Translations under genes and position numbers: made by a program
Shown here: positions 1-64,000 of the stretch, one piece after another
Layout: every line of letters begins with the position of its first letter
Position numbering within the stretch: position 1 is the first letter of the stretch
Notes under the pieces: model-generated
Told to the model about the DNA's origin: nothing
Seen by the model: the letters and a program-made list of their open reading frames with translations, nothing else
Databases searched by the model: none
DNA from: a virus
Virus record (IMG/VR): IMGVR_UViG_3300030333_005399
Span: 1 to 64,000 of that record
Reading direction: 5' to 3' (one strand)
Length of the DNA: 64,000 nucleotides

Positions 1-3000
1 CACCTGATTGTTTTAAAACGCCGTTAAAATATGGTATCGTAACTGGAGTAAGTCCAATATAAATAGTTCCGGTTCTTTGACCAACCATAAAACCGCTTAG
101 AGCGTCGTACGCTTCTTGATAATCCCCAGTGTAATAAGTATTATATGGTTGACTTGGAGCCCATTCATCTCTGAGCTGCTGTAAGGCATACCTAGAAAGA
201 CCATTTTGAACTCTATTTTGTAAGATATTGAAATCATTTGACAATGTAATCGGGTCTCCTTCTCCAGTATCTCCCGGATCATTTGGAACTGGAGCAAAAT
301 TAGAATGGTAAAATATCCAATTTGTACCACTCAGTCCTAAACCTTCTTGTACATCTTCGGGCCACTTATTAAATTTTGACACTATCGCAGGTACAAAATT
401 AAAGAGATCTAAGTCGAACCAGTCTGGCCACGTATTGTTACTTGCATCGTTCATCCAAGAGCTCATTTGTGGATAAAGTAAATCTAATATATCTAAAAAT
501 AGATTAATCCTGTTTATATCATTAACGGATCCTATTGGAAATCCATCAGATGATTCTGAACCTGCAAACTGGTTTGGATTATTGTAGACACCTTTGATGA
601 TTGGAAACAGCATTTGTTTTGCAATAACATCGACCGATGGAATAGAAATATTATCGTATAATCCTGCTGCGTCTGCTGGATTGTATTGTGGCTCTAATAT
701 TCTACTACCAACAGCTCTGTAAAACGAGGCTCTAATTCCTTTTCGTCTTCCCAGTTCAAAATCTGTCGGTTGAGATTTCATTTTAAATCTAACGCGTACA
801 GTATCTCCATTTTGAATATTGTGTGTAGCTAAACTTTTTCTTAATATGAATCTAGTAGATAGCTCTCTATGTGCAAAGTTAGGATGATCTATTCCCTTTC
901 CACTCTCTCTTCTTGGGTCTGGTCTATTTCTATGTTCAAAGAAGTTTATCTCTGGGTCTGTACTATTTATAACCGCATTTGCAGCTTCTTTCATTGGTTC
1001 CAAAATAAACTCTTGATGATTTATGTCTGGAAAAACTAGAGCAGGATCTTCGTTTACTCCTGCATCTTTTTGCCAGTGAACATGATAACCAATGTGACCA
1101 GTACCAGCGTGTCTAGAGGAATTATCACGGGACCTTCTAAAAGATGTCCAATCGAAATCGATGTGTCTTCCTATATATGCATTTGTAAAATCGCGATCAA
1201 ACATTTTAACACCTTCTTCATCCTGCATTTCGATCGCTTTATGGTGTAAATTTAAATCCCAACCAGTCTCTATAAAATCTTCGTCTGGTTTATTAAACAG
1301 TCCTCGTGATCCAGACTCTTCACCAGTTGGAGAATAATCCCATCTAGAAATTGTTTCCTCTACTACATCCGTTGTTTCTAAAACTTGTGTAAAATCGTTA
1401 GTGGCTATACCGTTTGCTATTGTAATAGTTCCACCAACCATTTTGTTCGTAAATGTACCCTCATTTTCAGGAAATTCATTTACGGTTATTATGTCATCGT
1501 TAAATTTTATTATGCCGTTAATTGGTGTTTCTATAACTCCATCGTTACCATTTGTGTCATTTCTATGATATTCGGTAGCAACTGCTCCTCTTTGTAACTG
1601 AGCACCTGACATTTCAATTGGTATTTCTTCTAACTGATTTATTACTTGTGTTACATTGTCACCGCTACCCACAAAAATTGGTAAATCACGAACTGCATTT
1701 CTAGGATCTATGTTTATTCTTAATAGTAATCCACGATTGTCAAAAAAGTCTGGGGTAAATGTTACTGAAAATCTTTCCCATTCCCCTGTACATGTAAAAT
1801 TCTGTCTGGTATCCCATCCAGTTCCCCACGCTCCAGTCTTTATCAAACAGCTTACGACTGTTCCTTCCTCAGCCTTCATATAAAAACTAAACGTATGTGT
1901 TTGTCCTGTTAGGTCTAAACCTATTCTTACAAAATCCCCTTTAAATAGCCATGGTGTAGTTTCAATACCTGATGCACCAAATATTATTGACTGATCAGAA
2001 ACCCCGTTTGTACTTTGATACCTTTCGTTATATGCTTCGTTTGCTAAATCTCTGTTTGGTGTTCCTGTGGCTGCAAATAAATCGTTATATCTTAAACGTA
2101 TGCCAATTTGACCAATAGGACTAGAGATTAGTGATTGTTCTGCTCTAAATAGTGGATATGGGTTTGATCCATCCACATAACTTACCAAATCAAATGGAGA
2201 CGGCCATGCTTGCATAGGTCTAAAATTAGCACCAGTTTCGAAACCTTTATCGGCCAACAAATTAGGAACTAACTGCTCAACTTCAGAATCTGGTTCTACT
2301 TCAAATGTTTCCCTTATTTCTGGAACTTCTCTATTTCCCAAAAAGTAAGCATTGTTAACCCTAATTGCTCCATTTATAAATTCTCTTTTTACAGTGTTAC
2401 CGTTTAACAGAGACAACGTTAGATAATTTGAAGTTAAATCTTGCGCAAACTGGATAGATTCACCAACATCTGGAAAAACATTAAGACAGGTATATGCAGC
2501 TAATCTAAAATCTTCTAAGTATTTTTCATCATCTATAAAAGCTGGTATAACAACAGCTTCAGTCCTGTCAGAAGATATTTCTTTTAGTATGTACTTATTT
2601 TCTTTTACGTATAACCTGTCTTCTTCTAATGTTGATGACTGAGGATCATCTATGGACGCAAAGAAATATCCATCATCCGATTCCTCAAAAGGTCCTCTAT
2701 ATAATTTATCGTTTCCATTAACTAATACTGGAAATGGTCCACCTGCTTGAACCCTCATAAAATCCATTTCCAGAGTAAATCTTCCCTTTCTAAAACCTAA
2801 ATCCCTAAGAACAGTTCCTGGTTCTATATTAACTGATGGAGCTTCACCAAATGGAGATTCAACCATTATATCAGATGAAGTCTTGTATACAGTAGTTATC
2901 AGCCCACCTTGGTTACCGTAAATATTAATTCTAACAATGTCTTTTTGATCGGAGCCAAAAGAATGTTCTGGCCAATCTGGAGAACCATACGGTAAATCTG

Positions 3001-3121
3001 CTAATTGACTGTAATATTCTGTATCCCTAAATGTAATATAATCGTTTGACTCTGGTCTTACGACTAGATCAAACACCTTTTTAGGAATGTTAATTTGTCT
3101 TTTGGATTTTTGATGTGGCAT
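1..3121 (-). CDS. Large baseplate/tail structural protein (partial, C-terminus beyond window)
   Basis: The minus strand is open from the ATG at 3121 to the window edge, giving more than 1,000 residues without a stop. The start MPHQKSKRQINIPKK is basic. About residues 260-490 contain a stretch typical of phage structural proteins with a carbohydrate-binding, jelly-roll-like module (FETGANFRPMQAW, then TFSFYMKAEEGTVVSC and WERFSVTFTPDFF). The rest is rich in Asp, Asn and aromatic residues. It follows the gp6-like gene and two smaller tail genes with a 1-2 nt gap, so a baseplate periphery or tail-fibre role is inferred. No exact T4 counterpart is recognised, and its full length is unknown. Confidence 0.7.
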   Translation of the reverse strand, partial: MPHQKSKRQINIPKKVFDLVVRPESNDYITFRDTEYYSQLADLPYGSPDWPEHSFGSDQKDIVRINIYGNQGGLITTVYKTSSDIMVESPFGEAPSVNIEPGTVLRDLGFRKGRFTLEMDFMRVQAGGPFPVLVNGNDKLYRGPFEESDDGYFFASIDDPQSSTLEEDRLYVKENKYILKEISSDRTEAVVIPAFIDDEKYLEDFRLAAYTCLNVFPDVGESIQFAQDLTSNYLTLSLLNGNTVKREFINGAIRVNNAYFLGNREVPEIRETFEVEPDSEVEQLVPNLLADKGFETGANFRPMQAWPSPFDLVSYVDGSNPYPLFRAEQSLISSPIGQIGIRLRYNDLFAATGTPNRDLANEAYNERYQSTNGVSDQSIIFGASGIETTPWLFKGDFVRIGLDLTGQTHTFSFYMKAEEGTVVSCLIKTGAWGTGWDTRQNFTCTGEWERFSVTFTPDFFDNRGLLLRINIDPRNAVRDLPIFVGSGDNVTQVINQLEEIPIEMSGAQLQRGAVATEYHRNDTNGNDGVIETPINGIIKFNDDIITVNEFPENEGTFTNKMVGGTITIANGIATNDFTQVLETTDVVEETISRWDYSPTGEESGSRGLFNKPDEDFIETGWDLNLHHKAIEMQDEEGVKMFDRDFTNAYIGRHIDFDWTSFRRSRDNSSRHAGTGHIGYHVHWQKDAGVNEDPALVFPDINHQEFILEPMKEAANAVINSTDPEINFFEHRNRPDPRRESGKGIDHPNFAHRELSTRFILRKSLATHNIQNGDTVRVRFKMKSQPTDFELGRRKGIRASFYRAVGSRILEPQYNPADAAGLYDNISIPSVDVIAKQMLFPIIKGVYNNPNQFAGSESSDGFPIGSVNDINRINLFLDILDLLYPQMSSWMNDASNNTWPDWFDLDLFNFVPAIVSKFNKWPEDVQEGLGLSGTNWIFYHSNFAPVPNDPGDTGEGDPITLSNDFNILQNRVQNGLSRYALQQLRDEWAPSQPYNTYYTGDYQEAYDALSGFMVGQRTGTIYIGLTPVTIPYFNGVLKQSG

Positions 3122-3409
3122 TTAAAACTCCTTAAATGCTCTGTCTAGTATGTCCTTTGTATCCTTATTTGTTCTATATCTTCTTTGATATATTTCAACA
3201 TGGATCGTATCATCAGAATTAAGTGTAGATCCAACATTATCGGGATCTTCATAAGAAAGTATAACATCGTTATCGTTTCTTAATGTTCCGTCATGGCTTG
3301 GATTATTACTAATCGTTTTATTGTATGACTCCATATATTTTACTTTGTCCCTATCCTTTAACGAAGTGTAAAAATCACTAGACTGTAATTCTTGTTCTGT
3401 GTATGGCAT
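3122..3409 (-). CDS. Small tail-region protein, function unknown
   Basis: A 95-residue, highly polar protein rich in Asp, Asn and Tyr, with no membrane segment or known motif. It overlaps the preceding gene by one base and ends directly before the large structural gene, so it belongs to the baseplate operon. Small connector or assembly proteins are common at this place in T4-like tail clusters; the role here is not known. Confidence 0.6.
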   Translation of the reverse strand: MPYTEQELQSSDFYTSLKDRDKVKYMESYNKTISNNPSHDGTLRNDNDVILSYEDPDNVGSTLNSDDTIHVEIYQRRYRTNKDTKDILDRAFKEF

Positions 3410-4512
3410 TATCTAGACACCTTAAATATTAAATCTTCATCGTAAAAATTTGTATACGCACTAATTCCAGATCCACTAACTATTTTGAATTTAAGTTTAT
3501 AGTATCTCTCTGCTTCTAATTCACCAGTTCTTAACTTAAAAAAGTTTCCACTGGAATCACAACTTAATTTAGATCCCGATCCAAAGGGAATAATAACTGT
3601 ATCTGTTTTTGTATCTACTACCGAATAGAACGATGATCCACTTGGTAGATACTTCACATCTAAATATGAAGAAGTAGTAGAAAACGTTTTAGCTGGGTAT
3701 TTTTCTCTACCCTTAACTACGATTTTAGCAATTGAACCCTTCTTATAATCGTTATTCATATTTTCAACATACATCTTAAGCTGATTTAAATTATCAGATG
3801 TTAGTGGTGATAGAGACCCAGTTTGCCATGTAGAATCGTCCCACTCTACTTCTAACTTTGGTTGAAATACTGTATGTGTATCAGAAGAGAAAAATTTAAA
3901 TATTCCAGATGCACTAGTACTAGTCTCTTCTACTGCCTTTCTACGAATTATAAATCCTTCATTTGCAATACTTCCACTCATCCAAGATCTAACAATCGGC
4001 GTAACATCCATTCTCATATCCACCGCTAGATTCTTATTGAACGATTGAGATGCTACGTAGTTTGAACCAGTAAAGTAAGTACCTCCCCAATTATCTTGAT
4101 TGGAAGACCATTCAGATCCAGTTCCACTAGTCCTATATCTCCACCTAACTCCAGTTTCTGTTTGTGGATCGTCTGTAAACTTACCATCGCCTTCGTCCCA
4201 ACTTTGAGAAACTGCATTGGCATATAGAGTAATATCTCTATCTAATCCAACAGAAGCTGCCTCATACAAATTTAAGTAATATTTTGCATTTAGAGATATT
4301 TCTCCAGATGCAACTGACTCCGATATTGCTGTAATCGGAAAGTAAATTAAAGATCTAAGTATTCTACTAAAATTTGTACTGTCTACTTGGAATTCTTTTC
4401 CAACCTCCAATATCTCATCTAGTCCACTATTTTTTAAACTAGCTGTGCTATTGGCTACAAATCCTCTTTCTATACTTGCATCTTTTTCACCGAAAACAAA
4501 ATAATGAGCCAT
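3409..4512 (-). CDS. Tail/baseplate structural protein with DNRLRE/CBM96-like fold
   Basis: A 367-residue protein. Residues about 60-230 resemble the DNRLRE (disaggregatase-related, CBM96-like) beta-sandwich: the motif DVTPIVRSWMSGSIANEGFII is a typical core of that family (DVT...W..G...GF.I), and the LNLYEAASVG region fits an early strand. The C-terminal third is a second beta-rich region. The gene overlaps its upstream neighbour, the gp6-like gene, by one base. In marine T4-like phages such proteins are virion components next to the baseplate wedge. A sugar- or host-surface-binding role is inference. Confidence 0.65.
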   Translation of the reverse strand: MAHYFVFGEKDASIERGFVANSTASLKNSGLDEILEVGKEFQVDSTNFSRILRSLIYFPITAISESVASGEISLNAKYYLNLYEAASVGLDRDITLYANAVSQSWDEGDGKFTDDPQTETGVRWRYRTSGTGSEWSSNQDNWGGTYFTGSNYVASQSFNKNLAVDMRMDVTPIVRSWMSGSIANEGFIIRRKAVEETSTSASGIFKFFSSDTHTVFQPKLEVEWDDSTWQTGSLSPLTSDNLNQLKMYVENMNNDYKKGSIAKIVVKGREKYPAKTFSTTSSYLDVKYLPSGSSFYSVVDTKTDTVIIPFGSGSKLSCDSSGNFFKLRTGELEAERYYKLKFKIVSGSGISAYTNFYDEDLIFKVSR

Positions 4513-6503
4513 TAGTAATCTCCTAGAACTCTACCAGTAATATCTGTATCTGGAAACTTTACCTCAAAAACGGAAGGATCCAATGAAGGATATAGAGTTC
4601 CGTCTGAAATTGCATCGTTAATATCGTAAATGTTTCCAGAATACCCATCGCCTGATTTAAACTTGTTTTCTATGACAACAATGTGACCGTCAGGATTGTT
4701 TTCTTTTGGTGGTACTATATTGTTGACACCTTCAACTAAGGAAAGTTCATACGCGACATCTGTTAATATTATTGGTTGATTAATTTGCCATTTATCTACA
4801 TCAAAATATTCTTTTAATTTTTGAATACAATTCAAAATTACCTTTTCTTTGTTGTATCCCTTTTTTGTCAATATACTAAATCGTACTCCAATGTTTATTA
4901 TAAATGCATTCTTTATGTTTACTGCGTCTGTTAATATTCTATATGGTCCCAAATAAGTTTTTATGTTTCGTTTTGTTGCTTCATTTACAGTTGCTAACTT
5001 TTTTGATCCATCATAACCCAATACATACATGTTTAACGCGTTTGGATTTGGAACTCGTACTTGCAATTTAGATAATTGTATTTCTCCATCATTTGCATCT
5101 AACACATCTTGATTGATAACCTGATCTTGTAATACACCTTCTCCAGCATTTAACTGATCGTCTTGTGTAATGTAAATTTTAGATATGTTTCCATATTTAG
5201 AGGGCATGTTGTAAACTCTAGTAATATAATCCTGTTTAGAAACCGATCTCATTTGTGCATGAAAATACTGTCTAGCGTTTTCCTTTATTTCGTTTAACGT
5301 TTCTGCTCCTCTTCCACCTGTAGCTGCAACTTCATTATTAACTGCTATAGATCCTCTACTTTCATTAACTAAACCAGCGTTCAATCCAAGCGTATTTAAA
5401 ACTAGAGTTAATCCATTTGCGGATGTGATAGAATTGCTAGGAACATTATCATTTATTCCTCCACCGTAAGAATATTCAAACGTTAGTGTAGTATTAGAAG
5501 GCGCCTTTCCATAAACTGCAGTATCTAAAAAGTTTGCAGGATCTAAGGCACTATTTGTGTTTAAAAAATTTGTGTTAGTAAACGTATTGCCCACTGTAGA
5601 TGGATTTGGAACTATTTCTTCATCTGCTTGGTTTGATGTTCCAGATCCAAACTGTATCATAGTTTTATTATCGTCTCTGAGTCTAGTTTTAAATCTTTGT
5701 TGAGATCTAACCATTTTTAAAATGTAAGGGACGGTATCATTATACTGTGATAGTTGAGAATCAAAGTCTGCTGTATTTGCTACATCATCAAAAACCAAAT
5801 CTTGTGCTAAAGATTCAACTTCATACCACTTATTTTGGTCAGAATCGGTACAGGATATAACTTCTAAAACATTGTCTTTTTCTAAGACAACCTGATCATA
5901 GGCTTTTGCAGTGGTAAACGTAAACCTTTCTTCGGCAATATCTCCACTAACTGCTCTAACAGATTTTTTCAATAAAAATTTTGTAGGTAAATTATCCGAA
6001 TCTACTTCATATATGCTAACAGTGGTTGGATCCAACGAACTAGAAACTTTAAAGTCTAAATTATCAGTGGTTCTAAATGATACACCGAACTCATCCGATT
6101 TTGCCCTAGAACCAGCCGATATTTCGTATGCATATCTATAATCGGGTTTTATATCATTTCCAGTTCCGGTTCCAGGAACAGTTTGAAAAAAATCCAAGGT
6201 TACTGTAGATGGTGTAGTAACTGTTGGCTTATATCCATAAGATTGTGCTATATCATATATTGTTTTTCTTTCTTCGGCATAAACAAGTAACGATTCCCTA
6301 AACTGTTCATCTATATGAAATGCTAAGACATCACCAACATATGATGCCATTTCTATGAACATCATACCAGGAGAAGTTTCGTTAAAGTCAGCATAACTTT
6401 GAGGAAAATATGTTTTAGCATACTCCACTAAAGTGGACTTAAACGCATTAAAATCTTTGTTTAGATATTCTACCTGTTTAGGTTTGATTTTTGTACTTGC
6501 CAT
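4512..6503 (-). CDS. gp6: Baseplate wedge protein gp6-like (Baseplate_J family)
   Basis: A 663-residue protein whose N-terminus (YLNKDFNAFKSTLVEYAKTY, then FPQSYADFNETSPGMMFIEM) is the signature of T4-type gp6. This protein forms the inner ring of the baseplate and joins wedges together. T4 gp6 is about 660 residues, so the length is normal. The C-terminal part (residues about 480-600) has the repeated alpha/beta pattern of the Baseplate_J family. The start has a GGAG site lying inside the end of the gp25-like gene. Order gp5-like, gp25-like, gp6-like along the operon matches T4-like cyanophages and pelagiphages. Confidence 0.93.
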   Translation of the reverse strand: MASTKIKPKQVEYLNKDFNAFKSTLVEYAKTYFPQSYADFNETSPGMMFIEMASYVGDVLAFHIDEQFRESLLVYAEERKTIYDIAQSYGYKPTVTTPSTVTLDFFQTVPGTGTGNDIKPDYRYAYEISAGSRAKSDEFGVSFRTTDNLDFKVSSSLDPTTVSIYEVDSDNLPTKFLLKKSVRAVSGDIAEERFTFTTAKAYDQVVLEKDNVLEVISCTDSDQNKWYEVESLAQDLVFDDVANTADFDSQLSQYNDTVPYILKMVRSQQRFKTRLRDDNKTMIQFGSGTSNQADEEIVPNPSTVGNTFTNTNFLNTNSALDPANFLDTAVYGKAPSNTTLTFEYSYGGGINDNVPSNSITSANGLTLVLNTLGLNAGLVNESRGSIAVNNEVAATGGRGAETLNEIKENARQYFHAQMRSVSKQDYITRVYNMPSKYGNISKIYITQDDQLNAGEGVLQDQVINQDVLDANDGEIQLSKLQVRVPNPNALNMYVLGYDGSKKLATVNEATKRNIKTYLGPYRILTDAVNIKNAFIINIGVRFSILTKKGYNKEKVILNCIQKLKEYFDVDKWQINQPIILTDVAYELSLVEGVNNIVPPKENNPDGHIVVIENKFKSGDGYSGNIYDINDAISDGTLYPSLDPSVFEVKFPDTDITGRVLGDY

Positions 6504-6505
6504 TA

Positions 6506-6937
6506 TTAAACTCCAACTCTATTAAGAGATAGTGATATAGATTCTGTAGCGTTAGGATCTGTTACAATAGAAAACGTTACTGATATGTTTACTGTATTGT
6601 TTTCTACATCCACAATTACACCCTTTAAACTTACGTGTGGTAACCATTTTCCAACAGCTTCTCTAATAGATGCATCGATATCACCTGATAAATCTTCGGT
6701 TGCGGGTTCGAACAATATGTTAAAGATGTCACAACCCAAATCTGGTTGAAATGGTCTTTCTCCCTTTACAGTCAAAAGGAGATTTTTCATGTTTGATTTG
6801 GTTTGCTCCAACAACGTAGAAGAAGATTTAAAATATCCATCTTTCCCCCTAGTTAATGGAAAGACTAAACCAATTTTGGAATCTTCGTCTCTATCTCTTT
6901 CCCTTACTGATGCTGTTCTTGTGTTTTCAAGTGCCAT
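6506..6937 (-). CDS. gp25: Baseplate wedge protein gp25-like
   Basis: A 143-residue protein of the GPW/gp25 family. Visible hallmarks are FPLTRGKDGYF near residue 27, the LLLTVKGERPFQPDLGCDI core near residue 54 (family consensus: LLT..GER...P.fG), and FEPATEDLSGDI after it. In T4, gp25 nucleates wedge attachment to the tube-sheath core. It overlaps its upstream neighbour as TAATG and stops two bases before the gp6-like start, so the two wedge proteins are translated from one message. Confidence 0.93.
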   Translation of the reverse strand: MALENTRTASVRERDRDEDSKIGLVFPLTRGKDGYFKSSSTLLEQTKSNMKNLLLTVKGERPFQPDLGCDIFNILFEPATEDLSGDIDASIREAVGKWLPHVSLKGVIVDVENNTVNISVTFSIVTDPNATESISLSLNRVGV

Positions 6938-7419
6938 TATTTTATTTTACCTTTACCAGTAGTTTTTAGGATGTCCTTAGCTCTAGAATCTGTCATCTTT
7001 TTAAACGGACGCATGAGCTCAGACGCTCTTCCCCTTGTAGTTAAATATCGAACACCGGATATATTTGTGACAACTCCAATCTCTAATTTTGTCTTCAATG
7101 CCTGAATCGCTGCTAACTGAACTGGTCCTGGTGGAGTTAGAATTAAAGCTAGCATATCGTCAACCAAAAACTTAAAAGAGTTTGCCTCCAACGGAACTTC
7201 TGGTGGAATCTGTATACCATTTGGACCAACGGGAAATGCAGGAGCAACTTCTGCTTTATTAACATAATCATGTATAGCAAAGGCTTCTTCCCTAGCCTTT
7301 TCTACATTTTGCTTATACTCTTGTATCTTAGCTTTACTTTTTAGAAATTTATTTTTATTTGTTTCTTTATGCTTAAGATTGGCAAGATTTTTTATTAATC
7401 TATTTAGTTCTAGTGCCAT
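6937..7419 (-). CDS. Baseplate-operon protein of unknown function
   Basis: A 160-residue protein with a basic, helical N-terminal half (residues about 1-45, Lys/Asn/Glu rich), a Pro-rich linker (VGPNGIQIPPEVPLEANSF) and a C-terminal basic segment. It overlaps the upstream gene by 20 bases and the gp25-like gene by one base. Its fixed position inside the baseplate block suggests a structural or assembly protein. No family recognised. Confidence 0.6.
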   Translation of the reverse strand: MALELNRLIKNLANLKHKETNKNKFLKSKAKIQEYKQNVEKAREEAFAIHDYVNKAEVAPAFPVGPNGIQIPPEVPLEANSFKFLVDDMLALILTPPGPVQLAAIQALKTKLEIGVVTNISGVRYLTTRGRASELMRPFKKMTDSRAKDILKTTGKGKIK

Positions 7420-7825
7420 GTTTTTTATTTATTGCTTGAACAACCTTTGCGTCATGACCACTGAATGCTTTCTTTAAAAAATCTGGCATTCCAGCGGTGT
7501 TAACTGGTTGTTGAGGTTGCATTTGTGCTTGTAATCCTTCGAACTGTCCAACAGTCGATACTGGTCCACCACCCATAGTAGGCCACGCATCTTGAGCTGG
7601 TTCAGAACCTGGTAATCCACCCTGTGTTTCGTTTAAAATTTCGTTGAGAACGGGATCCTTAACCAGTTGTTTGTACTCTTTATCAACTATAGGTTTTGCA
7701 CTAACCCCATTTGACTGTGTAGGAGAAGTTATTTCCTGTATAACTATTCCAATCTGTTTAGCCACTTCTTTTTCAACAGTTTCTTGTATTATCTTTTTTA
7801 ACATTCCTATTTGTGTCTTTTTCAT
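7400..7825 (-). CDS. Baseplate-operon protein of unknown function
   Basis: A 141-residue protein. The N-terminal 30 residues form a likely amphipathic helix (KKTQIGMLKKIIQETVEKEV). The middle is Gly/Pro/Gln-rich and probably disordered, and a short FLKKAFSGHDAKVVQAINKKH segment closes the protein. A purine-rich ribosome site (AAAGGTAAAGG) precedes the ATG. The composition fits a flexible virion or scaffold protein; this is inference only. Confidence 0.6.
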   Translation of the reverse strand: MKKTQIGMLKKIIQETVEKEVAKQIGIVIQEITSPTQSNGVSAKPIVDKEYKQLVKDPVLNEILNETQGGLPGSEPAQDAWPTMGGGPVSTVGQFEGLQAQMQPQQPVNTAGMPDFLKKAFSGHDAKVVQAINKKHGTRTK

Positions 7826-7855
7826 GATATTACCTTTACCTTTATTTTATAAATA

Positions 7856-9136
7856 TTATATAACAAAACCTTGTGCCTTATCTATATCGTCTAATTCTAT
7901 CATACATTCTTCAAGATCAACAGTTTGTGAACTTAGCAATCTATCAAACTCATCTAACGATACATCATCATCTTCACCATCATCAAAGCCAGATTCTATA
8001 CCGTCCAATCCAAATCCGAGTTCACCACCTAAAGAATCTCCTAAATCTCCCAATCTTCTATCAACATAAATTCCACCAGCAGCTTCACATTGTTCTTTTG
8101 TCAAACCTGCTTCTGCACCTCTATTTGCTGCACATTGGGCTAAAACTTTTTGCAACATTGCTAATAGCGATCTTAAAACCCGTTGAGAGTTTAACATATT
8201 TTCAGCAGCAGTTTGCAATAGTGCTGGAATTCCATTTACTACTTGTAAAACCATCAGATAAGATTCGACTATCCTTACTGGGGCAAATATCCACTTTAAT
8301 AGTTTTATAATCTTTTTTAATTTTCTAACCAACCTATTTAAGGTTTTCAACAATCTGGATATTCTAGATATTACCCTTTCTACCCGTTGAATTAGTTTTA
8401 TTAGTTTGTTAACATCTGGAATAAATTTACATGCATCATCCGGATCTAATTCAACCTTATCAACTAATGTTGTTACTTTGACCAAAAATTTATTTTGTAC
8501 AGCCATCAAATCGTTGATCTTTTTTTGTATTTTAAACCACCACTTCATATCAAGATCTGGAATATCCAAATCTAATTCCATGGAAATTTCATCAAAAAAT
8601 CCAGTTGGTCTATCTGCAGCTTGTGCACCCAATTCTTGTAAACTACAGTAAGCTTCGTCATCGTCACTTCCATCTCCTGGAGAAACTACAGCACCATCAT
8701 CTCCAACTGTAAAACCTTCGGATGATATACTTTGTGGTGCATCCAACCTAATTCCATTTTTGTCCAATACGTAACCGTTTAAAACAATATCTCCCTCTTT
8801 GAGTGCTGTACCAGGAGCAAAATTTCGAGCTTCTCCACCATACCCAGAATGTATTACTGTTACACCATCTTCATCAGCAGTAAATCCATTTTCACTTATA
8901 AACTCTCCAGCATAAACTCTTTCACCTATAGAATAAATGTCTTCGTAATCTTCCCTTATTCCAAAAACCTGATTTGCAATTCTATTCTTCTCTAATTCCT
9001 CTTCGCTTACACCTACACCTTGACTAGCTGTTGTTTTTATGGCATTTCCTTCTAATATTTGGTCTCCCAATAACAGTGAAGATCCATGAGGTAAGAATCT
9101 TTTTGCCGATGTGATATTGTCGCAATTTAAAGCCAT
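7856..9136 (-). CDS. Probable tail/baseplate structural protein
   Basis: A 426-residue protein between the gp5-like gene and the small baseplate genes. Residues about 1-60 contain a PHGSSLLLGDQIL segment; residues about 60-170 are beta-rich. Residues about 180-330 are strongly helical with Leu/Ile/Lys periodicity (KLIQRVERVISRISRLLKTL, then NRLVRKLKKIIKLLKWIF), long enough for a coiled-coil or membrane-active amphipathic helix. The C-terminus is very acidic. It overlaps the gp5-like gene by one base. A hub-associated or membrane-contacting role is possible but unproven. Confidence 0.6.
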   Translation of the reverse strand: MALNCDNITSAKRFLPHGSSLLLGDQILEGNAIKTTASQGVGVSEEELEKNRIANQVFGIREDYEDIYSIGERVYAGEFISENGFTADEDGVTVIHSGYGGEARNFAPGTALKEGDIVLNGYVLDKNGIRLDAPQSISSEGFTVGDDGAVVSPGDGSDDDEAYCSLQELGAQAADRPTGFFDEISMELDLDIPDLDMKWWFKIQKKINDLMAVQNKFLVKVTTLVDKVELDPDDACKFIPDVNKLIKLIQRVERVISRISRLLKTLNRLVRKLKKIIKLLKWIFAPVRIVESYLMVLQVVNGIPALLQTAAENMLNSQRVLRSLLAMLQKVLAQCAANRGAEAGLTKEQCEAAGGIYVDRRLGDLGDSLGGELGFGLDGIESGFDDGEDDDVSLDEFDRLLSSQTVDLEECMIELDDIDKAQGFVI

Positions 9137-10314
9137 TACAATCCGCTCTTAGGCCCTCTCGATATTTTTACATTTTTACTGAGTAGAAAATCTTTTAGTA
9201 CTGATTCTGTCCATACTGCCGTTCCACTTTGTAATCCAGCTCCAGCACTCATAGCACCAAACACGGGAACTGGTATACCTATATTTCCTGTTCCTGTTGC
9301 TGCCATTATTTGACCACCAAACGAATTTAGTTGGTTTAAAATATTAACTAGGAATTTTACTAACTGGTCACCTAATACTGCTGGCTGTAAATTTTGATCT
9401 AAACTATCTCCTATATTAACTGATAGTCCAATAATGTTTGCTTGACCTTTTCCAACTACGTTGATATTTCTTCCACTAAAAACTCGTATATCACCACCTT
9501 CTTTAGAGTTAAATGTTATAGATTTGGAGTCCAACAATATTTGACCTCCAGTTAAATCTTCTGATGTTATATCTTGTGCAAATGGTACAACGTTTAAATC
9601 AACCTTTTCAGATCTGGTCATGTAAATAGAAGAAACATCTAAATTAATATTTTCTTCTCTTGGAGAAAGTAAATTTTCGGGTTTATTATCTTCGTCAGCT
9701 ATTCTAAGTTTTATTACAGAATCTTTTTTTGATTCTTTAGTTTTTCCTATTCTTATAGATTGATCGTTTCTACCATTTATTGTTATATCTCCAGGAAAAA
9801 ACTTTACTGGTCTAGGTGACCCAATATTTGGTTCGAACTCTCCTGTAGATGCAGCACCTTTTTTCTGATCTAAAGAACCATCTTCTGGGTTTGACGTTAA
9901 ACCCTTCAACATGTTATTGTTTGGATTATTGTAAAAATTTACAGGATTAAAGTAAAATGAAAACCCTCCTAAGTTTATTATAGAAACAAATTCACCAAGA
10001 ACTGGATATTGAGAAACAAATGCAGTTAATGGTTTTACATATCCTTTGCTGTTTGTTGGAAGTATTGGAAAATCAACTCCACCGGTATCCACTCTAATAC
10101 AGCCTTGGTATGCAACTGGCAAGTTTACAGACTCAGGATCTGATACTACTTCAACAACTTCTGCAGTTACTATTTGTAAAGATACAGTTTGTGTAGCATC
10201 CAATATTTCCTGAGTAATGTCTCGTACACGTTTTTCTGTTGGTATCTGATTCTTTATCTGAACCTTAGAATTTCTTGATACCTTTTCAGTGTACACACCC
10301 TGTACATCGGTCAT
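9136..10314 (-). CDS. gp5: Baseplate hub / tail spike protein gp5-like
   Basis: A 392-residue protein. Residues about 45-120 read as the OB-fold of gp5/VgrG-type spikes (GCIRVDTGGVDFPILPTNSK, then VSQYPVLGEFVSIIN). Residues about 170-300 show short repeated strand motifs (GDITINGRNDQSIRIG, GGDIRVFSGRNINVVGKG) typical of the triple beta-helix or beta-prism needle. No T4-lysozyme-like domain is visible between them, as in many marine T4-like gp5 proteins. The role is the cell-puncturing hub at the tail tip. It starts two bases after the upstream gene. Confidence 0.8.
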   Translation of the reverse strand: MTDVQGVYTEKVSRNSKVQIKNQIPTEKRVRDITQEILDATQTVSLQIVTAEVVEVVSDPESVNLPVAYQGCIRVDTGGVDFPILPTNSKGYVKPLTAFVSQYPVLGEFVSIINLGGFSFYFNPVNFYNNPNNNMLKGLTSNPEDGSLDQKKGAASTGEFEPNIGSPRPVKFFPGDITINGRNDQSIRIGKTKESKKDSVIKLRIADEDNKPENLLSPREENINLDVSSIYMTRSEKVDLNVVPFAQDITSEDLTGGQILLDSKSITFNSKEGGDIRVFSGRNINVVGKGQANIIGLSVNIGDSLDQNLQPAVLGDQLVKFLVNILNQLNSFGGQIMAATGTGNIGIPVPVFGAMSAGAGLQSGTAVWTESVLKDFLLSKNVKISRGPKSGL

Positions 10315-10315
10315 G

Positions 10316-10699
10316 TTACTGTCCTTCTGATATTCCTAGAGAAATGTCGTCTACTTCTTTTTGAATATTTTCCGTAGCACTTTGAATCTTATCGAGTATT
10401 TCCGCCTTTTCAGTGTCAGATAATCCTAATTCTCCACCTTCAAGTTTAGTTTCAGATTGTATAACCCTTTGGACGACGGCTGTTAGCTTTACTAGTAATT
10501 CATCATTACGAATATTTGCTTGCATAAACTCGCTGATCATTGGAAACAACTGCATAGCAGAGTTTGGATCCTTGATGAATACCATCATTTCCTGAATCAA
10601 TGATTCTATTTGTATTTTGTTACGCTTAGAGTTACCATCTATCTTCTTAAACATGTCAGATAGTTTAACTCCATCATATATTTCATAATCAGCAGACAT
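10316..10699 (-). CDS. Small helical protein upstream of the hub gene
   Basis: A 127-residue, mostly helical protein (KLSDMFKKIDGNSKRNKIQI, LVKLTAVVQRVIQSETKLEG). It has no Cys and no membrane segment. It ends two bases before the gp5-like start and is separated from the gp55-like gene by 43 bases, so it begins the baseplate operon. Possible chaperone or hub component; family not recognised. Confidence 0.6.
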   Translation of the reverse strand: MSADYEIYDGVKLSDMFKKIDGNSKRNKIQIESLIQEMMVFIKDPNSAMQLFPMISEFMQANIRNDELLVKLTAVVQRVIQSETKLEGGELGLSDTEKAEILDKIQSATENIQKEVDDISLGISEGQ

Positions 10700-10742
10700 A
10701 ATTAGAACGTCCTTTGATCATAAATATGGCGTAAAGTAAAAA

Positions 10743-11486
10743 TTACTTATAAAGGTACGGAGACGATAGTTTATTTGTATTTAGTTGTTCGATATGACCC
10801 TCTACATCCCACTGTCGTTCTAAATTTTTATAGTGTGATTTCATAGTATTTAAAACTTTAGTAATATGTTGAGTTTTTGCACCTGATATTTCCCTAAGTA
10901 AAATGTACAATGCCTTTTTATTGAATATTTCAATAGCATCAACTCTTGACATCAACTCAATTATTGAATATGCAATCCTTATATCTCTCTGTTTTTTAAA
11001 AACTACATCGATATTTTGTTCCCAATACTCAATAATAGATTTAAAGAATTGTTGACCTTCGTTCATAGTTGCAAATTCTGCATCATATGTAACCTTTCTA
11101 GCATCTTTATGTTTTAAATCAATAACATCTTCTGTCATTTTCATCTTTTTATAGTTATTGTTGTTATGGCAAATCAACCAATTTTTAACTACAACACTAA
11201 AGAAACTAAATGCCTTTCCTTTTCCAGGTTTGTATTTGTCCAATCTAGTTATCATAAATGATATGACTTCGTGTTTGACATCATTTAATGGAATATCAAA
11301 ATAATAAAACTTAAATGTGTGTATTATACTTTCTACGAGCTTTTCAAATGGTGCTCTTAAATGTTCGTTGTAAATATCATTTCTTTCCCGACTGGTACTA
11401 GCTGCATTATACGCAATAATTGCTTGCTCTGTTCCTTCGTGAAAATACATTTTATTAATTGATTTCTTTTTTGCTTTACGCGGCAT
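10743..11486 (-). CDS. gp55: Late-transcription sigma factor gp55-like
   Basis: A 247-residue protein with the T4 gp55 layout: LRAPFEKLVESIIHTFKF near residue 43, DVKHEVISFMITRLDKYKPG, then the sigma region-2-like core GKGKAFSFFSVVVKNWLICH with NNNNYKK after it (family consensus: GKAFSYFS...KN.LI..NN). gp55 redirects host RNA polymerase core to TATAAATA late promoters. Two such elements are seen in this window (47174-47181 and 43047-43054). The gene overlaps its upstream neighbour by 11 bases. T4 gp55 is about 185 residues; marine relatives are often longer. Confidence 0.88.
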   Translation of the reverse strand: MPRKAKKKSINKMYFHEGTEQAIIAYNAASTSRERNDIYNEHLRAPFEKLVESIIHTFKFYYFDIPLNDVKHEVISFMITRLDKYKPGKGKAFSFFSVVVKNWLICHNNNNYKKMKMTEDVIDLKHKDARKVTYDAEFATMNEGQQFFKSIIEYWEQNIDVVFKKQRDIRIAYSIIELMSRVDAIEIFNKKALYILLREISGAKTQHITKVLNTMKSHYKNLERQWDVEGHIEQLNTNKLSSPYLYK

Positions 11487-11736
11487 CGTTTCGTTCTCCT
11501 ATTAAGTTCTCTAATTGTTCTACTTCATTTAATAATTCTGTAAATGTTGAACCAGCCTCGTCATCTGATTCGAATGATCCTATGGAATCGATATCTCTCA
11601 TATTTTGTATGGCTTTACCAATAGCAATATATGTTCCATCTAAGGCTTGCTCTAAAAAATCTACCTTATAATATAGATTCCAAATAACATAACACAGAAT
11701 CAATATGGTTAAACCCATTATTGTTTCAATTATCAT
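11476..11736 (-). CDS. Small membrane-anchored protein next to gp55
   Basis: An 86-residue protein: one N-terminal membrane helix (residues about 3-22, MGLTILILCYVIWNLYY), then an acidic helical tail with MRDIDSIGSFESDDEAGSTF. The acidic FESDDE...F pattern is common in small proteins beside gp55 in marine T4-like phages. Start and stop overlap both neighbours (ATGA upstream, 11 bases downstream). Function unknown. Confidence 0.65.
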   Translation of the reverse strand: MIIETIMGLTILILCYVIWNLYYKVDFLEQALDGTYIAIGKAIQNMRDIDSIGSFESDDEAGSTFTELLNEVEQLENLIGERNDAA

Positions 11737-12479
11737 TTGAATAAATCTCCTAGTTTACCAACGTCCAAATCTGATAAAGGTTCCTTTTTCGTTGTAGTAC
11801 CCTTCATTATTTTGGGAAAATCTACACTACTTTCCCCAGAAAGCATATACTGTTCCTTTTCCCACCTTGTTGCACAAGAATCCCCATAATGTATTATGAA
11901 ACCAATATTTGTTTTTATTGCTTTCCATTCAGAACCTTCAAAAAAGTATGGCTTATTTGCATCTTCATACAATCCATCTGCCATTCTTAATCCTAAAAAT
12001 TCTTGTTGTGACATTGGAATGTTAAACTGATTTAACAACCAAAATGCTCTATCTGTAACTGTCATCCAATGTAAATCAGGATTATGATCATACATTCTTC
12101 CCCACTTTTTTGCTTTCCACTCATCGGGATTAGTGATATAATAATCATTTTCCATATCTCCTATTTTTCCAAGATCATGAAACATTGCACAGAATATTAC
12201 GTTTTCTTCGTTTATGTCACTAACGTGCATATCCATTTTCTTAAACATTTCATAATATTCAAGAGACCACTTTATTACGTTTAACACATGTGCCACATAT
12301 CCACCTGGAAAAGCATTATGAAACCATTTTGTTCCTGATGCTGGAGCCAATGTCATTCTATCTTCAAAATGTTCGTGTAAAAGTTTTATGTTTTTTAGCC
12401 TATCACCCTCAAAGGTGTCTTCTATAATCTTGTTGAGCCCATCCCAATTTTCTCGTATTTGCTCAGCAGTTATTCTCAT
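11733..12479 (-). CDS. HD-domain metal-dependent phosphohydrolase
   Basis: A 248-residue protein with a clear HD domain. GGYVAHVLNVIKWS (residues about 59-72) supplies the first His, and FCAMFHDLGKIGD (about residues 96-108) supplies the HD pair; a later Asp in HYGDSCATRWE closes the metal site. HD proteins hydrolyse phosphate esters of nucleotides, and this type is widespread in marine T4-like phages. The substrate cannot be told from sequence. It overlaps its neighbours by ATGA at both ends, between the envelope-directed 3D-domain gene and gp55. Confidence 0.75.
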   Translation of the reverse strand: MRITAEQIRENWDGLNKIIEDTFEGDRLKNIKLLHEHFEDRMTLAPASGTKWFHNAFPGGYVAHVLNVIKWSLEYYEMFKKMDMHVSDINEENVIFCAMFHDLGKIGDMENDYYITNPDEWKAKKWGRMYDHNPDLHWMTVTDRAFWLLNQFNIPMSQQEFLGLRMADGLYEDANKPYFFEGSEWKAIKTNIGFIIHYGDSCATRWEKEQYMLSGESSVDFPKIMKGTTTKKEPLSDLDVGKLGDLFK

Positions 12480-12991
12480 ACTTTCTCCTTAGTCCAATTT
12501 AATTTAAAAATATCTACGTTTGTAAACTTATAAGGTTTGACGCTTTCAGATTCTAATATATCTACAACGTTAACCCATTTGGCATTCATAGTATCTCTAA
12601 CTTGATAAACGCCATCTTTTCCATCTGTACCTTTTAACAAAATAAAATCACCATAATCAAAAGGTCCACCCCATCTTGCAAGTAGATTACGTGATAATGC
12701 AACAAACTTATATCTAGATGCATGATGTACTCTAATTCTAGTTCCATCAGCCGTTACATCTGGTGTATCGTCACACTGTATTGTGTTTGGCTGATACATC
12801 GTTACATCAACTTTGATACCATGTTGATAAAACTCTGATAACCTTTCAGACAACTCTTTATTTTGATTAGCAAGAAACTCATAATGTTGATGATATGTTT
12901 CTTTGTTTGCTTTCATAAAACGAGTTGCTACATATCCGTTTATTGTGGTTATTAATGCTAATACTATTAGATACTTACTTAGGCTTTGCAT
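12476..12991 (-). CDS. Membrane-anchored 3D-domain (DPBB, MltA/RlpA-like) protein, possible lytic enzyme
   Basis: A 171-residue protein with an N-terminal signal anchor (YLIVLALITTINGYVAT), a short coiled-coil stretch, and a 3D-type double-psi beta-barrel from about residue 60: VTMYQPN, TADGTRI, FVALSRNLLARWGG, then RDTMN and VVDIL in the order of the conserved Asp positions. 3D domains occur in lytic transglycosylases and spore or phage cell-wall enzymes. It could act on peptidoglycan from the periplasmic side, although catalytic identity is uncertain. It lies directly behind promoter module A with a TAGGAG ribosome site. Confidence 0.68.
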   Translation of the reverse strand: MQSLSKYLIVLALITTINGYVATRFMKANKETYHQHYEFLANQNKELSERLSEFYQHGIKVDVTMYQPNTIQCDDTPDVTADGTRIRVHHASRYKFVALSRNLLARWGGPFDYGDFILLKGTDGKDGVYQVRDTMNAKWVNVVDILESESVKPYKFTNVDIFKLNWTKEKV

Positions 12992-13018
12992 GGCGTGCTC
13001 CTATTCTTGATTTATTAA

Positions 13019-13082
13019 TAGAATCTACACGTAAACCGGCATATATGTACATGCTTTTTTTACTTTTTTTCTAATTTTTTTG
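13019..13082 (-). promoter_or_regulatory. Early promoter module A
   Basis: The minus strand shows A-tracts, then ATGTACAT (13045-13052), 17 bp, then TAGATTCTA (13019-13027), 28 bp before the 12476-12991 gene. The same module occurs seven more times in this window with 16-17 bp spacing. The A-tracts fit an UP element, GTACAT/TGTACA a -35-like site and TAGATT a -10-like site. Assignment as promoter is inference from position and conservation. Confidence 0.75.
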
Positions 13083-13203
13083 AAGCATAATCCGTCAATA
13101 CATCTGGATAAAAGGCATGAATTATCAAAGCCATAGCACAAGACATAGCCCTTAACCAGTGACGCAAATACGTTGTATTCGTTTCTTTTAAATGTTTAAA
13201 CAA
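13060..13203 (-). CDS. Small DUF6356-like membrane protein
   Basis: A 47-residue protein from a TTG start at 13203. It contains HLKETNTTYLRHWLRAMSCA and LIIHAFYPDVLT, matching the small HL.E.g.TY..H...A...HA.yP family (DUF6356) of unknown function. It overlaps the upstream gene by 8 bases. Its last residues (KKLEKK) and stop lie inside the A-tracts of promoter module A, so promoter and coding sequence are shared. No strong ribosome site is seen; coupling to the upstream gene is likely. Confidence 0.6.
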   Translation of the reverse strand: MFKHLKETNTTYLRHWLRAMSCAMALIIHAFYPDVLTDYASKKLEKK

Positions 13204-13327
13204 AATCGTTAATTTGCTTCTTTAATTCTAGTTTCTGTTCCTGTCTAGACTTACGTTTTTTCGTTTTGATTATTTTAGTCGTGGGTATCGGAAAGTCAGA
13301 CATCTTTGGTTTGTAGACTTTTTTCAT
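13196..13327 (-). CDS. Small basic protein
   Basis: A 43-residue Lys/Arg-rich protein (start MKKVYKPKMSDFPIPTTKII). The start overlaps the upstream stop as ATGA at 13324-13327 and the end overlaps the next gene by 8 bases, which supports expression by coupling. No family recognised; nucleic-acid binding is possible from charge alone. Confidence 0.55.
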   Translation of the reverse strand: MKKVYKPKMSDFPIPTTKIIKTKKRKSRQEQKLELKKQINDFV

Positions 13328-13566
13328 TCTTGAGCCTCCTCAAACCAAGGAATATCATCCCATTGATCATCATCGTCAAGTTGTAGATCTTCTAATAAAA
13401 GCTCAATATCTGCCCAATCTTTATTCTCCAATGCAGATTCTAAACGTAATATTATATCTTCTTTTTTCATGATGTAGGTCTCCGTCGTAGTTGCATTTAA
13501 ATACGCTAACGGTTGACTTACTGATGTAGATTTTTTATCGTAACCAATTGGTAAATTAATTTGCAT
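13324..13566 (-). CDS. Small acidic protein downstream of the selenoprotein gene
   Basis: An 80-residue protein. The ATG at 13566 overlaps the selenoprotein stop as TAATG. An internal ATG at 13470 would give a 48-residue form (MKKEDIILRLESALENKDW) that looks like the conserved, acidic, helical core, so the first 32 residues may be untranslated or a leader. The C-terminus is Asp/Glu/Trp-rich. Function unknown. Confidence 0.5.
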   Translation of the reverse strand: MQINLPIGYDKKSTSVSQPLAYLNATTTETYIMKKEDIILRLESALENKDWADIELLLEDLQLDDDDQWDDIPWFEEAQE

Positions 13567-13814
13567 TATGATACCTCTTCTAATCCTTCAATTAATTTTT
13601 CTATTTCATTTGGATTTGGAAACCTATTTTCTACTTCTTTACTGAATAATAAAGATGTTGCATTATTAGTATGGTGATACATTACTCTAAATATACCTCC
13701 ACTTCCCTTAATTAATTCGGCGTCAATTCCAAATCTAGATTTTAATGATTCTCTTACCCTAAGAGCTTCTAAATCGTAGCCTCAGGATGTACAATATTCT
13801 ATAGATATTTGCAT
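13566..13814 (-). CDS. selW: SelW/Rdx-family selenoprotein with in-frame UGA (selenocysteine)
   Basis: Reading from the ATG at 13814 gives 82 residues if TGA at 13782-13784 is selenocysteine. The start MQISIEYCTS is followed by U-G-Y; the CxxU motif is at residues 8-11 followed by GY, exactly as in selenoprotein W (human SELENOW has CGAUGY). The rest also follows the family: ALRVRESLKSRFGIDAELI, the GSGGIFRV turn, FSKEVENRFPNPNEIEKLI. SelW/Rdx proteins are thioredoxin-fold, thiol-directed redox proteins. GGAGG lies 5 bases before the ATG, and TAATG overlaps join it to both neighbours. A stem-loop fit for a bacterial SECIS follows the UGA. A sequencing error or nonsense mutation is the alternative, but one landing on this exact residue is unlikely. 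Confidence 0.85.
13747..13769 (-). promoter_or_regulatory. Candidate bacterial SECIS stem-loop
   Basis: Downstream of the UGA, the RNA can form CUCUU-AGGGU-AAGAG (stem 13761-13765 with 13751-13755, loop 13756-13760), with two more outer pairs (GA with UC) after a two-base internal loop. The apical loop begins 22 nt after the UGA and has a G as its second base. Known bacterial SECIS elements need a short stem with a small G-containing loop about 16-37 nt after the UGA, so size and position fit. Confidence 0.7.
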
Positions 13815-14035
13815 TATGCCTCCGCTATTTCAAATCCAAATTGTTTAACCGTATTTTCTTTGCTCTTTTTCATTCCCTTATGATAGTCCATCAATAAGGC
13901 AATAAACATGTTGGAGCACTCAACAGGAAAATCCACCGGAGTATCAGAGACACTATCTAACAAATCCTTATGTTTGTTGTACAACATTCTTGTTTCTAAG
14001 ACAAACATTTCCCAATCCAATATTCTATTTTCCAT
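13814..14035 (-). CDS. Small protein of unknown function upstream of selW
   Basis: A 73-residue protein from the ATG at 14035 (MENRILDWEMFVLETRMLY), chosen because AGGGA lies 8 bases before it; an ATG nine bases further upstream is too close to that site. The protein is helical with one Cys. It overlaps the upstream gene by 11 bases and the selenoprotein gene by one (TAATG). Function unknown. Confidence 0.55.
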   Translation of the reverse strand: MENRILDWEMFVLETRMLYNKHKDLLDSVSDTPVDFPVECSNMFIALLMDYHKGMKKSKENTVKQFGFEIAEA

Positions 14036-14366
14036 TTTTAACATCCCTATACATTTCTTCAGTGTTTGCTATTAATTCATCAATTTCCAAATTTAAATCC
14101 TTTATTACGTCACTGACATCGTTAACCTTAGCTGTCTTAGTTACAGCATATACATTTTTCCTATCTAAAGATTTAGATCCATAAATGTATGAAGCCTGTG
14201 GAAAATCAACTTGTTCATATTGTCCTTGATGAAACCAAGGTTCTGGTTTTCCTGCTTCGAAACCTAAAGTACGTACATCTCCACCTGGCAAAAATCCTGT
14301 ATCAGGTTCACCACTGTCTGCTCCATAGTTTGCAGAATTAGATGCGACTTCATTTATTTTACTCAT
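14025..14366 (-). CDS. Small protein of unknown function
   Basis: A 113-residue protein from the ATG at 14366 (MSKINEVASNSANYGADSGE); an in-frame ATG at 14381 inside the upstream gene is the alternative start. The N-terminal half is Gly/Pro-rich and probably disordered, the C-terminal third helical and acidic (LNLEIDELIANTEEMY). Compact overlaps on both sides support a real gene. No family recognised. Confidence 0.55.
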   Translation of the reverse strand: MSKINEVASNSANYGADSGEPDTGFLPGGDVRTLGFEAGKPEPWFHQGQYEQVDFPQASYIYGSKSLDRKNVYAVTKTAKVNDVSDVIKDLNLEIDELIANTEEMYRDVKNGK

Positions 14367-14370
14367 ATAT

Positions 14371-14601
14371 CTAAATATCATTGATTTCCTGTTTAGGTGT
14401 ATCTGGCATCTTTATTATTTTTATTTTCATTTCTTCAAGCTTACCAATCCACTCATCTAACAGTTCTATTATTTTATTTTTATTAACTTCTACGTCGTCG
14501 TTATCTAGTATTTTATCCACCCATTTTTTATAGATACCTAAAAATCCAGACAACCACACAGCGATTTCCGCTCGCTCTTCGGGCCATGATCTATTAGCCA
14601 T
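14371..14601 (-). CDS. Small helical protein of unknown function
   Basis: A 76-residue protein (MANRSWPEERAEIAVWLSGF) with two likely amphipathic helices and a Lys-rich end. A GGAG site precedes the ATG. It overlaps the next gene's region by a few bases. Function unknown. Confidence 0.55.
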   Translation of the reverse strand: MANRSWPEERAEIAVWLSGFLGIYKKWVDKILDNDDVEVNKNKIIELLDEWIGKLEEMKIKIIKMPDTPKQEINDI

Positions 14602-14610
14602 GATGATCTC

Positions 14611-15051
14611 CTATTTAAAGAATAGTTTGTACTTTAGTTTCCTTGTAACAAACGAAACGAATAAACAAATGTGAAGAATCCAATCCATAACTGCGCTTTT
14701 AGTTGTAAACGTTACTTCATCCTCTATCATTGTCTTATCATCTGATATTGCTTTTAATTTGTGCCTGTGTGACCAAAACTTTATACCTAAAAAGTTTCCA
14801 TCAACCAGTATATCGTTAAAAAATAAATCAGATTTAGATGTTTTGTATCCAACAACTTTAAACTTTACAATGTCCCCAAAAAAATCTATTTTTGTAACGG
14901 CACCCCTCCTTATACCCTTATGATGAACTACACTAGTTCCTTTAGGACACAAGTATTTTAACAATTCCCCATCTCTGTCAACAAATGCAGATTTTACATC
15001 TTTGAATGAAGAATTGACGTTAGTCTTGATATGTAGAATGCCTCTTTTCAT
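14611..15051 (-). CDS. SRPBCC/START-like ligand-binding protein
   Basis: A 146-residue protein whose C-terminal half reads as an SRPBCC (Bet v 1-like) fold: FWSHRHKLKAISDDKTMIED, then EVTFTTKSAVMDWILHI, and a final helix ending in FVTRKLKYK. The W.H.H...D.T...D.V.Y pattern is usual for this superfamily, which binds hydrophobic ligands. The specific ligand and role in infection are unknown. It lies 10-12 bases from both neighbours. Confidence 0.55.
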   Translation of the reverse strand: MKRGILHIKTNVNSSFKDVKSAFVDRDGELLKYLCPKGTSVVHHKGIRRGAVTKIDFFGDIVKFKVVGYKTSKSDLFFNDILVDGNFLGIKFWSHRHKLKAISDDKTMIEDEVTFTTKSAVMDWILHICLFVSFVTRKLKYKLFFK

Positions 15052-15063
15052 ATAATATAAGTA

Positions 15064-16002
15064 TTAATTCTTGAGACTAAAATCACTAGGAAATATCCAC
15101 TCGTATGGTATACGCTTAGTGGGACTTTTTACTCCGTGATTTATTGCTATATGTTTATAGAAAAAACAAGTTTTATCTTCAACGTTTAGAAACTTTTGTT
15201 CAACCATTGGGTTCCTAGAATCGTATATTAACTCATCCATCTGATTCAACCATAACTCCGCATTATAGTTTAATGGAACAAATTTACCATCATTATCTAT
15301 ATCATATTTAACCTTATTCATTAAATTTTTTCCACCAAATATCTGGTGTAATCCATCAAAATGACCCGTGCCTCCAAACAATACTGATTCTGGATCATAA
15401 TCTTTGGGCCATGTCATTGCCATATATCTAGCAAAATTCTTACAAGGATACATTGGTGCCCTAAATCCCTGATGCTCTTTATAGTATTCACAAAATACCT
15501 TTGCCAGTTCCATCATAGTCCATCGTTTAGTTCTACTAGCTAACACTTCAGTCATGTAATCTGCACATCTCTTAGGTCCATCTAACAACCACTCTCTTAC
15601 GTTTGTACCTTTAGGGTAATATATTTGGAATAGATCACTACGAGCATGTCGTTCTGTTACAAACCTTTCTCTCAACGATTCTATTCCCTGATCTTTTAAT
15701 GTTTTAAATGTTAACCAATGTTCATTGCTAAATGAGAACACCATTGTGTACCATATTCGCGTATGTAAATCATCTACGTTTCTCATCTCATCGCAATATG
15801 GGTGCTCATGCCAATGAAGTCTATGAGAGAATATCTGATAATCCTCTTTTAACAAATCATCTTCACGCTTATCAAACACCCTACAAAATTCAAAGAACTT
15901 TTCCTTTCGTTGGTCCAATGTCCAATCTTCCATCCAACTATGGATAGGTTTATTCCTGTTGTTTAATTCTACAGGTCTAGTATTTTCGTACACAATATTC
16001 AT
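15064..16002 (-). CDS. Large helical protein, family uncertain
   Basis: A 312-residue protein rich in Trp, His and charged residues (LHTRIWYTMVFSFSNEHWLT, FRAPMYPCKNFARYMAMTWP, GGTGHFDGLHQIFGG). Its style resembles the 28348-29508 protein and, weakly, the helical proteins linked to thymine hypermodification (5-hmdU kinase / aGPT-pyrophosphorylase type), but I cannot confirm homology. It lies downstream of four tiny membrane or basic proteins with tight spacing. Function unknown. Confidence 0.5.
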   Translation of the reverse strand: MNIVYENTRPVELNNRNKPIHSWMEDWTLDQRKEKFFEFCRVFDKREDDLLKEDYQIFSHRLHWHEHPYCDEMRNVDDLHTRIWYTMVFSFSNEHWLTFKTLKDQGIESLRERFVTERHARSDLFQIYYPKGTNVREWLLDGPKRCADYMTEVLASRTKRWTMMELAKVFCEYYKEHQGFRAPMYPCKNFARYMAMTWPKDYDPESVLFGGTGHFDGLHQIFGGKNLMNKVKYDIDNDGKFVPLNYNAELWLNQMDELIYDSRNPMVEQKFLNVEDKTCFFYKHIAINHGVKSPTKRIPYEWIFPSDFSLKN

Positions 16003-16010
16003 ATACTGGT

Positions 16011-16130
16011 TCAGTCCTTATTTTGTTTTTTAAAAATTTTGTCCCAATTTTCATCGTATCTTTTTTTATTTGATACACGACTCTTATCTCCTTTTCCTGC
16101 ATTTGAGTACTTCTTTTTATTCTTTCCCAC
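16011..16130 (-). CDS. Small basic protein
   Basis: A 39-residue Lys/Asn-rich protein from a GTG start at 16130 that overlaps the preceding stop as TAGTG. Sequence begins MGKNKKKYSNAGKGDKSRV. It is the last of four tiny overlapping genes. Function unknown; charge suggests nucleic-acid or membrane-surface binding. Confidence 0.5.
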   Translation of the reverse strand: MGKNKKKYSNAGKGDKSRVSNKKRYDENWDKIFKKQNKD

Positions 16131-16270
16131 TACAAATGCCAACCCATTATTATGAAATAAAAATAAGCCAGACCTGCTAATATCCAGAGTGTTATACTCA
16201 CGTATAGCTTGTTTATGTCAGCTTGAGTCGCAGCTCTTTTCTTTTTTTCTACTTTATCCCAATCACCCAT
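16130..16270 (-). CDS. Small single-pass membrane protein
   Basis: A 46-residue protein: a basic N-terminus (MGDWDKVEKKKRAATQADIN) and one membrane helix (LWILAGLAYFYFIIMGW). It overlaps the upstream gene by 22 bases and the downstream gene by one. Function unknown. Confidence 0.55.
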   Translation of the reverse strand: MGDWDKVEKKKRAATQADINKLYVSITLWILAGLAYFYFIIMGWHL

Positions 16271-16380
16271 ACAAAACTCACAAATTTATATAGTCCATAC
16301 CAAGCAATTGCTGATCCAACTGGCAACAATACTAAGTAAACAAATACTCGCATAACCTTATCTAATAGTGTTTCTTCCAT
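16249..16380 (-). CDS. Small single-pass membrane protein
   Basis: A 43-residue protein with one hydrophobic helix (VFVYLVLLPVGSAIAWYGLY). Its ATG overlaps the preceding stop as TAATG. The next small gene overlaps it by 22 bases. Function unknown. Confidence 0.55.
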   Translation of the reverse strand: MEETLLDKVMRVFVYLVLLPVGSAIAWYGLYKFVSFVWVIGIK

Positions 16381-16511
16381 TATAATCCTAATGTGTCTAT
16401 TAATGTCCAGGTATCAAGTGATATACCAATGAATATTCCCATCATTAGACCAATACATATACCAATAATGATATAGCTAATCTTTTCTTCATCTGATAAA
16501 TTACGTATCAC
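16380..16511 (-). CDS. Small single-pass membrane protein overlapping the deformylase gene
   Basis: A 43-residue protein from a GTG at 16511 inside the end of the peptide deformylase gene (start MIRNLSDEEKISY), with one membrane helix (IIIGICIGLMMGIFIGI). GGGA precedes the GTG. It joins the next gene by TAATG. The other reading frames here are broken, which supports this one. Confidence 0.55.
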   Translation of the reverse strand: MIRNLSDEEKISYIIIGICIGLMMGIFIGISLDTWTLIDTLGL

Positions 16512-17130
16512 TTAATTCCCATCCATCGTTTAAAAATTTCTGTGCCTTCTTATACTTCAACACCTTTACTGAATCACCCTTTTTAATGGTAACCAATTCA
16601 TTTCTACCAATTTTCTTTTCTGCACGATAAGTCATATCAATCTTCCTATCCATACAAACTATTCCATTTAAATGGTCAATCTCGTGTTGAACACAAACAG
16701 ATTCCAACAGTCTTAGTTGTTCATCATCTCCATCTCCTTGTTCCCAACTACCTTTTCCATCTGTAGATGCAGGAGCTCCACTAAAATACCAATCGGCTTC
16801 TGATTGTTCTGTAGATATAATTACATCTCTGTACCTTTTTGTTTGCACTCCCTTACCTGGAAACGATAAGCACCCTTCATAATAACTTATTTCATTCTCT
16901 TTAGAAAGTATCTTGGGGTTTATTAGAACAAGAGGCTCCCTAACATTAACCACGGCAACATTCGCATCGATACCGACTTGATTAGCTGCCAAGCCAATGC
17001 CATCTTTTCGTTTGTTAAGAATCTCAAATAGTTCCCTAGCAATCTCTACTCCTTCTTCAACAGTAACGTTTCTTAATTTTTTGTTGATCACTGGATTGTG
17101 ATCTTTATTACAATTAATTACCTGTTTCAT
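16501..17130 (-). CDS. def: Peptide deformylase
   Basis: A 209-residue enzyme that removes the formyl group from N-terminal methionine. All three motifs are present: GIGLAANQVG (motif 1, with Asn where most have Pro), EGCLSFPG (motif 2, metal-binding Cys) and QHEIDHLNG (motif 3, HExxH metal and catalytic Glu). Between motifs 2 and 3 there is an insertion of roughly 30 residues (YFSGAPASTDGKGSWEQGDG and on), so it is longer than most phage deformylases. It overlaps a small membrane-protein gene as ATGA. Phage deformylases are common in marine T4-like phages. Confidence 0.93.
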   Translation of the reverse strand: MKQVINCNKDHNPVINKKLRNVTVEEGVEIARELFEILNKRKDGIGLAANQVGIDANVAVVNVREPLVLINPKILSKENEISYYEGCLSFPGKGVQTKRYRDVIISTEQSEADWYFSGAPASTDGKGSWEQGDGDDEQLRLLESVCVQHEIDHLNGIVCMDRKIDMTYRAEKKIGRNELVTIKKGDSVKVLKYKKAQKFLNDGWELSDT

Positions 17131-17231
17131 TTACTCTTGAATTTCTCCTCGATCTTATCTGCCAACCAATCTACAATATCAGTAGACATAGTTAGCAGAC
17201 AAATTGCCATTGCCCAAACTAAACCTTCCAT
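17127..17231 (-). CDS. Small single-helix protein
   Basis: A 34-residue protein (MEGLVWAMAICLLTMSTDIV) with one hydrophobic helix and a charged tail (DWLADKIEEKFKSK). It overlaps the upstream gene as TAATG and the deformylase as ATGA. Function unknown. Confidence 0.55.
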   Translation of the reverse strand: MEGLVWAMAICLLTMSTDIVDWLADKIEEKFKSK

Positions 17232-17359
17232 TACTTATCACCCACTTTAATTCTGTACAACTCTGCATCCTTGTCATCGCGCGCTAAGAATTTTGTGCCG
17301 TCTTTTAGCTCAAATGTCTTGTAGCTTGCAAATTGACCTTTACTTTTCTTTTTTGCCAT
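17231..17359 (-). CDS. Small basic protein
   Basis: A 42-residue protein beginning MAKKKSKGQFASYKTFELKD. The ATG at 17359 is chosen because a strong AAGGAGGG site precedes it; a longer reading to 17413 lacks such support. The C-terminal part (GTKFLARDDKDAELYRIKVG) has a compact beta pattern. It overlaps the upstream gene by 20 bases and the next by one. Confidence 0.6.
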   Translation of the reverse strand: MAKKKSKGQFASYKTFELKDGTKFLARDDKDAELYRIKVGDK

Positions 17360-17531
17360 TATAACCCTCCTTAACTTCATTCCAAAGTTCGTTAATTTCT
17401 TTTTTAGAACCACCTTGTTTAATCAAGGCTTCTTCTCTCGTCATTATGGTGAGAGGAACATCAGCCAAACTTGGCGGACGTCCCCATTCATCACACATAA
17501 TCTTCTCTTCTAGCCATTCCTTTTTAGTCAT
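17340..17531 (-). CDS. Small protein of unknown function
   Basis: A 63-residue polar protein (MTKKEWLEEKIMCDEWGRPP). It is linked to its neighbours by short overlaps on both sides. No family recognised. Confidence 0.55.
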   Translation of the reverse strand: MTKKEWLEEKIMCDEWGRPPSLADVPLTIMTREEALIKQGGSKKEINELWNEVKEGYNGKKEK

Positions 17532-17634
17532 TACTTTTCCTTTCGTATGTATACTTTACAGCAACATAAACAATAAAAAATGTAAGAGCAATTGGAGGCA
17601 AATTAAAATAAATAATTAATCCAAGATCCTGCAT
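17524..17634 (-). CDS. Small single-pass membrane protein
   Basis: A 36-residue protein with a membrane helix (LPPIALTFFIVYVAVKYTY) and a short basic tail. Its start overlaps the upstream stop as TAATG and its end overlaps the next gene by 8 bases. Function unknown. Confidence 0.55.
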   Translation of the reverse strand: MQDLGLIIYFNLPPIALTFFIVYVAVKYTYERKSND

Positions 17635-18113
17635 TACTTACCTACCCTATGATCTAAGAAATCTTTTTGGGCTTCGATAGCTTTCTTCAGCTCTTTCTTT
17701 TCAGCTGCCATTTTTAACAATTTCTTGGTCTCATCTTTTTTCGCCTGAGCCTTTGCAGATTTCTGCTTTGCCTTTATTGCGACTACATCAGTTGGAGGTA
17801 ACGTACCCTTAAGTTTGGGTTGTTCAACACCCTTATGAAATACTGTACCATCTGCATCTACAAATACCTTTCTCCATCTCCAACCTCTAGGTCTACCAGT
17901 ACTAGCTGTTCTACTTTTACTAGAAAACAATCTATTACGTTCATCTTCTGGCATTAATGATAGACACCTATGAAGTAAAGCTCTACTACCCATTACAGAT
18001 GTAGAAGTTAAACTAACATTGGCAACTGGTTCTCCAGTTTCTCTACAATCCATGTATGCTACTCCATCAATGAAGTAACCACCATTCTTTTTAAATGTAG
18101 CTTCTTGACTCAT
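17634..18113 (-). CDS. Conserved-looking phage protein of unknown function
   Basis: A 159-residue protein. The N-terminal two thirds (GGYFIDGVAYMDCRETGEPV, RPRGWRWRKVFVDADGTVFH) look globular; the last 50 residues are Lys/Ala/Glu-rich and likely a coiled coil. It overlaps both neighbours by TAATG-type junctions. No family assigned. Confidence 0.6.
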   Translation of the reverse strand: MSQEATFKKNGGYFIDGVAYMDCRETGEPVANVSLTSTSVMGSRALLHRCLSLMPEDERNRLFSSKSRTASTGRPRGWRWRKVFVDADGTVFHKGVEQPKLKGTLPPTDVVAIKAKQKSAKAQAKKDETKKLLKMAAEKKELKKAIEAQKDFLDHRVGK

Positions 18114-18394
18114 TACTTACTCCTATGTGTTAACAATGTTGGCGTACAATTATAAATACCTCTGATTAAACCGTCTTCATTCATAACTTTAACTTGCACG
18201 TTCTTACGCATAACTTTTTCAACTACACCAGGTGCAGTAGTTCTGCCATTCATCTTAACAGTAACTAGATCACCTTTCTTAAAGTTGAATCTATAGTTAG
18301 CAGTTAATTCATTAATACGACTGACAGCTAATTTATTTAGCATCCTCAAATCGTCTAAGTTCATGTTGTTGACTTGTTCTATTAATGTTGTCAT
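18113..18394 (-). CDS. Small KOW-like protein behind promoter module B
   Basis: A 93-residue protein. The first 30 residues are helical; from residue about 38 a small beta-barrel pattern (FKKGDLVTVKMNGRTTAPGV, VEKVMRKNVQVKVMN) resembles KOW/SH3-type folds that bind RNA or ribosomal partners. It is the first gene after promoter module B, with a GAGGTTACTAA leader, so it is probably made early. Function unknown. Confidence 0.6.
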   Translation of the reverse strand: MTTLIEQVNNMNLDDLRMLNKLAVSRINELTANYRFNFKKGDLVTVKMNGRTTAPGVVEKVMRKNVQVKVMNEDGLIRGIYNCTPTLLTHRSK

Positions 18395-18410
18395 TTAGTA
18401 ACCTCTTATT

Positions 18411-18482
18411 TATTATACTAGAATCTACACGATTTACCCGGTTAATGTACATGCTTTTTTTCACTTTTTTTCATTTTTTTTA
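18411..18482 (-). promoter_or_regulatory. Early promoter module B
   Basis: Minus strand: three A-tracts at 10-bp steps, ATGTACAT (18445-18452), CCGG, 17 bp in all, TAGATTCTA (18419-18427), TATAAT (18412-18417), then GAGGTTACTAA and the ATG of the next gene. It is nearly identical to module G. Confidence 0.8.
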
Positions 18483-19244
18483 TAAAGTTATTTCGTGTTC
18501 ATCCTCATATGTTTTCAAAATACGCTTAACTAATGGGTGTCTAATACAATCATCTCTAGTAAATGCCATATGATCTACTCCTTCTATTTTCTTGAGTCTA
18601 AACCATACATCATAGAACCCACTTCTCTCGTAATCCATGACACCATTGTTTTTGTACTTGTCACATTGAGACATGTCTCCTTGTATTATCATTTTACAAT
18701 CGTGAGATATTCTCGTCATCAGTGTTTTTATCTGCATTGGCGAAACGTTTTGAGCTTCGTCTAAAATTACATAACAGCTTTCTAAGTTTACGCCTCGTAA
18801 AAAATTTAAAACTCCTATCTCAACTTTACCATCAGAAACTAGCTTTTTGGCTTTATCCTTTCCAACGATACTATCAAGAATTGTAAATGTAGATTCATTA
18901 TATTGTTGTATCTTTTTGTCTAATTCGCCAGGTAAATATCCAAGTTTATCCTCGTTTCCAACATCAACAGTTGGGTTTATTATGATTAACTTGTTGTACG
19001 GTGTTCCTCTTCTTAATACATCCTGTAGAGCCTTATAGATCGATACATATGTTTTACCAGTACCAGCAATTCCATGACACAAAATAAGCTGAGTATTGAA
19101 GTTACTTATCTTTTGATAAAATAATTGTTGATTATCTGTTAGTGGTTTGAAATTGTTAACGATCTTTGGAATTTGACCGACAGGGGATTTGTACATTTTA
19201 CCATTGTGTTCATAACCATTTTGTAATCTAGGATTAATCTGCAT
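18480..19244 (-). CDS. phoH: PhoH-like P-loop ATPase
   Basis: A PhoH-family ATPase/RNA-helicase-like protein, very common in marine phages. The Walker A is GIAGTGKT near residue 60, the Walker B is YVILDEAQN (DEAQ, typical of PhoH), and IIQGDMSQCD follows as a sensor region. The ATG at 19244 (MQINPRLQ) is chosen because AAGG lies about 8 bases upstream; an ATG nine bases earlier is too close to the site. Its role in infection is unsettled in the literature, so a phosphate role should not be assumed. Confidence 0.93.
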   Translation of the reverse strand: MQINPRLQNGYEHNGKMYKSPVGQIPKIVNNFKPLTDNQQLFYQKISNFNTQLILCHGIAGTGKTYVSIYKALQDVLRRGTPYNKLIIINPTVDVGNEDKLGYLPGELDKKIQQYNESTFTILDSIVGKDKAKKLVSDGKVEIGVLNFLRGVNLESCYVILDEAQNVSPMQIKTLMTRISHDCKMIIQGDMSQCDKYKNNGVMDYERSGFYDVWFRLKKIEGVDHMAFTRDDCIRHPLVKRILKTYEDEHEITL

Positions 19245-19314
19245 ATTCACCATCCTTATTTTATATTGTTAGTAACTGAGTAATTTAAACTAAATATCGA
19301 TATATTCCTCCTTA

Positions 19315-20199
19315 TTAATCTTCCTTTTTGAGGTTTCTCAAATCTACACCACCTTTTAGTACAACTGATTCTTTTGGTTCTTCCTTTTCACCCATCATTA
19401 ACTCATGAGCTGTAGGTGGCTTTTCACCTTCTTTATACATTTCCCACCATTTCTTTTTATTCTGCTTTCGTTCTTTCTTTACAGGAACACCTGCACCTAT
19501 TTCAAATGCCATGTTTGCTGCAATAACTAGTGATACTGCTAGTGGATCAAATACGAATATCAATATGAATATAAAGAACTTTACGACTGTATCTATTTCA
19601 GTGTTAAAAACTCTAGCTAAATATATTGCAGGACCAACATCGATTCCTGTGTCTACAAGTATTGCTTTAAGATCTCCGATTTCCTGTTTAATATCTAACG
19701 TTGCTTGATTGATCTCGTCTATCTTTGGTTGATATTCTTCTCTTAACTTCTTGCGTGCTGTGCGATAATTGTCTGGTAGTTCTGCTATGGCATCTTCTAA
19801 TTCTTGTTTTAGAAATATCTTATCTTCATTTAATTGTTCTAAACGATCTTCTTTAAACATTAACACAGTAGATTGTTTTTCAAATTCTGTCGTTGCACCT
19901 TGATATGCATTTGACAGATAGCCGAATATACCAGCTGATGTAATTAAAATAAGAATTAATGTGCCGACTAATAAATAGTTTTTAAGAAACGTGGGTACCG
20001 TCTTCCAATATCTGTAGAGAAACGAGGCTGTAACAAGTTTTGCGAATTCCAAAGAGCCCGCCATAATAACAACACTCGTTTGAGCGCCGGCAAATAGTTT
20101 TGATAGTCCGAATACAGAGAAAAATGCTGCACTAATTGCAACAGCTCCAGCTGCAGCAGCGACTAAGTACGGAAATATTTTTGAGTTTACAAAATCCAT
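19315..20199 (-). CDS. Multi-pass membrane protein with central coiled coil
   Basis: A 294-residue protein. Two or three membrane helices lie in residues about 10-100 (YLVAAAAGAVAISAAFFSVF; LLVGTLILILITSAGIFGYL), a coiled-coil region spans about 105-175 (EEYQPKIDEINQATLDIKQE), and one more membrane helix follows (VVKFFIFILIFVFDPLAVSL). The C-terminal 60 residues are charged and cytoplasmic-looking. The layout resembles DUF4407-type proteins. Such proteins recur in marine T4-like phages next to phoH; the role is unknown. Confidence 0.65.
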   Translation of the reverse strand: MDFVNSKIFPYLVAAAAGAVAISAAFFSVFGLSKLFAGAQTSVVIMAGSLEFAKLVTASFLYRYWKTVPTFLKNYLLVGTLILILITSAGIFGYLSNAYQGATTEFEKQSTVLMFKEDRLEQLNEDKIFLKQELEDAIAELPDNYRTARKKLREEYQPKIDEINQATLDIKQEIGDLKAILVDTGIDVGPAIYLARVFNTEIDTVVKFFIFILIFVFDPLAVSLVIAANMAFEIGAGVPVKKERKQNKKKWWEMYKEGEKPPTAHELMMGEKEEPKESVVLKGGVDLRNLKKED

Positions 20200-20201
20200 G
20201 A

Positions 20202-20390
20202 TTATAAGTCCTGATATTCAGCTATAATTATGTCTCTACAGAAGTAATAACTGTCACCATTTCTCAAGACTGTGTCGGCTTTCCAACATTGTTTCCAATG
20301 GTCTAAGCCCTGAACCTCAACATCGGAGACGATCATCCTACCAATTATGTAGTACATATCGTCTCCGACTTTTATGAGTCGTTTATTCAT
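20202..20390 (-). CDS. Small protein of unknown function
   Basis: A 62-residue protein from the ATG at 20390 (MNKRLIKVGDDMYYIIGRMI), preceded by GGGTGG; a TTG 27 bases upstream would add nine residues. Beta-rich, with two Cys. It ends two bases before the membrane-protein gene. Confidence 0.55.
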   Translation of the reverse strand: MNKRLIKVGDDMYYIIGRMIVSDVEVQGLDHWKQCWKADTVLRNGDSYYFCRDIIIAEYQDL

Positions 20391-20482
20391 GCGAAGCCAC
20401 CCTACAGCTACACTCAATCCCGTTTATCCTGATTCTATTGTTGAAAACGGAAATCACCTCTTCGCCTGAGTAAACATATAAC

Positions 20483-20953
20483 CTAACTTATCTTAACGAA
20501 GTTCTTCTTAGGCATCTTTTCTTCATGCTTTGGAATCTCTATGGACAAGATACCATCCTTGAAGTTAGCCTTTACACTGTCACCGTCTAATGAATCTCCT
20601 AAAGTGAACTTGCGTTCGAAAGCAGAATGCTTCAACTCTCTACGCAATACAGTTGCATCACTATCTTCATCAAAACCATGTTTGCTACCCTTGATTGTCA
20701 TAATTCCATCTTCAACCTCAACTTCTAGATTCTTTTTATCGATTCCAGGAATTTCTGCAACTACACCAACTTTGTCATCGTATTCGTATACGTTAACCTT
20801 TGGATATGCTGTACCTTGAAATGGATTGACACCAACAGTTTTAGCAACTTCTGGAAAGTTGTCTTCAAACATGCTGTCAAACAGTTTATCAAACGGTGTT
20901 AAAAAATTATCTCTTGAAATACCAGGAAAACTGGTGTATCTAACTAAGCTCAT
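20483..20953 (-). CDS. Small heat-shock protein (Hsp20/IbpA family)
   Basis: A 156-residue alpha-crystallin-domain chaperone. The N-terminus holds DKLFDSMF; the domain runs from about residue 48, with VGVVAEIPGIDKKNLEVEVE and the C-terminal GDSVKANFKDGILSIEIPKH hallmark (GxLxI.iPK). It ends KKNFVKIS, with no classical I-x-I tail. A strong AAGGAGA site precedes the ATG. Hsp20 genes occur in most marine T4-like phages, where they may help scaffold or virion assembly; this is inferred. Confidence 0.93.
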   Translation of the reverse strand: MSLVRYTSFPGISRDNFLTPFDKLFDSMFEDNFPEVAKTVGVNPFQGTAYPKVNVYEYDDKVGVVAEIPGIDKKNLEVEVEDGIMTIKGSKHGFDEDSDATVLRRELKHSAFERKFTLGDSLDGDSVKANFKDGILSIEIPKHEEKMPKKNFVKIS

Positions 20954-21101
20954 TGTTTTTCTCCTTATGTTATTCTATGAACTAACTGAGTACCTAATCA
21001 TTAGCGTACCCATATAGTATAGAGAAAAAACCGTACCAAAAATATTTGTATGACAAAATGGCATTATACTTTTCATATGTGGCAAACAATTTGTCATATT
21101 G
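20954..21101 (-). promoter_or_regulatory. Intergenic region with possible promoter for hsp20
   Basis: About 150 bases without a convincing gene. On the minus strand TTTTTT and TATACT/TATATG lie 60-90 bases before the hsp20 ATG (20990-21025) and could form an A+T-rich promoter. None of the conserved early-module boxes is present, so hsp20 is probably controlled differently. Confidence 0.35.
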
Positions 21102-21386
21102 TCACTTAAACTCCAAACCGAAATGTTTAGAAATTTGTCTAAGCTTAGGATTCCACTTCATATTATTACAATCCTCTAAAAGCCTAATTGCTTCGTTTCT
21201 CTCCATCGGTTTCTTGAATGTTTTGCCCTTAAAATCTAAAGTGCTAGTATCAGACTTTGAACACAATTCCAAAATAGTCTTTAGCTCTTTATACGCATTA
21301 AATCCAGTGGCAGTCATTGGTATTTTACCACTCTTAGATGCCATTAAAATGTACCTATCATAATCTGAAAGTTTATTAAAATCCAT
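21102..21386 (-). CDS. Small protein of unknown function
   Basis: A 94-residue basic, helical protein (MDFNKLSDYDRYILMASKSG, ending KLRQISKHFGLEFK). GAGGAA precedes the ATG. No family recognised. Confidence 0.55.
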   Translation of the reverse strand: MDFNKLSDYDRYILMASKSGKIPMTATGFNAYKELKTILELCSKSDTSTLDFKGKTFKKPMERNEAIRLLEDCNNMKWNPKLRQISKHFGLEFK

Positions 21387-21397
21387 TTATTGTTCCT

Positions 21398-21757
21398 CTA
21401 TAGATTTGTTATTTGAATTAAAATTATTGCTGATGCTAGCATTATACTAATCACAGTTTTTATTGTTGGTATTTCACCTATAAACGCCCACGCCATTATT
21501 CCAAATATTATAGTTCCAACACCAAATCCTGCAAGTCTCATATTCCAAAATGCTCCGAAGTGTTCGTACGACCATTTAGTACTGTAGAAAAATAACGGTG
21601 CAATTACTAAACTTGTGAGATACATCCACCACAGAGATTTCAGCCATGGTTTATCCCATACAACCCAAGCTTGTAACTGAAAAAATGCAAAAATTGAACC
21701 TATAACCTGTGCTATTAACGCTAATTGTAATTTACTAAATTCCAAGTATTTCCTCAT
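21398..21757 (-). CDS. Small multi-pass membrane protein (SMR/EamA half-like)
   Basis: About 119 residues from the ATG at 21757 (MRKYLEFSKLQLALIAQVIG); a longer reading to 21799 from GTG is possible. Four membrane helices are visible, and the end (FGIMAWAFIGEIPTIKTVIS, then IMLASAIILIQI) resembles the last helices of drug/metabolite (SMR or EamA) transporters, including the conserved GE turn. A transport role is weakly supported. It overlaps the upstream gene by about 20 bases. Confidence 0.55.
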   Translation of the reverse strand: MRKYLEFSKLQLALIAQVIGSIFAFFQLQAWVVWDKPWLKSLWWMYLTSLVIAPLFFYSTKWSYEHFGAFWNMRLAGFGVGTIIFGIMAWAFIGEIPTIKTVISIMLASAIILIQITNL

Positions 21758-22016
21758 CTTCTTCAATGTCTGGTTCAGCGAAATCATATTGCTTATCACC
21801 TATACCCTTTTTTGGATCATACGGATTTCCATGGATGTCATAGTATAGATCATCTTCCCATTTACCCTCGTGAAAGCCATCTGCAAAATGTTTAGTTTTA
21901 TTTGGTTCTATTTTGTTTCTCCAAAACCATTGTTCGAAGTGATACGTGCATACACTAATAACAGTTTTCAGTAAATCAGACAAACTATCATATAGTGTGT
22001 TTAATGTTGTCTTCAT
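21735..22016 (-). CDS. Small acidic protein of unknown function
   Basis: A 93-residue protein with an aromatic, helical N-terminal part and an acidic C-terminus (AEPDIEEDEEILGI). The middle (DDLYYDIHGNPYDPKKGIGD) is polar. No family recognised. Confidence 0.55.
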   Translation of the reverse strand: MKTTLNTLYDSLSDLLKTVISVCTYHFEQWFWRNKIEPNKTKHFADGFHEGKWEDDLYYDIHGNPYDPKKGIGDKQYDFAEPDIEEDEEILGI

Positions 22017-22023
22017 TGTGACC

Positions 22024-22557
22024 TCATTTATGTGTGTGAAAAAATTTCTTTTTGTTCATAGTCTTCAACAGTTTATTGATTTCACTAACTTCATCTTCAA
22101 TCATGTCAATAGATTTTATCATGGCTTTATACTGTCTGTCTAGCTTAACATCTATTTCCTCTGTGGTGTCGAATAAATCATCTAGATCTACATTGATTGC
22201 TGCCATTCTATTTTGTGTTAAGTTTACTGATGATGCAAACTCATCTATAGTTACCATTCTATTTAATTTGGCATCTATGTCCTTTTGCATTTTTATTAAT
22301 GCTTCATCTGCAATCTGACCAGATTCTATAAGTTTACCTAAGAACGTAATATCATCTAGTATTTTTCTCAACTGTTTGACATAACTCTGTATTGTTTTTG
22401 GATCATTTAAATCCGTGAACACTGCAACTTTATTATCAGTCTCTTTGTATTGCTCACCTAATTCTGCAACACGATCATTTGCTTTTTGTACACCAAGATA
22501 TAATCCTGATGTAAAGCAAAATAACCCGCATGCAATAATTGCTATCATCTGTTTCAT
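22024..22557 (-). CDS. Membrane-anchored coiled-coil protein
   Basis: A 177-residue protein with one N-terminal membrane helix or uncleaved signal (MIAIIACGLFCFTSGLYLGV), then a long series of heptad-like helices (KQLRKILDDITFLGKLIESG; EEIDVKLDRQYKAMIKSIDM) and a basic end. It overlaps the secreted protein gene as ATGA, so the two are probably translated together. Possibly a periplasmic spanin-like or scaffold protein; not demonstrated. Confidence 0.55.
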   Translation of the reverse strand: MKQMIAIIACGLFCFTSGLYLGVQKANDRVAELGEQYKETDNKVAVFTDLNDPKTIQSYVKQLRKILDDITFLGKLIESGQIADEALIKMQKDIDAKLNRMVTIDEFASSVNLTQNRMAAINVDLDDLFDTTEEIDVKLDRQYKAMIKSIDMIEDEVSEINKLLKTMNKKKFFHTHK

Positions 22558-23147
22558 AATTTTACCTCAAATCCTATTTTAGCTTTATAAAATTCTTTAC
22601 CTTGCAACTTTGATATTTCACCTAAGTTGTAAACTCTAATCTTTTCAGTAAGCTGATACGATACTTTAAATTTATCTTCAAATTCAAATGTATCTCTACC
22701 GTCATCTTGACTTGGTGGAAAGTATCCGTCAAATGAAATATCAACTTCTACTTTGTCATTCCAATATTTCTTTTTCTGTGACATACCAAAAGATACGAAT
22801 GTTTCAAAGTTTTTACTAAACACATTCTTATCGCTATTACGACTTGTAAAACCGAATGACCAATCCTTCCAACTTCGTCTAGAATCTATTTTCAAATATC
22901 TTACACCCTGACTTTCTTTGTTCATGTATTCGGGTTTAAAATAAATACCGTTGTCAACCTTCAACCAAAACAAATCATCAATATAAAACTCTCCAAGTTC
23001 TCTTTCCCATTGTCTGTTAATATAAAAGTTGTCATCGCTTATTCCAACACTTACTTCATAATCGTCTGGATTGGGTTGCACGTTTGGTGTTCTTGCAGCA
23101 AACGATGTAAATAACATTACACCTGCTAATAAACTATCTAATACCAT
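22554..23147 (-). CDS. Predicted secreted beta-rich protein
   Basis: A 197-residue protein with a short hydrophobic N-terminus (MVLDSLLAGVMLFTSFAA, cleavage after FAA possible) followed by alternating polar/aromatic strands (FETFVSFGMSQKKKYWNDKV, KFKVSYQLTEKIRVYNLGEI) and a C-terminal KAKIGFEVKL that resembles an outer-membrane strand. Together these suggest a small outer-membrane barrel or periplasmic protein. GGAG precedes the ATG. Confidence 0.5.
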   Translation of the reverse strand: MVLDSLLAGVMLFTSFAARTPNVQPNPDDYEVSVGISDDNFYINRQWERELGEFYIDDLFWLKVDNGIYFKPEYMNKESQGVRYLKIDSRRSWKDWSFGFTSRNSDKNVFSKNFETFVSFGMSQKKKYWNDKVEVDISFDGYFPPSQDDGRDTFEFEDKFKVSYQLTEKIRVYNLGEISKLQGKEFYKAKIGFEVKL

Positions 23148-23227
23148 TATTCATCTCCTACTCCGAAGTATTCTAAAATACCCCAAACTACTACTATACT
23201 AATTGCAAAAAATAATATATAACTCAT
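23147..23227 (-). CDS. Very small membrane peptide
   Basis: A 26-residue peptide beginning MSYILFFAISIVVVWGILEY, nearly all membrane helix. It is joined to both neighbours by TAATG overlaps and has GGAG before its ATG. Too short for family assignment. Confidence 0.5.
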   Translation of the reverse strand: MSYILFFAISIVVVWGILEYFGVGDE

Positions 23228-23328
23228 TAATACTCTGGTCTCCTTCCAAAATTATTCTTTTCTATTCTCTTTTTTAGGTGACGTTTATACCACATTAAGA
23301 ATAAAATCTTTTGCAGCCTATCAACCAT
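23227..23328 (-). CDS. Very small basic peptide
   Basis: A 33-residue peptide (MVDRLQKILFLMWYKRHLKK and RIEKNNFGRRPEY). The ATG lies within the last codons of uvdE and the stop overlaps the next start as TAATG. Function unknown. Confidence 0.45.
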   Translation of the reverse strand: MVDRLQKILFLMWYKRHLKKRIEKNNFGRRPEY

Positions 23329-24241
23329 GTAACTCAAGATACTTTTCAACTGCTAACTCCTTCTTCTTTGCCTCGATCATAATGTCAACATCATTTCCAT
23401 ATGTGTCGATATAATCAAAGACATAATCTGAATGCGCTTGAGGTTTAATTTTAGGATCTTCTTTCTCTAAGCTTCTCGATTCTGAGTAGTGAACCGCTGG
23501 CGTAATGCCTTCAGGCCACGTCGACATAGCGAGCTCAAGTGCTTCACGTTCACTAAGCCCGCCATCACAAAACCTGTGGTGATGATAGTCGAACACGATG
23601 GGCACGCCAATACGATTGTATATTCCATTATATAACTCCTTTACTGAATACATTGATTCCTTATCGTCATTCTCGACTGTCAATCGAGATCTAACTGATT
23701 CTGATAATAACTCGAAATTTTTGCAAAACCTGTCCATTGCAGATTCTTTGTCACCGTATGCACCACCTAAATGTATATTAATTTTGTTGTATGGAGTTTT
23801 GCTTAGACCCATAAAGTCCATCATGTCTGCATGGTATTCCAAATCTTTAACACAGTTTTGTACAACGTGTTCGTGTGGAGAAGTTAGAACATTAAATGGA
23901 CCAGGATGTGTAGTCAATCTAAGACCATGTGTGGTTGCTTTAATACCTGCAGAACGAAGATAACGTTTGATTTCCTCTAGATCAGGAAGATCTGTCCATT
24001 CATATTCTGATTTCCATGGTGCAAGTGTAGATGTCATGCGAAAAAACTTGTAGCCATTCAGAATATTCCAATCAATAATTTTATCTAGATCTTTTGCATT
24101 TTTAAGTGTGATTTCACTGGCATAACTATGTCCTTTCTCTAGGAAAGTTCGTCTGATCATGGACCTACCAGTTGTGATTCGTTTAACACCTTTAGGCGGA
24201 TATGATAATTTCATATTTATACATGCATAGCCATAATTCAT
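23321..24241 (-). CDS. uvdE: UV damage endonuclease (UvdE/UVDE)
   Basis: A TIM-barrel nuclease of about 306 residues that nicks DNA 5' of UV photoproducts. UVDE hallmarks are visible: GYACINMKL at the start, FRMTSTLAPW, TTHGLRLTTHPGPFNVL, NIHLGGAYGDKESAMDRF, LTVENDD, FDYHHHRF and the metal-binding VHYSESR. The start is set at 24241 because it overlaps the MazG-like stop as ATGA and has GGAG upstream; a reading from 24256 adds five residues. Phage UvdE gives photolyase-independent repair, useful in sunlit water. Confidence 0.9.
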   Translation of the reverse strand: MNYGYACINMKLSYPPKGVKRITTGRSMIRRTFLEKGHSYASEITLKNAKDLDKIIDWNILNGYKFFRMTSTLAPWKSEYEWTDLPDLEEIKRYLRSAGIKATTHGLRLTTHPGPFNVLTSPHEHVVQNCVKDLEYHADMMDFMGLSKTPYNKINIHLGGAYGDKESAMDRFCKNFELLSESVRSRLTVENDDKESMYSVKELYNGIYNRIGVPIVFDYHHHRFCDGGLSEREALELAMSTWPEGITPAVHYSESRSLEKEDPKIKPQAHSDYVFDYIDTYGNDVDIMIEAKKKELAVEKYLELHG

Positions 24242-24480
24242 AATAGATTGCTCCATTTCATTAGTTTCATTTTTTTAAGAGACGCACCATTGTTTAGTTC
24301 CATATTGGTGATAATCTTATTTTCTACCATCAGATCCATCATACATTTAACATCGCAAAGTTCTTGAATAAGCTTTTCATTCTTAGTGAATTCCTGTTTT
24401 CTTATTGCTTTACTACATTCCTGTATTAGTTCACCACATTCTTCCATGGTGATAACCATTAGTTCCTCTAACTTTTTCAT
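24238..24480 (-). CDS. MazG-like nucleotide pyrophosphohydrolase (short)
   Basis: An 80-residue all-helical protein with the MazG metal-binding pattern: EECGELIQECSKAI (ExxE) and, one helix later, LIQELCDVKCMMDL (ExxD). Single-domain MazG enzymes hydrolyse NTPs or dNTPs to monophosphates. At 80 residues it is shorter than the usual ~100. The stop overlaps uvdE as ATGA. Confidence 0.65.
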   Translation of the reverse strand: MKKLEELMVITMEECGELIQECSKAIRKQEFTKNEKLIQELCDVKCMMDLMVENKIITNMELNNGASLKKMKLMKWSNLL

Positions 24481-24602
24481 TTAGACTTTTGTTTCCTTCT
24501 AGTATATCTTCGTTTGGGTTTATTCACTTTCGTTTTAACAACAACTTTCTTGCCCAATATAAAATCGATTACATTATTACATACGTTTAAAAATGTTCCC
24601 AT
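24477..24602 (-). CDS. Small basic protein
   Basis: A 41-residue protein with a hydrophobic first third (MGTFLNVCNNVIDFILGKKV) and a Lys/Arg-rich end. It overlaps the nuclease-like gene by 16 bases and the MazG-like gene as ATGA. Function unknown. Confidence 0.5.
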   Translation of the reverse strand: MGTFLNVCNNVIDFILGKKVVVKTKVNKPKRRYTRRKQKSK

Positions 24603-25168
24603 TTGTTATCCTCTATTACTTTTTTTATTTTGTTTACTGCTTGACTTCCTATCCAACATTCGCCATCTTTAACTGCTCTATGATGATTGTAAAACATGTT
24701 GTATGGTCCTGGTTGGACATAACTTTCAAATGATTTTGCATTTGCAATTGCTTTGATAAAAAAATCCCCTGTTGTTTCTTCTATATATGTGTTACATATA
24801 AAGTCTACGTTACCGGCCTGTGCATGATTATAAAAGTGATCGTAGTTAACTGGTACCCACCAATCTTTATCCACTCTTGGACATTTTATTTCTATTCTAG
24901 ATCCTTTCCATGCAGTTAGAGATGCAACATCAAATGCATACGGTGGGTTTTTATGTCTACAAAACTGAGGAAACTTTCTAGTGAATGCAATTTCTGCTGC
25001 TACACCTCTCAATGCATCTAACGTAATCTTATCTTTACTTCTACTAGAATTTCTAGAATGTACACCTGTTGCGATGTTATCTATCTCAGTTAGTATATTA
25101 TCTGGTATTGTTTCAGGATCGAATAGATACGAAACGTTTATGCTAGTTGAAACTGCCGGAATTGCCAT
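24587..25168 (-). CDS. Putative PD-(D/E)XK nuclease-like protein
   Basis: A 193-residue protein. AFDVASLTAWKGSRIEIKCP (residues about 78-97) reads as the D...ExK core of PD-(D/E)XK nucleases, preceded by a helix with ALRGVAAEIAFTRKF that often carries the first acidic residue. VDFICNTYIEE continues the beta-sheet. It sits beside the glycosylase and UvdE genes, which suggests DNA repair, recombination or host-DNA breakdown. Catalytic activity is unproven. GGAG precedes the ATG. Confidence 0.6.
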   Translation of the reverse strand: MAIPAVSTSINVSYLFDPETIPDNILTEIDNIATGVHSRNSSRSKDKITLDALRGVAAEIAFTRKFPQFCRHKNPPYAFDVASLTAWKGSRIEIKCPRVDKDWWVPVNYDHFYNHAQAGNVDFICNTYIEETTGDFFIKAIANAKSFESYVQPGPYNMFYNHHRAVKDGECWIGSQAVNKIKKVIEDNKWEHF

Positions 25169-25574
25169 CCCAATACTCCTTTATATATTGCTTTAAAACT
25201 TTATCTTTTACCATATCTGGATTTTTAGGTATATTCTCCATTTGAAATATTTCCCATGAATCCATTGCATATTCACCTATTCCTGGTAAATCGCCTACAT
25301 GTACCCACGTTGGATCGTTTGTTACCCACTGTATACTCATTTTTATTAGTGTTTCTGCACGTTTATTATAAAACCCAAGTGGCTTAAGTAGTTCTGCTAG
25401 TTCTGTTTCATTTGCGTACATCATCTTTTCAGGCGTAGGCCACTTACTAAATAACTCTTCTCGCACAGTATCTACTTGTCGTCTATGAGTTAAGTTGAGA
25501 AGTATACAGCAAACCAACATTTGCCATGGATTATCTCTATATATTTCCTGTAAAAGTGGGCGTATTATTTTCAT
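25143..25574 (-). CDS. HhH-GPD DNA glycosylase, MBD4-like
   Basis: A 143-residue protein with the compact fold of the endonuclease III superfamily, closest in style to the MBD4 glycosylase domain: DNPWQMLVCCILLNLTHRRQ, LLKPLGFYNKRAETL, and the helix-hairpin-helix VGDLPGIGEYAMDSWEIF. There is no C-terminal Fe-S cluster. MBD4-like enzymes remove T, U or 5-hydroxymethyl-U from mismatches. The gene overlaps the upstream gene by 38 bases and the nuclease-like gene by 26. Confidence 0.75.
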   Translation of the reverse strand: MKIIRPLLQEIYRDNPWQMLVCCILLNLTHRRQVDTVREELFSKWPTPEKMMYANETELAELLKPLGFYNKRAETLIKMSIQWVTNDPTWVHVGDLPGIGEYAMDSWEIFQMENIPKNPDMVKDKVLKQYIKEYWDGNSGSFN

Positions 25575-26109
25575 GTAATTTCATTATTAATTCTCTCATA
25601 CCTTTTGTATAAGCTTTAGGGTTTTTAAACTCTCCAGTAAAATGTTCTAAACAAACAGCTGCATCTTCCCAATCTGTTCTAGCAATAGTAGGACTTGGTA
25701 CACCGTGAGCAACTTGATTTGCCAACTGCATTACCCATTGTTGCATAACACCATCGATAATAGGTGCAATACCAATAACACATTCAATCTCACCATCTGA
25801 AAACGTTGCATACATTAGCATAACATTATCTTCTATCCAATCAAGAGTCTTAGATTTTGGATAATCATGAAACTTTAGTAATCCATTGTACTTTTTAGCT
25901 TGACTTGTTTTGTACTCCAAGTAATCAAACACCTTTCCACATGTAGATTCGAATGGACCTTGTCCATCCCATTTATGACCAAAACCTGTGTTACCTACAT
26001 TAAGAAGTAAAGAAACCATTTCTTCTCTTCTATATGGGTCTTTACTTAACTCTCGCTTAATCCAAACAGATTCGTCTGGATTAAGCTTAGCTAATATCGA
26101 TTCTAACAT
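25537..26109 (-). CDS. Protein of unknown function in the repair block
   Basis: A 190-residue globular protein (VGNTGFGHKWDGQGPFESTC, LEYKTSQAKKYNGLLKFHDY, IECVIGIAPIIDG). The YKTSQ and EC segments could belong to a nuclease-like sheet, but no motif is convincing. It overlaps the glycosylase gene and starts by TAATG overlap after a small acidic gene, so it is co-expressed with repair functions. Confidence 0.55.
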   Translation of the reverse strand: MLESILAKLNPDESVWIKRELSKDPYRREEMVSLLLNVGNTGFGHKWDGQGPFESTCGKVFDYLEYKTSQAKKYNGLLKFHDYPKSKTLDWIEDNVMLMYATFSDGEIECVIGIAPIIDGVMQQWVMQLANQVAHGVPSPTIARTDWEDAAVCLEHFTGEFKNPKAYTKGMRELIMKLHENNTPTFTGNI

Positions 26110-26363
26110 TAGAATATAAAATCCGCATGCCCATTAAGAGCAGCATTAAAATCTGGATGTTCATCTAAATACCTTTCAAACTCATCATCGCTAGAAGTAA
26201 CAAATGGACCATCTTCATCAACGTCAACATCAAAATTTCCAGTTATTAGATCTTCTTCACTAGGATCGAACATGTTATTATGTGCAAAAAACGCTTCATC
26301 ACCTGGAACATCTCTGTCCAAGTCTACTTCAGTTGAAACGAAATCGTTATTTAAGTTTATCAT
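26109..26363 (-). CDS. Small very acidic protein behind promoter module C
   Basis: An 84-residue protein dominated by Asp and Glu (DLDRDVPGDEAFFAHNNMFD, NFDVDVDEDGPFVTSSDDEF). It is the first gene after promoter module C, with the shared GAGGTTACTA leader. Highly acidic early proteins sometimes mimic DNA or bind host nucleic-acid proteins; here that is only a possibility. Confidence 0.6.
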   Translation of the reverse strand: MINLNNDFVSTEVDLDRDVPGDEAFFAHNNMFDPSEEDLITGNFDVDVDEDGPFVTSSDDEFERYLDEHPDFNAALNGHADFIF

Positions 26364-26380
26364 TAGTAACCTCTTTTATT

Positions 26381-26437
26381 TATTATATTAGAATCTAAAC
26401 GTAAAAGCCTGTTATTGTACATGCTTTTTTTCAATTA
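26381..26437 (-). promoter_or_regulatory. Early promoter module C
   Basis: Minus strand: A-tract, ATGTACAA (26415-26422), 17 bp, TAGATTCTA (26389-26397), TATAAT, then GAGGTTACTA before the ATG at 26363. Confidence 0.75.
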
Positions 26438-26440
26438 TTT

Positions 26441-26575
26441 TTAATTAAATCCAGTCGTTAATAAACTATCAACGTACGACTCTTCGTCTTCATCATCATA
26501 AACATCACAGTGTTCATGACAATCTGAACATATATCGTGTAGTATTATTGTAGCATCACAGCAATCACTATACAT
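26441..26575 (-). CDS. Small Cys/His-rich acidic protein
   Basis: A 44-residue protein (MYSDCCDATIILHDICSDCH and on). Five Cys and several His (CC, C-x2-C-H-E-H-C) suggest metal binding, followed by an acidic tail (DVYDDEDEESYVD). A strong AAGGAG site precedes the ATG. It lies directly upstream of promoter module C. Confidence 0.6.
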   Translation of the reverse strand: MYSDCCDATIILHDICSDCHEHCDVYDDEDEESYVDSLLTTGFN

Positions 26576-26578
26576 ATA

Positions 26579-26743
26579 TTACTCCTTTTCTAGTTCTATT
26601 ATTAAATCTACAACTTTGCCATGAGCTTCATCAATGTAATATAATGAATCACTATTGATCTCACCATCATGACCAGTATTATACGCATCAGTTAGCGTAC
26701 CTTCTAAGTCTCTTAAAAACTCTAATATTTTATCTGTATCCAT
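26579..26743 (-). CDS. Small acidic helical protein
   Basis: A 54-residue protein (MDTDKILEFLRDLEGTLTDA, ending VVDLIIELEKE). It overlaps the upstream gene by 14 bases; the GGAG at its end is the ribosome site of the next gene. Function unknown. Confidence 0.55.
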   Translation of the reverse strand: MDTDKILEFLRDLEGTLTDAYNTGHDGEINSDSLYYIDEAHGKVVDLIIELEKE

Positions 26744-27071
26744 GTGCTAAATCTCCCCACATTAATAAAGAACAAACAACTAATTCATCGCCAGGTTTCC
26801 ATAACCTATTTTCTGGTAGATCATTGTACTCTCTGTAGATTTCACCAGTTGTACTATTCCAGATTTGGTCAATCTCAATATCATCACCATTAAGATGCCA
26901 ATCCACTGTAATTTCATAATTCTTAGCAATTGCTTCATCACGCTCTGGATGTGCAAGCATTTTACCTTCAAATAGTAATTGTGCAATTGTAACTTCTCTA
27001 ACACCATTTCCAACTTCATCGACACCTATATTGTCGTTAGCGTTGAAAACTGTTTCTTTTGTATTTAACAT
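26730..27071 (-). CDS. Small protein behind promoter module D
   Basis: A 113-residue acidic protein (FNANDNIGVDEVGNGVREVT, WHLNGDDIEIDQIWNSTTGE). It is the first gene after promoter module D with the GAGGTTACTAA leader. No family recognised. Confidence 0.6.
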   Translation of the reverse strand: MLNTKETVFNANDNIGVDEVGNGVREVTIAQLLFEGKMLAHPERDEAIAKNYEITVDWHLNGDDIEIDQIWNSTTGEIYREYNDLPENRLWKPGDELVVCSLLMWGDLAHGYR

Positions 27072-27088
27072 TTAGTAACCTCTTGTAT

Positions 27089-27150
27089 ATTATACTAGAA
27101 TCTAAACGTTTCAGGGATTAAAGTACATGCTTTTTTTCACTTTTTTTAAA
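27089..27150 (-). promoter_or_regulatory. Early promoter module D
   Basis: Minus strand: A-tracts, ATGTACTT (27121-27128), 16 bp, TAGATTCTA (27096-27104), TATAAT, then GAGGTTACTAA before the ATG at 27071. The upstream small gene's stop lies inside this module. Confidence 0.75.
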
Positions 27151-27252
27151 GTTTTTTACTCTTTTAATTTGAAGCGTATTGATTAAAAATTTAATACTTT
27201 CTTGGACATCTTCGTCCATTGATCCAAATAACTTCTGTATTTTTTTATTCAC
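27118..27252 (-). CDS. Small basic protein whose tail is encoded by promoter D
   Basis: A 44-residue reading from GTG at 27252, overlapping the end of the oxygenase gene (MNKKIQKLFGSMDEDVQESI, KFLINTLQIKRVKNFKKSEK). An internal ATG at 27219 is an alternative start. The last residues and stop are inside the A-tracts of promoter D. The helical, non-random composition supports translation, but there is no strong ribosome site. Confidence 0.42.
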   Translation of the reverse strand: MNKKIQKLFGSMDEDVQESIKFLINTLQIKRVKNFKKSEKKHVL

Positions 27253-27844
27253 CGTGATTTGATAATAACCAAGTTGTTGCTATGTATTTGTTGTTACTAA
27301 TAGGCATACTGCCTCTGTGAACATATGGAAAACCCGCAGGCCAAATACAAAATGTACCAGCTTTAGGTGTAACTTTAAAATCTGTATACAAAAAATCTGT
27401 AGTACCACCCTCGGTCACATCATTCAAGTAATACATAACTACAAACATTCTCTTACAAAACTTTTTTAGCTGTGGTTCTTCTGTATGCCATGCATTGTAG
27501 TGACCCTCATCTTTTATATATCTCTGTATTTGCCACGATGGATAATGAGATCCTTCGATAAACATACAGAATGGATCCCACTCACTTAGCTTACCATAAC
27601 CTTCTAAATATTTGTCAACGTATTCGTTAGACCTGACACAGAACAAATCAAACATGTGACCGTCCCACATGGTAAGATCTCTGGTATTTTTATAATCGTG
27701 CCTTACTCCTCCAGCTGTTTCGCCTTCGAATGTGTTCTCTATATTATCTTCGAAGTGTTGTATAGCTGCATCACATTCTCCTTGCGTTAATGCATTTGGA
27801 AAGACACCTATCGTATCATTAAAATCGTATATTCTTTTAAACAT
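27245..27844 (-). CDS. 2-oxoglutarate/Fe(II)-dependent oxygenase (prolyl-4-hydroxylase-like)
   Basis: A 199-residue double-stranded beta-helix oxygenase. The iron triad is visible: HTEEP in NAWHTEEPQ (H-x-E, the usual site being H-x-D/E), the distal His in YVHRGSMP, and the 2OG-binding basic residue shortly after (NNKYIATTW). VVMYYLNDVTEGGTTDF matches the family sheet. Such enzymes are abundant in marine T4-like phages; substrates (protein, nucleotide or sugar) are unknown. Confidence 0.85.
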   Translation of the reverse strand: MFKRIYDFNDTIGVFPNALTQGECDAAIQHFEDNIENTFEGETAGGVRHDYKNTRDLTMWDGHMFDLFCVRSNEYVDKYLEGYGKLSEWDPFCMFIEGSHYPSWQIQRYIKDEGHYNAWHTEEPQLKKFCKRMFVVMYYLNDVTEGGTTDFLYTDFKVTPKAGTFCIWPAGFPYVHRGSMPISNNKYIATTWLLSNHGE

Positions 27845-28080
27845 TAATTTAACTCTGGTTCAACATCATATTTATCTAACACTGCAAACTTTAATATCCA
27901 CTTCATATCTTCACCTTCGTCCCACTCTTCATACCCTACAAGCTTACAATTTTTAGTTGTCATTCTACTCACAACGTTATCAGTTTGTCTCTCTTTACTA
28001 CAAATAACATATATCAAATCTCCTTCAGATCTGACGAACACTTCATTTCCAGGTTTATTGTACGTTACTCCATCCTTCAT
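27844..28080 (-). CDS. Small beta-rich protein, KOW/Tudor-like
   Basis: A 78-residue protein beginning MKDGVTYNKPGNEVFVRSEG. GNEVFVRSEGDLIYVICSKE looks like a small SH3-like barrel. It overlaps the next gene as ATGA and the oxygenase by one base. Function unknown. Confidence 0.55.
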   Translation of the reverse strand: MKDGVTYNKPGNEVFVRSEGDLIYVICSKERQTDNVVSRMTTKNCKLVGYEEWDEGEDMKWILKFAVLDKYDVEPELN

Positions 28081-28388
28081 GATTCCGGCTTTTCCGTGTC
28101 ATTAACCCAAATGTTTTGTGTATAATCTATTTCGTGTTCTCCGTATTTGACCAAAACACTTTGTAGCTCATCTTCGGTTCTATCTAAATCTTTCTCCAAT
28201 TCTTTTACGTGCTTCCTATAAATCCTCTCTAATCTTTGAGCATAGAAGTACCAGGTAAAAAAACCCATTGAATAACCCATAATAATGTAGAACCATGGTT
28301 GAGAAGTTATTTGTATCGTGTAATCATATATATTCAACTTAACTCCTTTAGGATAAGTATAGTTTAACTTTCTCTTTATACTCGTCAA
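28077..28388 (-). CDS. Membrane-anchored coiled-coil protein
   Basis: A 103-residue protein: one membrane helix around residues 31-50 (PWFYIIMGYSMGFFTWYFYA), then a charged coiled coil (RLERIYRKHVKELEKDLDRT). The topology resembles small phage lysis or anchoring proteins. It overlaps the upstream gene by 41 bases. Confidence 0.55.
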   Translation of the reverse strand: MTSIKRKLNYTYPKGVKLNIYDYTIQITSQPWFYIIMGYSMGFFTWYFYAQRLERIYRKHVKELEKDLDRTEDELQSVLVKYGEHEIDYTQNIWVNDTEKPES

Positions 28389-29508
28389 CTGTCATATTAT
28401 TCATATCTAAAACCTTAGTATCAGATGGGAATGATTTGAACTCGTTAAAGTCTTCTACCAACCCAAGATTCAACATCATTTTTTGTCTACCCGTTGGATG
28501 ATCAACAATGTTAGATGTTCCCCACACTTTGTTAAAATCTAAATGATCGTACATTTCTCCAGGTCTAATATAATTTTCTATCCACCTAATGCTATCACAC
28601 ATGACATCTTCGGCATTATATGGTACAGAACCTGTATCTCGATAAACCATTTCCATAACTTCGTCCATAAACTTCTCTTTATTCATCCTAGAAGTGGGCT
28701 TTGCCATATACTTAATGCATTCTACTGCGTTAGTGCCATAGTAGAACATAGACTCTCTAACGACATACTGTGGAAACCAATCAGCTATATCAGATATGAA
28801 TGCAGCATATTGAAATTTGAACTTACGAAATCCATTTTTCACGTTCCAATCAAATAACCAATCACCTATTTCTCGTATCTCTCTTTTGTTTCCCTGTTCC
28901 AACCATTCTGCTAACTCTCTCACCATTTTCGGAACGTGTTCAACCATGAAGTAATCACCGTTTCGTTTATACTCTGATCCTTCTGGTGGTTTAGGAAAAG
29001 CTGGAAATTGGTATCCTATAGATGTATAAAACGGTTCGTGCTTTCCACTCTTTATTCTATCGGTCATTTCTTCTATCGTACTATCCAAGTAAAAGTGAGG
29101 TATGATTGTATTGTGGTATCCTGAAGGTTTCTGCGCATAGTTGATTGCTGAACCAGTTAATCTATGTACCATAAAAACAAACAACCATTCTGGTAATCCA
29201 AAAATAGAACGCTTATCTTGCCATGCACGAGATACAACATTACGTTGAGGAGACATCAATCCTTTTTGCATCTTTGGCCAGTATGGATGATCCTCGTTAT
29301 ATCCGTAAAAAACATCGTTTACTAACTGACTAAAACCTGCATACTTACGTTCTACAACATCGTATAGTTCCACTTGACACATTAAGTCATCTCCACCATC
29401 CCATTCCTGATGAGGTGTAAATCCTAAGTTACAGTCTTCTTGCTGCTTCTTGGCCAAGTCAAAGTATTTTAAAAAATTATCATAGTATTTGGTTGGTTCT
29501 ATACTCAT
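28348..29508 (-). CDS. Helical protein of unknown function, possible DNA-hypermodification factor
   Basis: A 386-residue protein. FVFMVHRLTGSAINYAQKPS and the W-rich end (RWIENYIRPGEMYDHLDFNK, VWGTSNIVDHPTGRQKMM) are distinctive. The style recalls helical proteins linked to thymine hypermodification (aGPT-pyrophosphorylase/5-hmdU kinase helical families), but I cannot confirm this. It overlaps the 2OG oxygenase gene as ATGA, and that gene overlaps thyX, so a shared pathway with thymidylate is plausible. It shares a general look with 15064-16002. Confidence 0.5.
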   Translation of the reverse strand: MSIEPTKYYDNFLKYFDLAKKQQEDCNLGFTPHQEWDGGDDLMCQVELYDVVERKYAGFSQLVNDVFYGYNEDHPYWPKMQKGLMSPQRNVVSRAWQDKRSIFGLPEWLFVFMVHRLTGSAINYAQKPSGYHNTIIPHFYLDSTIEEMTDRIKSGKHEPFYTSIGYQFPAFPKPPEGSEYKRNGDYFMVEHVPKMVRELAEWLEQGNKREIREIGDWLFDWNVKNGFRKFKFQYAAFISDIADWFPQYVVRESMFYYGTNAVECIKYMAKPTSRMNKEKFMDEVMEMVYRDTGSVPYNAEDVMCDSIRWIENYIRPGEMYDHLDFNKVWGTSNIVDHPTGRQKMMLNLGLVEDFNEFKSFPSDTKVLDMNNMTVDEYKEKVKLYLS

Positions 29509-30197
29509 ACCAATTTATCTCCTTCTCTCCAATGAGCTCTTGTAGTTTTCTCAGAAACTGGTTCATTATCGTAATAGTAGAAAGCTAAACTTCTCCTATC
29601 AATTTTAGTTGGGTTTGGGTGTCCATGTGGTGTACCATCAACATTGAATATAACCGCTCTGTTGAAAATGGGTTGTACTGAGATATGCTTAACTGCTAAG
29701 TCTTTGCTCCATATTTCCAACTCTCCTCCATCTCCTGGTTTCCAATCCCTATTCAGGTAATACAGTATGTTTACCTTTCTCCACATATCTAATTCTTCGT
29801 GATACGAAAAATCTTTATGTATTTCCAAGTGACCATCTGGTAATGTATGATGATAACCTCCACCGTGATAGCTGTCATCAGCTACCAATCCAGAATTACC
29901 TGTTAATTTTCTCAGCCACTCCATAAACTTATCTCCATTGAAATACCGACACATATATTGCATGTTAGGAGGTAGTTTACTTATAGTCTTTACACCACGT
30001 TTTAAATTGCTGTGCTCATGATTGTCATACTCACCATCACTGTTAACGTCGTAATCCTTTTCAGTTATAAGATCACACTCATCTGCTAATTTATGTGCTG
30101 TGCTTTCATCTAAAAAATCGTTTAATATTATGTACGGAGATGGAGTCTGTGCTTTATAAACTCTACTCAGTGTTTGTATATCAAACTTATTTTTCAT
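29505..30197 (-). CDS. 2-oxoglutarate/Fe(II)-dependent oxygenase
   Basis: A 230-residue oxygenase. GHLEIHKDFSYHE gives the H-x-D, the distal His is in GTPHGHPNPTKIDRRSLAFY, whose Arg binds 2OG. VNILYYLNRDWKPGDGGELE is the classic strand signature. It closely resembles the 44448-45230 protein (HCDFSIHDD, YMNHDW, HGHPTP), so the window holds two paralogues of one type plus the more distant 27245 protein. It overlaps thyX by 11 bases. Confidence 0.87.
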   Translation of the reverse strand: MKNKFDIQTLSRVYKAQTPSPYIILNDFLDESTAHKLADECDLITEKDYDVNSDGEYDNHEHSNLKRGVKTISKLPPNMQYMCRYFNGDKFMEWLRKLTGNSGLVADDSYHGGGYHHTLPDGHLEIHKDFSYHEELDMWRKVNILYYLNRDWKPGDGGELEIWSKDLAVKHISVQPIFNRAVIFNVDGTPHGHPNPTKIDRRSLAFYYYDNEPVSEKTTRAHWREGDKLV

Positions 30198-30879
30198 TTC
30201 TTGCGGTCCATGCTTTAGTAGTTTCTGGAAACTCTTTTTCCATTACTTTCAATAAAGCTTCGGCATAAACCTGTATTTCTACTTGTGCAGTCTTCTCGTA
30301 CCTAAGTTCTATAAAGTTCATAATACCTTGAAAGCTAGCAGTCCAATAAACTTCAGTATATTGTGATAGTGGTAATATTGCTCGTGCTTGTTCTTTACCA
30401 ACTCCAGCATCTAGTAAACTTTTGTAGTAAAGGTTTGCATACCAATGTGCATCTTTCCACGATTGCAATACACTTTCTTGATCTTCCACTGCACCTTCAG
30501 TTGCTTGTTTATTATCTTTAGATTGCTGTCTAAAAACCTCTGGTGTGTAGAAGTCTTTAACCTCTACATATCTGCCTGAGATCTCATTCCAAGCGTGGTC
30601 CTTTGTTGAGCTACTAGAAGATGTTTCTATACCAACTACATGCTTATACCACTGTCGCATAACAAACTCTGGTGCTTTAATGTGGAACTGTGCTTGTATG
30701 TGCCTAAACGGTGAGAAGTGTTTATGTTTAGCTAAGTATCTTACTAAAGCCCTGTCTTGCTTATCGAAGCTAGTTTTTCTTTTACCGAATGAAACTCTTG
30801 CAGAATTAACAACAGTCAGATCTGAACCTAACGTATCTACTAGTTCTACAAATCCCTTATCTAATACTGAAATCTTCAT
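30187..30879 (-). CDS. thyX: Flavin-dependent thymidylate synthase ThyX
   Basis: A 230-residue ThyX. Family marks: HFSPFRHIQAQFHIKAPEFV, MRQWYKHVVGIETSSSSSTK in the place of the RHRxxS motif (here QWYKHVVG), NEISGRY, and ILPLSQYTEVYWTASFQGIM near the active site. It makes dTMP from dUMP with FAD, NADPH and methylene-tetrahydrofolate. The ThyX signature is degenerate (Lys-His instead of Arg-His-Arg), which is common in phages. It overlaps both neighbours. Confidence 0.9.
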   Translation of the reverse strand: MKISVLDKGFVELVDTLGSDLTVVNSARVSFGKRKTSFDKQDRALVRYLAKHKHFSPFRHIQAQFHIKAPEFVMRQWYKHVVGIETSSSSSTKDHAWNEISGRYVEVKDFYTPEVFRQQSKDNKQATEGAVEDQESVLQSWKDAHWYANLYYKSLLDAGVGKEQARAILPLSQYTEVYWTASFQGIMNFIELRYEKTAQVEIQVYAEALLKVMEKEFPETTKAWTARNEK

Positions 30880-31066
30880 ACTTCTTTATGAACTTCTCCG
30901 TTTCTTTGTCCTGACCATCATATGTGCTACAATCCCAATACCAACCTTTCTTGCCATCTACTCCAACAGTCATATGAGCAACTATCAATTCAGCTAAAGT
31001 TCTAGTACTAAGATCATGATGTTTTACGTTGTACTTGTTAAGTACCTTTTCAATTAGATCCTTCAT
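30857..31066 (-). CDS. Small protein of unknown function
   Basis: A 69-residue protein (MKDLIEKVLNKYNVKHHDLS; GKKGWYWDCSTYDGQDKETE). It overlaps thyX by 23 bases and the PLP-enzyme gene by 17, so it is part of the same unit. Function unknown. Confidence 0.55.
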   Translation of the reverse strand: MKDLIEKVLNKYNVKHHDLSTRTLAELIVAHMTVGVDGKKGWYWDCSTYDGQDKETEKFIKKYEDFSIR

Positions 31067-31958
31067 CTCTTATTTCTCCCCATTCTCTAAAGCTATCTAT
31101 TCTATCGTAGATAGATTCGTCTATCAAATCTGGCTCCGCTCCAACATTCCACATCCATGCACCTGTACTACCACCTACCGACTTTGTTCCTTTATGCTTC
31201 ATGTATTTCCAAACCTTTGCATCGTAATTGTACACAGTTGGAAACGGAGGCCACCAATCTTTCTTTTCATTTTTTAAAAAGGGTAGCGGATCAGATATTA
31301 CATCTGATCTACCTAGCTCGCCTTCTTTGAGGTTTCTAGATACAGCGACAGAATAGAACTTAGCGTTTGGCCACCCGATTTGTAATCCTCTTGAAAGGAC
31401 TCCAGTTGATATGGCACACCATACCTCTTCGGGTTCTCCATGTTGTTTCGCTATAGTATCCGCCACCCTTACCACTCCAGCAACTACTAACGGGTGGTAT
31501 AAACCGAGTGGTACAAAAAAACCACCCGTTGATTCGGCGTACTCTTTGGCCATTTTATTTAAATTAGGCATGGCCGCAATTCTCCTAAATTTTGGTACGG
31601 CCCCTCTCTCAATGCACACAGCTTGATGATCCGATACTCGTTTTGATGAGGGCATGAATAATACAACCTTTTTACCGTACCTCTTCGCAGCTTCAAGTAT
31701 TGAGACTCCTGCTAGTCCCTTCCTTGGCTGCACATAAACAATAGTGTCCTCCTTGACTTGGCTTATGAGGTAATCTCCAAACCTTGCTTTACTTCCCACT
31801 ATCTTGTCGTCCCTAACCACATTGAATCCTTCGTGCTGAATTACCTCAGGTGTACCGTAAGGATCTTCCCATCCATCAGTCTGATTCAGGTACCACTCTC
31901 TCGTGTATTCCTGAAGATCCTTGTTCTTTCCATCAAGTATGTGATTATTATGAGACAC
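31050..31958 (-). CDS. Fold-type II PLP-dependent enzyme (tryptophan synthase beta / ACC deaminase superfamily)
   Basis: A 302-residue enzyme from a GTG start at 31958 (overlapping the upstream stop as TAGTG). RDDKIVGSKARFGDYL places the Schiff-base Lys as in ACC deaminase/cysteine desulfhydrase-type proteins (GNK.RK). GLAGVSILEAAKRYGKKVVL and MPSSKRVSDHQAVCIERGAV follow the superfamily pattern for the first domain; GGFFVPLGLYHPLVVAGVVR comes later. Likely chemistry is beta-elimination or beta-replacement on an amino acid. The substrate is unknown; location beside thyX is suggestive only. Confidence 0.75.
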   Translation of the reverse strand: MSHNNHILDGKNKDLQEYTREWYLNQTDGWEDPYGTPEVIQHEGFNVVRDDKIVGSKARFGDYLISQVKEDTIVYVQPRKGLAGVSILEAAKRYGKKVVLFMPSSKRVSDHQAVCIERGAVPKFRRIAAMPNLNKMAKEYAESTGGFFVPLGLYHPLVVAGVVRVADTIAKQHGEPEEVWCAISTGVLSRGLQIGWPNAKFYSVAVSRNLKEGELGRSDVISDPLPFLKNEKKDWWPPFPTVYNYDAKVWKYMKHKGTKSVGGSTGAWMWNVGAEPDLIDESIYDRIDSFREWGEIRDEGSN

Positions 31959-32074
31959 TACTTAAACCTGTTGTGAATGTCTTCTAGTAAATGTATGAAT
32001 GCTATACCAAACACCATCAGTCCACTGAACTGAATCATGGATAGACCGTCTGCCCACATTATAAAGTCACCCAT
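31958..32074 (-). CDS. Small single-pass membrane protein
   Basis: A 38-residue protein (MGDFIMWADGLSMIQFSGLM, VFGIAFIHLLEDIHNRFK) with one membrane helix. GGAG lies before the ATG inside the end of the SGNH-like gene; the stop overlaps the PLP-enzyme GTG. Confidence 0.55.
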   Translation of the reverse strand: MGDFIMWADGLSMIQFSGLMVFGIAFIHLLEDIHNRFK

Positions 32075-33030
32075 TCTGAATTTCTCCTGTAGTATGGAGG
32101 TGCTGTGTGTACAGAACCACCTAGTTCCATGTAAGTTTTAGCGTACTCTTCCCCATCCATAGTGTACCTCTCGACTGGTGGGGCAATCAAAGGAAAGTCC
32201 CACTGTTTAACAGTATTCATTATCTCAAACGTCTTCTTAAACCTTTCATCCCTACTTCCGTAGAATGGTGTACCCTTAAAGAAACCAGTCTTAGGAATCT
32301 TACGACCTTCGAACTCGACGGGCACCGGGGCACCAATTTCGACGGTCACGCCGATACGGTCGCGCAAGCGATTAGCTTGTACACGGTACTCTTCTAACAG
32401 CTTACCGAGATCAACAGACTCGGGTCGACAGAGGTGATGACGTACATCGATGCTTCCCAAACTGAGAGTTATTACCTCCACACTGGGTGCCACTTCGATA
32501 TCGTCGAGCAACCTCTCCTTTAGTACACCGTAAAGCGTTCTTCCATCCTTCTTTAGAACAGCAGCTTTGGAAGGTGCGTAAGCAGGAGTATGAGAATCTC
32601 CCCAACACAACCACTCGTGACCCAAACCAGCATGATCCATGTAAGGTACGTGATAGCACCAATCGCTTAACTGCTTGCACCACTCTTCGGTAATCTTTTT
32701 ACTCGTACTCGCAGCCTTGAGTCTCTTAGCCAAGAACGCACCGTAATCGGGCATCTCCCAATCCAAACTCGTGACGCGGTCGGGCGACACACCCATCAAA
32801 CGGTCGAAGCGTTCCCAAACCTCGTCTCCAGCACCAGCAAACAGGTTTAAGGCACCGGACCAGTTAACTCCATGGTCGAGGTACACGGTATCGTAATTCA
32901 ATACCTCTTCGGTACAGCGTTCGTTTATGTCCGCGTCCAAACGATCGGCCCATGTCAGAGACCAACCCCTTACGTGGGACTTCTCGTGCATGGGTATGTT
33001 AGTCGCGGGACTTGTTATAACCTTACTCAT
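32059..33030 (-). CDS. SGNH-hydrolase-like protein
   Basis: A 323-residue protein. CWGDSHTPAYAPSKA (GDSH at residues about 144-147) fits block I of SGNH/GDSL hydrolases, ITLSLGSIDVRHHLC fits the region of block III (Asp replacing the usual Asn of GxND), and GGSVHTAPPYYRR could supply the late catalytic His. Such proteins are esterases or acyl transferases acting on glycans or lipids. Base composition is richer in G+C than most of the window, with more CGG/CTG-type codons, so a different origin is possible. GAGGTTTCTAATG leads the gene. Confidence 0.6.
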   Translation of the reverse strand: MSKVITSPATNIPMHEKSHVRGWSLTWADRLDADINERCTEEVLNYDTVYLDHGVNWSGALNLFAGAGDEVWERFDRLMGVSPDRVTSLDWEMPDYGAFLAKRLKAASTSKKITEEWCKQLSDWCYHVPYMDHAGLGHEWLCWGDSHTPAYAPSKAAVLKKDGRTLYGVLKERLLDDIEVAPSVEVITLSLGSIDVRHHLCRPESVDLGKLLEEYRVQANRLRDRIGVTVEIGAPVPVEFEGRKIPKTGFFKGTPFYGSRDERFKKTFEIMNTVKQWDFPLIAPPVERYTMDGEEYAKTYMELGGSVHTAPPYYRRNSEWVTL

Positions 33031-33034
33031 TAGA

Positions 33035-33060
33035 AACCTCTTTCTTTATTATATATATTA
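33035..33060 (-). promoter_or_regulatory. Degenerate promoter-like leader
   Basis: The minus strand reads TATATATAATAAAG followed by AAAGAGGTTTCTAATG. This matches the -10/leader end of the early modules (TATAATAAATAAGAGGTTACTAAATG-type) but lacks ATGTACAT and TAGATTCTA. Confidence 0.4.
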
Positions 33061-33078
33061 CTCAAATCTCTCAAAATG

Positions 33079-33561
33079 CTATTTAATTTTCTCTAAGTCC
33101 CACTTGTCCCACAAAGCGTCTACGTAATCCTTAGCGGACTTGAGACTGACAGTGTGACCGTACCACTTATCGGTAAAGGCCCTGTACTCCTTGATAGCGG
33201 CTATCTTGTTCTTGGGGTAGAACTGCTTTAGACCCTCGGTGGCTGCGGTCTTTGGTACCGATAACCTACCGAACACTGCATACTTCTTCCACAGACAGTT
33301 AGCCTGAGTCTTCTCGGCCCTAGATAACCCGGTCTTGGAGTGCTCGAAGTTATCGAATACTACAGCCGAGTGTAGATCTGCTTTGAACTCGTCGGTGTGT
33401 AGGTAAAGCTGACCTGTCTTTTCAGACTTGGCCATCTCTGCCCAGCGGAGGATCCTGCGGATTAGGGTCTTGGTTAGAGGTTCTCCTGCCTCCTTGAGCA
33501 CCGTGTTAGGGTTACGTCGGGCCCAAAGATCGTCTAGGTTGTAAAGGCTTTTGTAGTCCAT
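33079..33561 (-). CDS. Protein of unknown function in the G+C-richer block
   Basis: A 160-residue protein from the ATG at 33561 (MDYKSLYNLDDLWARRNPNT), which overlaps the zinc-ribbon stop as TAATG and has GGAGG upstream; a longer reading to 33609 lacks this support. It is helical and basic (RILRWAEMAKSEKTGQLYLH; KQFYPKNKIAAIKEYRAFTD). No family recognised. Confidence 0.6.
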   Translation of the reverse strand: MDYKSLYNLDDLWARRNPNTVLKEAGEPLTKTLIRRILRWAEMAKSEKTGQLYLHTDEFKADLHSAVVFDNFEHSKTGLSRAEKTQANCLWKKYAVFGRLSVPKTAATEGLKQFYPKNKIAAIKEYRAFTDKWYGHTVSLKSAKDYVDALWDKWDLEKIK

Positions 33562-33689
33562 TATGTTAATGTTCCTCCATTTGTCTTTTCCACTACGCAA
33601 AACAGGCAAAGCTTAGGGTAGAATATCATCCTGCCGTCTAGCCGTTTGCCGCACTGCGAGCATTTTTTATGTTTAGTAGGTTTCTTCAT
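33561..33689 (-). CDS. Zinc-ribbon microprotein
   Basis: A 42-residue protein (MKKPTKHKKCSQCGKRLDGR and on) with two Cys pairs, CSQC and CLFC, spaced as a zinc ribbon. The TAATG overlap with the next gene and the GGAGG inside its end support translation of both. Probably binds zinc; partner unknown. Confidence 0.65.
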   Translation of the reverse strand: MKKPTKHKKCSQCGKRLDGRMIFYPKLCLFCVVEKTNGGTLT

Positions 33690-33849
33690 ATTATATGAAT
33701 GGGTGTATATATTCAACCTGGGGTAATAAAATCATCGTGGTGGTAAAATAGGCTTGTGCACGTATAAAAAAAGTAATTCGATTCCGATTTCCGCCAGGGG
33801 CGGCCCGATGTGGGCCACCTACCTGGGGACTTGAGGTTACCAGTCTCAA
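33690..33849. other. Non-coding region with GC-rich inverted repeats
   Basis: No gene is seen. Two inverted repeats lie in tandem downstream of the AAA+ gene: GGCCC/GGGCC around 33803-33822 and CCGCC/GGCGG around 33787-33802, followed on the minus strand by a run of seven T about 20 bases on. They may end transcription of the AAA+ gene, although the T-run is not adjacent to the stems. Confidence 0.4.
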
Positions 33850-35001
33850 TTAAGCTTCCTCGCTTACGTCTTCGAACAGCTCGTCGGATGAACCGTCGTC
33901 AGTGTACTTTTGCAGTAGCTGCTTGACGAAGGTTCTCTCCGACTCGACTCCACCGGCCGCATCGAACTTGGGAAGTACTGCTACCTCGGCAGACTCAGTC
34001 AGTGTAAACCCGTCGTAGAGCAAGCTTGCTATCTCTACTGTGGATCGGGTACTTATATGGGTGGATAACCTGCCCTCTTCCGAACTAGACTCGCTGCGTG
34101 TAATGAATGCAAGCTCTGCCACGTTTTCGATTAATTCGGCTTTTACATTTGGGTATAACCCACTTAGTAAGCTTACTTCCTGTTCTTTGTTCAAGACGTC
34201 CATCTCAATCTGTGTGAACCTATCCAGTAGAGCTCTGTCGAGAACCCTTGTCGCGGTATACTCGTTACCGATGTTAGCAGTAGCGATAAAAGTAACGCCT
34301 TTTGCTACGTTAATAGTAGCCTGGCCGTCAGCCTCGTCTAACCTGAGATACCTCTGTCCTTCGTCTAGTACTGTCATAAGGATATTCCAAGCTTCAGGAT
34401 GAGCTCTTGATAACTCGTCGAGTAATATAACCGCGTTCTCAGTCTGGATAGCTTTAACGAAAAGCGCTTCTGAGAAGTAAGTGCCTTTCTCTTTGTTATA
34501 ATGTGTATTACCGATAAGGGTAGCACGTGGATCCTGTGTGGAACCTAAGTTAAAGTAGAACTCAGGTCTGTCGAGAGATTTAACTAGACTCTTTGCAGCC
34601 ATAGTCTTACCACACCCGGCGGGACCAGTCATCATAATGTTCTTACCTCTCATCGCAGATCTTACTAAGTACTTCCACTTAACCTCATTCATGATAAGAC
34701 TATTTGGCTTAAGCTTGTAAGAACTGTGTATATATGACAAAATGTCATTATGATCTTCGCTGACGTCTTCGGTAACCGTGACGACTACAGCTTGTTCATC
34801 CCACTCAGACTTAGTAGCAGGCCTCCAAAAGATACGCCCAGTGCTACCAGTCTTACGTACTGCATAACCAGTATCGGCTAAGATCTGTTTACGTTTATAT
34901 GACGGCATCTCCTTAGAGTAGTCAGTGCCATTTTGACATACTGCTCTGGTGCGACTGCCGACAGTTTCAATTTTTACTATTACATTTGTGTTTGAGTTCA
35001 T
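33850..35001 (-). CDS. cobS: AAA+ ATPase, CobS/MoxR-like
   Basis: A 383-residue AAA+ protein. Walker A GPAGCGKT is at residues 126-133, Walker B is NAVILLDELSRAHPEAWNIL, sensor 1 is FIATANIGNEY, and the arginine-finger region is VLDRALLDRFTQIEM. This is the phage CobS-like type, related to MoxR chaperones that work with a VWA-domain partner. That partner is the CobT-like gene 1.7 kb upstream (36741-38774). A role in cobalt chelation is not required; remodelling of a protein target is equally likely. It is led by promoter module E. Confidence 0.88.
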   Translation of the reverse strand: MNSNTNVIVKIETVGSRTRAVCQNGTDYSKEMPSYKRKQILADTGYAVRKTGSTGRIFWRPATKSEWDEQAVVVTVTEDVSEDHNDILSYIHSSYKLKPNSLIMNEVKWKYLVRSAMRGKNIMMTGPAGCGKTMAAKSLVKSLDRPEFYFNLGSTQDPRATLIGNTHYNKEKGTYFSEALFVKAIQTENAVILLDELSRAHPEAWNILMTVLDEGQRYLRLDEADGQATINVAKGVTFIATANIGNEYTATRVLDRALLDRFTQIEMDVLNKEQEVSLLSGLYPNVKAELIENVAELAFITRSESSSEEGRLSTHISTRSTVEIASLLYDGFTLTESAEVAVLPKFDAAGGVESERTFVKQLLQKYTDDGSSDELFEDVSEEA

Positions 35002-35019
35002 TTGGTAACCTCTTTATTT

Positions 35020-35085
35020 AATTTCTATTAGAATCTACACGTAAAAACCGGTTAATGTACATGCTTTTTTTTAAAAAAATGCGTT
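35020..35085 (-). promoter_or_regulatory. Early promoter module E
   Basis: Minus strand: A-tract, ATGTACAT (35055-35062), CCGG, 17 bp, TAGATTCTA (35029-35037), then GAGGTTACCAA and the ATG at 35001. The TATAAT seen in modules B-D is not conserved here. Confidence 0.78.
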
Positions 35086-35090
35086 TTTTT

Positions 35091-35450
35091 TCAATAAATA
35101 TCGGGAGGCATATCTGAATAGTCTCGGGTGTCGGAGTACTCTTCATCATCAGGTTTGTCGTAGTAGTCATCGGATACACCGCGGGACTCCATACTACCAG
35201 TTACTACCCCGCCGCCGGGCTTAAAGCCTGAATTGTACACTATACCGTCGCCGTGCTTCCTTAGATGAGTGTTAACCTTACGCCGCTCCATAAAGTCTAT
35301 CAGATCCTGCTCGTCGAATAAAACCTTGCTGTTGCTGCGTACGCCCATCTTTATATAGGGAAGGACTCCTTTCCTCCTGTACCCGTCTATGGTAGACTCG
35401 GTCATGTGCAACATTTCCGCGGCTTGCTTTTTTGTAAGATATTTTGGCAT
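35091..35450 (-). CDS. MerR/excisionase-type helix-turn-helix protein
   Basis: A 119-residue protein. YLTKKQAAEMLHMTESTIDG plus YRRKGVLPYIKMGVRSNSKV is the HTH_17 (excisionase/MerR-like) fold: LTKKQAAEMLHMTESTIDGYRR is the HTH and the following wing is basic. The C-terminal half is Gly/Asp/Tyr-rich and likely disordered. Probably a DNA-binding regulator. It ends 5 bases before promoter module E; autoregulation is possible. G+C-richer than most of the window. Confidence 0.75.
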   Translation of the reverse strand: MPKYLTKKQAAEMLHMTESTIDGYRRKGVLPYIKMGVRSNSKVLFDEQDLIDFMERRKVNTHLRKHGDGIVYNSGFKPGGGVVTGSMESRGVSDDYYDKPDDEEYSDTRDYSDMPPDIY

Positions 35451-35642
35451 AGTATATATGACACCTTGGCTTAAAAAAATTTTCTCTGAACGAACGCGAG
35501 CTTACTCACCATACTCTCCTGGATCATAGATTTTCTTATGAATAAGTATCGATTAGTCTACATTTTTCACAAAGACCAGTGCTGCTATATCGGCTCCATA
35601 TTCGATTGGGGTGCGACAAACTCTATAACCTCTAGACCTATA
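35451..35642. other. Stretch without a convincing gene
   Basis: On the minus strand only very short readings occur, for example MVSKLAFVQRKFF behind CAGGAG (35468-35509 region) and a TTG-started 27-residue reading containing CEKC. None has enough support. An AAGGTG site precedes the HTH gene at its end. Confidence 0.35.
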
Positions 35643-35789
35643 TTAGCGGTACCATATACTCCATATTACTAGACTGATAAACCCGATAACGTGTACCCAA
35701 AACAGGACTTGCCACGCCATCCACAGTACGGGGACCATTAGTACCGTGATACCTAGGATTACGAGTCCCTCTTTACTTTGCCAGCTCAT
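35643..35789 (-). CDS. Small membrane protein
   Basis: A 48-residue, Trp-rich membrane protein (MSWQSKEGLVILGITVLMVP and VLWMAWQVLFWVHVIGFISL) with two possible helices. It overlaps the end of the zinc-ribbon gene by 17 bases. Confidence 0.55.
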   Translation of the reverse strand: MSWQSKEGLVILGITVLMVPVLWMAWQVLFWVHVIGFISLVIWSIWYR

Positions 35790-35997
35790 TAGGATCCACC
35801 TCGGCTCCGCAGTCCCTACACACGTTTACTTGAAGTTGAATTAGTTCGCTTTTACCCGTTGGGCTCTGTATAGCGGATATTCGTTTCATTCTAACGGCTG
35901 ACTCGAATAAGAGGCATCCACACTCCTTGCATCCTACGTCTTCGAGTGTACTTGGATCTATCTGTAATGGTGTTCCTTGTTGCGGTATGTTCTGCAT
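35773..35997 (-). CDS. Zinc-ribbon protein
   Basis: A 74-residue protein. CKECGCLLFESAVRMKRISA and CRDCGAEVDPNELAK give two CxxC knuckles about 35 residues apart, typical of the small zinc-ribbon proteins found in marine T4-like phages. Function unknown; zinc and nucleic-acid binding likely. Confidence 0.7.
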   Translation of the reverse strand: MQNIPQQGTPLQIDPSTLEDVGCKECGCLLFESAVRMKRISAIQSPTGKSELIQLQVNVCRDCGAEVDPNELAK

Positions 35998-35999
35998 TA

Positions 36000-36128
36000 T
36001 TATCCTTTCGCTAACTGCAAATTTGTTAACTCGTTACGGTTCTCCCACATAAGGATCACCCATTCTTCCACGCGATCCCATCTTACTTTCGTTCCACGGG
36101 TACCGGGGAGTTGAAATAGTATGCGCAT
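36000..36128 (-). CDS. Small basic protein
   Basis: A 42-residue protein (MRILFQLPGTRGTKVRWDRV, EEWVILMWENRNELTNLQLA). Strong SD-like AAAGGATAATA of the next gene lies at its end. It starts 4 bases after the upstream gene's stop. Function unknown. Confidence 0.55.
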   Translation of the reverse strand: MRILFQLPGTRGTKVRWDRVEEWVILMWENRNELTNLQLAKG

Positions 36129-36131
36129 CGT

Positions 36132-36389
36132 TTATCCCTGTAATAGGTCCTTGCCGTGCTCTCCGTACAAGTCCCATGTGCGCGGACCGTGTTGGATGTC
36201 CTCGTCGACCGTTATTCGGCCTTTGCCCGCGTCGACCGTGAAAACCTTATCACCCGTCGTCTTGTACACCTCGTTGAGTGCGGCTGTGAGGGAAGGATGT
36301 ACCATAGATTCTCTTCCATCTAAAGTATCTTCCGTTAGGACCCATCTATCCCCTGGAGGGTGTCTCTCTGCTACTACTTTTATTGCCAT
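36132..36389 (-). CDS. Small protein of unknown function
   Basis: An 85-residue protein (MAIKVVAERHPPGDRWVLTE; AGKGRITVDEDIQHGPRTWD). GGAG precedes the ATG. Codons are G+C-richer than in the flanking A+T-rich genes. No family recognised. Confidence 0.55.
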   Translation of the reverse strand: MAIKVVAERHPPGDRWVLTEDTLDGRESMVHPSLTAALNEVYKTTGDKVFTVDAGKGRITVDEDIQHGPRTWDLYGEHGKDLLQG

Positions 36390-36423
36390 TTGATTACTCC
36401 TTTAAAACCCTTATTGTAACTAG

Positions 36424-36705
36424 TTATGTAAACATCTCCCAAACCTTATCGATGATTAGTGCTACGAAACCCATTCCAATAACACCTCTCCACTTCTGTG
36501 AATTTTCTCTAAACTGTGTATTTTGTTTTGTCTCTGCCCATAACCCTTCGTTTGGATTGAATAAATTTTCTTTTAGAAAGCTCAGCGATGCATCGGTCTT
36601 ACCGTGCGCCATAGACATATCGTGTCTCATTTGATCCATCTTTTTATCAAGCTCGTCTAGACGGTAGTGTACTAGTTCGAGATCTTGTTTGTCTTTTGCA
36701 TTCAT
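36424..36705 (-). CDS. Coiled-coil protein with C-terminal membrane helix (XhlA/holin-like layout)
   Basis: A 93-residue protein: an N-terminal coiled coil (LELVHYRLDELDKKMDQMRH), a polar middle, and one C-terminal membrane helix (WRGVIGMGFVALIIDKVWEM). This is the layout of XhlA-type lysis accessory proteins, but the sequence match is only general. Confidence 0.5.
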   Translation of the reverse strand: MNAKDKQDLELVHYRLDELDKKMDQMRHDMSMAHGKTDASLSFLKENLFNPNEGLWAETKQNTQFRENSQKWRGVIGMGFVALIIDKVWEMFT

Positions 36706-36740
36706 GTGTAGTCCATAGATTTGAGATTCATAAATAAATA

Positions 36741-38774
36741 CTAGCTAGCTAAGAATTTATTATTGAGAACCTTAGCTAAACTAATAAGATTTGTAGGATC
36801 AATGAATGTTGCATCTTGTCCGTACATTCTTTTGAAATCTCTTATTGAACTATCTCTCTCGTAACGACCATCAGTGATAAAGAATGATAAGATGTTAATT
36901 CCAGTCTTACGAAATTTATCAACTTGATTGCGAGTATGTTCGACTGCATCTCTTCCAGAGTAACTCATCTCACTGTTGCTGTAGTATGGCATACCGTCTG
37001 AAAGATTAAGGAAGAATGAATCTCTACCGTTTGAATCATTCATGATTTGCTTTTCGATAGCTGCGAAACATAGACCTTCGGGAGTAGTACCTTTAGCGTC
37101 TAAATACTTCCAATATTTTTTGATGTGTACGATCTTGTTAACTTTTGAATCGTAGATTACTGCAAGTAATGGATCTTGTGAATCGTTTACTGTAGTTCTT
37201 AGGTTAACGTGTACGTGAATGTTACCAACCATATCGGCTGCAGTTGCCATAGCAGCTGCACTTTTGATAGCGTTATTAAAGTTGCTACCACTCATAGATC
37301 CACTTGCATCGATTGAGATATGAAGATAAGCATCGTTGTACTTTGTAGTGAATGAGTGTGAGAATACGTTACCGTTGTTGAAACCTAACTCAGCAATTAA
37401 TCTCTTGTCGATACGACCAGATTCTTGTCTTGTCCACTTAGTAGTACGTTCTTCGTTACGAACTTGTAACTTACGACCAAGTTTCTTACCAAGAAGGATA
37501 CCATTTGATATGTTTGCTTCCATATCTTGTGATCTGTAACGTGACATGATTGAGTGAGCAATACTTCCATTTCTCCAACTACCTTCAACTTCGTCTACTA
37601 ATTCTTGACCGATACGAGGTAGTACAACTACTTTTACAGCTTTGTTAGTCTTATTACCGTAGTAGTCTTCAGCTTCTACTTCAACTTCTTTGTGATAAGC
37701 ACCTGATTTCTCAACTGCACTAATTGCTTTTTGATCTTTCTTTGAAAGCTGTGTCTTCTTAATCTTACCGTCTGTGAACTGTTTTTGCTTTTCGATAGCT
37801 TTATCAATCTGATAGTGTTCTTTATCGGAAAGTTCTTGATCAGTTGAAGGAGCTGATTCACCTTCAGCTTCCATTGACTTATCGTCAGTATCAACTTCAG
37901 TACCACTACCATTAGATGAAGACGGTGAATCTGAAGCAGTCTCAGCTCCATTTTCGTCGATGGTTGATTCACCGTCTTCTGAGGTTACATCTTCTTTTGG
38001 AGTCATATGCTTCATGATAATATCGTATACGTCACACGCAACGTTGAAAGCATCTTCAGTCGAAGTCAGTCTAGAGATGTTTTTAAGATTAATAGTATTG
38101 TAAATGATTCTCAATCCTGGAAGAGCATCTAAGTCTGTATTAGGATTAGTAAAGTTAATGATACGAAACTCATAATGATCGTAGTCACTTGAATCACGAT
38201 AGTCATTAGACTTAAGACCTTTATTGATAGCTCTGAAATTGAAATATTTATCATACATTGAGTGATAATAATTTTTGTATCCTGGAGCAGATTTAAATGT
38301 CATATAATCGATTCTACGATCTTCGATGTAGTTAAGAAGACTCTTGATTCTTGGAACCATATCTTGGTAATCTGACCATTCATCTGACTGATAAACAAGT
38401 CCACCGTAATCAATACCATATCTAGTATTGATATGAGTTTTAAGATCTCTTAAGAAATCAAAATCACTGTGTACAATATGACTACCTTCATGAAGAGCTA
38501 AACCAACTGAAGGATCAAAATTCTTATCGTTAAGATTAGAAGCTAGAGTTACAGTCTTACCATCGGTGTAACTATCTCTACCTTGAAATTTTACTTTAAT
38601 ATCACTACGACCAGTAACAATGTTGACATAGTTAGAAATAGCTTTACGATAACCAGCGAGAGCGATTAAGTCTTTACCTTTTTTCTTGGTAACTTCTTCA
38701 TCTCTCCACCAAGCATCGACACTACCTGTCATGTTGCCGATCCAATAGTTTGAGTTTTGATTTATTCTTGTCAT
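36741..38774 (-). CDS. cobT: CobT-like VWA-domain protein with HExxH-like motif
   Basis: A 677-residue protein. Near the start, GLALHEGSHIVHSDFDFL holds HEGSH (His95, Glu96, His99), a zinc-metalloprotease-type motif seen in phage CobT-like proteins. Residues about 265-330 are an acidic, Ser-rich linker (SEDGESTIDENGAETASDSP). The C-terminus is a VWA domain with MIDAS DASGSMSGSNFN, TAADMVGNIHVHV and LSDGMPYYSN. It is the expected partner of the CobS-like AAA+ ATPase. The pair may form a chelatase-like or MoxR/VWA remodelling machine. It is led by promoter module F. Confidence 0.85.
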   Translation of the reverse strand: MTRINQNSNYWIGNMTGSVDAWWRDEEVTKKKGKDLIALAGYRKAISNYVNIVTGRSDIKVKFQGRDSYTDGKTVTLASNLNDKNFDPSVGLALHEGSHIVHSDFDFLRDLKTHINTRYGIDYGGLVYQSDEWSDYQDMVPRIKSLLNYIEDRRIDYMTFKSAPGYKNYYHSMYDKYFNFRAINKGLKSNDYRDSSDYDHYEFRIINFTNPNTDLDALPGLRIIYNTINLKNISRLTSTEDAFNVACDVYDIIMKHMTPKEDVTSEDGESTIDENGAETASDSPSSSNGSGTEVDTDDKSMEAEGESAPSTDQELSDKEHYQIDKAIEKQKQFTDGKIKKTQLSKKDQKAISAVEKSGAYHKEVEVEAEDYYGNKTNKAVKVVVLPRIGQELVDEVEGSWRNGSIAHSIMSRYRSQDMEANISNGILLGKKLGRKLQVRNEERTTKWTRQESGRIDKRLIAELGFNNGNVFSHSFTTKYNDAYLHISIDASGSMSGSNFNNAIKSAAAMATAADMVGNIHVHVNLRTTVNDSQDPLLAVIYDSKVNKIVHIKKYWKYLDAKGTTPEGLCFAAIEKQIMNDSNGRDSFFLNLSDGMPYYSNSEMSYSGRDAVEHTRNQVDKFRKTGINILSFFITDGRYERDSSIRDFKRMYGQDATFIDPTNLISLAKVLNNKFLAS

Positions 38775-38789
38775 TTAGTAACCTCTTTT

Positions 38790-38876
38790 AAATTATAATA
38801 GAATCTACTAAACAAAACCGGTTATTGTACATGCTTTTTTTCACTTTTTTTCATTTTTTTTCGCTTTTTTTCGCTT
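38790..38876 (-). promoter_or_regulatory. Early promoter module F with four phased A-tracts
   Basis: Minus strand: four runs of 7-8 A, each starting 10 bases after the last (about 38833-38872), then ATGTACAA (38825-38832), CCGG, 17 bp, TAGATTCTA (38799-38807), TATAAT, and GAGGTTACTAA before the ATG at 38774. Confidence 0.8.
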
Positions 38877-39363
38877 AAAAATCTCCATAATCTACTTGAA
38901 AACATGTTAATCCTTCCATTCTCCACATATCAACCACTTTTTGTCTATCGTCAAATACACCCAAAACCTTACTTCTATCTGGACAATGATCTTCCAACAT
39001 TCTATACTTTAAGACTTCATCAGAAATATAGAGTTCCTTCTTGTTTGAAGGTCTCATAACCAATTTGTGATACTTAATGTCGTGTTCTTCTAACCATATC
39101 TTTGTGGCTAACTTAGTTCTATCAGATCTTCCACTGAATATGTATATGGATGCTCCACTATCGTAAAGTAACTTACACATAGTCACAACTGGAATATTTG
39201 GAACATCTAACTTTATATTTTTTGGATCGTGTAACACATTCCAATTTATTTTATTATAGTCGGCTTCTCTAGTCTTATTTGCTGTTGCTAACTTCATACG
39301 TTCATCTGTGTTAGCTAATGTTCCGTCTAAGTCGAAGATTACTATTTTATCTTTTACAGACAT
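38875..39363 (-). CDS. HAD-family phosphatase, T4 Pnkp 3'-phosphatase-like
   Basis: A 162-residue protein. IFDLDGTLANTDERM is HAD motif I, IFSGRSDRTKLATKIWL is motif II, and VFDDRQKVVDMWRMEGLTCF holds the late Asp pair. The FSGRSD and GVFDDR...DMWR elements are those of the 3'-phosphatase domain of T4 polynucleotide kinase; no kinase P-loop is present. It may repair 3'-phosphate ends of DNA or RNA. GGAG precedes the ATG. Confidence 0.8.
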   Translation of the reverse strand: MSVKDKIVIFDLDGTLANTDERMKLATANKTREADYNKINWNVLHDPKNIKLDVPNIPVVTMCKLLYDSGASIYIFSGRSDRTKLATKIWLEEHDIKYHKLVMRPSNKKELYISDEVLKYRMLEDHCPDRSKVLGVFDDRQKVVDMWRMEGLTCFQVDYGDF

Positions 39364-39382
39364 TTGATTCTCCTTTGATATG

Positions 39383-39736
39383 TTATTCTCTATGATTCCA
39401 TGGACCTTGATACCACCTGTCGCCGTTATTTGGAACCCTTACTAATTGATAATATTTGTCGTCCACTTGAAATGGTTCGTTTATTGCAAATGGACTTGTT
39501 TGTTCATACACAACTCTATCCCATAATATTTCTATGATCTCACTTTTATATATATCGGGCAAATCTTTAAATGTTATTGGTTCAATAATCTCAATGGATA
39601 TTTGACAGTAAACGTCTCCACTCGGAACCAATCTGTATGGTACAATTTCTAATGGTTCTTGTGCACTTAGTGCTTCGTATAAGAACACCAACAGAACTAA
39701 AATGATGTGAATTACTGAAAAGTTTAGTTTTTTCAT
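39383..39736 (-). CDS. Secreted or periplasmic protein of unknown function
   Basis: A 117-residue protein with a signal peptide (FSVIHIILVLLVFLYEALSA, cleavage before QEP) and a polar mature part (ISIEIIEPITFKDLPDIYKS; NGDRWYQGPWNHRE). It is transcribed away from the TonB-like gene across an 80-base region with a palindrome. It opens the envelope cargo region. Confidence 0.6.
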   Translation of the reverse strand: MKKLNFSVIHIILVLLVFLYEALSAQEPLEIVPYRLVPSGDVYCQISIEIIEPITFKDLPDIYKSEIIEILWDRVVYEQTSPFAINEPFQVDDKYYQLVRVPNNGDRWYQGPWNHRE

Positions 39737-39761
39737 ATTATTTCCTTTAATATATAACGTT

Positions 39762-39775
39762 AATTACGTAATTAT
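39762..39775. promoter_or_regulatory. Perfect 14-bp palindrome between divergent genes
   Basis: TAATTACGTAATTA is its own reverse complement. It lies in the 80-base gap between the divergent secreted-protein gene (minus) and the TonB-like gene (plus), so it is a candidate operator for both. Confidence 0.45.
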
Positions 39776-39816
39776 TTGTGAGACTAACATTAACCCCATT
39801 AAACCGGAGAAACAAA

Positions 39817-40149
39817 ATGAGGACATTAGGTTGTTTGTTATTGATGGGCATGGTGGCTGCCCAAAATCCTTCGGTCGAAGGAAGCCATCCACCCATACCA
39901 AAAAAACCATTTGAATTGAACGTATCAGATTTACCATCCACTCACCAATACTATAAAGGTGGTACCATACATGTTGAATTTATCGTTAATGAGAATGGCG
40001 ACGTTGAAGACGCTATCGTAGTAGACACTTTTGATGTACGTTACAGCACCGCTATTTTGGAGAAAGTAATGGATACTAAATATATTCCTGCTCATCAAAA
40101 TGGCATTCCAGTTAGAGTTAGATATAAGTTACCTATTGCGTTTAGATAA
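39817..40149 (+). CDS. Secreted TonB C-terminal-domain protein
   Basis: A 110-residue protein on the plus strand, from the ATG at 39817 (GGAG upstream). MRTLGCLLLMGMVAAQ is a signal peptide ending in AAQ. The mature part is a TonB_C domain: GGTIHVEFIVNENGDVEDAI, AILEKVMDTKYIPAHQNGIP, VRVRYKLPIAF (family pattern: G.v.v.f.v...G.v, .f.Pa..nG.pv...v..pi.F). Unlike cellular TonB it has no membrane anchor or Pro-rich spacer. It could compete for TonB-dependent receptors or Tol-type partners; this is inference. It is one of few plus-strand genes. Confidence 0.8.
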   Translation: MRTLGCLLLMGMVAAQNPSVEGSHPPIPKKPFELNVSDLPSTHQYYKGGTIHVEFIVNENGDVEDAIVVDTFDVRYSTAILEKVMDTKYIPAHQNGIPVRVRYKLPIAFR

Positions 40150-40192
40150 GAATGAATGGGAGGATTGATCACTTCTTTCCTCCCTTCTTATC
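40145..40192. terminator. Convergent hairpin between tonB-like and 40169 genes
   Basis: GATAAGAA (40145-40152) pairs with TTCTTATC (40185-40192), and GGGAGGA (40158-40164) with TCCTCCC (40178-40184), around a 13-base loop. It overlaps both stops of the convergent genes. No long T-run follows, so termination strength is uncertain. Confidence 0.5.
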
Positions 40193-40450
40193 AGCTGGTT
40201 TCAAACCTAAATCACCTAAAAAATCTGCCCATCCGACTTCATCCTCTGGTGGTGCTTGTGGAATTCCTAACGAATCTAACAATTCCATATAGCTCATTTT
40301 CTTTGTTACTTCACTATGTAACCTCCCTAGTTTTATTAACATATCTTCATTTTCTTGAAATAATTCCATCATCATTTCTATTGCCCATATACACTGATTT
40401 AACTGATGACCAGTGATTAAAAACATATCGTCTTTTCTATAATACTTCAC
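40169..40450 (-). CDS. Small protein of unknown function
   Basis: A 93-residue helical protein (MFLITGHQLNQCIWAIEMMM) with a Lys/Gly end. It overlaps the tRNA-bearing gene by 14 bases. Function unknown. Confidence 0.55.
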   Translation of the reverse strand: MKYYRKDDMFLITGHQLNQCIWAIEMMMELFQENEDMLIKLGRLHSEVTKKMSYMELLDSLGIPQAPPEDEVGWADFLGDLGLKPADKKGGKK

Positions 40451-40982
40451 TCAACAATATCCTTTGCTGCTTTTTATTATGTGAATGTACAAATGTTAAA
40501 TGGTTGTTTATATTAGACTTGGTGATCAATGTGATTTCGTCTTTAGAATATAGATCATTAACATAGTCGACACTCTTATGATAACCATCTTTGATAAACA
40601 TTTTAATAGCAGTTCTCATAACATCTTTGATTGAGCGGGTGGACGGAATCGAACCGACAGCATCAGCTTGGAAGGCTGAGGTATTACCACTATACGACAC
40701 CCGCAGTTTTTTCTTTTCTTTGTTAGCGTAATAATCTTTTAACCATCTATCCCATGATCCACTACCTTTTGCAACCTTACTACCACCAACACTACGTCTA
40801 TCCATTCTACGTAGACTATTTTTAGTATCACTACTTACTGGTTGTACATAACCACCAGTCTTGTGTGGATATACGATGTGAGCTGAATACTTCTCCACAT
40901 CACTACATTTAGTACATTCTTTGTATCCTAAATGTATCCTTGTGTGTGGCATAAACTTACCACACGATTTGCAATTATTCAT
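40437..40982 (-). CDS. Zinc-ribbon protein whose reading frame spans a tRNA gene
   Basis: A 181-residue reading with a zinc ribbon at the N-terminus (CKSCGKFMPHTRIHLGYKEC then TKC) and a C-terminal helical part (SIKDVMRTAIKMFIKDGYHK). Residues about 93-117 (RVSYSGNTSAFQADAVGSIP) are encoded by a tRNA-Gly gene on the same strand, yet the frame stays open. Either the tRNA was inserted in frame, or two shorter proteins once flanked it. Processing of the tRNA by RNase P would cut this mRNA. It is led by promoter module G. Confidence 0.6.
   Translation of the reverse strand: MNNCKSCGKFMPHTRIHLGYKECTKCSDVEKYSAHIVYPHKTGGYVQPVSSDTKNSLRRMDRRSVGGSKVAKGSGSWDRWLKDYYANKEKKKLRVSYSGNTSAFQADAVGSIPSTRSIKDVMRTAIKMFIKDGYHKSVDYVNDLYSKDEITLITKSNINNHLTFVHSHNKKQQRILLSEVL
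40634..40704 (-). tRNA. tRNA-Gly (anticodon UCC)
   Basis: A 71-nt cloverleaf: acceptor GCGGGTG/CACCCGC, D-arm GTAT/ATAC with AGTGGTA loop, anticodon arm TCAGC-CTTCCAA-GCTGA (anticodon TCC), T-arm GTCGG-TTCGATT-CCGTC with one T-T mismatch. The 3' CCA is not encoded (TCA follows). It lies inside the frame of the 40437-40982 gene. Confidence 0.93.
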
Positions 40983-40995
40983 GTAACCTCTCTGG

Positions 40996-41055
40996 TATAT
41001 ATAGAATCTACACGATTTACCCGGTTAATGTACATGCTTTTTTTCACTTTTTCTT
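40996..41055 (-). promoter_or_regulatory. Early promoter module G
   Basis: Minus strand: A-tracts, ATGTACAT (41028-41035), CCGG, 17 bp, TAGATTCTA (41002-41010), then GAGAGGTTAC before the ATG at 40982. The core is identical to module B over about 45 bases. Confidence 0.78.
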
Positions 41056-41080
41056 AAAAATATACACATATTTAACCTTG

Positions 41081-41109
41081 AGAGGACTTTCGACAGGTCC
41101 TCTTTTTCT
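41081..41109 (+). terminator. Leader hairpin with T-run before a plus-strand gene (possible attenuator)
   Basis: AGAGGAC (41081-41087) pairs with GTCCTCT (41097-41103) around TTTCGACAG, followed by TTTTTC. It reads as a rho-independent terminator on the plus strand, but no plus gene ends before it; the next plus gene starts 24 bases later. It may therefore attenuate that gene or end a short leader RNA. Confidence 0.55.
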
Positions 41110-41132
41110 TTGGAACAAATGGAGAATAACAA

Positions 41133-41354
41133 ATGAAAGAAGCCATAACAATGGTCAAGGTGTGGATAGATGATATTGTACATCTACTCATGTCCTTTGT
41201 GGCAGTAGGCGCAATGTCAGAAGTCCTCTTTGGCAGCGGTGTCTTCGGTGTAAATGTTATTGGTAACCTAACAGCAATAATAGGTAAATTCGGTGAATCT
41301 GGATTTGCTGGGTTAGTCGCTTTATTGCTATTAGTTGGATTGTTCCGTAAATAA
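41133..41354 (+). CDS. Small two-helix membrane protein (holin-like size)
   Basis: A 73-residue plus-strand protein with two membrane segments (VHLLMSFVAVGAMSEVLFG; FAGLVALLLLVGLFRK) and a short charged N-terminus. GGAGA lies 8 bases before the ATG. Flanking hairpins isolate it as its own unit. The size fits a holin or small pore protein, but also many other microproteins; the family is not recognised. Confidence 0.6.
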   Translation: MKEAITMVKVWIDDIVHLLMSFVAVGAMSEVLFGSGVFGVNVIGNLTAIIGKFGESGFAGLVALLLLVGLFRK

Positions 41355-41365
41355 ATAGGAAGTAT

Positions 41366-41396
41366 AGAGGGGACCTCTGGTCCCCTCTCCTATTTT
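41366..41396 (+). terminator. Strong rho-independent terminator
   Basis: AGAGGGGACC (41366-41375) and GGTCCCCTCT (41379-41388) form a perfect 10-bp stem with a 3-base loop, followed by CCTATTTT, 12 bases after the stop of the plus-strand membrane-protein gene. Confidence 0.88.
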
Positions 41397-41490
41397 GGAA
41401 ATACCTATATACATTTGGGAATGGTTATCAACTCTATTTTATATCTTCTTCGTATGTCTTCTGTGTAAGATGTGGTGGGATAACAGTTAA
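41395..41490 (+). CDS. Possible small membrane peptide
   Basis: A 31-residue plus-strand reading from TTG at 41395 (EIPIYIWEWLSTLFYIFFVC, then LLCKMWWDNS) with one membrane helix. There is no ribosome site, and the start lies in the tail of the terminator, so support is weak. Its stop interlocks with that of the minus-strand gene 41487-41648. Confidence 0.28.
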   Translation: MEIPIYIWEWLSTLFYIFFVCLLCKMWWDNS

Positions 41491-41648
41491 GATTTTTTAT
41501 TATACTCTTTGATCCTAACACTGAGAGGTTTTCTATTATTCATCCATTCAAGTATACGTTCTCTATTACTATTGGAATTCCATAGTTTGAGATTGCTCAA
41601 ATCATAAAACAAAACAGCATTTATCCAAAGAAATGCCTTATTCTTCAT
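41487..41648 (-). CDS. Small basic protein downstream of the MscS-like gene
   Basis: A 53-residue protein (MKNKAFLWINAVLFYDLSNL; RERILEWMNNRKPLSVRIKE). It overlaps the MscS-like stop by 11 bases in another frame. The composition looks coding. Function unknown. Confidence 0.55.
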   Translation of the reverse strand: MKNKAFLWINAVLFYDLSNLKLWNSNSNRERILEWMNNRKPLSVRIKEYNKKS

Positions 41649-41985
41649 TTTTAGATTGATATTTTGACAAATCTAGGTTCGGTAATGGTTTTTCTATTTT
41701 CAAGTCTTTTAACTTTGAATTAGCCACTACAAGTTTTGAACCACCTACTATTTGTCCGTTTACTACGTGGTATATGAAGAACACTGTCTTCCATAAACCG
41801 ACCCTTACTATACGACCAGGATCGCCATCAACCTCAACAACGTCATCTTCATTATAGTCGTTCCCTAGAAAGATCATTAATCCATCGACTGCTTCTCGAA
41901 TTGTATTTTGAAATAAAAGGAGGGCGATACCACTTACAAGTAACCATGAATATTCACCTACAACCTTTTGTAGAATCTGTTCCAT
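41638..41985 (-). CDS. Minimal MscS-like channel protein (TM3 plus beta domain)
   Basis: A 115-residue protein that matches only the heart of the mechanosensitive channel MscS. Residues about 15-42 (WLLVSGIALLLFQNTIREAV, DGLMIFLG) align with the pore-lining TM3 and its GLFILL end. DYNEDDVVEVDGDPGRIVRV, GLWKTVFF and KLVVANSKL follow the MscS beta domain (DxxxxGDxVEVDGxxGxVxxIGLxxT...vPNSkL). TM1, TM2 and the C-terminal vestibule are absent. It may assemble into host MscS, block it, or form a simple pore. All are inference. Confidence 0.78.
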   Translation of the reverse strand: MEQILQKVVGEYSWLLVSGIALLLFQNTIREAVDGLMIFLGNDYNEDDVVEVDGDPGRIVRVGLWKTVFFIYHVVNGQIVGGSKLVVANSKLKDLKIEKPLPNLDLSKYQSKNEE

Positions 41986-42002
41986 GATTTTTTCCTATGG
42001 TA

Positions 42003-42593
42003 TTAATTATATTGTTCGATTTTCTCCGCTATCATAGATAAATATTGGTCAACCTTTTCTGTTGTTTGCTTTTTGGAAATTAGTTGATCTCTTTTTAGCG
42101 TTAACTTACCGTATGCTTTTTGTAACTCTAATTTTGTTAATCTTTTCATCGATCTGCGATAATATAAATGTTCTAGTGCTTCATCTTCTGCTTCAGCTCC
42201 TCGAACACCTGCAACTGCTGTTATCTGTTCTGTTTCACCGTATACATCTGTAACGTCTTGAATTTCTTCCCATACAGTATTTTCCCACATAGCATCCATA
42301 TCAAAATCAATGTTATCGTATTCTAATGACTCTAAACTATCTTGTATTGCTTTTTCTCTTTGTCTCTTTCTAGATCTTTCTGCAAATTCTCTGTCTAAAG
42401 TTACCGTTTGGATTGAATCACATTCTGATAACCACTTACCATAGTTTTTCCAGTTAGGTGTACCATTAGAATTCCTATATTCTGTATCATCACAGTCTTG
42501 TCCGTATACAAGACCTCTTTTTGTTTCTGATACTTGAGTGATGTCTTGAGAATGTATAACACTTACGAATAATAGAAGTGTTAAATATCTCAT
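42003..42593 (-). CDS. Secreted coiled-coil protein of unknown function
   Basis: A 196-residue protein with a short signal peptide (MRYLTLLLFVSVIHSQ, cleavage before Q) and a charged, helical mature part (REFAERSRKRQREKAIQDSL; KLELQKAYGKLTLKRDQLIS). Signal peptides ending in SQ are frequent in Gram-negative FCB-group bacteria. It overlaps the next envelope gene as ATGT/TATG by 4 bases. Confidence 0.6.
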   Translation of the reverse strand: MRYLTLLLFVSVIHSQDITQVSETKRGLVYGQDCDDTEYRNSNGTPNWKNYGKWLSECDSIQTVTLDREFAERSRKRQREKAIQDSLESLEYDNIDFDMDAMWENTVWEEIQDVTDVYGETEQITAVAGVRGAEAEDEALEHLYYRRSMKRLTKLELQKAYGKLTLKRDQLISKKQTTEKVDQYLSMIAEKIEQYN

Positions 42594-43042
42594 AATATGT
42601 CAACTTCTATATGGTAATTTCTAGTTGGAGACTTATCATAGTCTGTTCCTACTATGATCATGTATTCTCCGGGTGGGATTTGTGATGTCCATTCTGTGCG
42701 ATAGAGTTTCCAAACATAAGTTTCTATTCTATCTCTACCATCTCTGAATGGATCATACGATATTGGTTGTTGATGGACCATTTTACCTTTTGTGTTTATC
42801 ATGTACAAACGTGTGTTTTCTTTCTCAACCCTATATCTGATCTTTACTGCATCACCACCACTTATATCAGTAGTCTGCCAAGCTTGAAGAGGAAAGTAGT
42901 TAAAATCTTCCATCGATGGTTCACTAGAACGCAACATAGGCTCGTCATCTCCTGGTCTAAAGAAGATGACAAAGCCTAATACAAAGCATATTGCTGCAAT
43001 TAAACCTATTTCAATTAATTCTTCGTTTTGTGATTTGTACAT
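42590..43042 (-). CDS. Membrane-anchored protein with FlgD-Ig-like domain
   Basis: A 150-residue protein: N-terminal membrane helix (IEIGLIAAICFVLGFVIFF), then a beta domain resembling the FlgD Ig-like fold (AVKIRYRVEKENTRLYMINT, KGKMVHQQPI, and PPGEYMIIVGTDYD near the end). Domains of this type are common on exported proteins of FCB-group bacteria. There is no Shine-Dalgarno site; a TATAAATA late element lies only 4 bases before the ATG, so a leaderless message is possible. Confidence 0.6.
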   Translation of the reverse strand: MYKSQNEELIEIGLIAAICFVLGFVIFFRPGDDEPMLRSSEPSMEDFNYFPLQAWQTTDISGGDAVKIRYRVEKENTRLYMINTKGKMVHQQPISYDPFRDGRDRIETYVWKLYRTEWTSQIPPGEYMIIVGTDYDKSPTRNYHIEVDIL

Positions 43043-43046
43043 AATT

Positions 43047-43054
43047 TATTTATA
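43047..43054 (-). promoter_or_regulatory. T4-type late promoter element TATAAATA
   Basis: Minus-strand TATAAATA ends 4 bases before the ATG at 43042. With T4 spacing the RNA would start within a base or two of that ATG. It would be used with the gp55-like sigma factor. Confidence 0.5.
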
Positions 43055-43060
43055 AATAAT

Positions 43061-43080
43061 AGGGGATAGAATTATCCCCT
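43061..43080 (-). terminator. Hairpin after the pilin gene
   Basis: AGGGGATA and TATCCCCT form an 8-bp stem with a 4-base loop, 6 bases after the pilin stop, followed on the minus strand by ATTATTT. Probably ends the pilin transcript; the U-run is weak. Confidence 0.65.
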
Positions 43081-43085
43081 ATCAA

Positions 43086-43523
43086 TTATTGTCCTTCGTA
43101 TATTTGAGGTACTTCAGCTAACTCGAATGCAAGAGAATCGTAAGTGTAATACCATATCTCATCATTTCTGCGTTGGTGATATAATCTACCTTCACCATCA
43201 GATTCGATATTGTATTGCCATTCACCATCAACATCTGGGATTCCCAATAACATGTTGATCTGAACGTTACGACTCCTGTTGATCACTTCGAGTGGATTAT
43301 ATGGCCACGCCTCAAGTCCTGTAGACATTAATGTCTCAGCTGCATGTTCCTCTAATCCTGCCCAAATCATATCAGCGAATGCTTTCTCAGCTGATGCCTC
43401 AGCGTTATCGACTGTGTCTTGATAACGTGGTATAGCGACTGCTGCTAAGATTCCAAGAATGATTGTGACCATCACTAGCTCAATCAATGTGAAACCTTTT
43501 GATGTATTCTTTAATATGTTCAT
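43086..43523 (-). CDS. Type IV prepilin-like protein
   Basis: A 145-residue type IV pilin or pseudopilin from the ATG at 43523, preceded by AGAAAGGAA. The leader MNILKNTSKG is followed by FTLIELVMVTIILGILAAVA, the prepilin peptidase motif with Gly at -1, Phe at +1 and Glu at +5. IPRYQDTVDNAEASAEKAFA continues as in PilA/GspG pilins. There is no C-terminal Cys pair. It would need host PilD and an assembly system. Its hairpin terminator and shared operon with another prepilin suggest acquisition as a unit. Confidence 0.88.
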   Translation of the reverse strand: MNILKNTSKGFTLIELVMVTIILGILAAVAIPRYQDTVDNAEASAEKAFADMIWAGLEEHAAETLMSTGLEAWPYNPLEVINRSRNVQINMLLGIPDVDGEWQYNIESDGEGRLYHQRRNDEIWYYTYDSLAFELAEVPQIYEGQ

Positions 43524-43557
43524 GTTCATTTCCTTTCTGGACTTTGTCCGTTGTAAA

Positions 43558-44226
43558 TTAAGGTACTAAAGTTTTATGTAATTTTGAAGGGTTTTCAGTG
43601 TCTATTACTACAAGAACTGGTGCTTGTGCATCTGTACCTGAACCACTTCCTGGTATGACCAAGTATGCGTAAGAACCATCCTGAAATGGTGACGATAAAC
43701 CGTTGTTACCAAAATCTTTCTTGAAGTCTAATGCTCCGACTTCTGAGTTTCCATCAAATGAAACAGATGATTCAAGACTCATCCAATCGTTTTGTAATGC
43801 ATCATCGTCATCAACCGATGGTGAGAAAACATAAACATACTCACTCAAGTCATCCGTATAAGATACTTTTTGTTCAAGAACAGTTTCGATGTACGCTTCA
43901 AGAGTTTCATCAGTTAGAGCTCCATCAGCTAAATCAACACCACCTACAGCGACGTCGTATTTTTCCTGTCCTGGAAATCTTCCTTTACCCTCTTCAGATA
44001 ATGTTTGGTTATAGTAGTTGTTAGCAACCGTCAAAATCTTATCAATGTTAGCAATAGTTTTCTTTTCCTTTGCACCAGCACCGACTGCTCCAAATTTTGG
44101 TGCGGCTGTTGTTGCAAGAGTTGCCATCATTGCAGTTGTAACTGCGAATTCAGCAAGAGAATTACCTCTTGTGCTTTTAATTGTTTTAAACATCTTTTTT
44201 ATGATGTTAAGTAGTGTTTTGAACAT
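43558..44226 (-). CDS. Prepilin-like protein, first gene of the pilin pair
   Basis: A 222-residue protein. A 21-residue basic leader ends TRG, followed by NSLAEFAVTTAMMATLATTA: Gly at -1 and Glu at +5, with a long hydrophobic helix, as in prepilins. The mature part (VANNYYNQTLSEEGKGRFPG; FQDGSYAYLVIPGSGSGTDA) looks like a pilin head of about 200 residues. A strong AAAGGAGAAC precedes the ATG. A sigma-54-type promoter lies 58-75 bases upstream. Its partner pilin follows after 34 bases. Confidence 0.78.
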   Translation of the reverse strand: MFKTLLNIIKKMFKTIKSTRGNSLAEFAVTTAMMATLATTAAPKFGAVGAGAKEKKTIANIDKILTVANNYYNQTLSEEGKGRFPGQEKYDVAVGGVDLADGALTDETLEAYIETVLEQKVSYTDDLSEYVYVFSPSVDDDDALQNDWMSLESSVSFDGNSEVGALDFKKDFGNNGLSSPFQDGSYAYLVIPGSGSGTDAQAPVLVVIDTENPSKLHKTLVP

Positions 44227-44284
44227 TTCAGTTCTCCTTTTCCTCTTTTGAGGCGTTTTTTAATAGTCTTCCTATAGGGTATAG

Positions 44285-44301
44285 TGCAAAAAGTATGCCA
44301 A
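44285..44301 (-). promoter_or_regulatory. Sigma-54 (RpoN) promoter before the pilin pair
   Basis: Minus strand TTGGCATACTTTTTGCA matches the consensus YTGGCACG-N4-TTGCW, with GG (44298-44299) and GC (44286-44287) exactly 10 bases apart. The expected RNA start is near 44274, giving a leader of about 48 bases with a strong ribosome site. Bacterial pilA genes are often RpoN/PilR-controlled. No enhancer site was identified. Confidence 0.75.
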
Positions 44302-44357
44302 AGTCCTCATTTTGGAGAATTATTTTTTAAATAAAGATATTGTTGGATTTATAACTG

Positions 44358-44390
44358 CAAAAAAATAGGGACATTTTAGTCCCCATTTTT
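44358..44390 (-). terminator. Terminator after the 44448 oxygenase gene
   Basis: Minus strand GGGGAC-TAAAAT-GTCCCT forms a 6-bp stem (one G-U) followed by ATTTTTTT. A T-run also follows on the plus strand, so it may work both ways. It insulates the pilin unit. Confidence 0.82.
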
Positions 44391-44447
44391 CATAGTATAG
44401 TTTTGATACAGTAGAAATGTATCATTATTGAACAGTGTATTTAACTG

Positions 44448-45230
44448 TTACACATCTATTAAACCTTCTCCCTTCATCCAGTTTAGGTGATCATCCGACT
44501 CAGCAAATAGTGTAGAATGATTAGATGTGTCGCTACTTGGTTGTTTTGAATAGTAGTACGTAGCTAGTGATATTCTTTTCTTATCTTCTGGACATGCTAA
44601 CGGTGTTGGATGACCGTGCCATGAGTTTTCACTAGTACCAAATATTATCATCTTGTTAAAATCTGGTCTTATCTTACTGACACACTCTCCACCCCTTTTG
44701 CGTGGTTTATCCCATAACTCTAAGTGACCTTCCCACTCATCTTTCCAATCGTGATTCATGTAAAGTAATACATTGACTCGTCTCCAATATCCATTAAATT
44801 TTTGATCATCATGTATACTAAAATCACAGTGTACACCTAACTTTCCACCTCGTGGGATTATATGCACACCACCTCCCGCAAAAGAATCATCACCTATCAA
44901 ATCTTCTATTCCAGTTATGTGTCTAAGGAAACCTATAAACTCGTCACTGTTCAAATAATTTAAAACTCCATGGATTTCTGGATCTCCTGAAACGTTGTTT
45001 AATCCTCGTTTACCTTCCAAATCATTCCAAAATTCAGATGCACCCCATCTTTTTGAAGGGTTTGGTTCACTCATAGCATAATCCCATGCTTTTTGGATCT
45101 TGTCATAGTCAGCTATGTTATCCAGTACTGCACCATCTAACATACCATCAATCTGCCAGTACCGAAATGGTTTTTCAGTCATCCATGACTCGTGATTGTC
45201 TTTCCAATACTGTATATCTTTACTAATCAT
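44448..45230 (-). CDS. 2-oxoglutarate/Fe(II)-dependent oxygenase
   Basis: A 260-residue oxygenase similar to 29505-30197. KLGVHCDFSIHDD gives H-x-D, SWHGHPTPL gives the distal His and KKRISLATYYY the 2OG-binding Arg. VNVLLYMNHDWKDEWEGHLE is the characteristic strand pair. It overlaps the upstream gene as ATGA and ends at a bidirectional terminator. Substrate unknown. Confidence 0.86.
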   Translation of the reverse strand: MISKDIQYWKDNHESWMTEKPFRYWQIDGMLDGAVLDNIADYDKIQKAWDYAMSEPNPSKRWGASEFWNDLEGKRGLNNVSGDPEIHGVLNYLNSDEFIGFLRHITGIEDLIGDDSFAGGGVHIIPRGGKLGVHCDFSIHDDQKFNGYWRRVNVLLYMNHDWKDEWEGHLELWDKPRKRGGECVSKIRPDFNKMIIFGTSENSWHGHPTPLACPEDKKRISLATYYYSKQPSSDTSNHSTLFAESDDHLNWMKGEGLIDV

Positions 45231-45472
45231 GAGTCTATATCCAAATATGTTTCTTCATCATGCCACCATTCGTAATGACTTTGTCTATTTTGTAAGCTAG
45301 AATTAAATCCATCATTCCATTCTTTTTCTGACATGACTTTAAAATGTTTGTTAAATTCTGTTTCAGTGGTTTTACTTTTATTAATATAATAAAGAGATGC
45401 ACCTTTCGCATCTACTGCATTAACTCGACCTCTAATGTTATCAGTGGTCTTTTCAACTATATAATATTTCAT
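45227..45472 (-). CDS. Small protein of unknown function
   Basis: An 81-residue protein (MKYYIVEKTTDNIRGRVNAV; NRQSHYEWWHDEETYLDIDS). It overlaps both neighbours as ATGA. The first 45 residues have a compact alternating pattern. No family recognised. Confidence 0.55.
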   Translation of the reverse strand: MKYYIVEKTTDNIRGRVNAVDAKGASLYYINKSKTTETEFNKHFKVMSEKEWNDGFNSSLQNRQSHYEWWHDEETYLDIDS

Positions 45473-45621
45473 TTTCCTTGACCCCTATATTTCTTTTTAT
45501 AACGCTTACTACCAGATCTTGTACTGTATTTCGTACCCTTTCCTAAACCTTGTCTTGTTTTCTTTCTTGCCTTTGTTCTACCGCTATCGTTACCTCCTAG
45601 TACTCCCTTAGGCTTCGCCAT
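45469..45621 (-). CDS. Small highly basic protein
   Basis: A 50-residue Lys/Arg/Gly-rich protein (MAKPKGVLGGNDSGRTKARK; SKRYKKKYRGQGK). TAGGAG precedes the ATG at 45621. Small basic proteins of this kind recur in marine T4-like phages; DNA or RNA binding is likely. Confidence 0.6.
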   Translation of the reverse strand: MAKPKGVLGGNDSGRTKARKKTRQGLGKGTKYSTRSGSKRYKKKYRGQGK

Positions 45622-45631
45622 CTTTTTACTC

Positions 45632-46150
45632 CTATCTTATTTCTATTCTCTGTGAATCAATAACTGTATTGGAAATAGACCACCACAACCACATGTGTTG
45701 ACCAATCATTGACTGTACTGGAGCCAATACATTTCTAAACTCTCCATCATCGTCAACTAATGAAACTTGATTTGTAACTGGAACATATACGTGTTCACTA
45801 AAAACATCTCTTGATGTTGTACCATCCTGATCATACCATGTACCATCTTCACATTCTCTACAATCTAACCTAAAATATCCTGTATTATCTGTTATGTGCC
45901 AAAACATATCAGAATCCCATTCGACTCGTGTATACGTGACATCCATATCATTTGATTCGGCAAACCCCCACATGGTATAGAGAGTTTGCCAACTTGATCC
46001 TAAATCTATTTCTGGTATGTATTCAACCGTAACATAGACTGTTCCATGATTGTCATCGAGCGGCTCAGCCGGTGATTCACAACCTATGAAAAATAATAGT
46101 AAGCTACCGAGAACGATTCCGCTTATGTTTTTTAGGATATTTTGTTCCAT
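45632..46150 (-). CDS. Predicted lipoprotein of unknown function
   Basis: A 172-residue protein with a lipobox-type signal (IVLGSLLLFFIGC, lipidated Cys near residue 24) and a mature beta-rich part (TVYVTVEYIPEIDLG; FRLDCRECEDGTWYDQDGTT). The start lies inside the preceding basic-protein gene (47-base overlap). Likely sits in the host outer or inner membrane; superinfection exclusion is a possible role by analogy with other phage lipoproteins. Confidence 0.68.
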   Translation of the reverse strand: MEQNILKNISGIVLGSLLLFFIGCESPAEPLDDNHGTVYVTVEYIPEIDLGSSWQTLYTMWGFAESNDMDVTYTRVEWDSDMFWHITDNTGYFRLDCRECEDGTWYDQDGTTSRDVFSEHVYVPVTNQVSLVDDDGEFRNVLAPVQSMIGQHMWLWWSISNTVIDSQRIEIR

Positions 46151-46286
46151 TTCTTTTAGACTCCTTTAGTACTTTGTGTTTGGTGTAAGAAAGCTTTTTA
46201 GAAGATCTATGTCTCTTTTTTCTAACCTCATCTATGTCACTGTTCTCGTATTCTTCCTCATAAAGGCTATAATCTATATTCATCAT
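46104..46286 (-). CDS. Small highly basic protein
   Basis: A 60-residue protein with an acidic start and a strongly basic remainder (RKKRHRSSKKLSYTKHKVLK; PKKHKRNRSR). AGGAG precedes the ATG. The last 16 codons overlap the lipoprotein gene in another frame. Confidence 0.55.
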   Translation of the reverse strand: MMNIDYSLYEEEYENSDIDEVRKKRHRSSKKLSYTKHKVLKESKRNGTKYPKKHKRNRSR

Positions 46287-46292
46287 ATTCTC

Positions 46293-46538
46293 CTAGTTAA
46301 ACAAAACCTTTAATTTATTTAGATGATCTAAAAACTCTGTTATGGAGTATTTCGTACCTTGATCTGTTACAATTTCTGTATCCTTCAAGTGACTAGGACT
46401 CCGTTCTATTATTGTTTCCAAAGTTTGCATACCTCTCTCAGCATAAAACGTACCAAAGCTTTCACGACCTAAAATATTAGCATCGTATTGTACTTGTGTT
46501 TTGTCATCGTCTGGTAGAAATATATAAAACTCTGTCAT
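46293..46538 (-). CDS. Small protein directly behind promoter module H
   Basis: An 81-residue protein (MTEFYIFLPDDDKTQVQYDA; YAERGMQTLETIIERSPSHL). The ATG lies two bases after TAGATTCTA of module H, leaving no room for a ribosome site or a leader. A leaderless message is the simple reading. No family recognised. Confidence 0.6.
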   Translation of the reverse strand: MTEFYIFLPDDDKTQVQYDANILGRESFGTFYAERGMQTLETIIERSPSHLKDTEIVTDQGTKYSITEFLDHLNKLKVLFN

Positions 46539-46585
46539 TCTAGAATCTAAACGTATTCTCGATTAATGTACATGTTTTTATGCGT
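46539..46585 (-). promoter_or_regulatory. Early promoter module H
   Basis: Minus strand: ATGTACAT (46566-46573), 16 bp, TAGATTCTA (46541-46549), then GA and the ATG at 46538. A-tracts are shorter than in the other modules and the TATAAT/GAGG leader is missing. Confidence 0.65.
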
Positions 46586-47069
46586 TTTCCTCTGCTTTTT
46601 TATCGACTAAGTCTTTCTTTTTAGCAGCTTTTTCCGTATCTATTTCTTCTTGAAATACCTTCTTCTTGCCACCGTCATACTCGTATGCGTGTCCCTCATT
46701 GATAAGAATATCGTTTATGCTAACCAATCCATCTGATGTCTTATCCACGTTCTCAGCTATCTCATGTCCAACTGCATCTGGTGAAACATATATCTCACCC
46801 AATACACGACCAAATTTACCAGTTCCGTGTGATATTATTTTAAAAACACCAGCTTCAAGTAACTCCTTGTTACGAGCTTTTGCAGCTAATCCCTTTTTCT
46901 TCTCTTCTAAATCACGAGTTCTACTTTCCCAAGTATCAATACCCATATACCTAATTCGTTTCTTTATCTTAAGATCGAAACCTAAATCAATGTAAGCATC
47001 AATTGTATCTCCATCTAAAACTCTAATCAGCGTCCCATTATATTCGAATGACGCAGGTTTTTTTGGCAT
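46578..47069 (-). CDS. Staphylococcal-nuclease-like (TNase) protein
   Basis: A 163-residue protein with the SNase fold. LIRVLDGDTIDAYIDLGF holds the metal-binding Asp residues, IRYMGIDTWESRTRDLE the Arg/Glu region, and FGRVLGEIYVS plus INEGHAYEYDGGKKK the closing strands. Calcium-dependent hydrolysis of DNA or RNA is expected. There is no signal peptide, so it would act in the cytoplasm, perhaps on host DNA. GGAG precedes the ATG. Confidence 0.85.
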   Translation of the reverse strand: MPKKPASFEYNGTLIRVLDGDTIDAYIDLGFDLKIKKRIRYMGIDTWESRTRDLEEKKKGLAAKARNKELLEAGVFKIISHGTGKFGRVLGEIYVSPDAVGHEIAENVDKTSDGLVSINDILINEGHAYEYDGGKKKVFQEEIDTEKAAKKKDLVDKKAEENA

Positions 47070-47093
47070 AACAGTTCTCCGTTTAAACCTTTG

Positions 47094-47144
47094 TTAACAA
47101 CAACCGCAATCGCAATTGCAATTTTCACATTCACATTTTTTCAT
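47094..47144 (-). CDS. 16-residue cysteine-rich peptide (metallothionein-like)
   Basis: From the ATG at 47144 the minus strand encodes MKKCECENCNCDCGCC and TAA: seven Cys in sixteen residues. GGAG lies 8 bases before this ATG; an in-frame ATG at 47156 would add META. A TATAAATA late element lies about 30 bases upstream. The CxCxxCxCxCxCC pattern suggests binding of soft metals (Cu, Zn, Cd) or redox chemistry. Low complexity makes chance coding possible, but promoter, ribosome site and frame line up. Confidence 0.55.
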   Translation of the reverse strand: MKKCECENCNCDCGCC

Positions 47145-47173
47145 TGCAGTCTCCATTATAATAATAAATAGAG

Positions 47174-47181
47174 TATTTATA
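47174..47181 (-). promoter_or_regulatory. T4-type late promoter element TATAAATA
   Basis: Minus-strand TATAAATA just after the stop of the 47177 glycosyltransferase gene. The RNA would start near 47168, a 24-base leader before the cysteine-rich peptide, and would run on into the nuclease gene. Confidence 0.6.
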
Positions 47182-47947
47182 CGCTTTTATCATTAGTTTT
47201 AGGGTCATGTTTTATGTAATCTCCCCACTTCCACTTAGCGTACTCATGACACTCTATCTCTGTCAACCTATTTGCTTCCTCCTGTTGTGTAGACTTCTGA
47301 GCTAACGACACGAAATGGTAGAAGTGAGATCGATATGATCTCATCATTCTTAAACCTGATAGCTTAGCCTTTAAAAAGAAATCCCAATCGGCGACTAACC
47401 CAGCTTGAGAAGGATAGTTTGTATCCCATCCTCCAAGATATAAAAATGCGTTCTTAGAAATTAACACGGGAAATGTTGAACCTGTAACATCAGTTTCTTT
47501 CTCAGATATACTGTCTTCGTAATCCCAAAATTTTTCCAAATCAAATGTTTTTGGATCTCGTCCTAAATCTTTTATGTGAAACTGTTCAAATATAGAATCG
47601 TACGGTTCTATATGATTTGGTGCTACAACCCAATTTTCATTACAATATAAAACTAACTTCTTATCCCAATCTCTTGGAAATACGTTATCGTCATTAACAA
47701 TTAAAACGTATGGTTGTGTTGCAGAACTAACACCGATATTGATTGCATGTCCTGTACCGTAGTTTTCATCTAACACGATATACTTTACCGTTTCGTATTT
47801 GTCAAGTACTTCTTTATTTATATCATACGTACCATCTACGACTACTATAATTTCTTCGTAGTTAGTCTTCATTCCTTCTACTGCAGATCGTAAACAAAGA
47901 TCTAAAGCTTCTGGTTCCTTATATGTTGGTATTATTACAGAAATCAT
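47177..47947 (-). CDS. Family 2 (GT-A) glycosyltransferase
   Basis: About 256 residues from the ATG at 47947, which overlaps the upstream stop as ATGA and has TTGGAG before it. MISVIIPTYKEPEALDLCLR is the GT2 start, VVVDGTYD and VLDENYGTGHAINIGVSSA the donor site, and LIVNDDNVFP the DxD-type motif. VADWDFFLKAKLSGLRMM resembles the acceptor-side acidic residue. Transfers a sugar to a glycan of the virion or host surface. Confidence 0.88.
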   Translation of the reverse strand: MISVIIPTYKEPEALDLCLRSAVEGMKTNYEEIIVVVDGTYDINKEVLDKYETVKYIVLDENYGTGHAINIGVSSATQPYVLIVNDDNVFPRDWDKKLVLYCNENWVVAPNHIEPYDSIFEQFHIKDLGRDPKTFDLEKFWDYEDSISEKETDVTGSTFPVLISKNAFLYLGGWDTNYPSQAGLVADWDFFLKAKLSGLRMMRSYRSHFYHFVSLAQKSTQQEEANRLTEIECHEYAKWKWGDYIKHDPKTNDKSV

Positions 47948-48636
47948 TGTGCACTCCAATCAGTTAGTGGAGACAACCATGCCGTTTCTCCATGAGTGGA
48001 AAAACCTGGAATCGATGATATTAGTAAATGTCCATTCTCTCTTAAATCTAAAAACATTTTAAAATCTTCTGGATATGTTGCAGTTGTCCACTTTCTTAGT
48101 ATAGGTTCTGTCTCTCTCAACACATCCACTCTTGCAGCAAATGTCATTGTTGTAGAGTTCGTTACTTTCCAATGACATGTCTTCGTTAAATAAACTCTTG
48201 TATCTTCAGCACCACCTTCACAGTATGGATTACCACCTTTACTTGGATCTAAGTATTTGTCTGGATGATCGTACAATGCAACAAAAGATGCTCCGAGATC
48301 TATACCTTCTTGAAGTACTTCTCGAGCTTGTCCTTTGTGGAGATAATCGTTTTCTAAAAAGTAAATATAATCTTCACCTTTAAACTGATCCAATGCCATA
48401 TCTAAAGCAATGTTAAATGTACCTGCGCCATGACCAACCTGCACTTTAGTTATACTACTCTTTGGAAACTCTTTACGTATCATCTTCATAGTTCTTGGTC
48501 CACAACCATCTGCAATTACATGAATGTTACTAGAACCAAACCTGAGTGATGCGTTAAATAAACATTTTTCGTTATTTATATAGTCTGGTTTTTCCTTTGC
48601 GTAACCACCATCAGATATTCTATATATTACTTTCAT
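47944..48636 (-). CDS. Glycosyltransferase-like protein (GT-A)
   Basis: A 230-residue protein. HVIADGCGPRTMKMIRKEF and VGHGAGTFNIALDMALDQF follow GT-A order, and YIYFLENDYLHKGQAREVL has an ENDY in place of DxD. EDFKMFLDLRENG could be the late acidic site. It overlaps both neighbours. Donor and acceptor are unknown. Confidence 0.72.
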   Translation of the reverse strand: MKVIYRISDGGYAKEKPDYINNEKCLFNASLRFGSSNIHVIADGCGPRTMKMIRKEFPKSSITKVQVGHGAGTFNIALDMALDQFKGEDYIYFLENDYLHKGQAREVLQEGIDLGASFVALYDHPDKYLDPSKGGNPYCEGGAEDTRVYLTKTCHWKVTNSTTMTFAARVDVLRETEPILRKWTTATYPEDFKMFLDLRENGHLLISSIPGFSTHGETAWLSPLTDWSAQ

Positions 48637-49768
48637 TGTATGTCCTCAATAATTCTTCTATGTATATGTTTTTAGCACAAAAATCTATTCCACCAGCAAG
48701 TGTTGTCTTTATAAATTCTCTATCTTGTTCGAAACTGTTAACTATTTCTATCATGTCGACTTCAGTTGGATCAACCAAATAATTGTAATCGTAAAAATTA
48801 CCGACCTGTCCAGTTCCTTCAATTACTATCGTTCTCTTACCAAACTGTATAGGTTTAAACGCCAACGTTGATAATGCGCTCACCACGACATTCGAATTTG
48901 CAACTAATGTGTTTATATCATCGCTATCTACAACAACCTTTCCATTTGGAATCAAATCCATTACGTACTCAATATTCTTTTCTCTGTTTGGATCGTCTAA
49001 TCGTGACTTAATTTTTGTGACTATTGGCAATCCATATTCTTGTGACATCTGTTCTAATTGCGTATCTCTCACAAACTGTTCATCTAATGCTCTAGAAAAT
49101 GGATGAGATCTGTTACCTAAAAAATTAGGTATAACCAATATGTGTTTGTCTACATATCCGATACTAGTTTGATGTTCGTAATATAAATCAAACATTAAAT
49201 CGTTAGCTGGTATTCCACCAACTAAAACATCGTTTGTATCGAAAACTTGCGAGAATATTTGTTTCTCTTTTTCCCCAAATACAAATATTTTGTCAAATGA
49301 TTTCTTCATTCCATTATGACCGAATATTCCAGATTCGTTGAACTCTTGATTTCCATGGTGATTACCAATAACCAAACATCCGTTTTCTTTTGCCTTTCTA
49401 TACAACGCTGGCATCTTTAGTTCTGGCATTTCCTTACAGTCATCAAATATTATTAATGGAAAATCTTGTACATCAACCCAATCATTTAAGTCATCTGCAA
49501 ATCTATCCCCGTGAAACCTAAATCCTGGACCATTTATGATATTCTTACAGTATACTTTGTACTTTTCCATATCTACAACTCTAGGATCTGAATCTCCATT
49601 CCACGGAGTCTTTGAACTATACTCACCTATCCTGAAGATTGTAATCTCAAATGTTTTAGATAATTTTGGAATTATTGGTAATATCTTTTCGCATACTCTT
49701 GGGTTGCTGAGTATCAATAAACATTTAGAGTATGGAGGATTTTTGAATACAAACTTTTTATCCGACAT
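48620..49768 (-). CDS. GT-B-type glycosyl/glycerophosphotransferase-like protein
   Basis: A 382-residue protein with two Rossmann-like halves. LVIGNHHGNQEFN, KIFVFGEKEKQIFSQVF, VLVGGIPANDLMF, VIPNFLGNRSHPF and NSNVVVSALSTLAFKPIQFG match the pattern of capsule-export/CDP-glycerol glycerophosphotransferase-like enzymes. It may add glycerol-phosphate or sugar-phosphate units. It overlaps genes on both sides. Confidence 0.65.
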   Translation of the reverse strand: MSDKKFVFKNPPYSKCLLILSNPRVCEKILPIIPKLSKTFEITIFRIGEYSSKTPWNGDSDPRVVDMEKYKVYCKNIINGPGFRFHGDRFADDLNDWVDVQDFPLIIFDDCKEMPELKMPALYRKAKENGCLVIGNHHGNQEFNESGIFGHNGMKKSFDKIFVFGEKEKQIFSQVFDTNDVLVGGIPANDLMFDLYYEHQTSIGYVDKHILVIPNFLGNRSHPFSRALDEQFVRDTQLEQMSQEYGLPIVTKIKSRLDDPNREKNIEYVMDLIPNGKVVVDSDDINTLVANSNVVVSALSTLAFKPIQFGKRTIVIEGTGQVGNFYDYNYLVDPTEVDMIEIVNSFEQDREFIKTTLAGGIDFCAKNIYIEELLRTYNESNI

Positions 49769-50468
49769 GTCTCATCGCCCTCGGTAGTGTAGCAAACTCA
49801 TCAGTTTTCTCTAAATTATTTTGTGGTTGATGAGCTATAAATGTTTTATTAATTCTGTTAACCTTAATTTCTGGCATCTTCCATAGAGAATAACAAAAAG
49901 ATATTTGATCTTCTGTGTTCCACTTAGCCGTCTCTTCAAACCACATCTCATTAAATTTTACAACGTTGTCATTGTTTCGTCTAAACAATATTCCATTCTC
50001 GTACAAGCCACGTCCTTCTGCGTAACCATCTTTTTTGTATTGTTCTGCTTGATTTATGACCATCTCAGCAGTATCTCTCTTTGTTCCTGGTCTCTGAAGA
50101 GCTGCTTGAGTTTCTTGATATATGCAAGTCCTATCACTGTGTGAATGTACAGCTACATCATGGTTTTCTAAATACTTCTCGGCTAACGATACTGGATCGT
50201 ATGCGAAATATATCTGTGCGTCCATCCAAAGCCATGCATCATAATCTGGTAACACTCTATGTGGAGCAGTTTTTATTTTTCTAGCTGACCATCTACCATC
50301 TCTCCAAACATCTGTCTTTCTTACATCCCAAAAATCTTCACTTATGTAGTCACTGTTTGTGTAGCAAATGTAATCTACACCATCCTTATCGTGTTCATAA
50401 TGAATTATGTCACCGTATAATTTGTTTGGATCATCAGTGTATAAAGCAGTAACAACTGCTAGCTTCAT
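49758..50468 (-). CDS. Glycosyltransferase-like protein (DUF616/TOD1-type)
   Basis: About 236 residues from the ATG at 50468, which overlaps the upstream stop as ATGA with GGAGGGG before it. KLAVVTALYTDDPNKLYGDI is the GT-A start; KTAPHRVLPDYDAWLWMDAQ holds the D-x-D-like site (WMDAQI). AVHSHSDRTCIYQETQAALQ is typical of the DUF616 group. Donor unknown. Confidence 0.7.
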   Translation of the reverse strand: MKLAVVTALYTDDPNKLYGDIIHYEHDKDGVDYICYTNSDYISEDFWDVRKTDVWRDGRWSARKIKTAPHRVLPDYDAWLWMDAQIYFAYDPVSLAEKYLENHDVAVHSHSDRTCIYQETQAALQRPGTKRDTAEMVINQAEQYKKDGYAEGRGLYENGILFRRNNDNVVKFNEMWFEETAKWNTEDQISFCYSLWKMPEIKVNRINKTFIAHQPQNNLEKTDEFATLPRAMRHVG

Positions 50469-51112
50469 GACATTCCCCTCCATGTTGCTCCGTTATTGGT
50501 GTAATAGTGATGAGCTCTAAGTTCTGGCCAATATAAGAATTCCTCTCCTCTACCAACCATATCTATTGCCCAATACCTATCTTCCTTACCCGAATATGAT
50601 TCTGGCATAGGATACTGCATTAATGTATCACGTCTATAAAAGCAAAAAGCATTATGTAGAAACAACCTATCTTCTATTTTGGAATGCATGTTAACTACGT
50701 CTTTTTCTCCGAAGTGTGACCAAATATAACGAGGTGTAATTTTCTTTCCCATGTAAATCGGAATTTGCTTTCCAAACACTGCACAATATGCATTTAGTTT
50801 CTTATAAAAGTTCCAACCAACTAAAGCCTTTATTTGACAATGAGCAGATAAAACTAAACATACTTCTTGATTGGCTTCCTTTACACCCATGTTTATAGAT
50901 CTTCCAGGGGTGTACTTGTCTTTTTCAATTGATATTATTTTAATATCTGCTCTGTCAACGAATAAATTTACTACTCCTAACGTATCATCAGTTGATTCAT
51001 TGTCTACAACAATTATTTCTGGATCGTTTAGATGATCCAAACATGATTGTATTGCAAAACCTATATGATCTTGTTCGTTCTTAGAACGTATTATAACCGA
51101 TACATTATCCAT
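50465..51112 (-). CDS. Family 2 (GT-A) glycosyltransferase
   Basis: A 215-residue protein. VSVIIRSKNEQDHIGFAIQS and IIVVDNESTDDTLGVVNLF are classic GT2; TPGRSINMGVKEANQEVCLV with LSAHCQI replaces the DxD region (SAHC, seen in some GT2 enzymes of NeuB-linked clusters). It follows the NeuB-like gene with an 8-base overlap, so transfer of a nonulosonic-acid-type sugar is one possibility. Confidence 0.85.
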   Translation of the reverse strand: MDNVSVIIRSKNEQDHIGFAIQSCLDHLNDPEIIVVDNESTDDTLGVVNLFVDRADIKIISIEKDKYTPGRSINMGVKEANQEVCLVLSAHCQIKALVGWNFYKKLNAYCAVFGKQIPIYMGKKITPRYIWSHFGEKDVVNMHSKIEDRLFLHNAFCFYRRDTLMQYPMPESYSGKEDRYWAIDMVGRGEEFLYWPELRAHHYYTNNGATWRGMS

Positions 51113-51905
51113 CGAATCTCCCAGTCATTATGTCTCTTGCTTCCTGTTCACACGGTAAATAATTATCACCATGACTGTAATTCATTTTTTCATACATGTC
51201 AATATAATCCCTTAACTTTCTTAGATCTTCTGGTAAAATGCTAAACTTATTATCCCTACCAGGTAAGGATTGATCTATCGTAAAATGTTTTTCTATTACG
51301 GTTGGATTGTATCCTAATGCTACCTTTGAACCTTCTATTCCTGGTGTATGATCGCTGTACCCTACTTCTGGAAAATATTTCCTTAGTGAGGCAATACGTG
51401 GTAGATTACAGTTTTCATAGTCTAATGGATACGCAGATATACAATGCAATATTACAAACTTTCCAACATCTAAACTTCTTAACGTATCTCGTATTTCATT
51501 AACTGAAGACGTACCAGTCGATAAGTATATTTTATCAAAGTTATAGTAACAGTAAGTTATGAGTTCCACGTTACGTGATTCGAAGCTAGCTATTTTTACA
51601 GTGTCGACTCCTATACTAGCTAGTAGTTTTGCATCTTCAATACTAAACACTGATGAGAAGAACGGTATACCGTATGATTCACTAAAATTCTTTAATGATA
51701 TATGGTCGTCTTTAGATAATTCTGCTTTCTTGTATATTTCTAACCTACCGTCATCGTCCCATGGTCCATGTTTAAGTCTTTGAACCGACCACGTTTGAAA
51801 CTTTACAAAGTCAGCACCATTATCCTTTGCCTTTTGTATCATTTGTTTCGCTAAAGCTAAATCACCCATGTGATTCCAACCTATTTCTGCTATTATCTTT
51901 GTCAT
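51105..51905 (-). CDS. neuB: NeuB-like nonulosonic acid synthase without SAF domain
   Basis: A 266-residue TIM-barrel enzyme. IIAEIGWNHMGDLALAKQMI, GADFVKFQTWSV, IPFFSSVFSIEDAKLLASIG, VDTVKIASFESRN, YLSTGTSSVNEI, ILHCISAYP and VGYSDHTPGIEGSKVALGYN, then VIEKHFTIDQSLPGRDNKFS are NeuB landmarks. NeuB condenses PEP with a 6-deoxy- or N-acetyl-mannosamine-type sugar. Usual enzymes are about 345 residues with a C-terminal antifreeze-like (SAF) domain; this one lacks it. Confidence 0.88.
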   Translation of the reverse strand: MTKIIAEIGWNHMGDLALAKQMIQKAKDNGADFVKFQTWSVQRLKHGPWDDDGRLEIYKKAELSKDDHISLKNFSESYGIPFFSSVFSIEDAKLLASIGVDTVKIASFESRNVELITYCYYNFDKIYLSTGTSSVNEIRDTLRSLDVGKFVILHCISAYPLDYENCNLPRIASLRKYFPEVGYSDHTPGIEGSKVALGYNPTVIEKHFTIDQSLPGRDNKFSILPEDLRKLRDYIDMYEKMNYSHGDNYLPCEQEARDIMTGRFDG

Positions 51906-52447
51906 TGTATTGCCTCTAAATCTTCTTTGTAATGTATGTCTACTGCTGAATCTTTAATGATACCCATTCTTTTCGAAACTGTTCCGTTTACTAAGTCATC
52001 GTATTTGAATATTCTGACAGATCCACTTCTTTTATATTTTTCATTCACTGTAACCAGGTCGTCGTATTTATTCGATACCATATAATCCAAACATTCGTCT
52101 AATGTGTTACTACGATTTGGGTTATCTGGTTGGAGACACACTACATAATCGTAATACGTATCTGAATTTTTTACGACAGCTAAATATACTTCTACTACCT
52201 CAACATCTCCACAAAGCGAAGAGTCCCGATAATGATGATACACTCCACGTGGTATCATCGAAGCTAATTTTGCACTTTCGGTAGATACAACTATAGTATT
52301 TAAATGACGTGTGTCCTTTGCGTAATCTATACTATGATGAAACAGAGGTTTGCCATCTAATTGCTGAATGTTCTTTTCTTTTAGTCTCGTGGAATCTAAC
52401 TTAGCTGGTATGATCGTTAATATTTTATAACGTCGTTTGCTTTTCAT
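51902..52447 (-). CDS. neuA: NeuA-like CMP-sugar cytidylyltransferase
   Basis: A 181-residue protein. LTIIPAKLDSTRLKEKNIQQ, then LDGKPLFHHSIDYA, and IVVSTESAKLASM match the nucleotidyltransferase start of CMP-N-acetylneuraminate synthetases (IPARxxSxRLxxKN, GKPL). VVCLQPDNPNRSNTLDECLD replaces the usual LQPTSPLR. It activates the NeuB product with CTP. At 181 residues it is shorter than the usual ~230. ATGA overlap with neuB. Confidence 0.82.
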   Translation of the reverse strand: MKSKRRYKILTIIPAKLDSTRLKEKNIQQLDGKPLFHHSIDYAKDTRHLNTIVVSTESAKLASMIPRGVYHHYRDSSLCGDVEVVEVYLAVVKNSDTYYDYVVCLQPDNPNRSNTLDECLDYMVSNKYDDLVTVNEKYKRSGSVRIFKYDDLVNGTVSKRMGIIKDSAVDIHYKEDLEAIQ

Positions 52448-53114
52448 GAAATTGTCCTCTTTTAGATTTGTCTATCCATAAATCGTGTTCGCTCATCGAT
52501 TCGTATTCTAATTCTACACAGTTTGGTATTATATCCCTTTGATAGTTCTTCCACATAGAATAGAAAGCATTTAGGTAGTATGAGTTTTTATCGACTACCT
52601 TATCAAATACTTCTCCAGCTTTTGAATCTAATCTACAGTAATGATAACGTTCTACGTCAAACATTGTTTCCTGTAATATCCAATCACTTAATCTACCATT
52701 CTTTCTGTACACTGATTTTATAATATCTGACCACTTTCGATGCATAAAAATAATCATATCATCTTCAGTTGCCAAACTGTGTATATGTGGTGTCATAGCT
52801 GGAGCTTGTACAACAATTCTATCCTTATTTCGTATTATATCTGTAAACTTATCAACATCAATAACATCAAATGCATCTTCATCTACCACTTCCCATCCCA
52901 TGGTCCATGCGAATGCTTTAGATGTAAATGTAGTTCCACTTCTCTGTGGACCAACAATGATTATTCTTTTGCAATCCTTTATTGACCACCTCTCATGATA
53001 AACCATAGGATCCATTTCTATTTGAAACTGGTCTATCTCTTCAAATGCTTTTTGTATAGTTTCCTCATCTAACCATACTTTTGGTGGTAATTCTAGAGTT
53101 TGTTTATTGCCCAT
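52425..53114 (-). CDS. Sulfotransferase-like P-loop protein
   Basis: A 229-residue protein. RIIIVGPQRSGTTFTSKAFA is the PAPS-binding 5'-phosphosulfate loop (PQRSGTT), and IIFMHRKWSDIIKSVYRKNG resembles the 3'-phosphate-binding region. It may transfer sulfate to the glycan made in this cluster. A kinase-like P-loop function cannot be excluded. Overlaps both neighbours. Confidence 0.65.
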   Translation of the reverse strand: MGNKQTLELPPKVWLDEETIQKAFEEIDQFQIEMDPMVYHERWSIKDCKRIIIVGPQRSGTTFTSKAFAWTMGWEVVDEDAFDVIDVDKFTDIIRNKDRIVVQAPAMTPHIHSLATEDDMIIFMHRKWSDIIKSVYRKNGRLSDWILQETMFDVERYHYCRLDSKAGEVFDKVVDKNSYYLNAFYSMWKNYQRDIIPNCVELEYESMSEHDLWIDKSKRGQFHEKQTTL

Positions 53115-54043
53115 GTGTATGCCTTTTCTTGTCCTTCAAATGTCATACCTCCTATGTGAGGCGTTATTATAACGTTATGTCCATCTCTAGCTGCGTTAAC
53201 AATTGGTGAATCGTTTATGTCTCCAAACTCATCTTCTAAAACATCAGTTCCATAACCTAAAATTTTACCAGATTTTAAACCATCTACAACATCTGGTTCT
53301 TTTACTATTTCTCCTCTCGAAGTATTAATCAAATAAAAACCTTTTTTTGATTTGTTAATCAATTCTTTGTTTACCATTCCTATTGTTGTATCATTAACAT
53401 GAACGTGTAAACTTATAACATCACAATCCGTAAACATTTTTTCTAACGTACAGTTGTTATAATGCAACGTTGGATCATTCATTATGTCAGGATCTCTATC
53501 ATAAATATATACGTCAATCCCGAAAGCATGAAAATAATTAGCCATCATTGAACCCAATCTTCCATAACCTATAATTCCAGCCTTCATTCCTCTCATCTGT
53601 CTTCCAACATATGGTGTGTAGCTCCATTCACCTTTTATCACAGATTGAGATGACTTTGTAATGTTTCTGAGTAAGTCACATGTTAACCCAAACGCCAACT
53701 CTGCAGTTGAAGGCAAATGTTGTAATAAATCATGATCGTTAGTTAAGGATAAAACGTTTATGTTCCATAATTTACACCAATCCATGTCTATGTGATTCAA
53801 CCCTGTAGAACATGTTAATATTGTTTTTATTCCATTACTTAATATTCTTGAACCTATCTTAAATTGCTGTTCATTGGGATTGCATATAAGTGTGTCTATT
53901 TTTGCTCTTTGTACAAAATTTACAACGTTCCCTTCAGTCACTTTACCTTGTAAATAGTACACATTATTGTCACCTAATTTTTTATCAATGAGCTTCTTTA
54001 CGTTTGGTAAGTGATCAACTGGTGTTATAACTGCTGCTCTCAT
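53093..54043 (-). CDS. D-2-hydroxyacid dehydrogenase (SerA-like)
   Basis: About 316 residues from the ATG at 54043 (ATGA overlap with the upstream gene, GAGG before it). The NAD-binding core is AGIIGYGRLGSMMANYFHAF with VYIYDRDPD; NTSRGEIVKEPDVVDGLKSG supplies the catalytic Arg, DVLEDEFGDIND the Glu, and ITPHIGGMTFEGQEKAYTW the His. It reduces or oxidises a 2-keto/2-hydroxy acid. Its presence among sugar genes suggests formation of an acid side chain on the glycan. Confidence 0.85.
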   Translation of the reverse strand: MRAAVITPVDHLPNVKKLIDKKLGDNNVYYLQGKVTEGNVVNFVQRAKIDTLICNPNEQQFKIGSRILSNGIKTILTCSTGLNHIDMDWCKLWNINVLSLTNDHDLLQHLPSTAELAFGLTCDLLRNITKSSQSVIKGEWSYTPYVGRQMRGMKAGIIGYGRLGSMMANYFHAFGIDVYIYDRDPDIMNDPTLHYNNCTLEKMFTDCDVISLHVHVNDTTIGMVNKELINKSKKGFYLINTSRGEIVKEPDVVDGLKSGKILGYGTDVLEDEFGDINDSPIVNAARDGHNVIITPHIGGMTFEGQEKAYTWAINKL

Positions 54044-55008
54044 GTCCATGCCTCAATTATTTCGTCCATAACATCCTCTGTTGTCTTAGTTACTTTGTAG
54101 TTTAATAATTTCTTAGCTTTGTCTAAATTTGCAAACCTAACCCTTATTTCTGGGTATCCTTTAAATCGTTCTTCCATCGGCATATATTTTATGTCACCTG
54201 AATATCGTATTCTGTCAGTAATATATTCAGCTATATACTTTATTGTTGTTTGTTGATCGGTTCCTAAATTTATTATTTCTCCATTTGTTCGAACACTATT
54301 ATCCATCACTGCATAAAAACCTTTTACAACATCTTCAGCATGAGATATAGATCTCGTTTGTAGTCCATCGTCAAATATTGTTATTTCTTCACCTTTAATT
54401 GCTTGTACTGTAAACAATGCAACATGCATTCCCAAATAACTCTTAGCCGATCTCTTCGATGCACAACCAAATACACGTATTATTGTTGCATTCAATTTTC
54501 GTTTATTAACTAAGTTCAAAATGTATTGTTCACTATGTAGTTTTGACATTGCATAAGAATATCTTTCTATATTTGAAGGACCAATTGCTATCGGATCTGA
54601 TTCTAAAAATGTATCGTGATTTCCGTATACATCAGAAGTGGATGCAAATACTAAATGAGCATTGTTTTTTATTGCTAAATCTACAACTCGTTTTGTCATT
54701 CTAAAATTTACATCTAAAATATTTGTTTCATCTATATCATTCCATAATTTTTTTACTGACGCAAAATGATATATGAAATCTATATCAGTTATATCACAAC
54801 CACACGAAACTTCACACATACAACTATTCGATAATCTTGTAAAATCAGTTGAACAATCGGATTCAATAAATTCTACGTTTTCATTAATGTTATCGATGTT
54901 ACCATAAGAAAGGTCATCAACTGCAATTACTTCATGACCATTACTTACTAGTAAGTCACACATGTGGCTACCAATTAATCCTGCTGCTCCAGTTACCAAT
55001 ACTTTCAT
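54040..55008 (-). CDS. NAD-dependent sugar epimerase/dehydratase (SDR)
   Basis: About 322 residues from the ATG at 55008, preceded by GAG. MKVLVTGAAGLIGSHMCDLL is the GxxGxxG NAD site, ASTSDVYG and YAMSKLHSEQYI (YxxxK) the catalytic residues. An unusual Cys-rich insert (SNSCMCEVSCGCDITDIDFI) lies near residue 65-85. The likely role is epimerisation or dehydration of an NDP-sugar. Confidence 0.88.
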   Translation of the reverse strand: MKVLVTGAAGLIGSHMCDLLVSNGHEVIAVDDLSYGNIDNINENVEFIESDCSTDFTRLSNSCMCEVSCGCDITDIDFIYHFASVKKLWNDIDETNILDVNFRMTKRVVDLAIKNNAHLVFASTSDVYGNHDTFLESDPIAIGPSNIERYSYAMSKLHSEQYILNLVNKRKLNATIIRVFGCASKRSAKSYLGMHVALFTVQAIKGEEITIFDDGLQTRSISHAEDVVKGFYAVMDNSVRTNGEIINLGTDQQTTIKYIAEYITDRIRYSGDIKYMPMEERFKGYPEIRVRFANLDKAKKLLNYKVTKTTEDVMDEIIEAWT

Positions 55009-55009
55009 T

Positions 55010-55987
55010 TTAATACTCTCCAAAGTCGTACGTTTTTAATGGTCCTTTATCGTAATCGTGGTGATAGTAATCGTAAATTAACGTTCCTTCATAATTGTGC
55101 TTTATAGCTTCAAATGTTCCGTATACATTCTCATAGTCCCAACCCCATCTCTCTTTCCATGCAGTAAAATGATCACCATAACTACCGAAATGGTATGAGT
55201 CTCCCTGTTGTGCTCCAACTGCACTATTATAATTCATTCCATATTTCTCTTTAAGCCACTGATTGTTATAACAATACAATCTTGGAAGCTGAACTATTGG
55301 AAAGTTATTATAGTTCAATTGCATTGCTACATCTGGATACCAAATGTGAAATTGATAGTCTTCACTAGCTATGACTTTATCCTTCCATACATTTACATTT
55401 AACCCTACCACCGGCCACATTGCGAATTCACATATAAAGGGATTTTTAAATAGTTCAGGTTTATTTCTAACCGTTAAATTTTTTCCTGTTGCCAACCATC
55501 TTCCACTATTATCTGATATACCTAGGTGTCCAAACCCAATGCCACCAATTGGCATCTCACCCCTTTGGAATAGTTCCCAAGCATTTCCAGCATAATCACC
55601 CTTATCCAATATATTAAACCCTACTCCACCAAATTCGTCTAACTGTCCAGTCTCTATTAATGCTGATAATCTAGAAAAGAAGTTCTTACTAACTGGATAA
55701 ATGTCATGTTGAAAACAAATAATCCACTTACAATTTGGTCTATTATCAGATATAAAATCAACAACAGTATCTGTGGCCATTTGTACACCTCTGGATTTAT
55801 TCTCTAAGAATACAACACCAGCAGTTTCACACATTTGTTTACCCTTTTGTACTTCCTCTTCTGATGACTTATCGTCTACATTTATTAGTTCAAACCCTTC
55901 TCTATCTATATTCTTAAACACTTCACCTTCTAACATGTCATAATTGTTTCTAGATGAAACGTATATTATAATGTTTTCATTGTTCAT
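55010..55987 (-). CDS. Glycosyltransferase-like protein (GT-A)
   Basis: A 325-residue protein. IIIYVSSRNNYDMLEGEVFK and ELINVDDKSSEEEVQKGKQM give a GT-A-like start, WIICFQHDIYPVSKNFFSRL the acidic metal site (QHDIYP), and GVGFNILDKGDY follows. It overlaps the upstream oxidoreductase gene as ATGA-like junction. No precise family. Confidence 0.68.
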   Translation of the reverse strand: MNNENIIIYVSSRNNYDMLEGEVFKNIDREGFELINVDDKSSEEEVQKGKQMCETAGVVFLENKSRGVQMATDTVVDFISDNRPNCKWIICFQHDIYPVSKNFFSRLSALIETGQLDEFGGVGFNILDKGDYAGNAWELFQRGEMPIGGIGFGHLGISDNSGRWLATGKNLTVRNKPELFKNPFICEFAMWPVVGLNVNVWKDKVIASEDYQFHIWYPDVAMQLNYNNFPIVQLPRLYCYNNQWLKEKYGMNYNSAVGAQQGDSYHFGSYGDHFTAWKERWGWDYENVYGTFEAIKHNYEGTLIYDYYHHDYDKGPLKTYDFGEY

Positions 55988-56880
55988 TTTTTAGAGTTCC
56001 TTATTTGATGTACAAGTTTTAGTGAAGGTTCTGCATCGTCTATTGTAAACCCTTTACCATTCAATATGTTCCTATAACTTTCTGTGTGTAAATCTGTAAA
56101 TCCATCTGAAAATTCTATTTCTTTTCCATCTATAGTAATTGACCTGTAAGCTTTCCATTCTCTTATTATACCCATTTTAGGTATGTCGTTTGCATCGATA
56201 CTTAGTCTCCACTGTACATTTGCCCTTTCTAACTCTAGATGTCCACTAGCTTTTGTATCTGTGTGATAGTCAACATAACTGTTTTGAACTGATCCAAATA
56301 TCCAAAGTAACATATCAAAGAAGTGTATACCAATATTTGTTGCAACTCCTCCTGATTTGTCATGGTTTCCCTTCCATGAATAGTTATACCATTTTCCTCT
56401 GGGTGTAACATAATCTAATACAATTTGATGAGAATTGGAAACACTTTTTTCAATTTTTTTCTTAAGCTTTACAATACTTGGGTGTAATCTTAATTGTAGT
56501 ATTGGATATACACTTTTACCAGTTTCTTGTTCTAACTGTTTGAGTGAATTTAACGCGTATGGGTTCATAACTAAAGGCTTTTCACATATTGCATGTGCAT
56601 CAGTCTTTAAGGCAAATCTCATATGGGAATCATGTAAATAATTTGGTGAAGCTATACTAATATAGTCTACACCCTTTCCCATTCTTCTAGATCTGTCTAA
56701 GTGTCTATCAAACCGTTCAAATTCTGAAAAATATGAAGCCTCTGGAAAATGACTATCTATTATACCGACTGAATCATTTGGATCCAATATCGACACTAAA
56801 TCGTTTCCTGTATCCTTTATTGCTCTCATATGTTTTGGAGCTATGTATCCTGCGGCTCCTATCAATCCGAATCTATGCAT
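55984..56880 (-). CDS. Gfo/Idh/MocA oxidoreductase, WlbA/WbpB-like
   Basis: A 298-residue protein. RFGLIGAAGYIAPKHMRAIK is the NAD site with the AAGYIAPKHM sequence typical of WlbA/WbpB (UDP-GlcNAc(A) 3-dehydrogenase). HAICEKPLVMNPYALNSL carries the EKP motif, ILQLRLHPSIVKLKKKI follows, and GVATNIGIHFFDMLLWIFG holds the late catalytic His. In such pathways an aminotransferase follows; none is visible in this window. Confidence 0.87.
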   Translation of the reverse strand: MHRFGLIGAAGYIAPKHMRAIKDTGNDLVSILDPNDSVGIIDSHFPEASYFSEFERFDRHLDRSRRMGKGVDYISIASPNYLHDSHMRFALKTDAHAICEKPLVMNPYALNSLKQLEQETGKSVYPILQLRLHPSIVKLKKKIEKSVSNSHQIVLDYVTPRGKWYNYSWKGNHDKSGGVATNIGIHFFDMLLWIFGSVQNSYVDYHTDTKASGHLELERANVQWRLSIDANDIPKMGIIREWKAYRSITIDGKEIEFSDGFTDLHTESYRNILNGKGFTIDDAEPSLKLVHQIRNSKK

Positions 56881-57892
56881 TCATTATCTCCGTTATTCTG
56901 TGCGCTGCGTCACCATATCCTAATAGGTTCTTAACCATAAACGATGGTGTATCTAGTTTGTCTATATTATTTACGCAACGTAAAATTTTATTATAATCAG
57001 CTCTCATACAATAATTGTGTTCCTCTAAAACTGGATAAACTAAATCCTTTAGTACGACGATGCTTTTCTTTTTCATCCAATATGCTTCTTTTGGTATACC
57101 TCCGCTATCTGAAATAACATACTCACATCCTTTGATGTATTGTAAAGTTTGTAATTGTGACATGGTGTCATGTGTTGGAAACTCTACACTTATATCATAT
57201 TCGTCTATTGCAGCTTGTGTTCTAGGATGAACTGGAAAAACTATATCAATAGTCTTACTAAGCTGATTTAACTGTTCTATAATAAATGTTAATTCTCTTT
57301 TACGTGTATTTTCTTCTCTATGTATTGTTACAAAAACATAAGGCATAGTACCATAAAATGGAGACCCTGAAACTTCTCTATGTAAAAAATTATCGTACAT
57401 AATATCACCAACTACGTGCACATCTCCATTTACATGGGATAGATTCTTCGCATCTGATTCGGATATACAATACAAATGATCAGATATTTCGTCTACCATT
57501 CTACGTATTCTTTCCTCTGGCATTTGTAAACTTGGTAGTCTTAAACCAGATTCTACATGGTGAAGTGTTTTACCATTAAAACTTGCTGCTAAAGCTCCAG
57601 CTAATGTTGAAAGTGTATCACCATAAACTACAATATCCGAGTATTGGTTTATATGATAACTAATATCCTCAATCATATCGGATAACAATTCTGGATATGG
57701 CTTACCATTATGATTCAACAAATAATCTGGTTCTTTAATTCCTAATTCTTTGAAAAAATTATCAGACATATCATAATCGTAATGTTGACCAGTATGTAAT
57801 ATGTCGTAACTCATTTCCTTCTTTTCAAACTGTTGTGCAAGTGGAGCTAACTTCATAAACTGAGGTCTAGCACCTACAACATGAAGGAACAT
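56873..57892 (-). CDS. wecB: UDP-N-acetylglucosamine 2-epimerase
   Basis: A 339-residue WecB/WbpI-type epimerase. VVGARPQFMKLAPLAQQFEK and ILHTGQHYDYDMSDNFFKEL are diagnostic, as are VVYGDTLSTLAGALAASFNG, HHVESGLR, MPEERIRRMVDEISDHLYCI and ISDSGGIPKEAYWM. It is somewhat shorter than the usual ~375. It would supply a ManNAc-type sugar, the precursor expected by NeuB-family enzymes. Overlaps both neighbours. Confidence 0.9.
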   Translation of the reverse strand: MFLHVVGARPQFMKLAPLAQQFEKKEMSYDILHTGQHYDYDMSDNFFKELGIKEPDYLLNHNGKPYPELLSDMIEDISYHINQYSDIVVYGDTLSTLAGALAASFNGKTLHHVESGLRLPSLQMPEERIRRMVDEISDHLYCISESDAKNLSHVNGDVHVVGDIMYDNFLHREVSGSPFYGTMPYVFVTIHREENTRKRELTFIIEQLNQLSKTIDIVFPVHPRTQAAIDEYDISVEFPTHDTMSQLQTLQYIKGCEYVISDSGGIPKEAYWMKKKSIVVLKDLVYPVLEEHNYCMRADYNKILRCVNNIDKLDTPSFMVKNLLGYGDAAHRITEIMNA

Positions 57893-58593
57893 CAGATTTG
57901 TATCCTATCTATCATCTTTCTAAATCTTTTCATCAGTCTCATTTCGTGCTGATGTGACATTCTCCTGTGTGCTTCAGATTTTGATGTTGATAATTCGTGT
58001 GTAAGATCAGCTGTTTTAATATCTTCTAGTGCATCGACTAACATATTGATTTCCATATCGTACTGTCTTCGAGCTACACTGTGAAATGTATCCCACGAAT
58101 AGAGTGGAACAAACTCTCTTTTTATCAGAATACCAGCATCACACTCATCTGATATTATGTGTGAAGTAACACCAATAGGTTTACCATCATATATTGCCCA
58201 TTTTAAAGAGTCCAACCCTCTAACGTATGGTAAGTAAGCTGGATGTGAATTTATAACTCTGTTTGTATCGCACAGCTCTTTTGGTAATATTCCTGCTCCA
58301 CCTATTAATAAATGTATATTACTATACACATCCAGTTGAGTAATAACAGTTTCTATGGGTATTGGACTGTAAACATATCCTAATCGTTTACATAAATCTT
58401 CAGTACTAACGTTAATTGGTTCAAAATGTCTGTGTGGTATTAGCGATTTAAAATTCTTTCTTTCTACCCACGGTGTAGCATAAACTATTACATCATCGTA
58501 ACCTTTTGTTTTTAGATTCAACAATATGTCTTGTGTTTTCTTATGCACAATACCGTCTGGTGTATCATACGTTAAAACAAATGTATCAAGCAT
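57892..58593 (-). CDS. Sugar N-formyltransferase-like protein
   Basis: A 233-residue protein of the formyltransferase fold. LLIGGAGILPKELCDTNRVI, NSHPAYLPYVRGLDSLKWAI and GVTSHIISDECDAGILIKRE supply the catalytic N-H-D set (N of NSHP, H of SHII, D of DAG). Such enzymes use N10-formyl-tetrahydrofolate to formylate amino sugars or tRNA. Here, among sugar genes, N-formylation of an amino sugar is most likely. Overlaps the SDR gene by 8 bases. Confidence 0.8.
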   Translation of the reverse strand: MLDTFVLTYDTPDGIVHKKTQDILLNLKTKGYDDVIVYATPWVERKNFKSLIPHRHFEPINVSTEDLCKRLGYVYSPIPIETVITQLDVYSNIHLLIGGAGILPKELCDTNRVINSHPAYLPYVRGLDSLKWAIYDGKPIGVTSHIISDECDAGILIKREFVPLYSWDTFHSVARRQYDMEINMLVDALEDIKTADLTHELSTSKSEAHRRMSHQHEMRLMKRFRKMIDRIQI

Positions 58594-59452
58594 TTATTTC
58601 CTTCCTTATATAATCCTTTAGTACGTCCTTTGGTTCATAACCTAATACTTCTTCGGCATGAGATATGTCACACAATGTAGAGTCGTACTCACCTTTTCTT
58701 TTTGGTACATATTCTCGTGGATGATCTGGTGGGAACATGTCAGCTAATTCATTTATAGAGTGATTACTACCTGTTCCTAATTCAAACGTTTCACCCTCAA
58801 TAAGTGTATTGTTTAAAAGTCCGTGTGCACAGCGAGCCAATCCTTCTACAATAAAGTCTACGTGTGTAAAATCACGTCTTTGTTCACCATCTGATGTTAT
58901 TGTCAACGGCTTTCCTTCTCTAAATTGTTTTAGAAATATTCCAACAACTGTTGCATAGTCTCCATCTTCCAGTTGATGATCTCCATATACATTATAAAAT
59001 CTACATATAGCAGTTTTTAAACCAAATGCTTCTGTGTACAATCTACAAAGTTCTTCACCACCAAACTTTGACCATGCGTAAGGACTTCCGTATAATCCAT
59101 GATGCATTGATGATGAACCAGCGTAAACTAATGGGATACCGTTTAGTCTACACCATTCTACAACATTAAATGTACCATTAAAGTTGTTTTCTATACATTT
59201 TCGTGGATCCTTTAATGAAGGCTGTATTCTTGCTAATGCTGCCAAATGAAATACCACATCTGGTTTAATATAAGCCGTATAGCTTGTAACCTTTGCTACA
59301 TCTAAATTATGATACTTTGCCTTTATGTTATGATTCTCAGTAAAGCCAGTTGAATAGTTATCTATACTGACTACTTCGTGACCATCTTTTATGAGCTTAT
59401 TTATTAGGTTTGTTCCTACAAACCCTGCTCCACCTGTTACTAATGCTTTCAT
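58586..59452 (-). CDS. NAD-dependent sugar epimerase (GalE-like SDR)
   Basis: A 288-residue protein. MKALVTGGAGFVGTNLINKL is the NAD site, VFHLAALARIQPSLKDPRKC, AGSSSMHHGLYGSPYAWSKF (SSS with YxxxK) and CRFYNVYGDHQ follow GalE-type enzymes, and TSDGEQRRDFTHVDFIVEGL is the usual C-terminal signature. It interconverts NDP-hexoses such as UDP-Glc/Gal or GlcNAc/GalNAc. Confidence 0.9.
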   Translation of the reverse strand: MKALVTGGAGFVGTNLINKLIKDGHEVVSIDNYSTGFTENHNIKAKYHNLDVAKVTSYTAYIKPDVVFHLAALARIQPSLKDPRKCIENNFNGTFNVVEWCRLNGIPLVYAGSSSMHHGLYGSPYAWSKFGGEELCRLYTEAFGLKTAICRFYNVYGDHQLEDGDYATVVGIFLKQFREGKPLTITSDGEQRRDFTHVDFIVEGLARCAHGLLNNTLIEGETFELGTGSNHSINELADMFPPDHPREYVPKRKGEYDSTLCDISHAEEVLGYEPKDVLKDYIRKEINA

Positions 59453-60078
59453 CTCATTATCCTACTATAGTGTTCGTTTTGTTGTTCCTGTTTGGTTATT
59501 GTTTTATGATGATAGAAACACCACTCTTCTTCAAATGGTAAATACGCATCTTGTGCTGCACCAATCAATCGTTCATGAACTGGTCTAACCCATTGAATAT
59601 GATCAGCATTTTTATAAATTCTTTGCTGTGGATCTGGCCAATTTACCCATCCCTTATCACTAACATTCCATCCCCACAATCTAACATGTTCTGGAGTTAT
59701 ACCATCTACTGTGTTAACTCTTGGAACCCAATATAATTCTACAGTTGGATTAGTCTCAATCAATGGTTTTATATTCTCCATTAACGATTTGTTTGGCATC
59801 TCATCTGCATCAAGGTTAACTATCCAATCTCCACTACACTGTGAATTTAAAAAGTTTTTATGCGCAGCAAAATCATTTGCTAAAGATCGTTCGAAAAACT
59901 TTATATTATATGCATCATCGTGAATATACGTATCGAAAACTTCCCAAGTCTTGTAATCTGAATGATCATCGACTATTACTAATTCGTCTTCGATCTGCAT
60001 ATTACTTAATAAAAATGGTATTAGTTTGGATAACTCTTTATGTTCATTGTGTGTTGTAACTGCGTAACTTATTTTCAT
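59449..60078 (-). CDS. Family 2 (GT-A) glycosyltransferase
   Basis: A 209-residue protein. KISYAVTTHNEHKELSKLIP and ELVIVDDHSDYKTWEVFDTY start the fold; DWIVNLDADEMPNKSLMENI gives DAD. WVRPVHERLIGAAQD is the typical C-terminal V.E region of glycan GT2 enzymes. ATGA overlap with the next gene. Confidence 0.88.
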   Translation of the reverse strand: MKISYAVTTHNEHKELSKLIPFLLSNMQIEDELVIVDDHSDYKTWEVFDTYIHDDAYNIKFFERSLANDFAAHKNFLNSQCSGDWIVNLDADEMPNKSLMENIKPLIETNPTVELYWVPRVNTVDGITPEHVRLWGWNVSDKGWVNWPDPQQRIYKNADHIQWVRPVHERLIGAAQDAYLPFEEEWCFYHHKTITKQEQQNEHYSRIMR

Positions 60079-60093
60079 TTATTATATATATTG

Positions 60094-60687
60094 TTATCTT
60101 TTTCCAGAAGCTAAAACAATTTGACATATATGCTCTAGTCTTTCTATGTGTTCAAATGCATCCCATGGGTTTCGACCAACTGCACATACACCGTGTGCTT
60201 TTTGTCCTACAATATCATACTTTATACTGTCTTCACCTTCACGTGTTCCAATTGCTTCAGCAGTTGCTAATCCCAATTCTTCAGTTATTGGTGGAATAAT
60301 TGGAACTGTTGGTCCTACTTTAGTATATCTACTAATTTCTGGAAAATCCTTTGCAACCTGTTGTAGATCATATCCTGCATGCATTGCTGCTATCGTATAA
60401 GTTGGATGTAAGTGTACAACAGATGTAGTACTTAATGTTCCAGATTGAATCAAATGATGCATGTGCAACTCACCACTAGCATTATTTTTTCGTACTATCA
60501 GTTTCGTATTGTCTTCATACCTTAATTTTACTACGTGTTCTGGGTGGATTATTGTTTTTCTCCATCCAGACGGGGTAATATACAGAGTCTTTCTACCTCT
60601 CATCTTTACAGAGATATTACCGTCTCTTGTTGTTATCCATCCTCGGGTGTATGCTTCCCGCATTACATCGCCAATTGCTGTTAACAC
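60094..60687 (-). CDS. Class II aldolase/adducin-family enzyme (fuculose-phosphate aldolase-like)
   Basis: A 197-residue protein. GWITTRDGNISVKMRG, YITPSGWRKT, NASGELHMHH (catalytic Glu) and SVVHLHPTYTIAAMHAG (two metal His) are hallmark motifs of L-fuculose/ribulose-5-phosphate-type class II aldolases and epimerases; QKAHGVCAVGRNPWDAFEHI gives the third His. It may shape a sugar precursor for the glycan cluster downstream. Confidence 0.87.
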   Translation of the reverse strand: MLTAIGDVMREAYTRGWITTRDGNISVKMRGRKTLYITPSGWRKTIIHPEHVVKLRYEDNTKLIVRKNNASGELHMHHLIQSGTLSTTSVVHLHPTYTIAAMHAGYDLQQVAKDFPEISRYTKVGPTVPIIPPITEELGLATAEAIGTREGEDSIKYDIVGQKAHGVCAVGRNPWDAFEHIERLEHICQIVLASGKR

Positions 60688-60695
60688 ATAACCTC

Positions 60696-61199
60696 CTATT
60701 TATCTACTGAATAAGTTCTACCACCCGGTGTTTTAAATTTCCGTTTCAGTTCTTCTATCAACTGTCTTGGCCACGGATAATCTGTATCTAACCTAACCGG
60801 ATACCTCTTAGCTTTATCATACCTATACGTTCTATAGTTACCATATCTAGAAACTAGGTTCTTAATCTGTGAATACTGAGATCTTGGAGTACCTTCAACA
60901 ATAGCTATTCTTTCTACCGATGTATCCAGCTCTCTCCACTCCAGTCCCCTTTGCTCTGCAGCAGCAGTAACCATATCAGATCTTTCCCTTGTTGTCAATG
61001 CTCCTGACTTTGCCGGAACTGCTTTTAATTCCATACCGTGAATCAGTCTAACGGTTCCTCCAGATTTTACATCTTTGAGATGTCTTGGGTTCAATATTAA
61101 AACTGTTCTAATTCTAGCCTTAGCATTTGGTCTAGATCCTTTATACCTAAACTGGACTAGATCTCCTTGTCTTATTCTGTTCCAAGCAATGTTTTTCAT
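60696..61199 (-). CDS. Protein of unknown function with SH3-like start
   Basis: A 167-residue basic protein. NRIRQGDLVQFRYKGSRPNA, then RIRTVLILNPRHLKDVKSGG, resembles a small beta-barrel that binds nucleic acid; RLIHGMELKAVPAKSGAL follows, and the C-terminus is Arg/Tyr-rich (RYGNYRTYRYDKAKRYPVRL). Proteins of this kind are seen in marine T4-like phages. Starts by TAATG overlap. Confidence 0.6.
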   Translation of the reverse strand: MKNIAWNRIRQGDLVQFRYKGSRPNAKARIRTVLILNPRHLKDVKSGGTVRLIHGMELKAVPAKSGALTTRERSDMVTAAAEQRGLEWRELDTSVERIAIVEGTPRSQYSQIKNLVSRYGNYRTYRYDKAKRYPVRLDTDYPWPRQLIEELKRKFKTPGGRTYSVDK

Positions 61200-61381
61200 T
61201 ATTTAAACAATTCCATTTTGTACCACTTTTCAGATACATTTAAATAAAAGCTTAGCGTATTCCAAACACATATAAGAGTATAGTTTCTTCCAAAAGCAAA
61301 AGCAGATATAACTCTATAGTTATCTTCATCCGGATGCTTTGGATCATATCCATAGTATTTGTTCCACCAAATATTAATCAT
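61199..61381 (-). CDS. Small aromatic protein of unknown function
   Basis: A 60-residue protein (MINIWWNKYYGYDPKHPDED; YRVISAFAFGRNYTLICVWN) with a Tyr/Trp-rich composition and beta pattern. It overlaps both neighbours by 1-4 bases. Confidence 0.55.
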   Translation of the reverse strand: MINIWWNKYYGYDPKHPDEDNYRVISAFAFGRNYTLICVWNTLSFYLNVSEKWYKMELFK

Positions 61382-61815
61382 TTTATATCTTTAGCTATTC
61401 CCATATCCTTACACGCACTCAAGAAATCCATACGATCGTAAGCTTTAGCATTATCTACGTCTAACATGTAATCGTGATTTCCCATTGCGGCTTTTCTATC
61501 TTCTGGAATCTCGACTGTTTTTGCGTATTTCCATTGCCAGTTATTTTCGTCTCCATCAGGAAATATCATTCCTAACTTTTGTCCCATGTTTAGTACTGTT
61601 GGAAACCAATATATTTCCCTAACTTGATCGTACCAACTTAACTTATTAATAAGTATGCTAGTGTCCCTCTCCATCTTTGCTTCATTTTCCTCTGTGAATC
61701 TTGTATCACTCATAAATCCACAATTGAAACACATGAAGCTACTATATCCTTCTTGCATTTCTTCAAAACACCTATCCTCATCACCACAGTGTGAACATTG
61801 TACAACTCTTTCCAT
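61378..61815 (-). CDS. Zinc-ribbon protein of unknown function
   Basis: A 145-residue protein. The N-terminus CSHCGDEDRCFEEMQEGYSS and CFNCGF form a zinc ribbon. The rest (KLSWYDQVREIYWFPTVLNM; IPEDRKAAMGNHDYMLDVDN) looks globular. Such proteins recur near structural or glycosyltransferase genes of marine T4-like phages. Overlaps neighbours by 1-4 bases. Confidence 0.65.
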   Translation of the reverse strand: MERVVQCSHCGDEDRCFEEMQEGYSSFMCFNCGFMSDTRFTEENEAKMERDTSILINKLSWYDQVREIYWFPTVLNMGQKLGMIFPDGDENNWQWKYAKTVEIPEDRKAAMGNHDYMLDVDNAKAYDRMDFLSACKDMGIAKDIK

Positions 61816-63104
61816 TATGCCTTCTCCAATTTTGGTAACTTCTTAGGTAATTTTTTTAGATTTGGTAATTTAACGTCAACAGTTTGAGTAAACTTAGGTA
61901 AGCTCTGATTTAAGACATTATCTAGGTGTTTTACCATAGCATTAAACGAGAACTTTCGTGCATTCTGTTTCATTAATTTTTTAGCTGAAATCTTAAAACG
62001 TCTGTAATTACGCTTAACATTTTTCATTGTAGATATAGCTTGTTTATGATTAACCATGTACCACTTCATTTCCTTCATCCACATTTTTTCTGGAAGTGCA
62101 TCTTGACCAACATCAACTAAACCTCCACCTAAAAGTATAGCGTGTTTTTTATCTAAAAAGTCAACGTGACCACTCCAATGTGGAGCAATAATTGGTTTTC
62201 CAGATAAAGAAGCTTCCAACAACGGTCTACCAAATCCTTCACCGTGTGTAAATGTAACATGTGCAGAAACTTTTGGGTGATTGTATAGTTGATTCATCTC
62301 GTAATCGTGAAGATCACCGTGAAGTAAATAAATGTTTGGTGGATCTGGATTTTTAACTAATGCTTTTATTTCACCAATTTTCATCATCAGATCTTCGTGA
62401 TCTATCTTTGATGGTGTAGCACTGGATGTTTTCATAATTAATCCAACGTTGTGCACAGACTTATAAGACTCCAAAAACGATTTAACCAACATACCAACGT
62501 CTTTTCTATCTCTTCCTAATCCACCTTGTAACCAATGACCTACAAATAGAAAGTTAAAGTTTTCTTTTATCTGACTTAATGTATCGTTCAATGGTTTACT
62601 ACACTCACTTGTAACCTTATATAGATTAGTATCTGCTCCTTCAAATAACACTCCAACAGGTTTAGTAATCTTCAAAACTTCTTTTGTTTGATCGTTTCTA
62701 AATTCTGTTGATAGCATAGTTTGTGCAGAAAAGTTAGAACTAGCCAAAACTAAATCCATTCTGTTACAACCATCTATCCAATCTTGTGGTATTAATGTAG
62801 TTTCTAATCCTGCAGTTATTCCAATGTTAAACTTCCCAGCTGGAGTAAACTCATTTGGAACAACTATGTGAATGTGCACATCTGGTTGAAAGTTAATATT
62901 ATAATTTATTCGATCGATAATAATTTTATCACGTGGATCGTCAAGACTTAGTGCGTTTTGAGGTGTACCTCCCCATGGAACTAGATTGACATGTACGTCG
63001 TACTTATCTAATGCCACTAACGCTCTGATTACATCTCTAGCTCTAGAACCATAACCAGATCTAGTTGCAGCTGGTGAAGTTACTACTACAGTTGGTTTAT
63101 ACAT
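61815..63104 (-). CDS. GT-B glycosyltransferase (group 1/GT4-like)
   Basis: About 429 residues from the ATG at 63104 (GGAG nine bases upstream). VVVTSPAATRSGYGSRARDV is the acceptor-side start; KPVGVLFEGADTNLY, LFVGHWLQGGLGRDRKDVGM and VHNVGLIMKTSS form the hinge; THGEGFGRPLLEASLSGKPI is the ExxGxPxLEA-type donor site. The C-terminus is basic (NLKKLPKKLPKLEK). Common in marine T4-like phages. Confidence 0.88.
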   Translation of the reverse strand: MYKPTVVVTSPAATRSGYGSRARDVIRALVALDKYDVHVNLVPWGGTPQNALSLDDPRDKIIIDRINYNINFQPDVHIHIVVPNEFTPAGKFNIGITAGLETTLIPQDWIDGCNRMDLVLASSNFSAQTMLSTEFRNDQTKEVLKITKPVGVLFEGADTNLYKVTSECSKPLNDTLSQIKENFNFLFVGHWLQGGLGRDRKDVGMLVKSFLESYKSVHNVGLIMKTSSATPSKIDHEDLMMKIGEIKALVKNPDPPNIYLLHGDLHDYEMNQLYNHPKVSAHVTFTHGEGFGRPLLEASLSGKPIIAPHWSGHVDFLDKKHAILLGGGLVDVGQDALPEKMWMKEMKWYMVNHKQAISTMKNVKRNYRRFKISAKKLMKQNARKFSFNAMVKHLDNVLNQSLPKFTQTVDVKLPNLKKLPKKLPKLEKA

Positions 63105-64000
63105 TTGCAACTATCTCCTTACTATTGGTTAATCCATTAAACTCTGGCAATTTTTTCTCATAGGTTGTAGCATTTGTTAATTCAAATCTTGATCTTGGTT
63201 TGAAGTTTTTCAACGTATCATCTATATCGTTTATGAATCTTTTACCCATTTCAGATGCTGTAAATCCAAATTCTGGATTCATCACATACTTATGACCTTC
63301 CATACCTCTTCGTTTTAGATCGTCAGTTCCACACTTATACGCAGTTAACAATTGAATTGCAACGTCTTGATAATCTGGTCTATCGTCTGAAATAAACGGT
63401 GTAGGGATAGATCCTTGTATTGATCTACTAGTTGGCCATACTGGAAACACCCATTCACCGTGATCTTTGTATCTACCATCGTGATTCGATCCCCATTCCA
63501 TTGTGTAATCATCAGCAGTTAGGTAAGACCCGTCTTCCTTTTTAAATCCACAGTAATCTTGCATACCACCAGAAACATTCACAATTAGCGGTACACCACA
63601 CATAAGAGTCTCTGCACCCATTAATCCAAACCCTTCATTTGAACTAATCAATATAGATGCGTTAGCACAGTTATACAACCAATTCATCTGTTCACGTTCA
63701 TACTTATCATCTGAAAATGCTACATCGTATTTGGGACATAAATTATTGACCAACGCTGGCAAATCAGTACCGTTCTCATCTCTTGGTGCACAATGCATCA
63801 ACAATAAACATTCAGCTGCTTCCTCTTCGGTAAGCTGATCGCAAAAAGTTCTATATGCATACACTATATCACCTGGTAATTTTCTTCTAATATTTCTAGC
63901 ATTATAAAATACTACAAATTTTTTCTTTCCGTCTCTGGTAACTTGAGATTTAAACTTTAAAAACTCATCATATTTCTCATAAGACTTATCAATTGGGAAA
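63097..64000 (-). CDS. GT-B glycosyltransferase (partial, N-terminus beyond window)
   Basis: The frame is open to the window edge (at least 300 residues), so the real start is outside; a GTG at 63864 is internal. KKFVVFYNARNIRRKLPGDI is a GT-B hinge sequence, then LLLMHCAPRDENGTDLPALV, and SSNEGFGLMGAETLMCGVPL is the donor-binding ExFGLxxxEA motif. It overlaps the next glycosyltransferase gene by 8 bases. Both are GT4-like and may act in series. Confidence 0.85.
   Translation of the reverse strand, partial: FPIDKSYEKYDEFLKFKSQVTRDGKKKFVVFYNARNIRRKLPGDIVYAYRTFCDQLTEEEAAECLLLMHCAPRDENGTDLPALVNNLCPKYDVAFSDDKYEREQMNWLYNCANASILISSNEGFGLMGAETLMCGVPLIVNVSGGMQDYCGFKKEDGSYLTADDYTMEWGSNHDGRYKDHGEWVFPVWPTSRSIQGSIPTPFISDDRPDYQDVAIQLLTAYKCGTDDLKRRGMEGHKYVMNPEFGFTASEMGKRFINDIDDTLKNFKPRSRFELTNATTYEKKLPEFNGLTNSKEIVANV

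Follow-up and report, generated by a model that had tools for sequence, protein, structure and literature searches.

The stretch of DNA analysed here, called the window throughout, comprises 64,000 nucleotides of a viral record in IMG/VR (IMGVR_UViG_3300030333_005399, positions 1 to 64,000). On its minus strand, wedged between two small reading frames, lies a gene of the SelW/Rdx family whose frame is broken only by a TGA triplet. The features of the locus are as follows.

13566..13814, minus strand: selW-like selenoprotein gene, 82 residues including one putative selenocysteine (Sec), stop codon TAA; supported by translation with TGA as U, by the Rdx match and by eight further contigs
13782..13784, minus strand: in-frame TGA, residue 11, the putative Sec of the CTSUGY (CxxU) motif; from direct reading and conservation in the copies
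13819..13823, minus strand: ribosome-binding site GGAGG, 4 nt 5' of the ATG, found also upstream of selW in the related contig L003
13814..14044, minus strand: upstream ORF, without a Pfam match, whose TAA overlaps the selW ATG (TAATG)
13324..13566, minus strand: downstream ORF, without a Pfam match, whose ATG overlaps the selW TAA; it holds the same position in contigs L003 and L071
13751..13765, minus strand: bSECIS-like hairpin CUCUUA-GGG-UAAGAG, apical loop 22 nt after the UGA; from fold, pairing and covariation

Translated with TGA as Sec, the gene reads MQISIEYCTSUGYDLEALRVRESLKSRFGIDAELIKGSGGIFRVMYHHTNNATSLLFSKEVENRFPNPNEIEKLIEGLEEVS, with a single TGA followed by the terminal TAA. The TGA replaces the second cysteine of a CxxC motif and is the sole break in the 82-residue frame. 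A sequence-only reading had proposed precisely this frame and this interruption, and had taken the ribosome site and the TAATG overlaps on both sides as signs of a gene in place; both claims held, with the coordinates exact and overlaps to both neighbours confirmed. The profile search that it proposed as a check was run, and the protein matches Pfam Rdx (PF10262) well above the curated cut-off (E=1.9e-16, 60.5 bits against 22.6), with residues 2-76 covering profile positions 1-73 of 74. The NCBIfam model CXXU_selWTH (TIGR02174) is likewise matched above its cut-off (40.2 bits against 34.2). The protein was not filed under the SelTWH_Campy equivalog (NF041051), for which its 65.6 bits fall below the curated cut-off of 88. 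An AlphaFold2 model built from the phage alignment predicts a thioredoxin-like SelW fold with a pLDDT of 90.6, in which the CxxU redox motif follows the first strand; all 21 PDB structures matched at E<=0.001 are SelW-related bacterial structures, the best being 2fa8 (TM 0.78).

Searches of IMG/VR with the protein and with DNA patterns identified eight further contigs, from eight other metagenomes, that carry the same gene (L003, at 77% identity, L012/L026, L021/L028, L023, L024, L025, L027 and L071). Counting the window, these nine contigs carry eight distinct sequences, as L023 and L024 are identical in protein and hairpin, and all are uncultured. The codon for residue 11 is TGA in every phage copy and cysteine in none, and C8-T-S-U11 is invariant among them; the same codon is also TGA in 17 of the 17 cellular copies first found. 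Frame, TGA and hairpin are all retained in relatives whose identity is 77% or less, so the selW frame cannot be put down to chance. No relative was found among the named phages of the collection searched, while the plasmids searched yielded only distant bacterial homologs (30-38%). A pattern search of the CxxUNYLP type returned no phage copy, and a looser UGY pattern returned mostly chance matches together with one new relative, L071.

The genomic setting is that of a phage. Baseplate wedge PHROGs and other phage genes surround selW in the window, which supports the phage origin that the sequence-only reading had inferred. ORFs of L023, read by eye, resemble gp32, UvsX and a helicase; together with the window's baseplate wedge PHROGs, they supply the structural and replication genes of T4 type that mark a T4-like tailed phage. 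In L003 and L071, selW sits at the same place as in the window, adjoining baseplate genes, while in L023-L028 it follows or lies near a nuclease (SNase-like) gene and its downstream neighbours vary. The gene therefore occupies at least two genomic sites in these phages.

Two observations concern the surroundings of selW in the related contigs. Just upstream of selW in L071 (9240-9370, minus strand), an ORF truncated where the contig ends has the translation EFTIAAYDESKDKNYIIFDGTEMARMPEPNEVEGLIEHFSEE before its stop. With 48% over 23 residues, it resembles the C-terminal part of another Rdx-like gene, and a tandem pair is possible. In L003, a tmRNA gene (2019-2439, plus strand; tag GNDQPTYAYAA) comes immediately after selW and one small ORF.

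The hairpin that follows the TGA was missed by the sequence-only reading, and its presence and conservation extend that reading. All phage copies share the consensus CUCU[U/C]A-G[G/U]N-U[A/G]AG[A/G]G, its apical loop lying 22 nt beyond the UGA. Published bSECIS rules call for a loop of 3-9 nt, a stem of 4-16 bp, a G in the first two loop positions, a distance of 16-37 nt from the UGA and a minimum free energy (MFE) of -7.5 kcal/mol or lower. The phage hairpins fit this geometry, with a 3-nt loop (GGG, GUG or GUU) on a 6-bp stem at 22 nt. In energy the window hairpin is borderline against the -7.5 rule, at -6.1 (45 nt) to -8.7 (60 nt) kcal/mol, and the phage set ranges from -5.6 to -8.1 over 48 nt. 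Single-sequence folding energy for the window hairpin is no better than that of shuffles, leaving the z-score uninformative, and an Rfam scan of the locus returned no matching model.

It is comparison among copies that carries the case for the hairpin. Within the eight phage sequences, all 48 of 48 cells are paired, with one compensatory change from U-A to C-G; the covariation signal from phages alone is modest. When 24 phage and bacterial copies are compared, pairing holds in 93% of cells, against 35-52% for slid versions of the hairpin, and the covariation score of 0.70 compares with a shuffled mean of 0.25 and was reached by none of 500 shuffles. Codons within the hairpin show hardly any synonymous variation, and after random synonymous recoding all six pairs survived in just 1.5-9% of the trials run for each sequence. 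Among the 2298 TGA triplets of the window, one alone has a bSECIS-like hairpin at the exact 22-nt register; at any allowed register the proportion is 1%.

Selection acts on the protein beyond the UGA. There, dN/dS is about 0.06-0.29, indicating purifying selection on the downstream sequence: the window and L003 differ by dN 0.16 and dS 0.57 (dN/dS 0.29), and the second phage group gives dN 0.006-0.04 and dS 0.06-0.63 (dN/dS about 0.06-0.11). It follows that the region beyond the UGA is translated and under constraint. A frame decayed around a stop in related phages would have refuted the sequence-only reading; none is decayed, all being intact with the same TGA and low dN/dS after it. UGA is not globally reassigned in this genome, since TGA terminates 17 of the 64 long minus-strand ORFs in the window. 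No suppressor tRNA was found in the phage record, in which tRNA-Gly(tcc) and tRNA-Ala(tgc) were the only tRNAs found, and a scan of the record for further selenoproteins produced no other convincing candidate. As a separate matter, the tRNA-Gly(tcc) is predicted at 40633-40704 (minus strand), inside a 181-residue ORF (40437-40982) on the same strand.

In a phylogenetic tree, the seven phage proteins placed group as a single clade (support 96/98), which sits among bacterial Sec-SelW proteins at the end of a long branch. This topology suggests that the gene was acquired once, long ago, and then passed down within the phages, although the tree resolves the bacteria poorly and contains no Campylobacterota. 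With bacterial SelW-like selenoproteins (PF10262; TIGR02174, NF041051), the phage protein shares the CxxU motif after an N-terminal strand, a GSGG[IV]F core, an [IL]FSK...RFP tail and a thioredoxin-like fold, and the bacterial genes have a SECIS hairpin at the same register. What sets the phage copies apart is their residence in phage genomes, the separate long-branch clade formed by seven of them, and the motif CTSUGY where most sampled bacteria have CxxUNY.

Decoding of the UGA would depend on the host, an inference that fits the absence of SelB, SelD and tRNA-Sec from the phage records, which are incomplete and in which SelA was not covered by the search. Matches to tRNA-Sec in these records fell below the cut-off and were set aside, those in G000 coinciding with ordinary tRNA-Gly and tRNA-Ala. 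As a control for UGA reading, SelB was present in all 17 of the 17 cellular genomes first found with Sec-SelW. A clue to the host comes from positions 43086-43529 of the window (minus strand), where a type IV pilin-like protein with an N-methylation motif is encoded; its best relatives are pilins of Neomarinimicrobiota. It matches 38 of 245 genomes of that phylum at 1e-12 (best 48% identity, 102 bits), against one of 229 (51 bits) at the same threshold in the proteobacterial class of G014, and none of 241 genomes of Planctomycetota at 1e-13. Sec-SelW is widespread in Neomarinimicrobiota and is carried by most of the best pilin-matching genomes, and SelB was found in 11 of the 14 pilin-matching genomes checked. 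Owing to the pilin matches and the Sec-SelW and SelB of these genomes, Neomarinimicrobiota (SAR406) is the leading host candidate, although the assignment is unproven and rests mainly on one gene at less than 50% identity.

The gene, the conserved UGA, the conserved hairpin, the selection and the predicted fold are thus established, and the explanation that best accommodates them, in our view with high confidence, is a phage-encoded SelW whose UGA is read as Sec by host machinery, though Sec insertion itself is inferred and no experiment bears on it. A T4-like marine phage would encode a selenocysteine-containing SelW/Rdx protein; during infection, host SelB and Sec-tRNA would bind to the hairpin immediately following the UGA, and Sec would be inserted at residue 11 by the ribosome of the host, likely a member of Neomarinimicrobiota. 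The predicted product, a small protein of thioredoxin fold carrying a Cys-x-x-Sec redox pair, may act as a selenol/thiol oxidoreductase, perhaps one that buffers or repairs the thiols of proteins while phage particles are being made. This last step is conjecture without substrate evidence, and so is anything said of the substrate or of what the phage would gain. The claim of the sequence-only reading that the phage carries a selenium-dependent redox protein in need of host machinery is accordingly supported, with Sec incorporation and biochemical role inferred only.

Other accounts of the TGA can be envisaged. That the gene is a pseudogene, or that the cysteine codon was misread in sequencing or assembly, might be entertained on the grounds that standard gene callers would split the selW frame, but the same TGA is present in nine contigs from different metagenomes (the window counted), dN/dS is low after it, the window retains the operon overlaps, and L003 and L071 are syntenic with it at this site. 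Recurrence in contigs from eight other metagenomes effectively excludes a base-calling error, and this account as a whole can be all but dismissed. Leaky readthrough of UGA is common in bacteria, and the hairpin alone is not strong evidence; a near-cognate or suppressor tRNA (Trp, Arg or Cys), or a recoded UGA, could in principle place an ordinary amino acid in the protein. Against this, UGA serves as a regular stop in the same genome, the record offers only the two tRNAs named above, the UGA coincides precisely with the CxxU residue and every copy has a co-varying SECIS hairpin after it, so we regard readthrough of this kind as highly improbable.

The UGA could instead be a regulatory switch, whereby Sec insertion is inefficient, most ribosomes stop after residue 10 and the gene serves mainly to couple downstream translation to the selenium state of the host. 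The TAATG overlaps on both sides would permit translational coupling, but selection on the full protein sequence is strong, and there is no fixed downstream gene to be controlled, because the neighbours differ in L023-L028; there is very little to favour this account. Decoding as Sec remains the preferred reading, and it admits a bolder form that we consider probable: a marine T4-like lineage whose hosts are probably Neomarinimicrobiota would have retained a SelW of its own solely in the Sec form, constituting the first described phage-encoded selenoprotein family, with the benefit of the gene tied to selenium decoding by the host.

Both the protein family and the decoding mechanism are already known. 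What is new is that the gene sits in phages, that Sec is the only form kept there and that the phage proteins have a clade of their own. In the open-licence PMC literature searched, which leaves most subscription journals out of scope, no previous description of a selenoprotein encoded by a phage came to light, and phages and viruses go unmentioned in a 2026 review of prokaryotic selenoproteomes. SelW-like proteins are among the most abundant marine selenoprotein families in GOS surveys (PMC2398784, PMC9402790), the relevant sections of which report no phage SelW; the later of these surveys states that, outside the RNR II, plastocyanin and Cu-Zn SOD families, viral sequences are few or absent. 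Phage genes touching Sec decoding have precedents in the tRNA-Sec of Basilisk-like Bacillus phages (PMC6145125) and of the huge phage 1-SewaA (PMC10747093). In those cases a tRNA gene is reported and the relevant sections name no selenoprotein gene, whereas the phage of the window has a selenoprotein and no tRNA-Sec was found. Eukaryotic poxviruses have glutathione peroxidase selenoproteins that use host Sec machinery. These resemble the proposed phage SelW in being virus-borne selenoproteins, but differ in their eukaryotic host, protein family and SECIS placement in the 3' UTR.

If the Sec reading is correct, selenium is a trace element exploited by phages, and genes of this kind are broken unnoticed when viral contigs are annotated by standard means. 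UGA-coded redox genes could then be sought systematically in virus collections. A further, testable idea is that these phages require hosts able to decode Sec.

Elsewhere in the window, genes for a peptide deformylase and an HSP20 protein lie at 16501-17130 and 20483-20953 (minus strand), and similar genes occur near selW in related contigs. GC content reaches 0.458 within 32001-36000, against about 0.34 elsewhere. A long run of sugar-metabolism-like genes, including one for a NeuB family protein, extends over 47177-60700 (minus strand) and probably represents surface glycan genes.

Follow-up and report, generated by a model that had tools for sequence, protein, structure and literature searches.

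A candidate host-type sigma-54 promoter with enhancer-like repeats in front of pilin genes in marine phages

The usual expectation for a lytic phage is that it runs transcription by a programme of its own. The closest precedent for phage genes that obey a regulator of the host by way of a DNA site of host type, also in marine T4-like phages, is provided by the Pho boxes of cyanophages: the host's two-component system PhoBR controls pstS of P-SSM2 and genes of S-PM2d (PMC10976474, citing Zeng and Chisholm 2012). These are sites for the PhoB activator, they precede nutrient and other genes, and they are backed by EMSA and expression data. The case described here differs in that phages of SAR406 type appear to carry a complete sigma-54 promoter with enhancer repeats for pilin genes, and in that the evidence comes from sequence only. 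On the bacterial side, the pilA promoters of Pseudomonas and Myxococcus are controlled by RpoN and PilR (PMC6211767). The present locus shares with them a -24/-12 element near a major pilin gene and an NtrC-family activator encoded in the pil locus, but the promoter lies on phage genomes and the probable activator is without a conserved phospho-Asp. We found no precedent for a phage sigma-54 promoter and enhancer before pilins in the open-access literature, to which the search was confined and which cannot prove absence.

The element and the pilin genes behind it

The window is the whole 64,000-nucleotide stretch of viral DNA that was analysed. The features around the element are the following, in the order in which they would be met on the minus strand.

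44446-44452 (no strand assigned): enhancer-like repeat TGTTACA/TGTAACA, which reaches into the end of an oxygenase gene and lies some 150 nt upstream of the -24 element
44404-44424 (no strand assigned): imperfect enhancer-like palindrome TGATACA-N7-TGTATCA, found by a palindrome search; variant of the TGTWACA common to relatives
44360-44392 (minus): hairpin with a 13-bp stem and a T-run, tail TATTTTTTT, found by folding; between enhancer and promoter
44285-44301 (minus): candidate core sigma-54 promoter TTGGCATACTTTTTGCA, GG at -25/-24 and GC at -13/-12
43558-44226 (minus): pilin 1, 222 aa, class III signal RG/NSLAEF, homologous to Marinimicrobia pilins (45-49% identity)
43086-43529 (minus): pilin 2, 147 aa, N-methylation motif PF07963; gene order as in the bacterial pil operon
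43059-43082 (no strand assigned): hairpin of 10-12 bp after pilin 2, found by folding, with a poor T-run on the minus strand
42590-43042 (minus): membrane-anchored protein downstream of the pilins, present in most relatives (37-78% identity)
42003-42593 (minus): secreted protein, next gene of the cassette, present in most relatives (51-72% identity)

A first-pass annotation of the window had reported a sigma-54 promoter with GG-N10-GC spacing and nearly all consensus bases, and this description is borne out. A pattern search re-located TTGGCATACTTTTTGCA on the minus strand (44301-44285), with GG at 44299-44298, exactly ten intervening nucleotides and GC at 44287-44286, and the element passed a membership test for the sigma-54 form (GG-N10-GC with TGGCAY and TTGCW). 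According to a ChIP-seq study of E. coli sigma-54, the important positions of the 17-mer are 3, 4, 14, 15 and 16 (PMC4591121); the window element agrees at 5/5 of these, and at position 16 most phage relatives have T in place of C. The element lies in a gap of 221 nt between a 2OG-Fe(II) oxygenase gene (44448-45230) and the ATG of pilin 1 (44226), 75 nt before the latter. In the absence of transcript data, the start of transcription is inferred to fall near 44274, which would give a leader of about 48 nt; a Shine-Dalgarno sequence, AAGGAGAAC, stands ahead of the ATG.

Judged by a class III signal, a Gly cleavage site, Glu5 and a hydrophobic N-terminal helix, the two genes encode type IV pilins, pilin 1 by its signal and pilin 2 by PF07963. 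The signal of pilin 1, G followed after the cleavage site by NSLAEFAVTTAMMATLA, is nearly invariant in phage and bacteria. Phage-borne pilin genes have been classed as morons (PHROG 3433), and pilin 2 falls in that family (E 3.8e-7). Pilin 1 matched no PHROG, no Pfam pilin and nothing in 50,697 GenBank phage records; its only structural hints are weak PDB matches to the N-termini of MshA and geopilin (E 0.07). The hairpin after pilin 2 could possibly be an attenuator or the end of a two-gene unit, a role that remains uncertain because of its poor T-run. In most relatives the order pilin 1, pilin 2, membrane-anchored protein, secreted protein is kept and the upstream genes differ. The cassette probably moved between phages as a unit, since phages with 28-31% identity in their DNA polymerases have pilins that are 75-89% identical. 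In a pilin tree, 15 of the 16 phage pilins form one group and the remaining one (L048) falls among bacteria, which suggests that phages may have acquired pilins at least twice. Since the phage genes examined included no recognisable pilB, pilC or other gene for pilus assembly, these pilins would need the machine of the host to be assembled. Two further genes recur near the cassette in relatives, one for a TonB C-terminal-like protein (39778-40149, plus strand) and one for a small MscS-beta-domain-like protein (41638-41985, minus strand).

The first-pass annotation had set this promoter against a T4-like phage that rewires transcription through its own factors. A T4-like assignment is tentative: the record has a gp6-like baseplate wedge protein, PhoH, polynucleotide kinase, thymidylate synthase, a CobS/CobT-like pair and a family-B DNA polymerase, recognised by its YGDTDS motif; capsid and terminase were not seen in this partial phage record. 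The contrast with T4's own programme is not shown, because phrog_234, the family of the T4 late sigma factor gp55, gave no match in the window record and one weak match in 16 records, most of which are fragments. A PF00158 match at 34333-34665 was rejected as a sigma-54 activator: it is a CobS-type AAA+ protein, and the same search also finds matches in archaea. Elsewhere, glycosyltransferase and sugar genes follow one another over a long stretch (47177-63864); NeuB, a CMP-sugar synthetase-like gene, UDP-GlcNAc 2-epimerase and an epimerase are among them. A tRNA-Gly(tcc) (40633-40704, minus strand) lies inside an ORF (40437-40982) that has a relative in another phage, and one of the two may be spurious. 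The record ends in a host-like C-terminal part of a TonB-dependent receptor (PF00593; L002:9032-9829, minus strand), which could be a receptor carried by the phage or an assembly joint.

Conservation of the candidate promoter and repeats in phages and bacteria

A scan of viral contigs recovered about 50 marine phage loci that encode relatives of pilin 1, yielding 37 distinct upstream regions, the window included. Loss of the element in relatives that keep the genes would have spoken against the promoter, and its conservation holds: a recognisable element is found at the corresponding place in 35/37 regions, in the midst of surrounding DNA that diverges, and only two (L034 and L045) have nothing recognisable there. 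GG-N10-G[T/C] is present in 30/37, with AG-N10-GT in 3/37 and GG-N10-TC in 2/37. Among 28 phage representatives less than 85% identical, the element carries 1.59 bits per column, compared with 0.61 for the 100 nt upstream and 0.32 for the leader downstream. The usual phage form is TTGGTAY-N5-TTGTA, with GT at -13/-12 in 29/37 regions; GC at this position is found in the window alone. The word 'canonical', which had been applied to this promoter, therefore suits the window member better than the family, most of which reads GG-N10-GT. A TATATA(GG) stretch directly downstream of the element is common to most phage copies.

A search for enhancer sites upstream, which had been proposed as a check, disclosed a repeat common to phage and bacterial upstream regions; that a protein binds it is inferred. 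After TGTAACA/TGTTACA had been spotted by inspection, all 7-mers were enumerated 60-180 nt upstream of the core, an interval picked after the sequences had been viewed, although the fold enrichment leaves little room for bias. In phages this word ranked top (26/28 loci, 82-fold above the rest of the same DNA), and in bacteria it ranked second (9/16 loci, 26-fold above background) to ATGTAAC (8/16), which overlaps TGTAACA. Copies numbered 50 in phages against 2.5 in shuffles, and 16 in bacteria against 0.6. Activator-type repeats upstream, one of the marks of a sigma-54 promoter, are thus supplied by the TGTWACA enrichment, without binding data. The window has one exact TGTWACA plus imperfect copies, and we infer that the palindrome at 44404-44424 belongs to the enhancer. 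The two relatives without a core also lack repeats near the gene; another relative, L044, has the core and no exact TGTWACA within 420 nt. The hairpin at 44360-44392 is probably the terminator of the upstream oxygenase gene, and in many phage relatives similar intrinsic terminators of the upstream gene lie between repeats and promoter. An IHF-like TATCAACACATAA occurs about 48 nt upstream of the core in L018, L020, L022, L027 and L036; it is not general, being limited to these five phage relatives, where its place is fixed.

When bacterial genomes were searched with the pilin profile, 16 loci came up, most of them under the label Marinimicrobia/Neomarinimicrobiota (SAR406); the few records that bear other or vague labels are likely misassigned bins. 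GG[C/T]A-N8-G[C/T] precedes the ATG by 46-67 nt in 16/16 of these loci, typically as TTGGCAYAGAN-TTGC and with GT in 5/16. A strict sigma-54 pattern occurred 0-3 times per genome in the 16 bacterial genomes, and its reversed control 0 times in all of them. Most of these matches stand before pilin paralogues that share the N-terminal signature, usually with TGTWACA upstream; a few precede Hsp20-like, MetK-like or secreted-protein genes (names that rest on a reading of N-termini) or nothing. With so few matches, mostly before pilin genes, the RpoN regulon of these SAR406 bacteria may be very small and devoted mainly to pilins. RpoN is encoded in 13 of the 16 genomes, which are incomplete, and strong sigma-54 activator domains number one or two in each of nine genomes searched. 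Both RpoN and a GAFTGA-type activator, as the sigma-54 reading calls for, are present in these bacteria, whose assignment as hosts is inferred: SAR406 is the host that the sequences point to, and the true host is not pinned down because the homologous bacterial pilins are just ~45-49% identical.

In one bacterial locus (L077) the order is pilB, activator, pilC, pilin 1, pilin 2, minor pilins, and in a second (L091) the same activator adjoins pilB and pilC.

L077, 2129-3586: sigma-54 activator of the pil operon, with a degenerate receiver
L091, 968-2437: the same activator, likewise with a degenerate receiver

These proteins have a sigma-54 interaction (AAA+) domain with a GSFTGA or GAFTGA loop and a Fis-type HTH, as PilR does, but they do not have the receiver with a phospho-accepting Asp that would make them PilR; by hand alignment the phospho-Asp position holds E or A. 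Classical PilS-PilR phosphorylation is for this reason doubtful, and no kinase was seen next to the activator in the two operons read. Of the earlier suggestion that the unit answers PilR-type signals, what remains is an NtrC-family activator in the pil operon that is likely PilR-like by place and domains; it has not been shown to be PilR or to answer a kinase. A second activator of ~408 aa, without a receiver, is present in most genomes searched.

Other readings of the element

The alternative that survives best, and an unlikely one, is that TTTGGTAY-N5-TTGTA-NN-ATATAGG is a phage-specific promoter or another factor's site, read by a phage or sigma-70-type factor and merely resembling a sigma-54 site. 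Most phage copies do deviate at -12 (GT), and they share the TATATA(GG) directly downstream. However, a general phage promoter would not be nearly confined to one gene: across the 1.87 Mb of 28 phage records, TTGGYAYN5TTGYA matched 29 times, and 22 of these matches stand immediately before the pilin gene; the reversed pattern gave 2 in the same records. The bacterial pilin promoters moreover have the same layout, GT included in 5 of 16, and the spacing fits no sigma-70 promoter. A sigma-70 promoter at the site was itself rejected, as the scan gave background level alone.

Still less probable to us is a silent relic, a promoter that arrived with captured pilin genes and is unused by the phage. 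In its favour, the cassette has a clear host character and has been shared horizontally (DNA polymerases ~30%, pilins 75-89% identical), but core and upstream repeats persist while the surrounding DNA diverges, and the same element of phage type is found in L048, apparently a second and separate acquisition. We find scant reason to see a repressor operator in its place: GGTACA-N5-TGTACC is a perfect 17-bp palindrome in L004, L005, L007 and L008, but the window and most relatives are not palindromic (TTGTAG, TTGTAT, TTGCAC) and keep GG-N10-G[T/C]. With its palindrome not conserved, the operator was rejected.

A weight matrix trained solely on the 16 bacterial pilin promoters was run over both strands of the 71,829-base phage record, the background scan that had been called for. 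Equal matches are few, and TTGGCATACTTTTTGCA ranks first of 143,626 positions, at 16.3 bits compared with 14.8 for the next. When the 20-column matrix was used, an equally good match turned up somewhere in 7 of 60 Markov genomes, so the motif alone is suggestive and not conclusive; position and conservation, not the motif, decide that the element is real. A chance match in AT-rich DNA, which those seven genomes would allow, can be dismissed for practical purposes given the exact position, the conservation in phage relatives and before bacterial homologues, and the internal control offered by the runner-up (11620-11639), which relatives of the gene downstream of it do not share.

A pilin cassette proposed to be under host control

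We are left with considerable confidence, transcript and binding data being absent, in a functional RpoN promoter on a pilin cassette that derives from SAR406 together with its control region, is read by a host activator, is co-expressed with host pili and yields pilins assembled by the host. The claim that the pilin unit keeps cellular control through a sigma-54-type promoter is supported by the conserved core, the shared repeats and the same element in bacteria, and further by RpoN and an NtrC-family activator in the bacteria with homologous pilins. On this proposal, the phage lineage would have acquired the cassette, control region included, from a Marinimicrobia (SAR406) type IV pilus operon. 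Host RpoN-RNA polymerase would wait at the -24/-12 element as a closed complex. An NtrC-family activator of the host, most likely that encoded between pilB and pilC, would bind TGTAACA/TGTTACA 90-175 nt upstream and open the promoter by looping across the terminator of the upstream gene, which would be tolerable in that place since a looping activator would pass over it. Binding of a SAR406 activator to the repeats and a start of transcription at TTGGCATACTTTTTGCA are both inferences. With host RpoN and the host pil activator driving the promoter, production of the phage pilins would coincide with that of the cell's own pili, and the host pilus machine would assemble them. Which protein reads the module and what the pilins do for the phage are likewise inferred; our guess is that the pili of the infected cell are kept or altered, one possible gain being protection from superinfection by phages that depend on pili.

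We give an even chance to a broader proposal, in which SAR406 phages share a mobile, self-contained cassette (enhancer, sigma-54 promoter, two pilins and two accessory envelope genes) that moves between distant phages and is run by the pilus circuit of the host, with pilins that remodel host pili and a bacterial RpoN regulon made up mainly of pilins.

As far as can be read from DNA, a complete sigma-54 module of host type has been retained alongside the phage pilins. This suggests that the pilus regulator of the infected cell, not the phage programme, times phage pilin production. If true, this would be the first sigma-54/enhancer module described in SAR406 phages, and dozens of marine phages would appear to keep an activator-dependent host switch that is unable to fire without a specific host protein. 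It would extend the cyanophage Pho-box idea to sigma-54 and offer a testable case of phages that read the state of the host before expressing a gene. TGTAACA would be a candidate DNA recognition site for an unstudied activator. In SAR406, an ocean lineage that is abundant and uncultured, the regulation of pili would become approachable from sequence.
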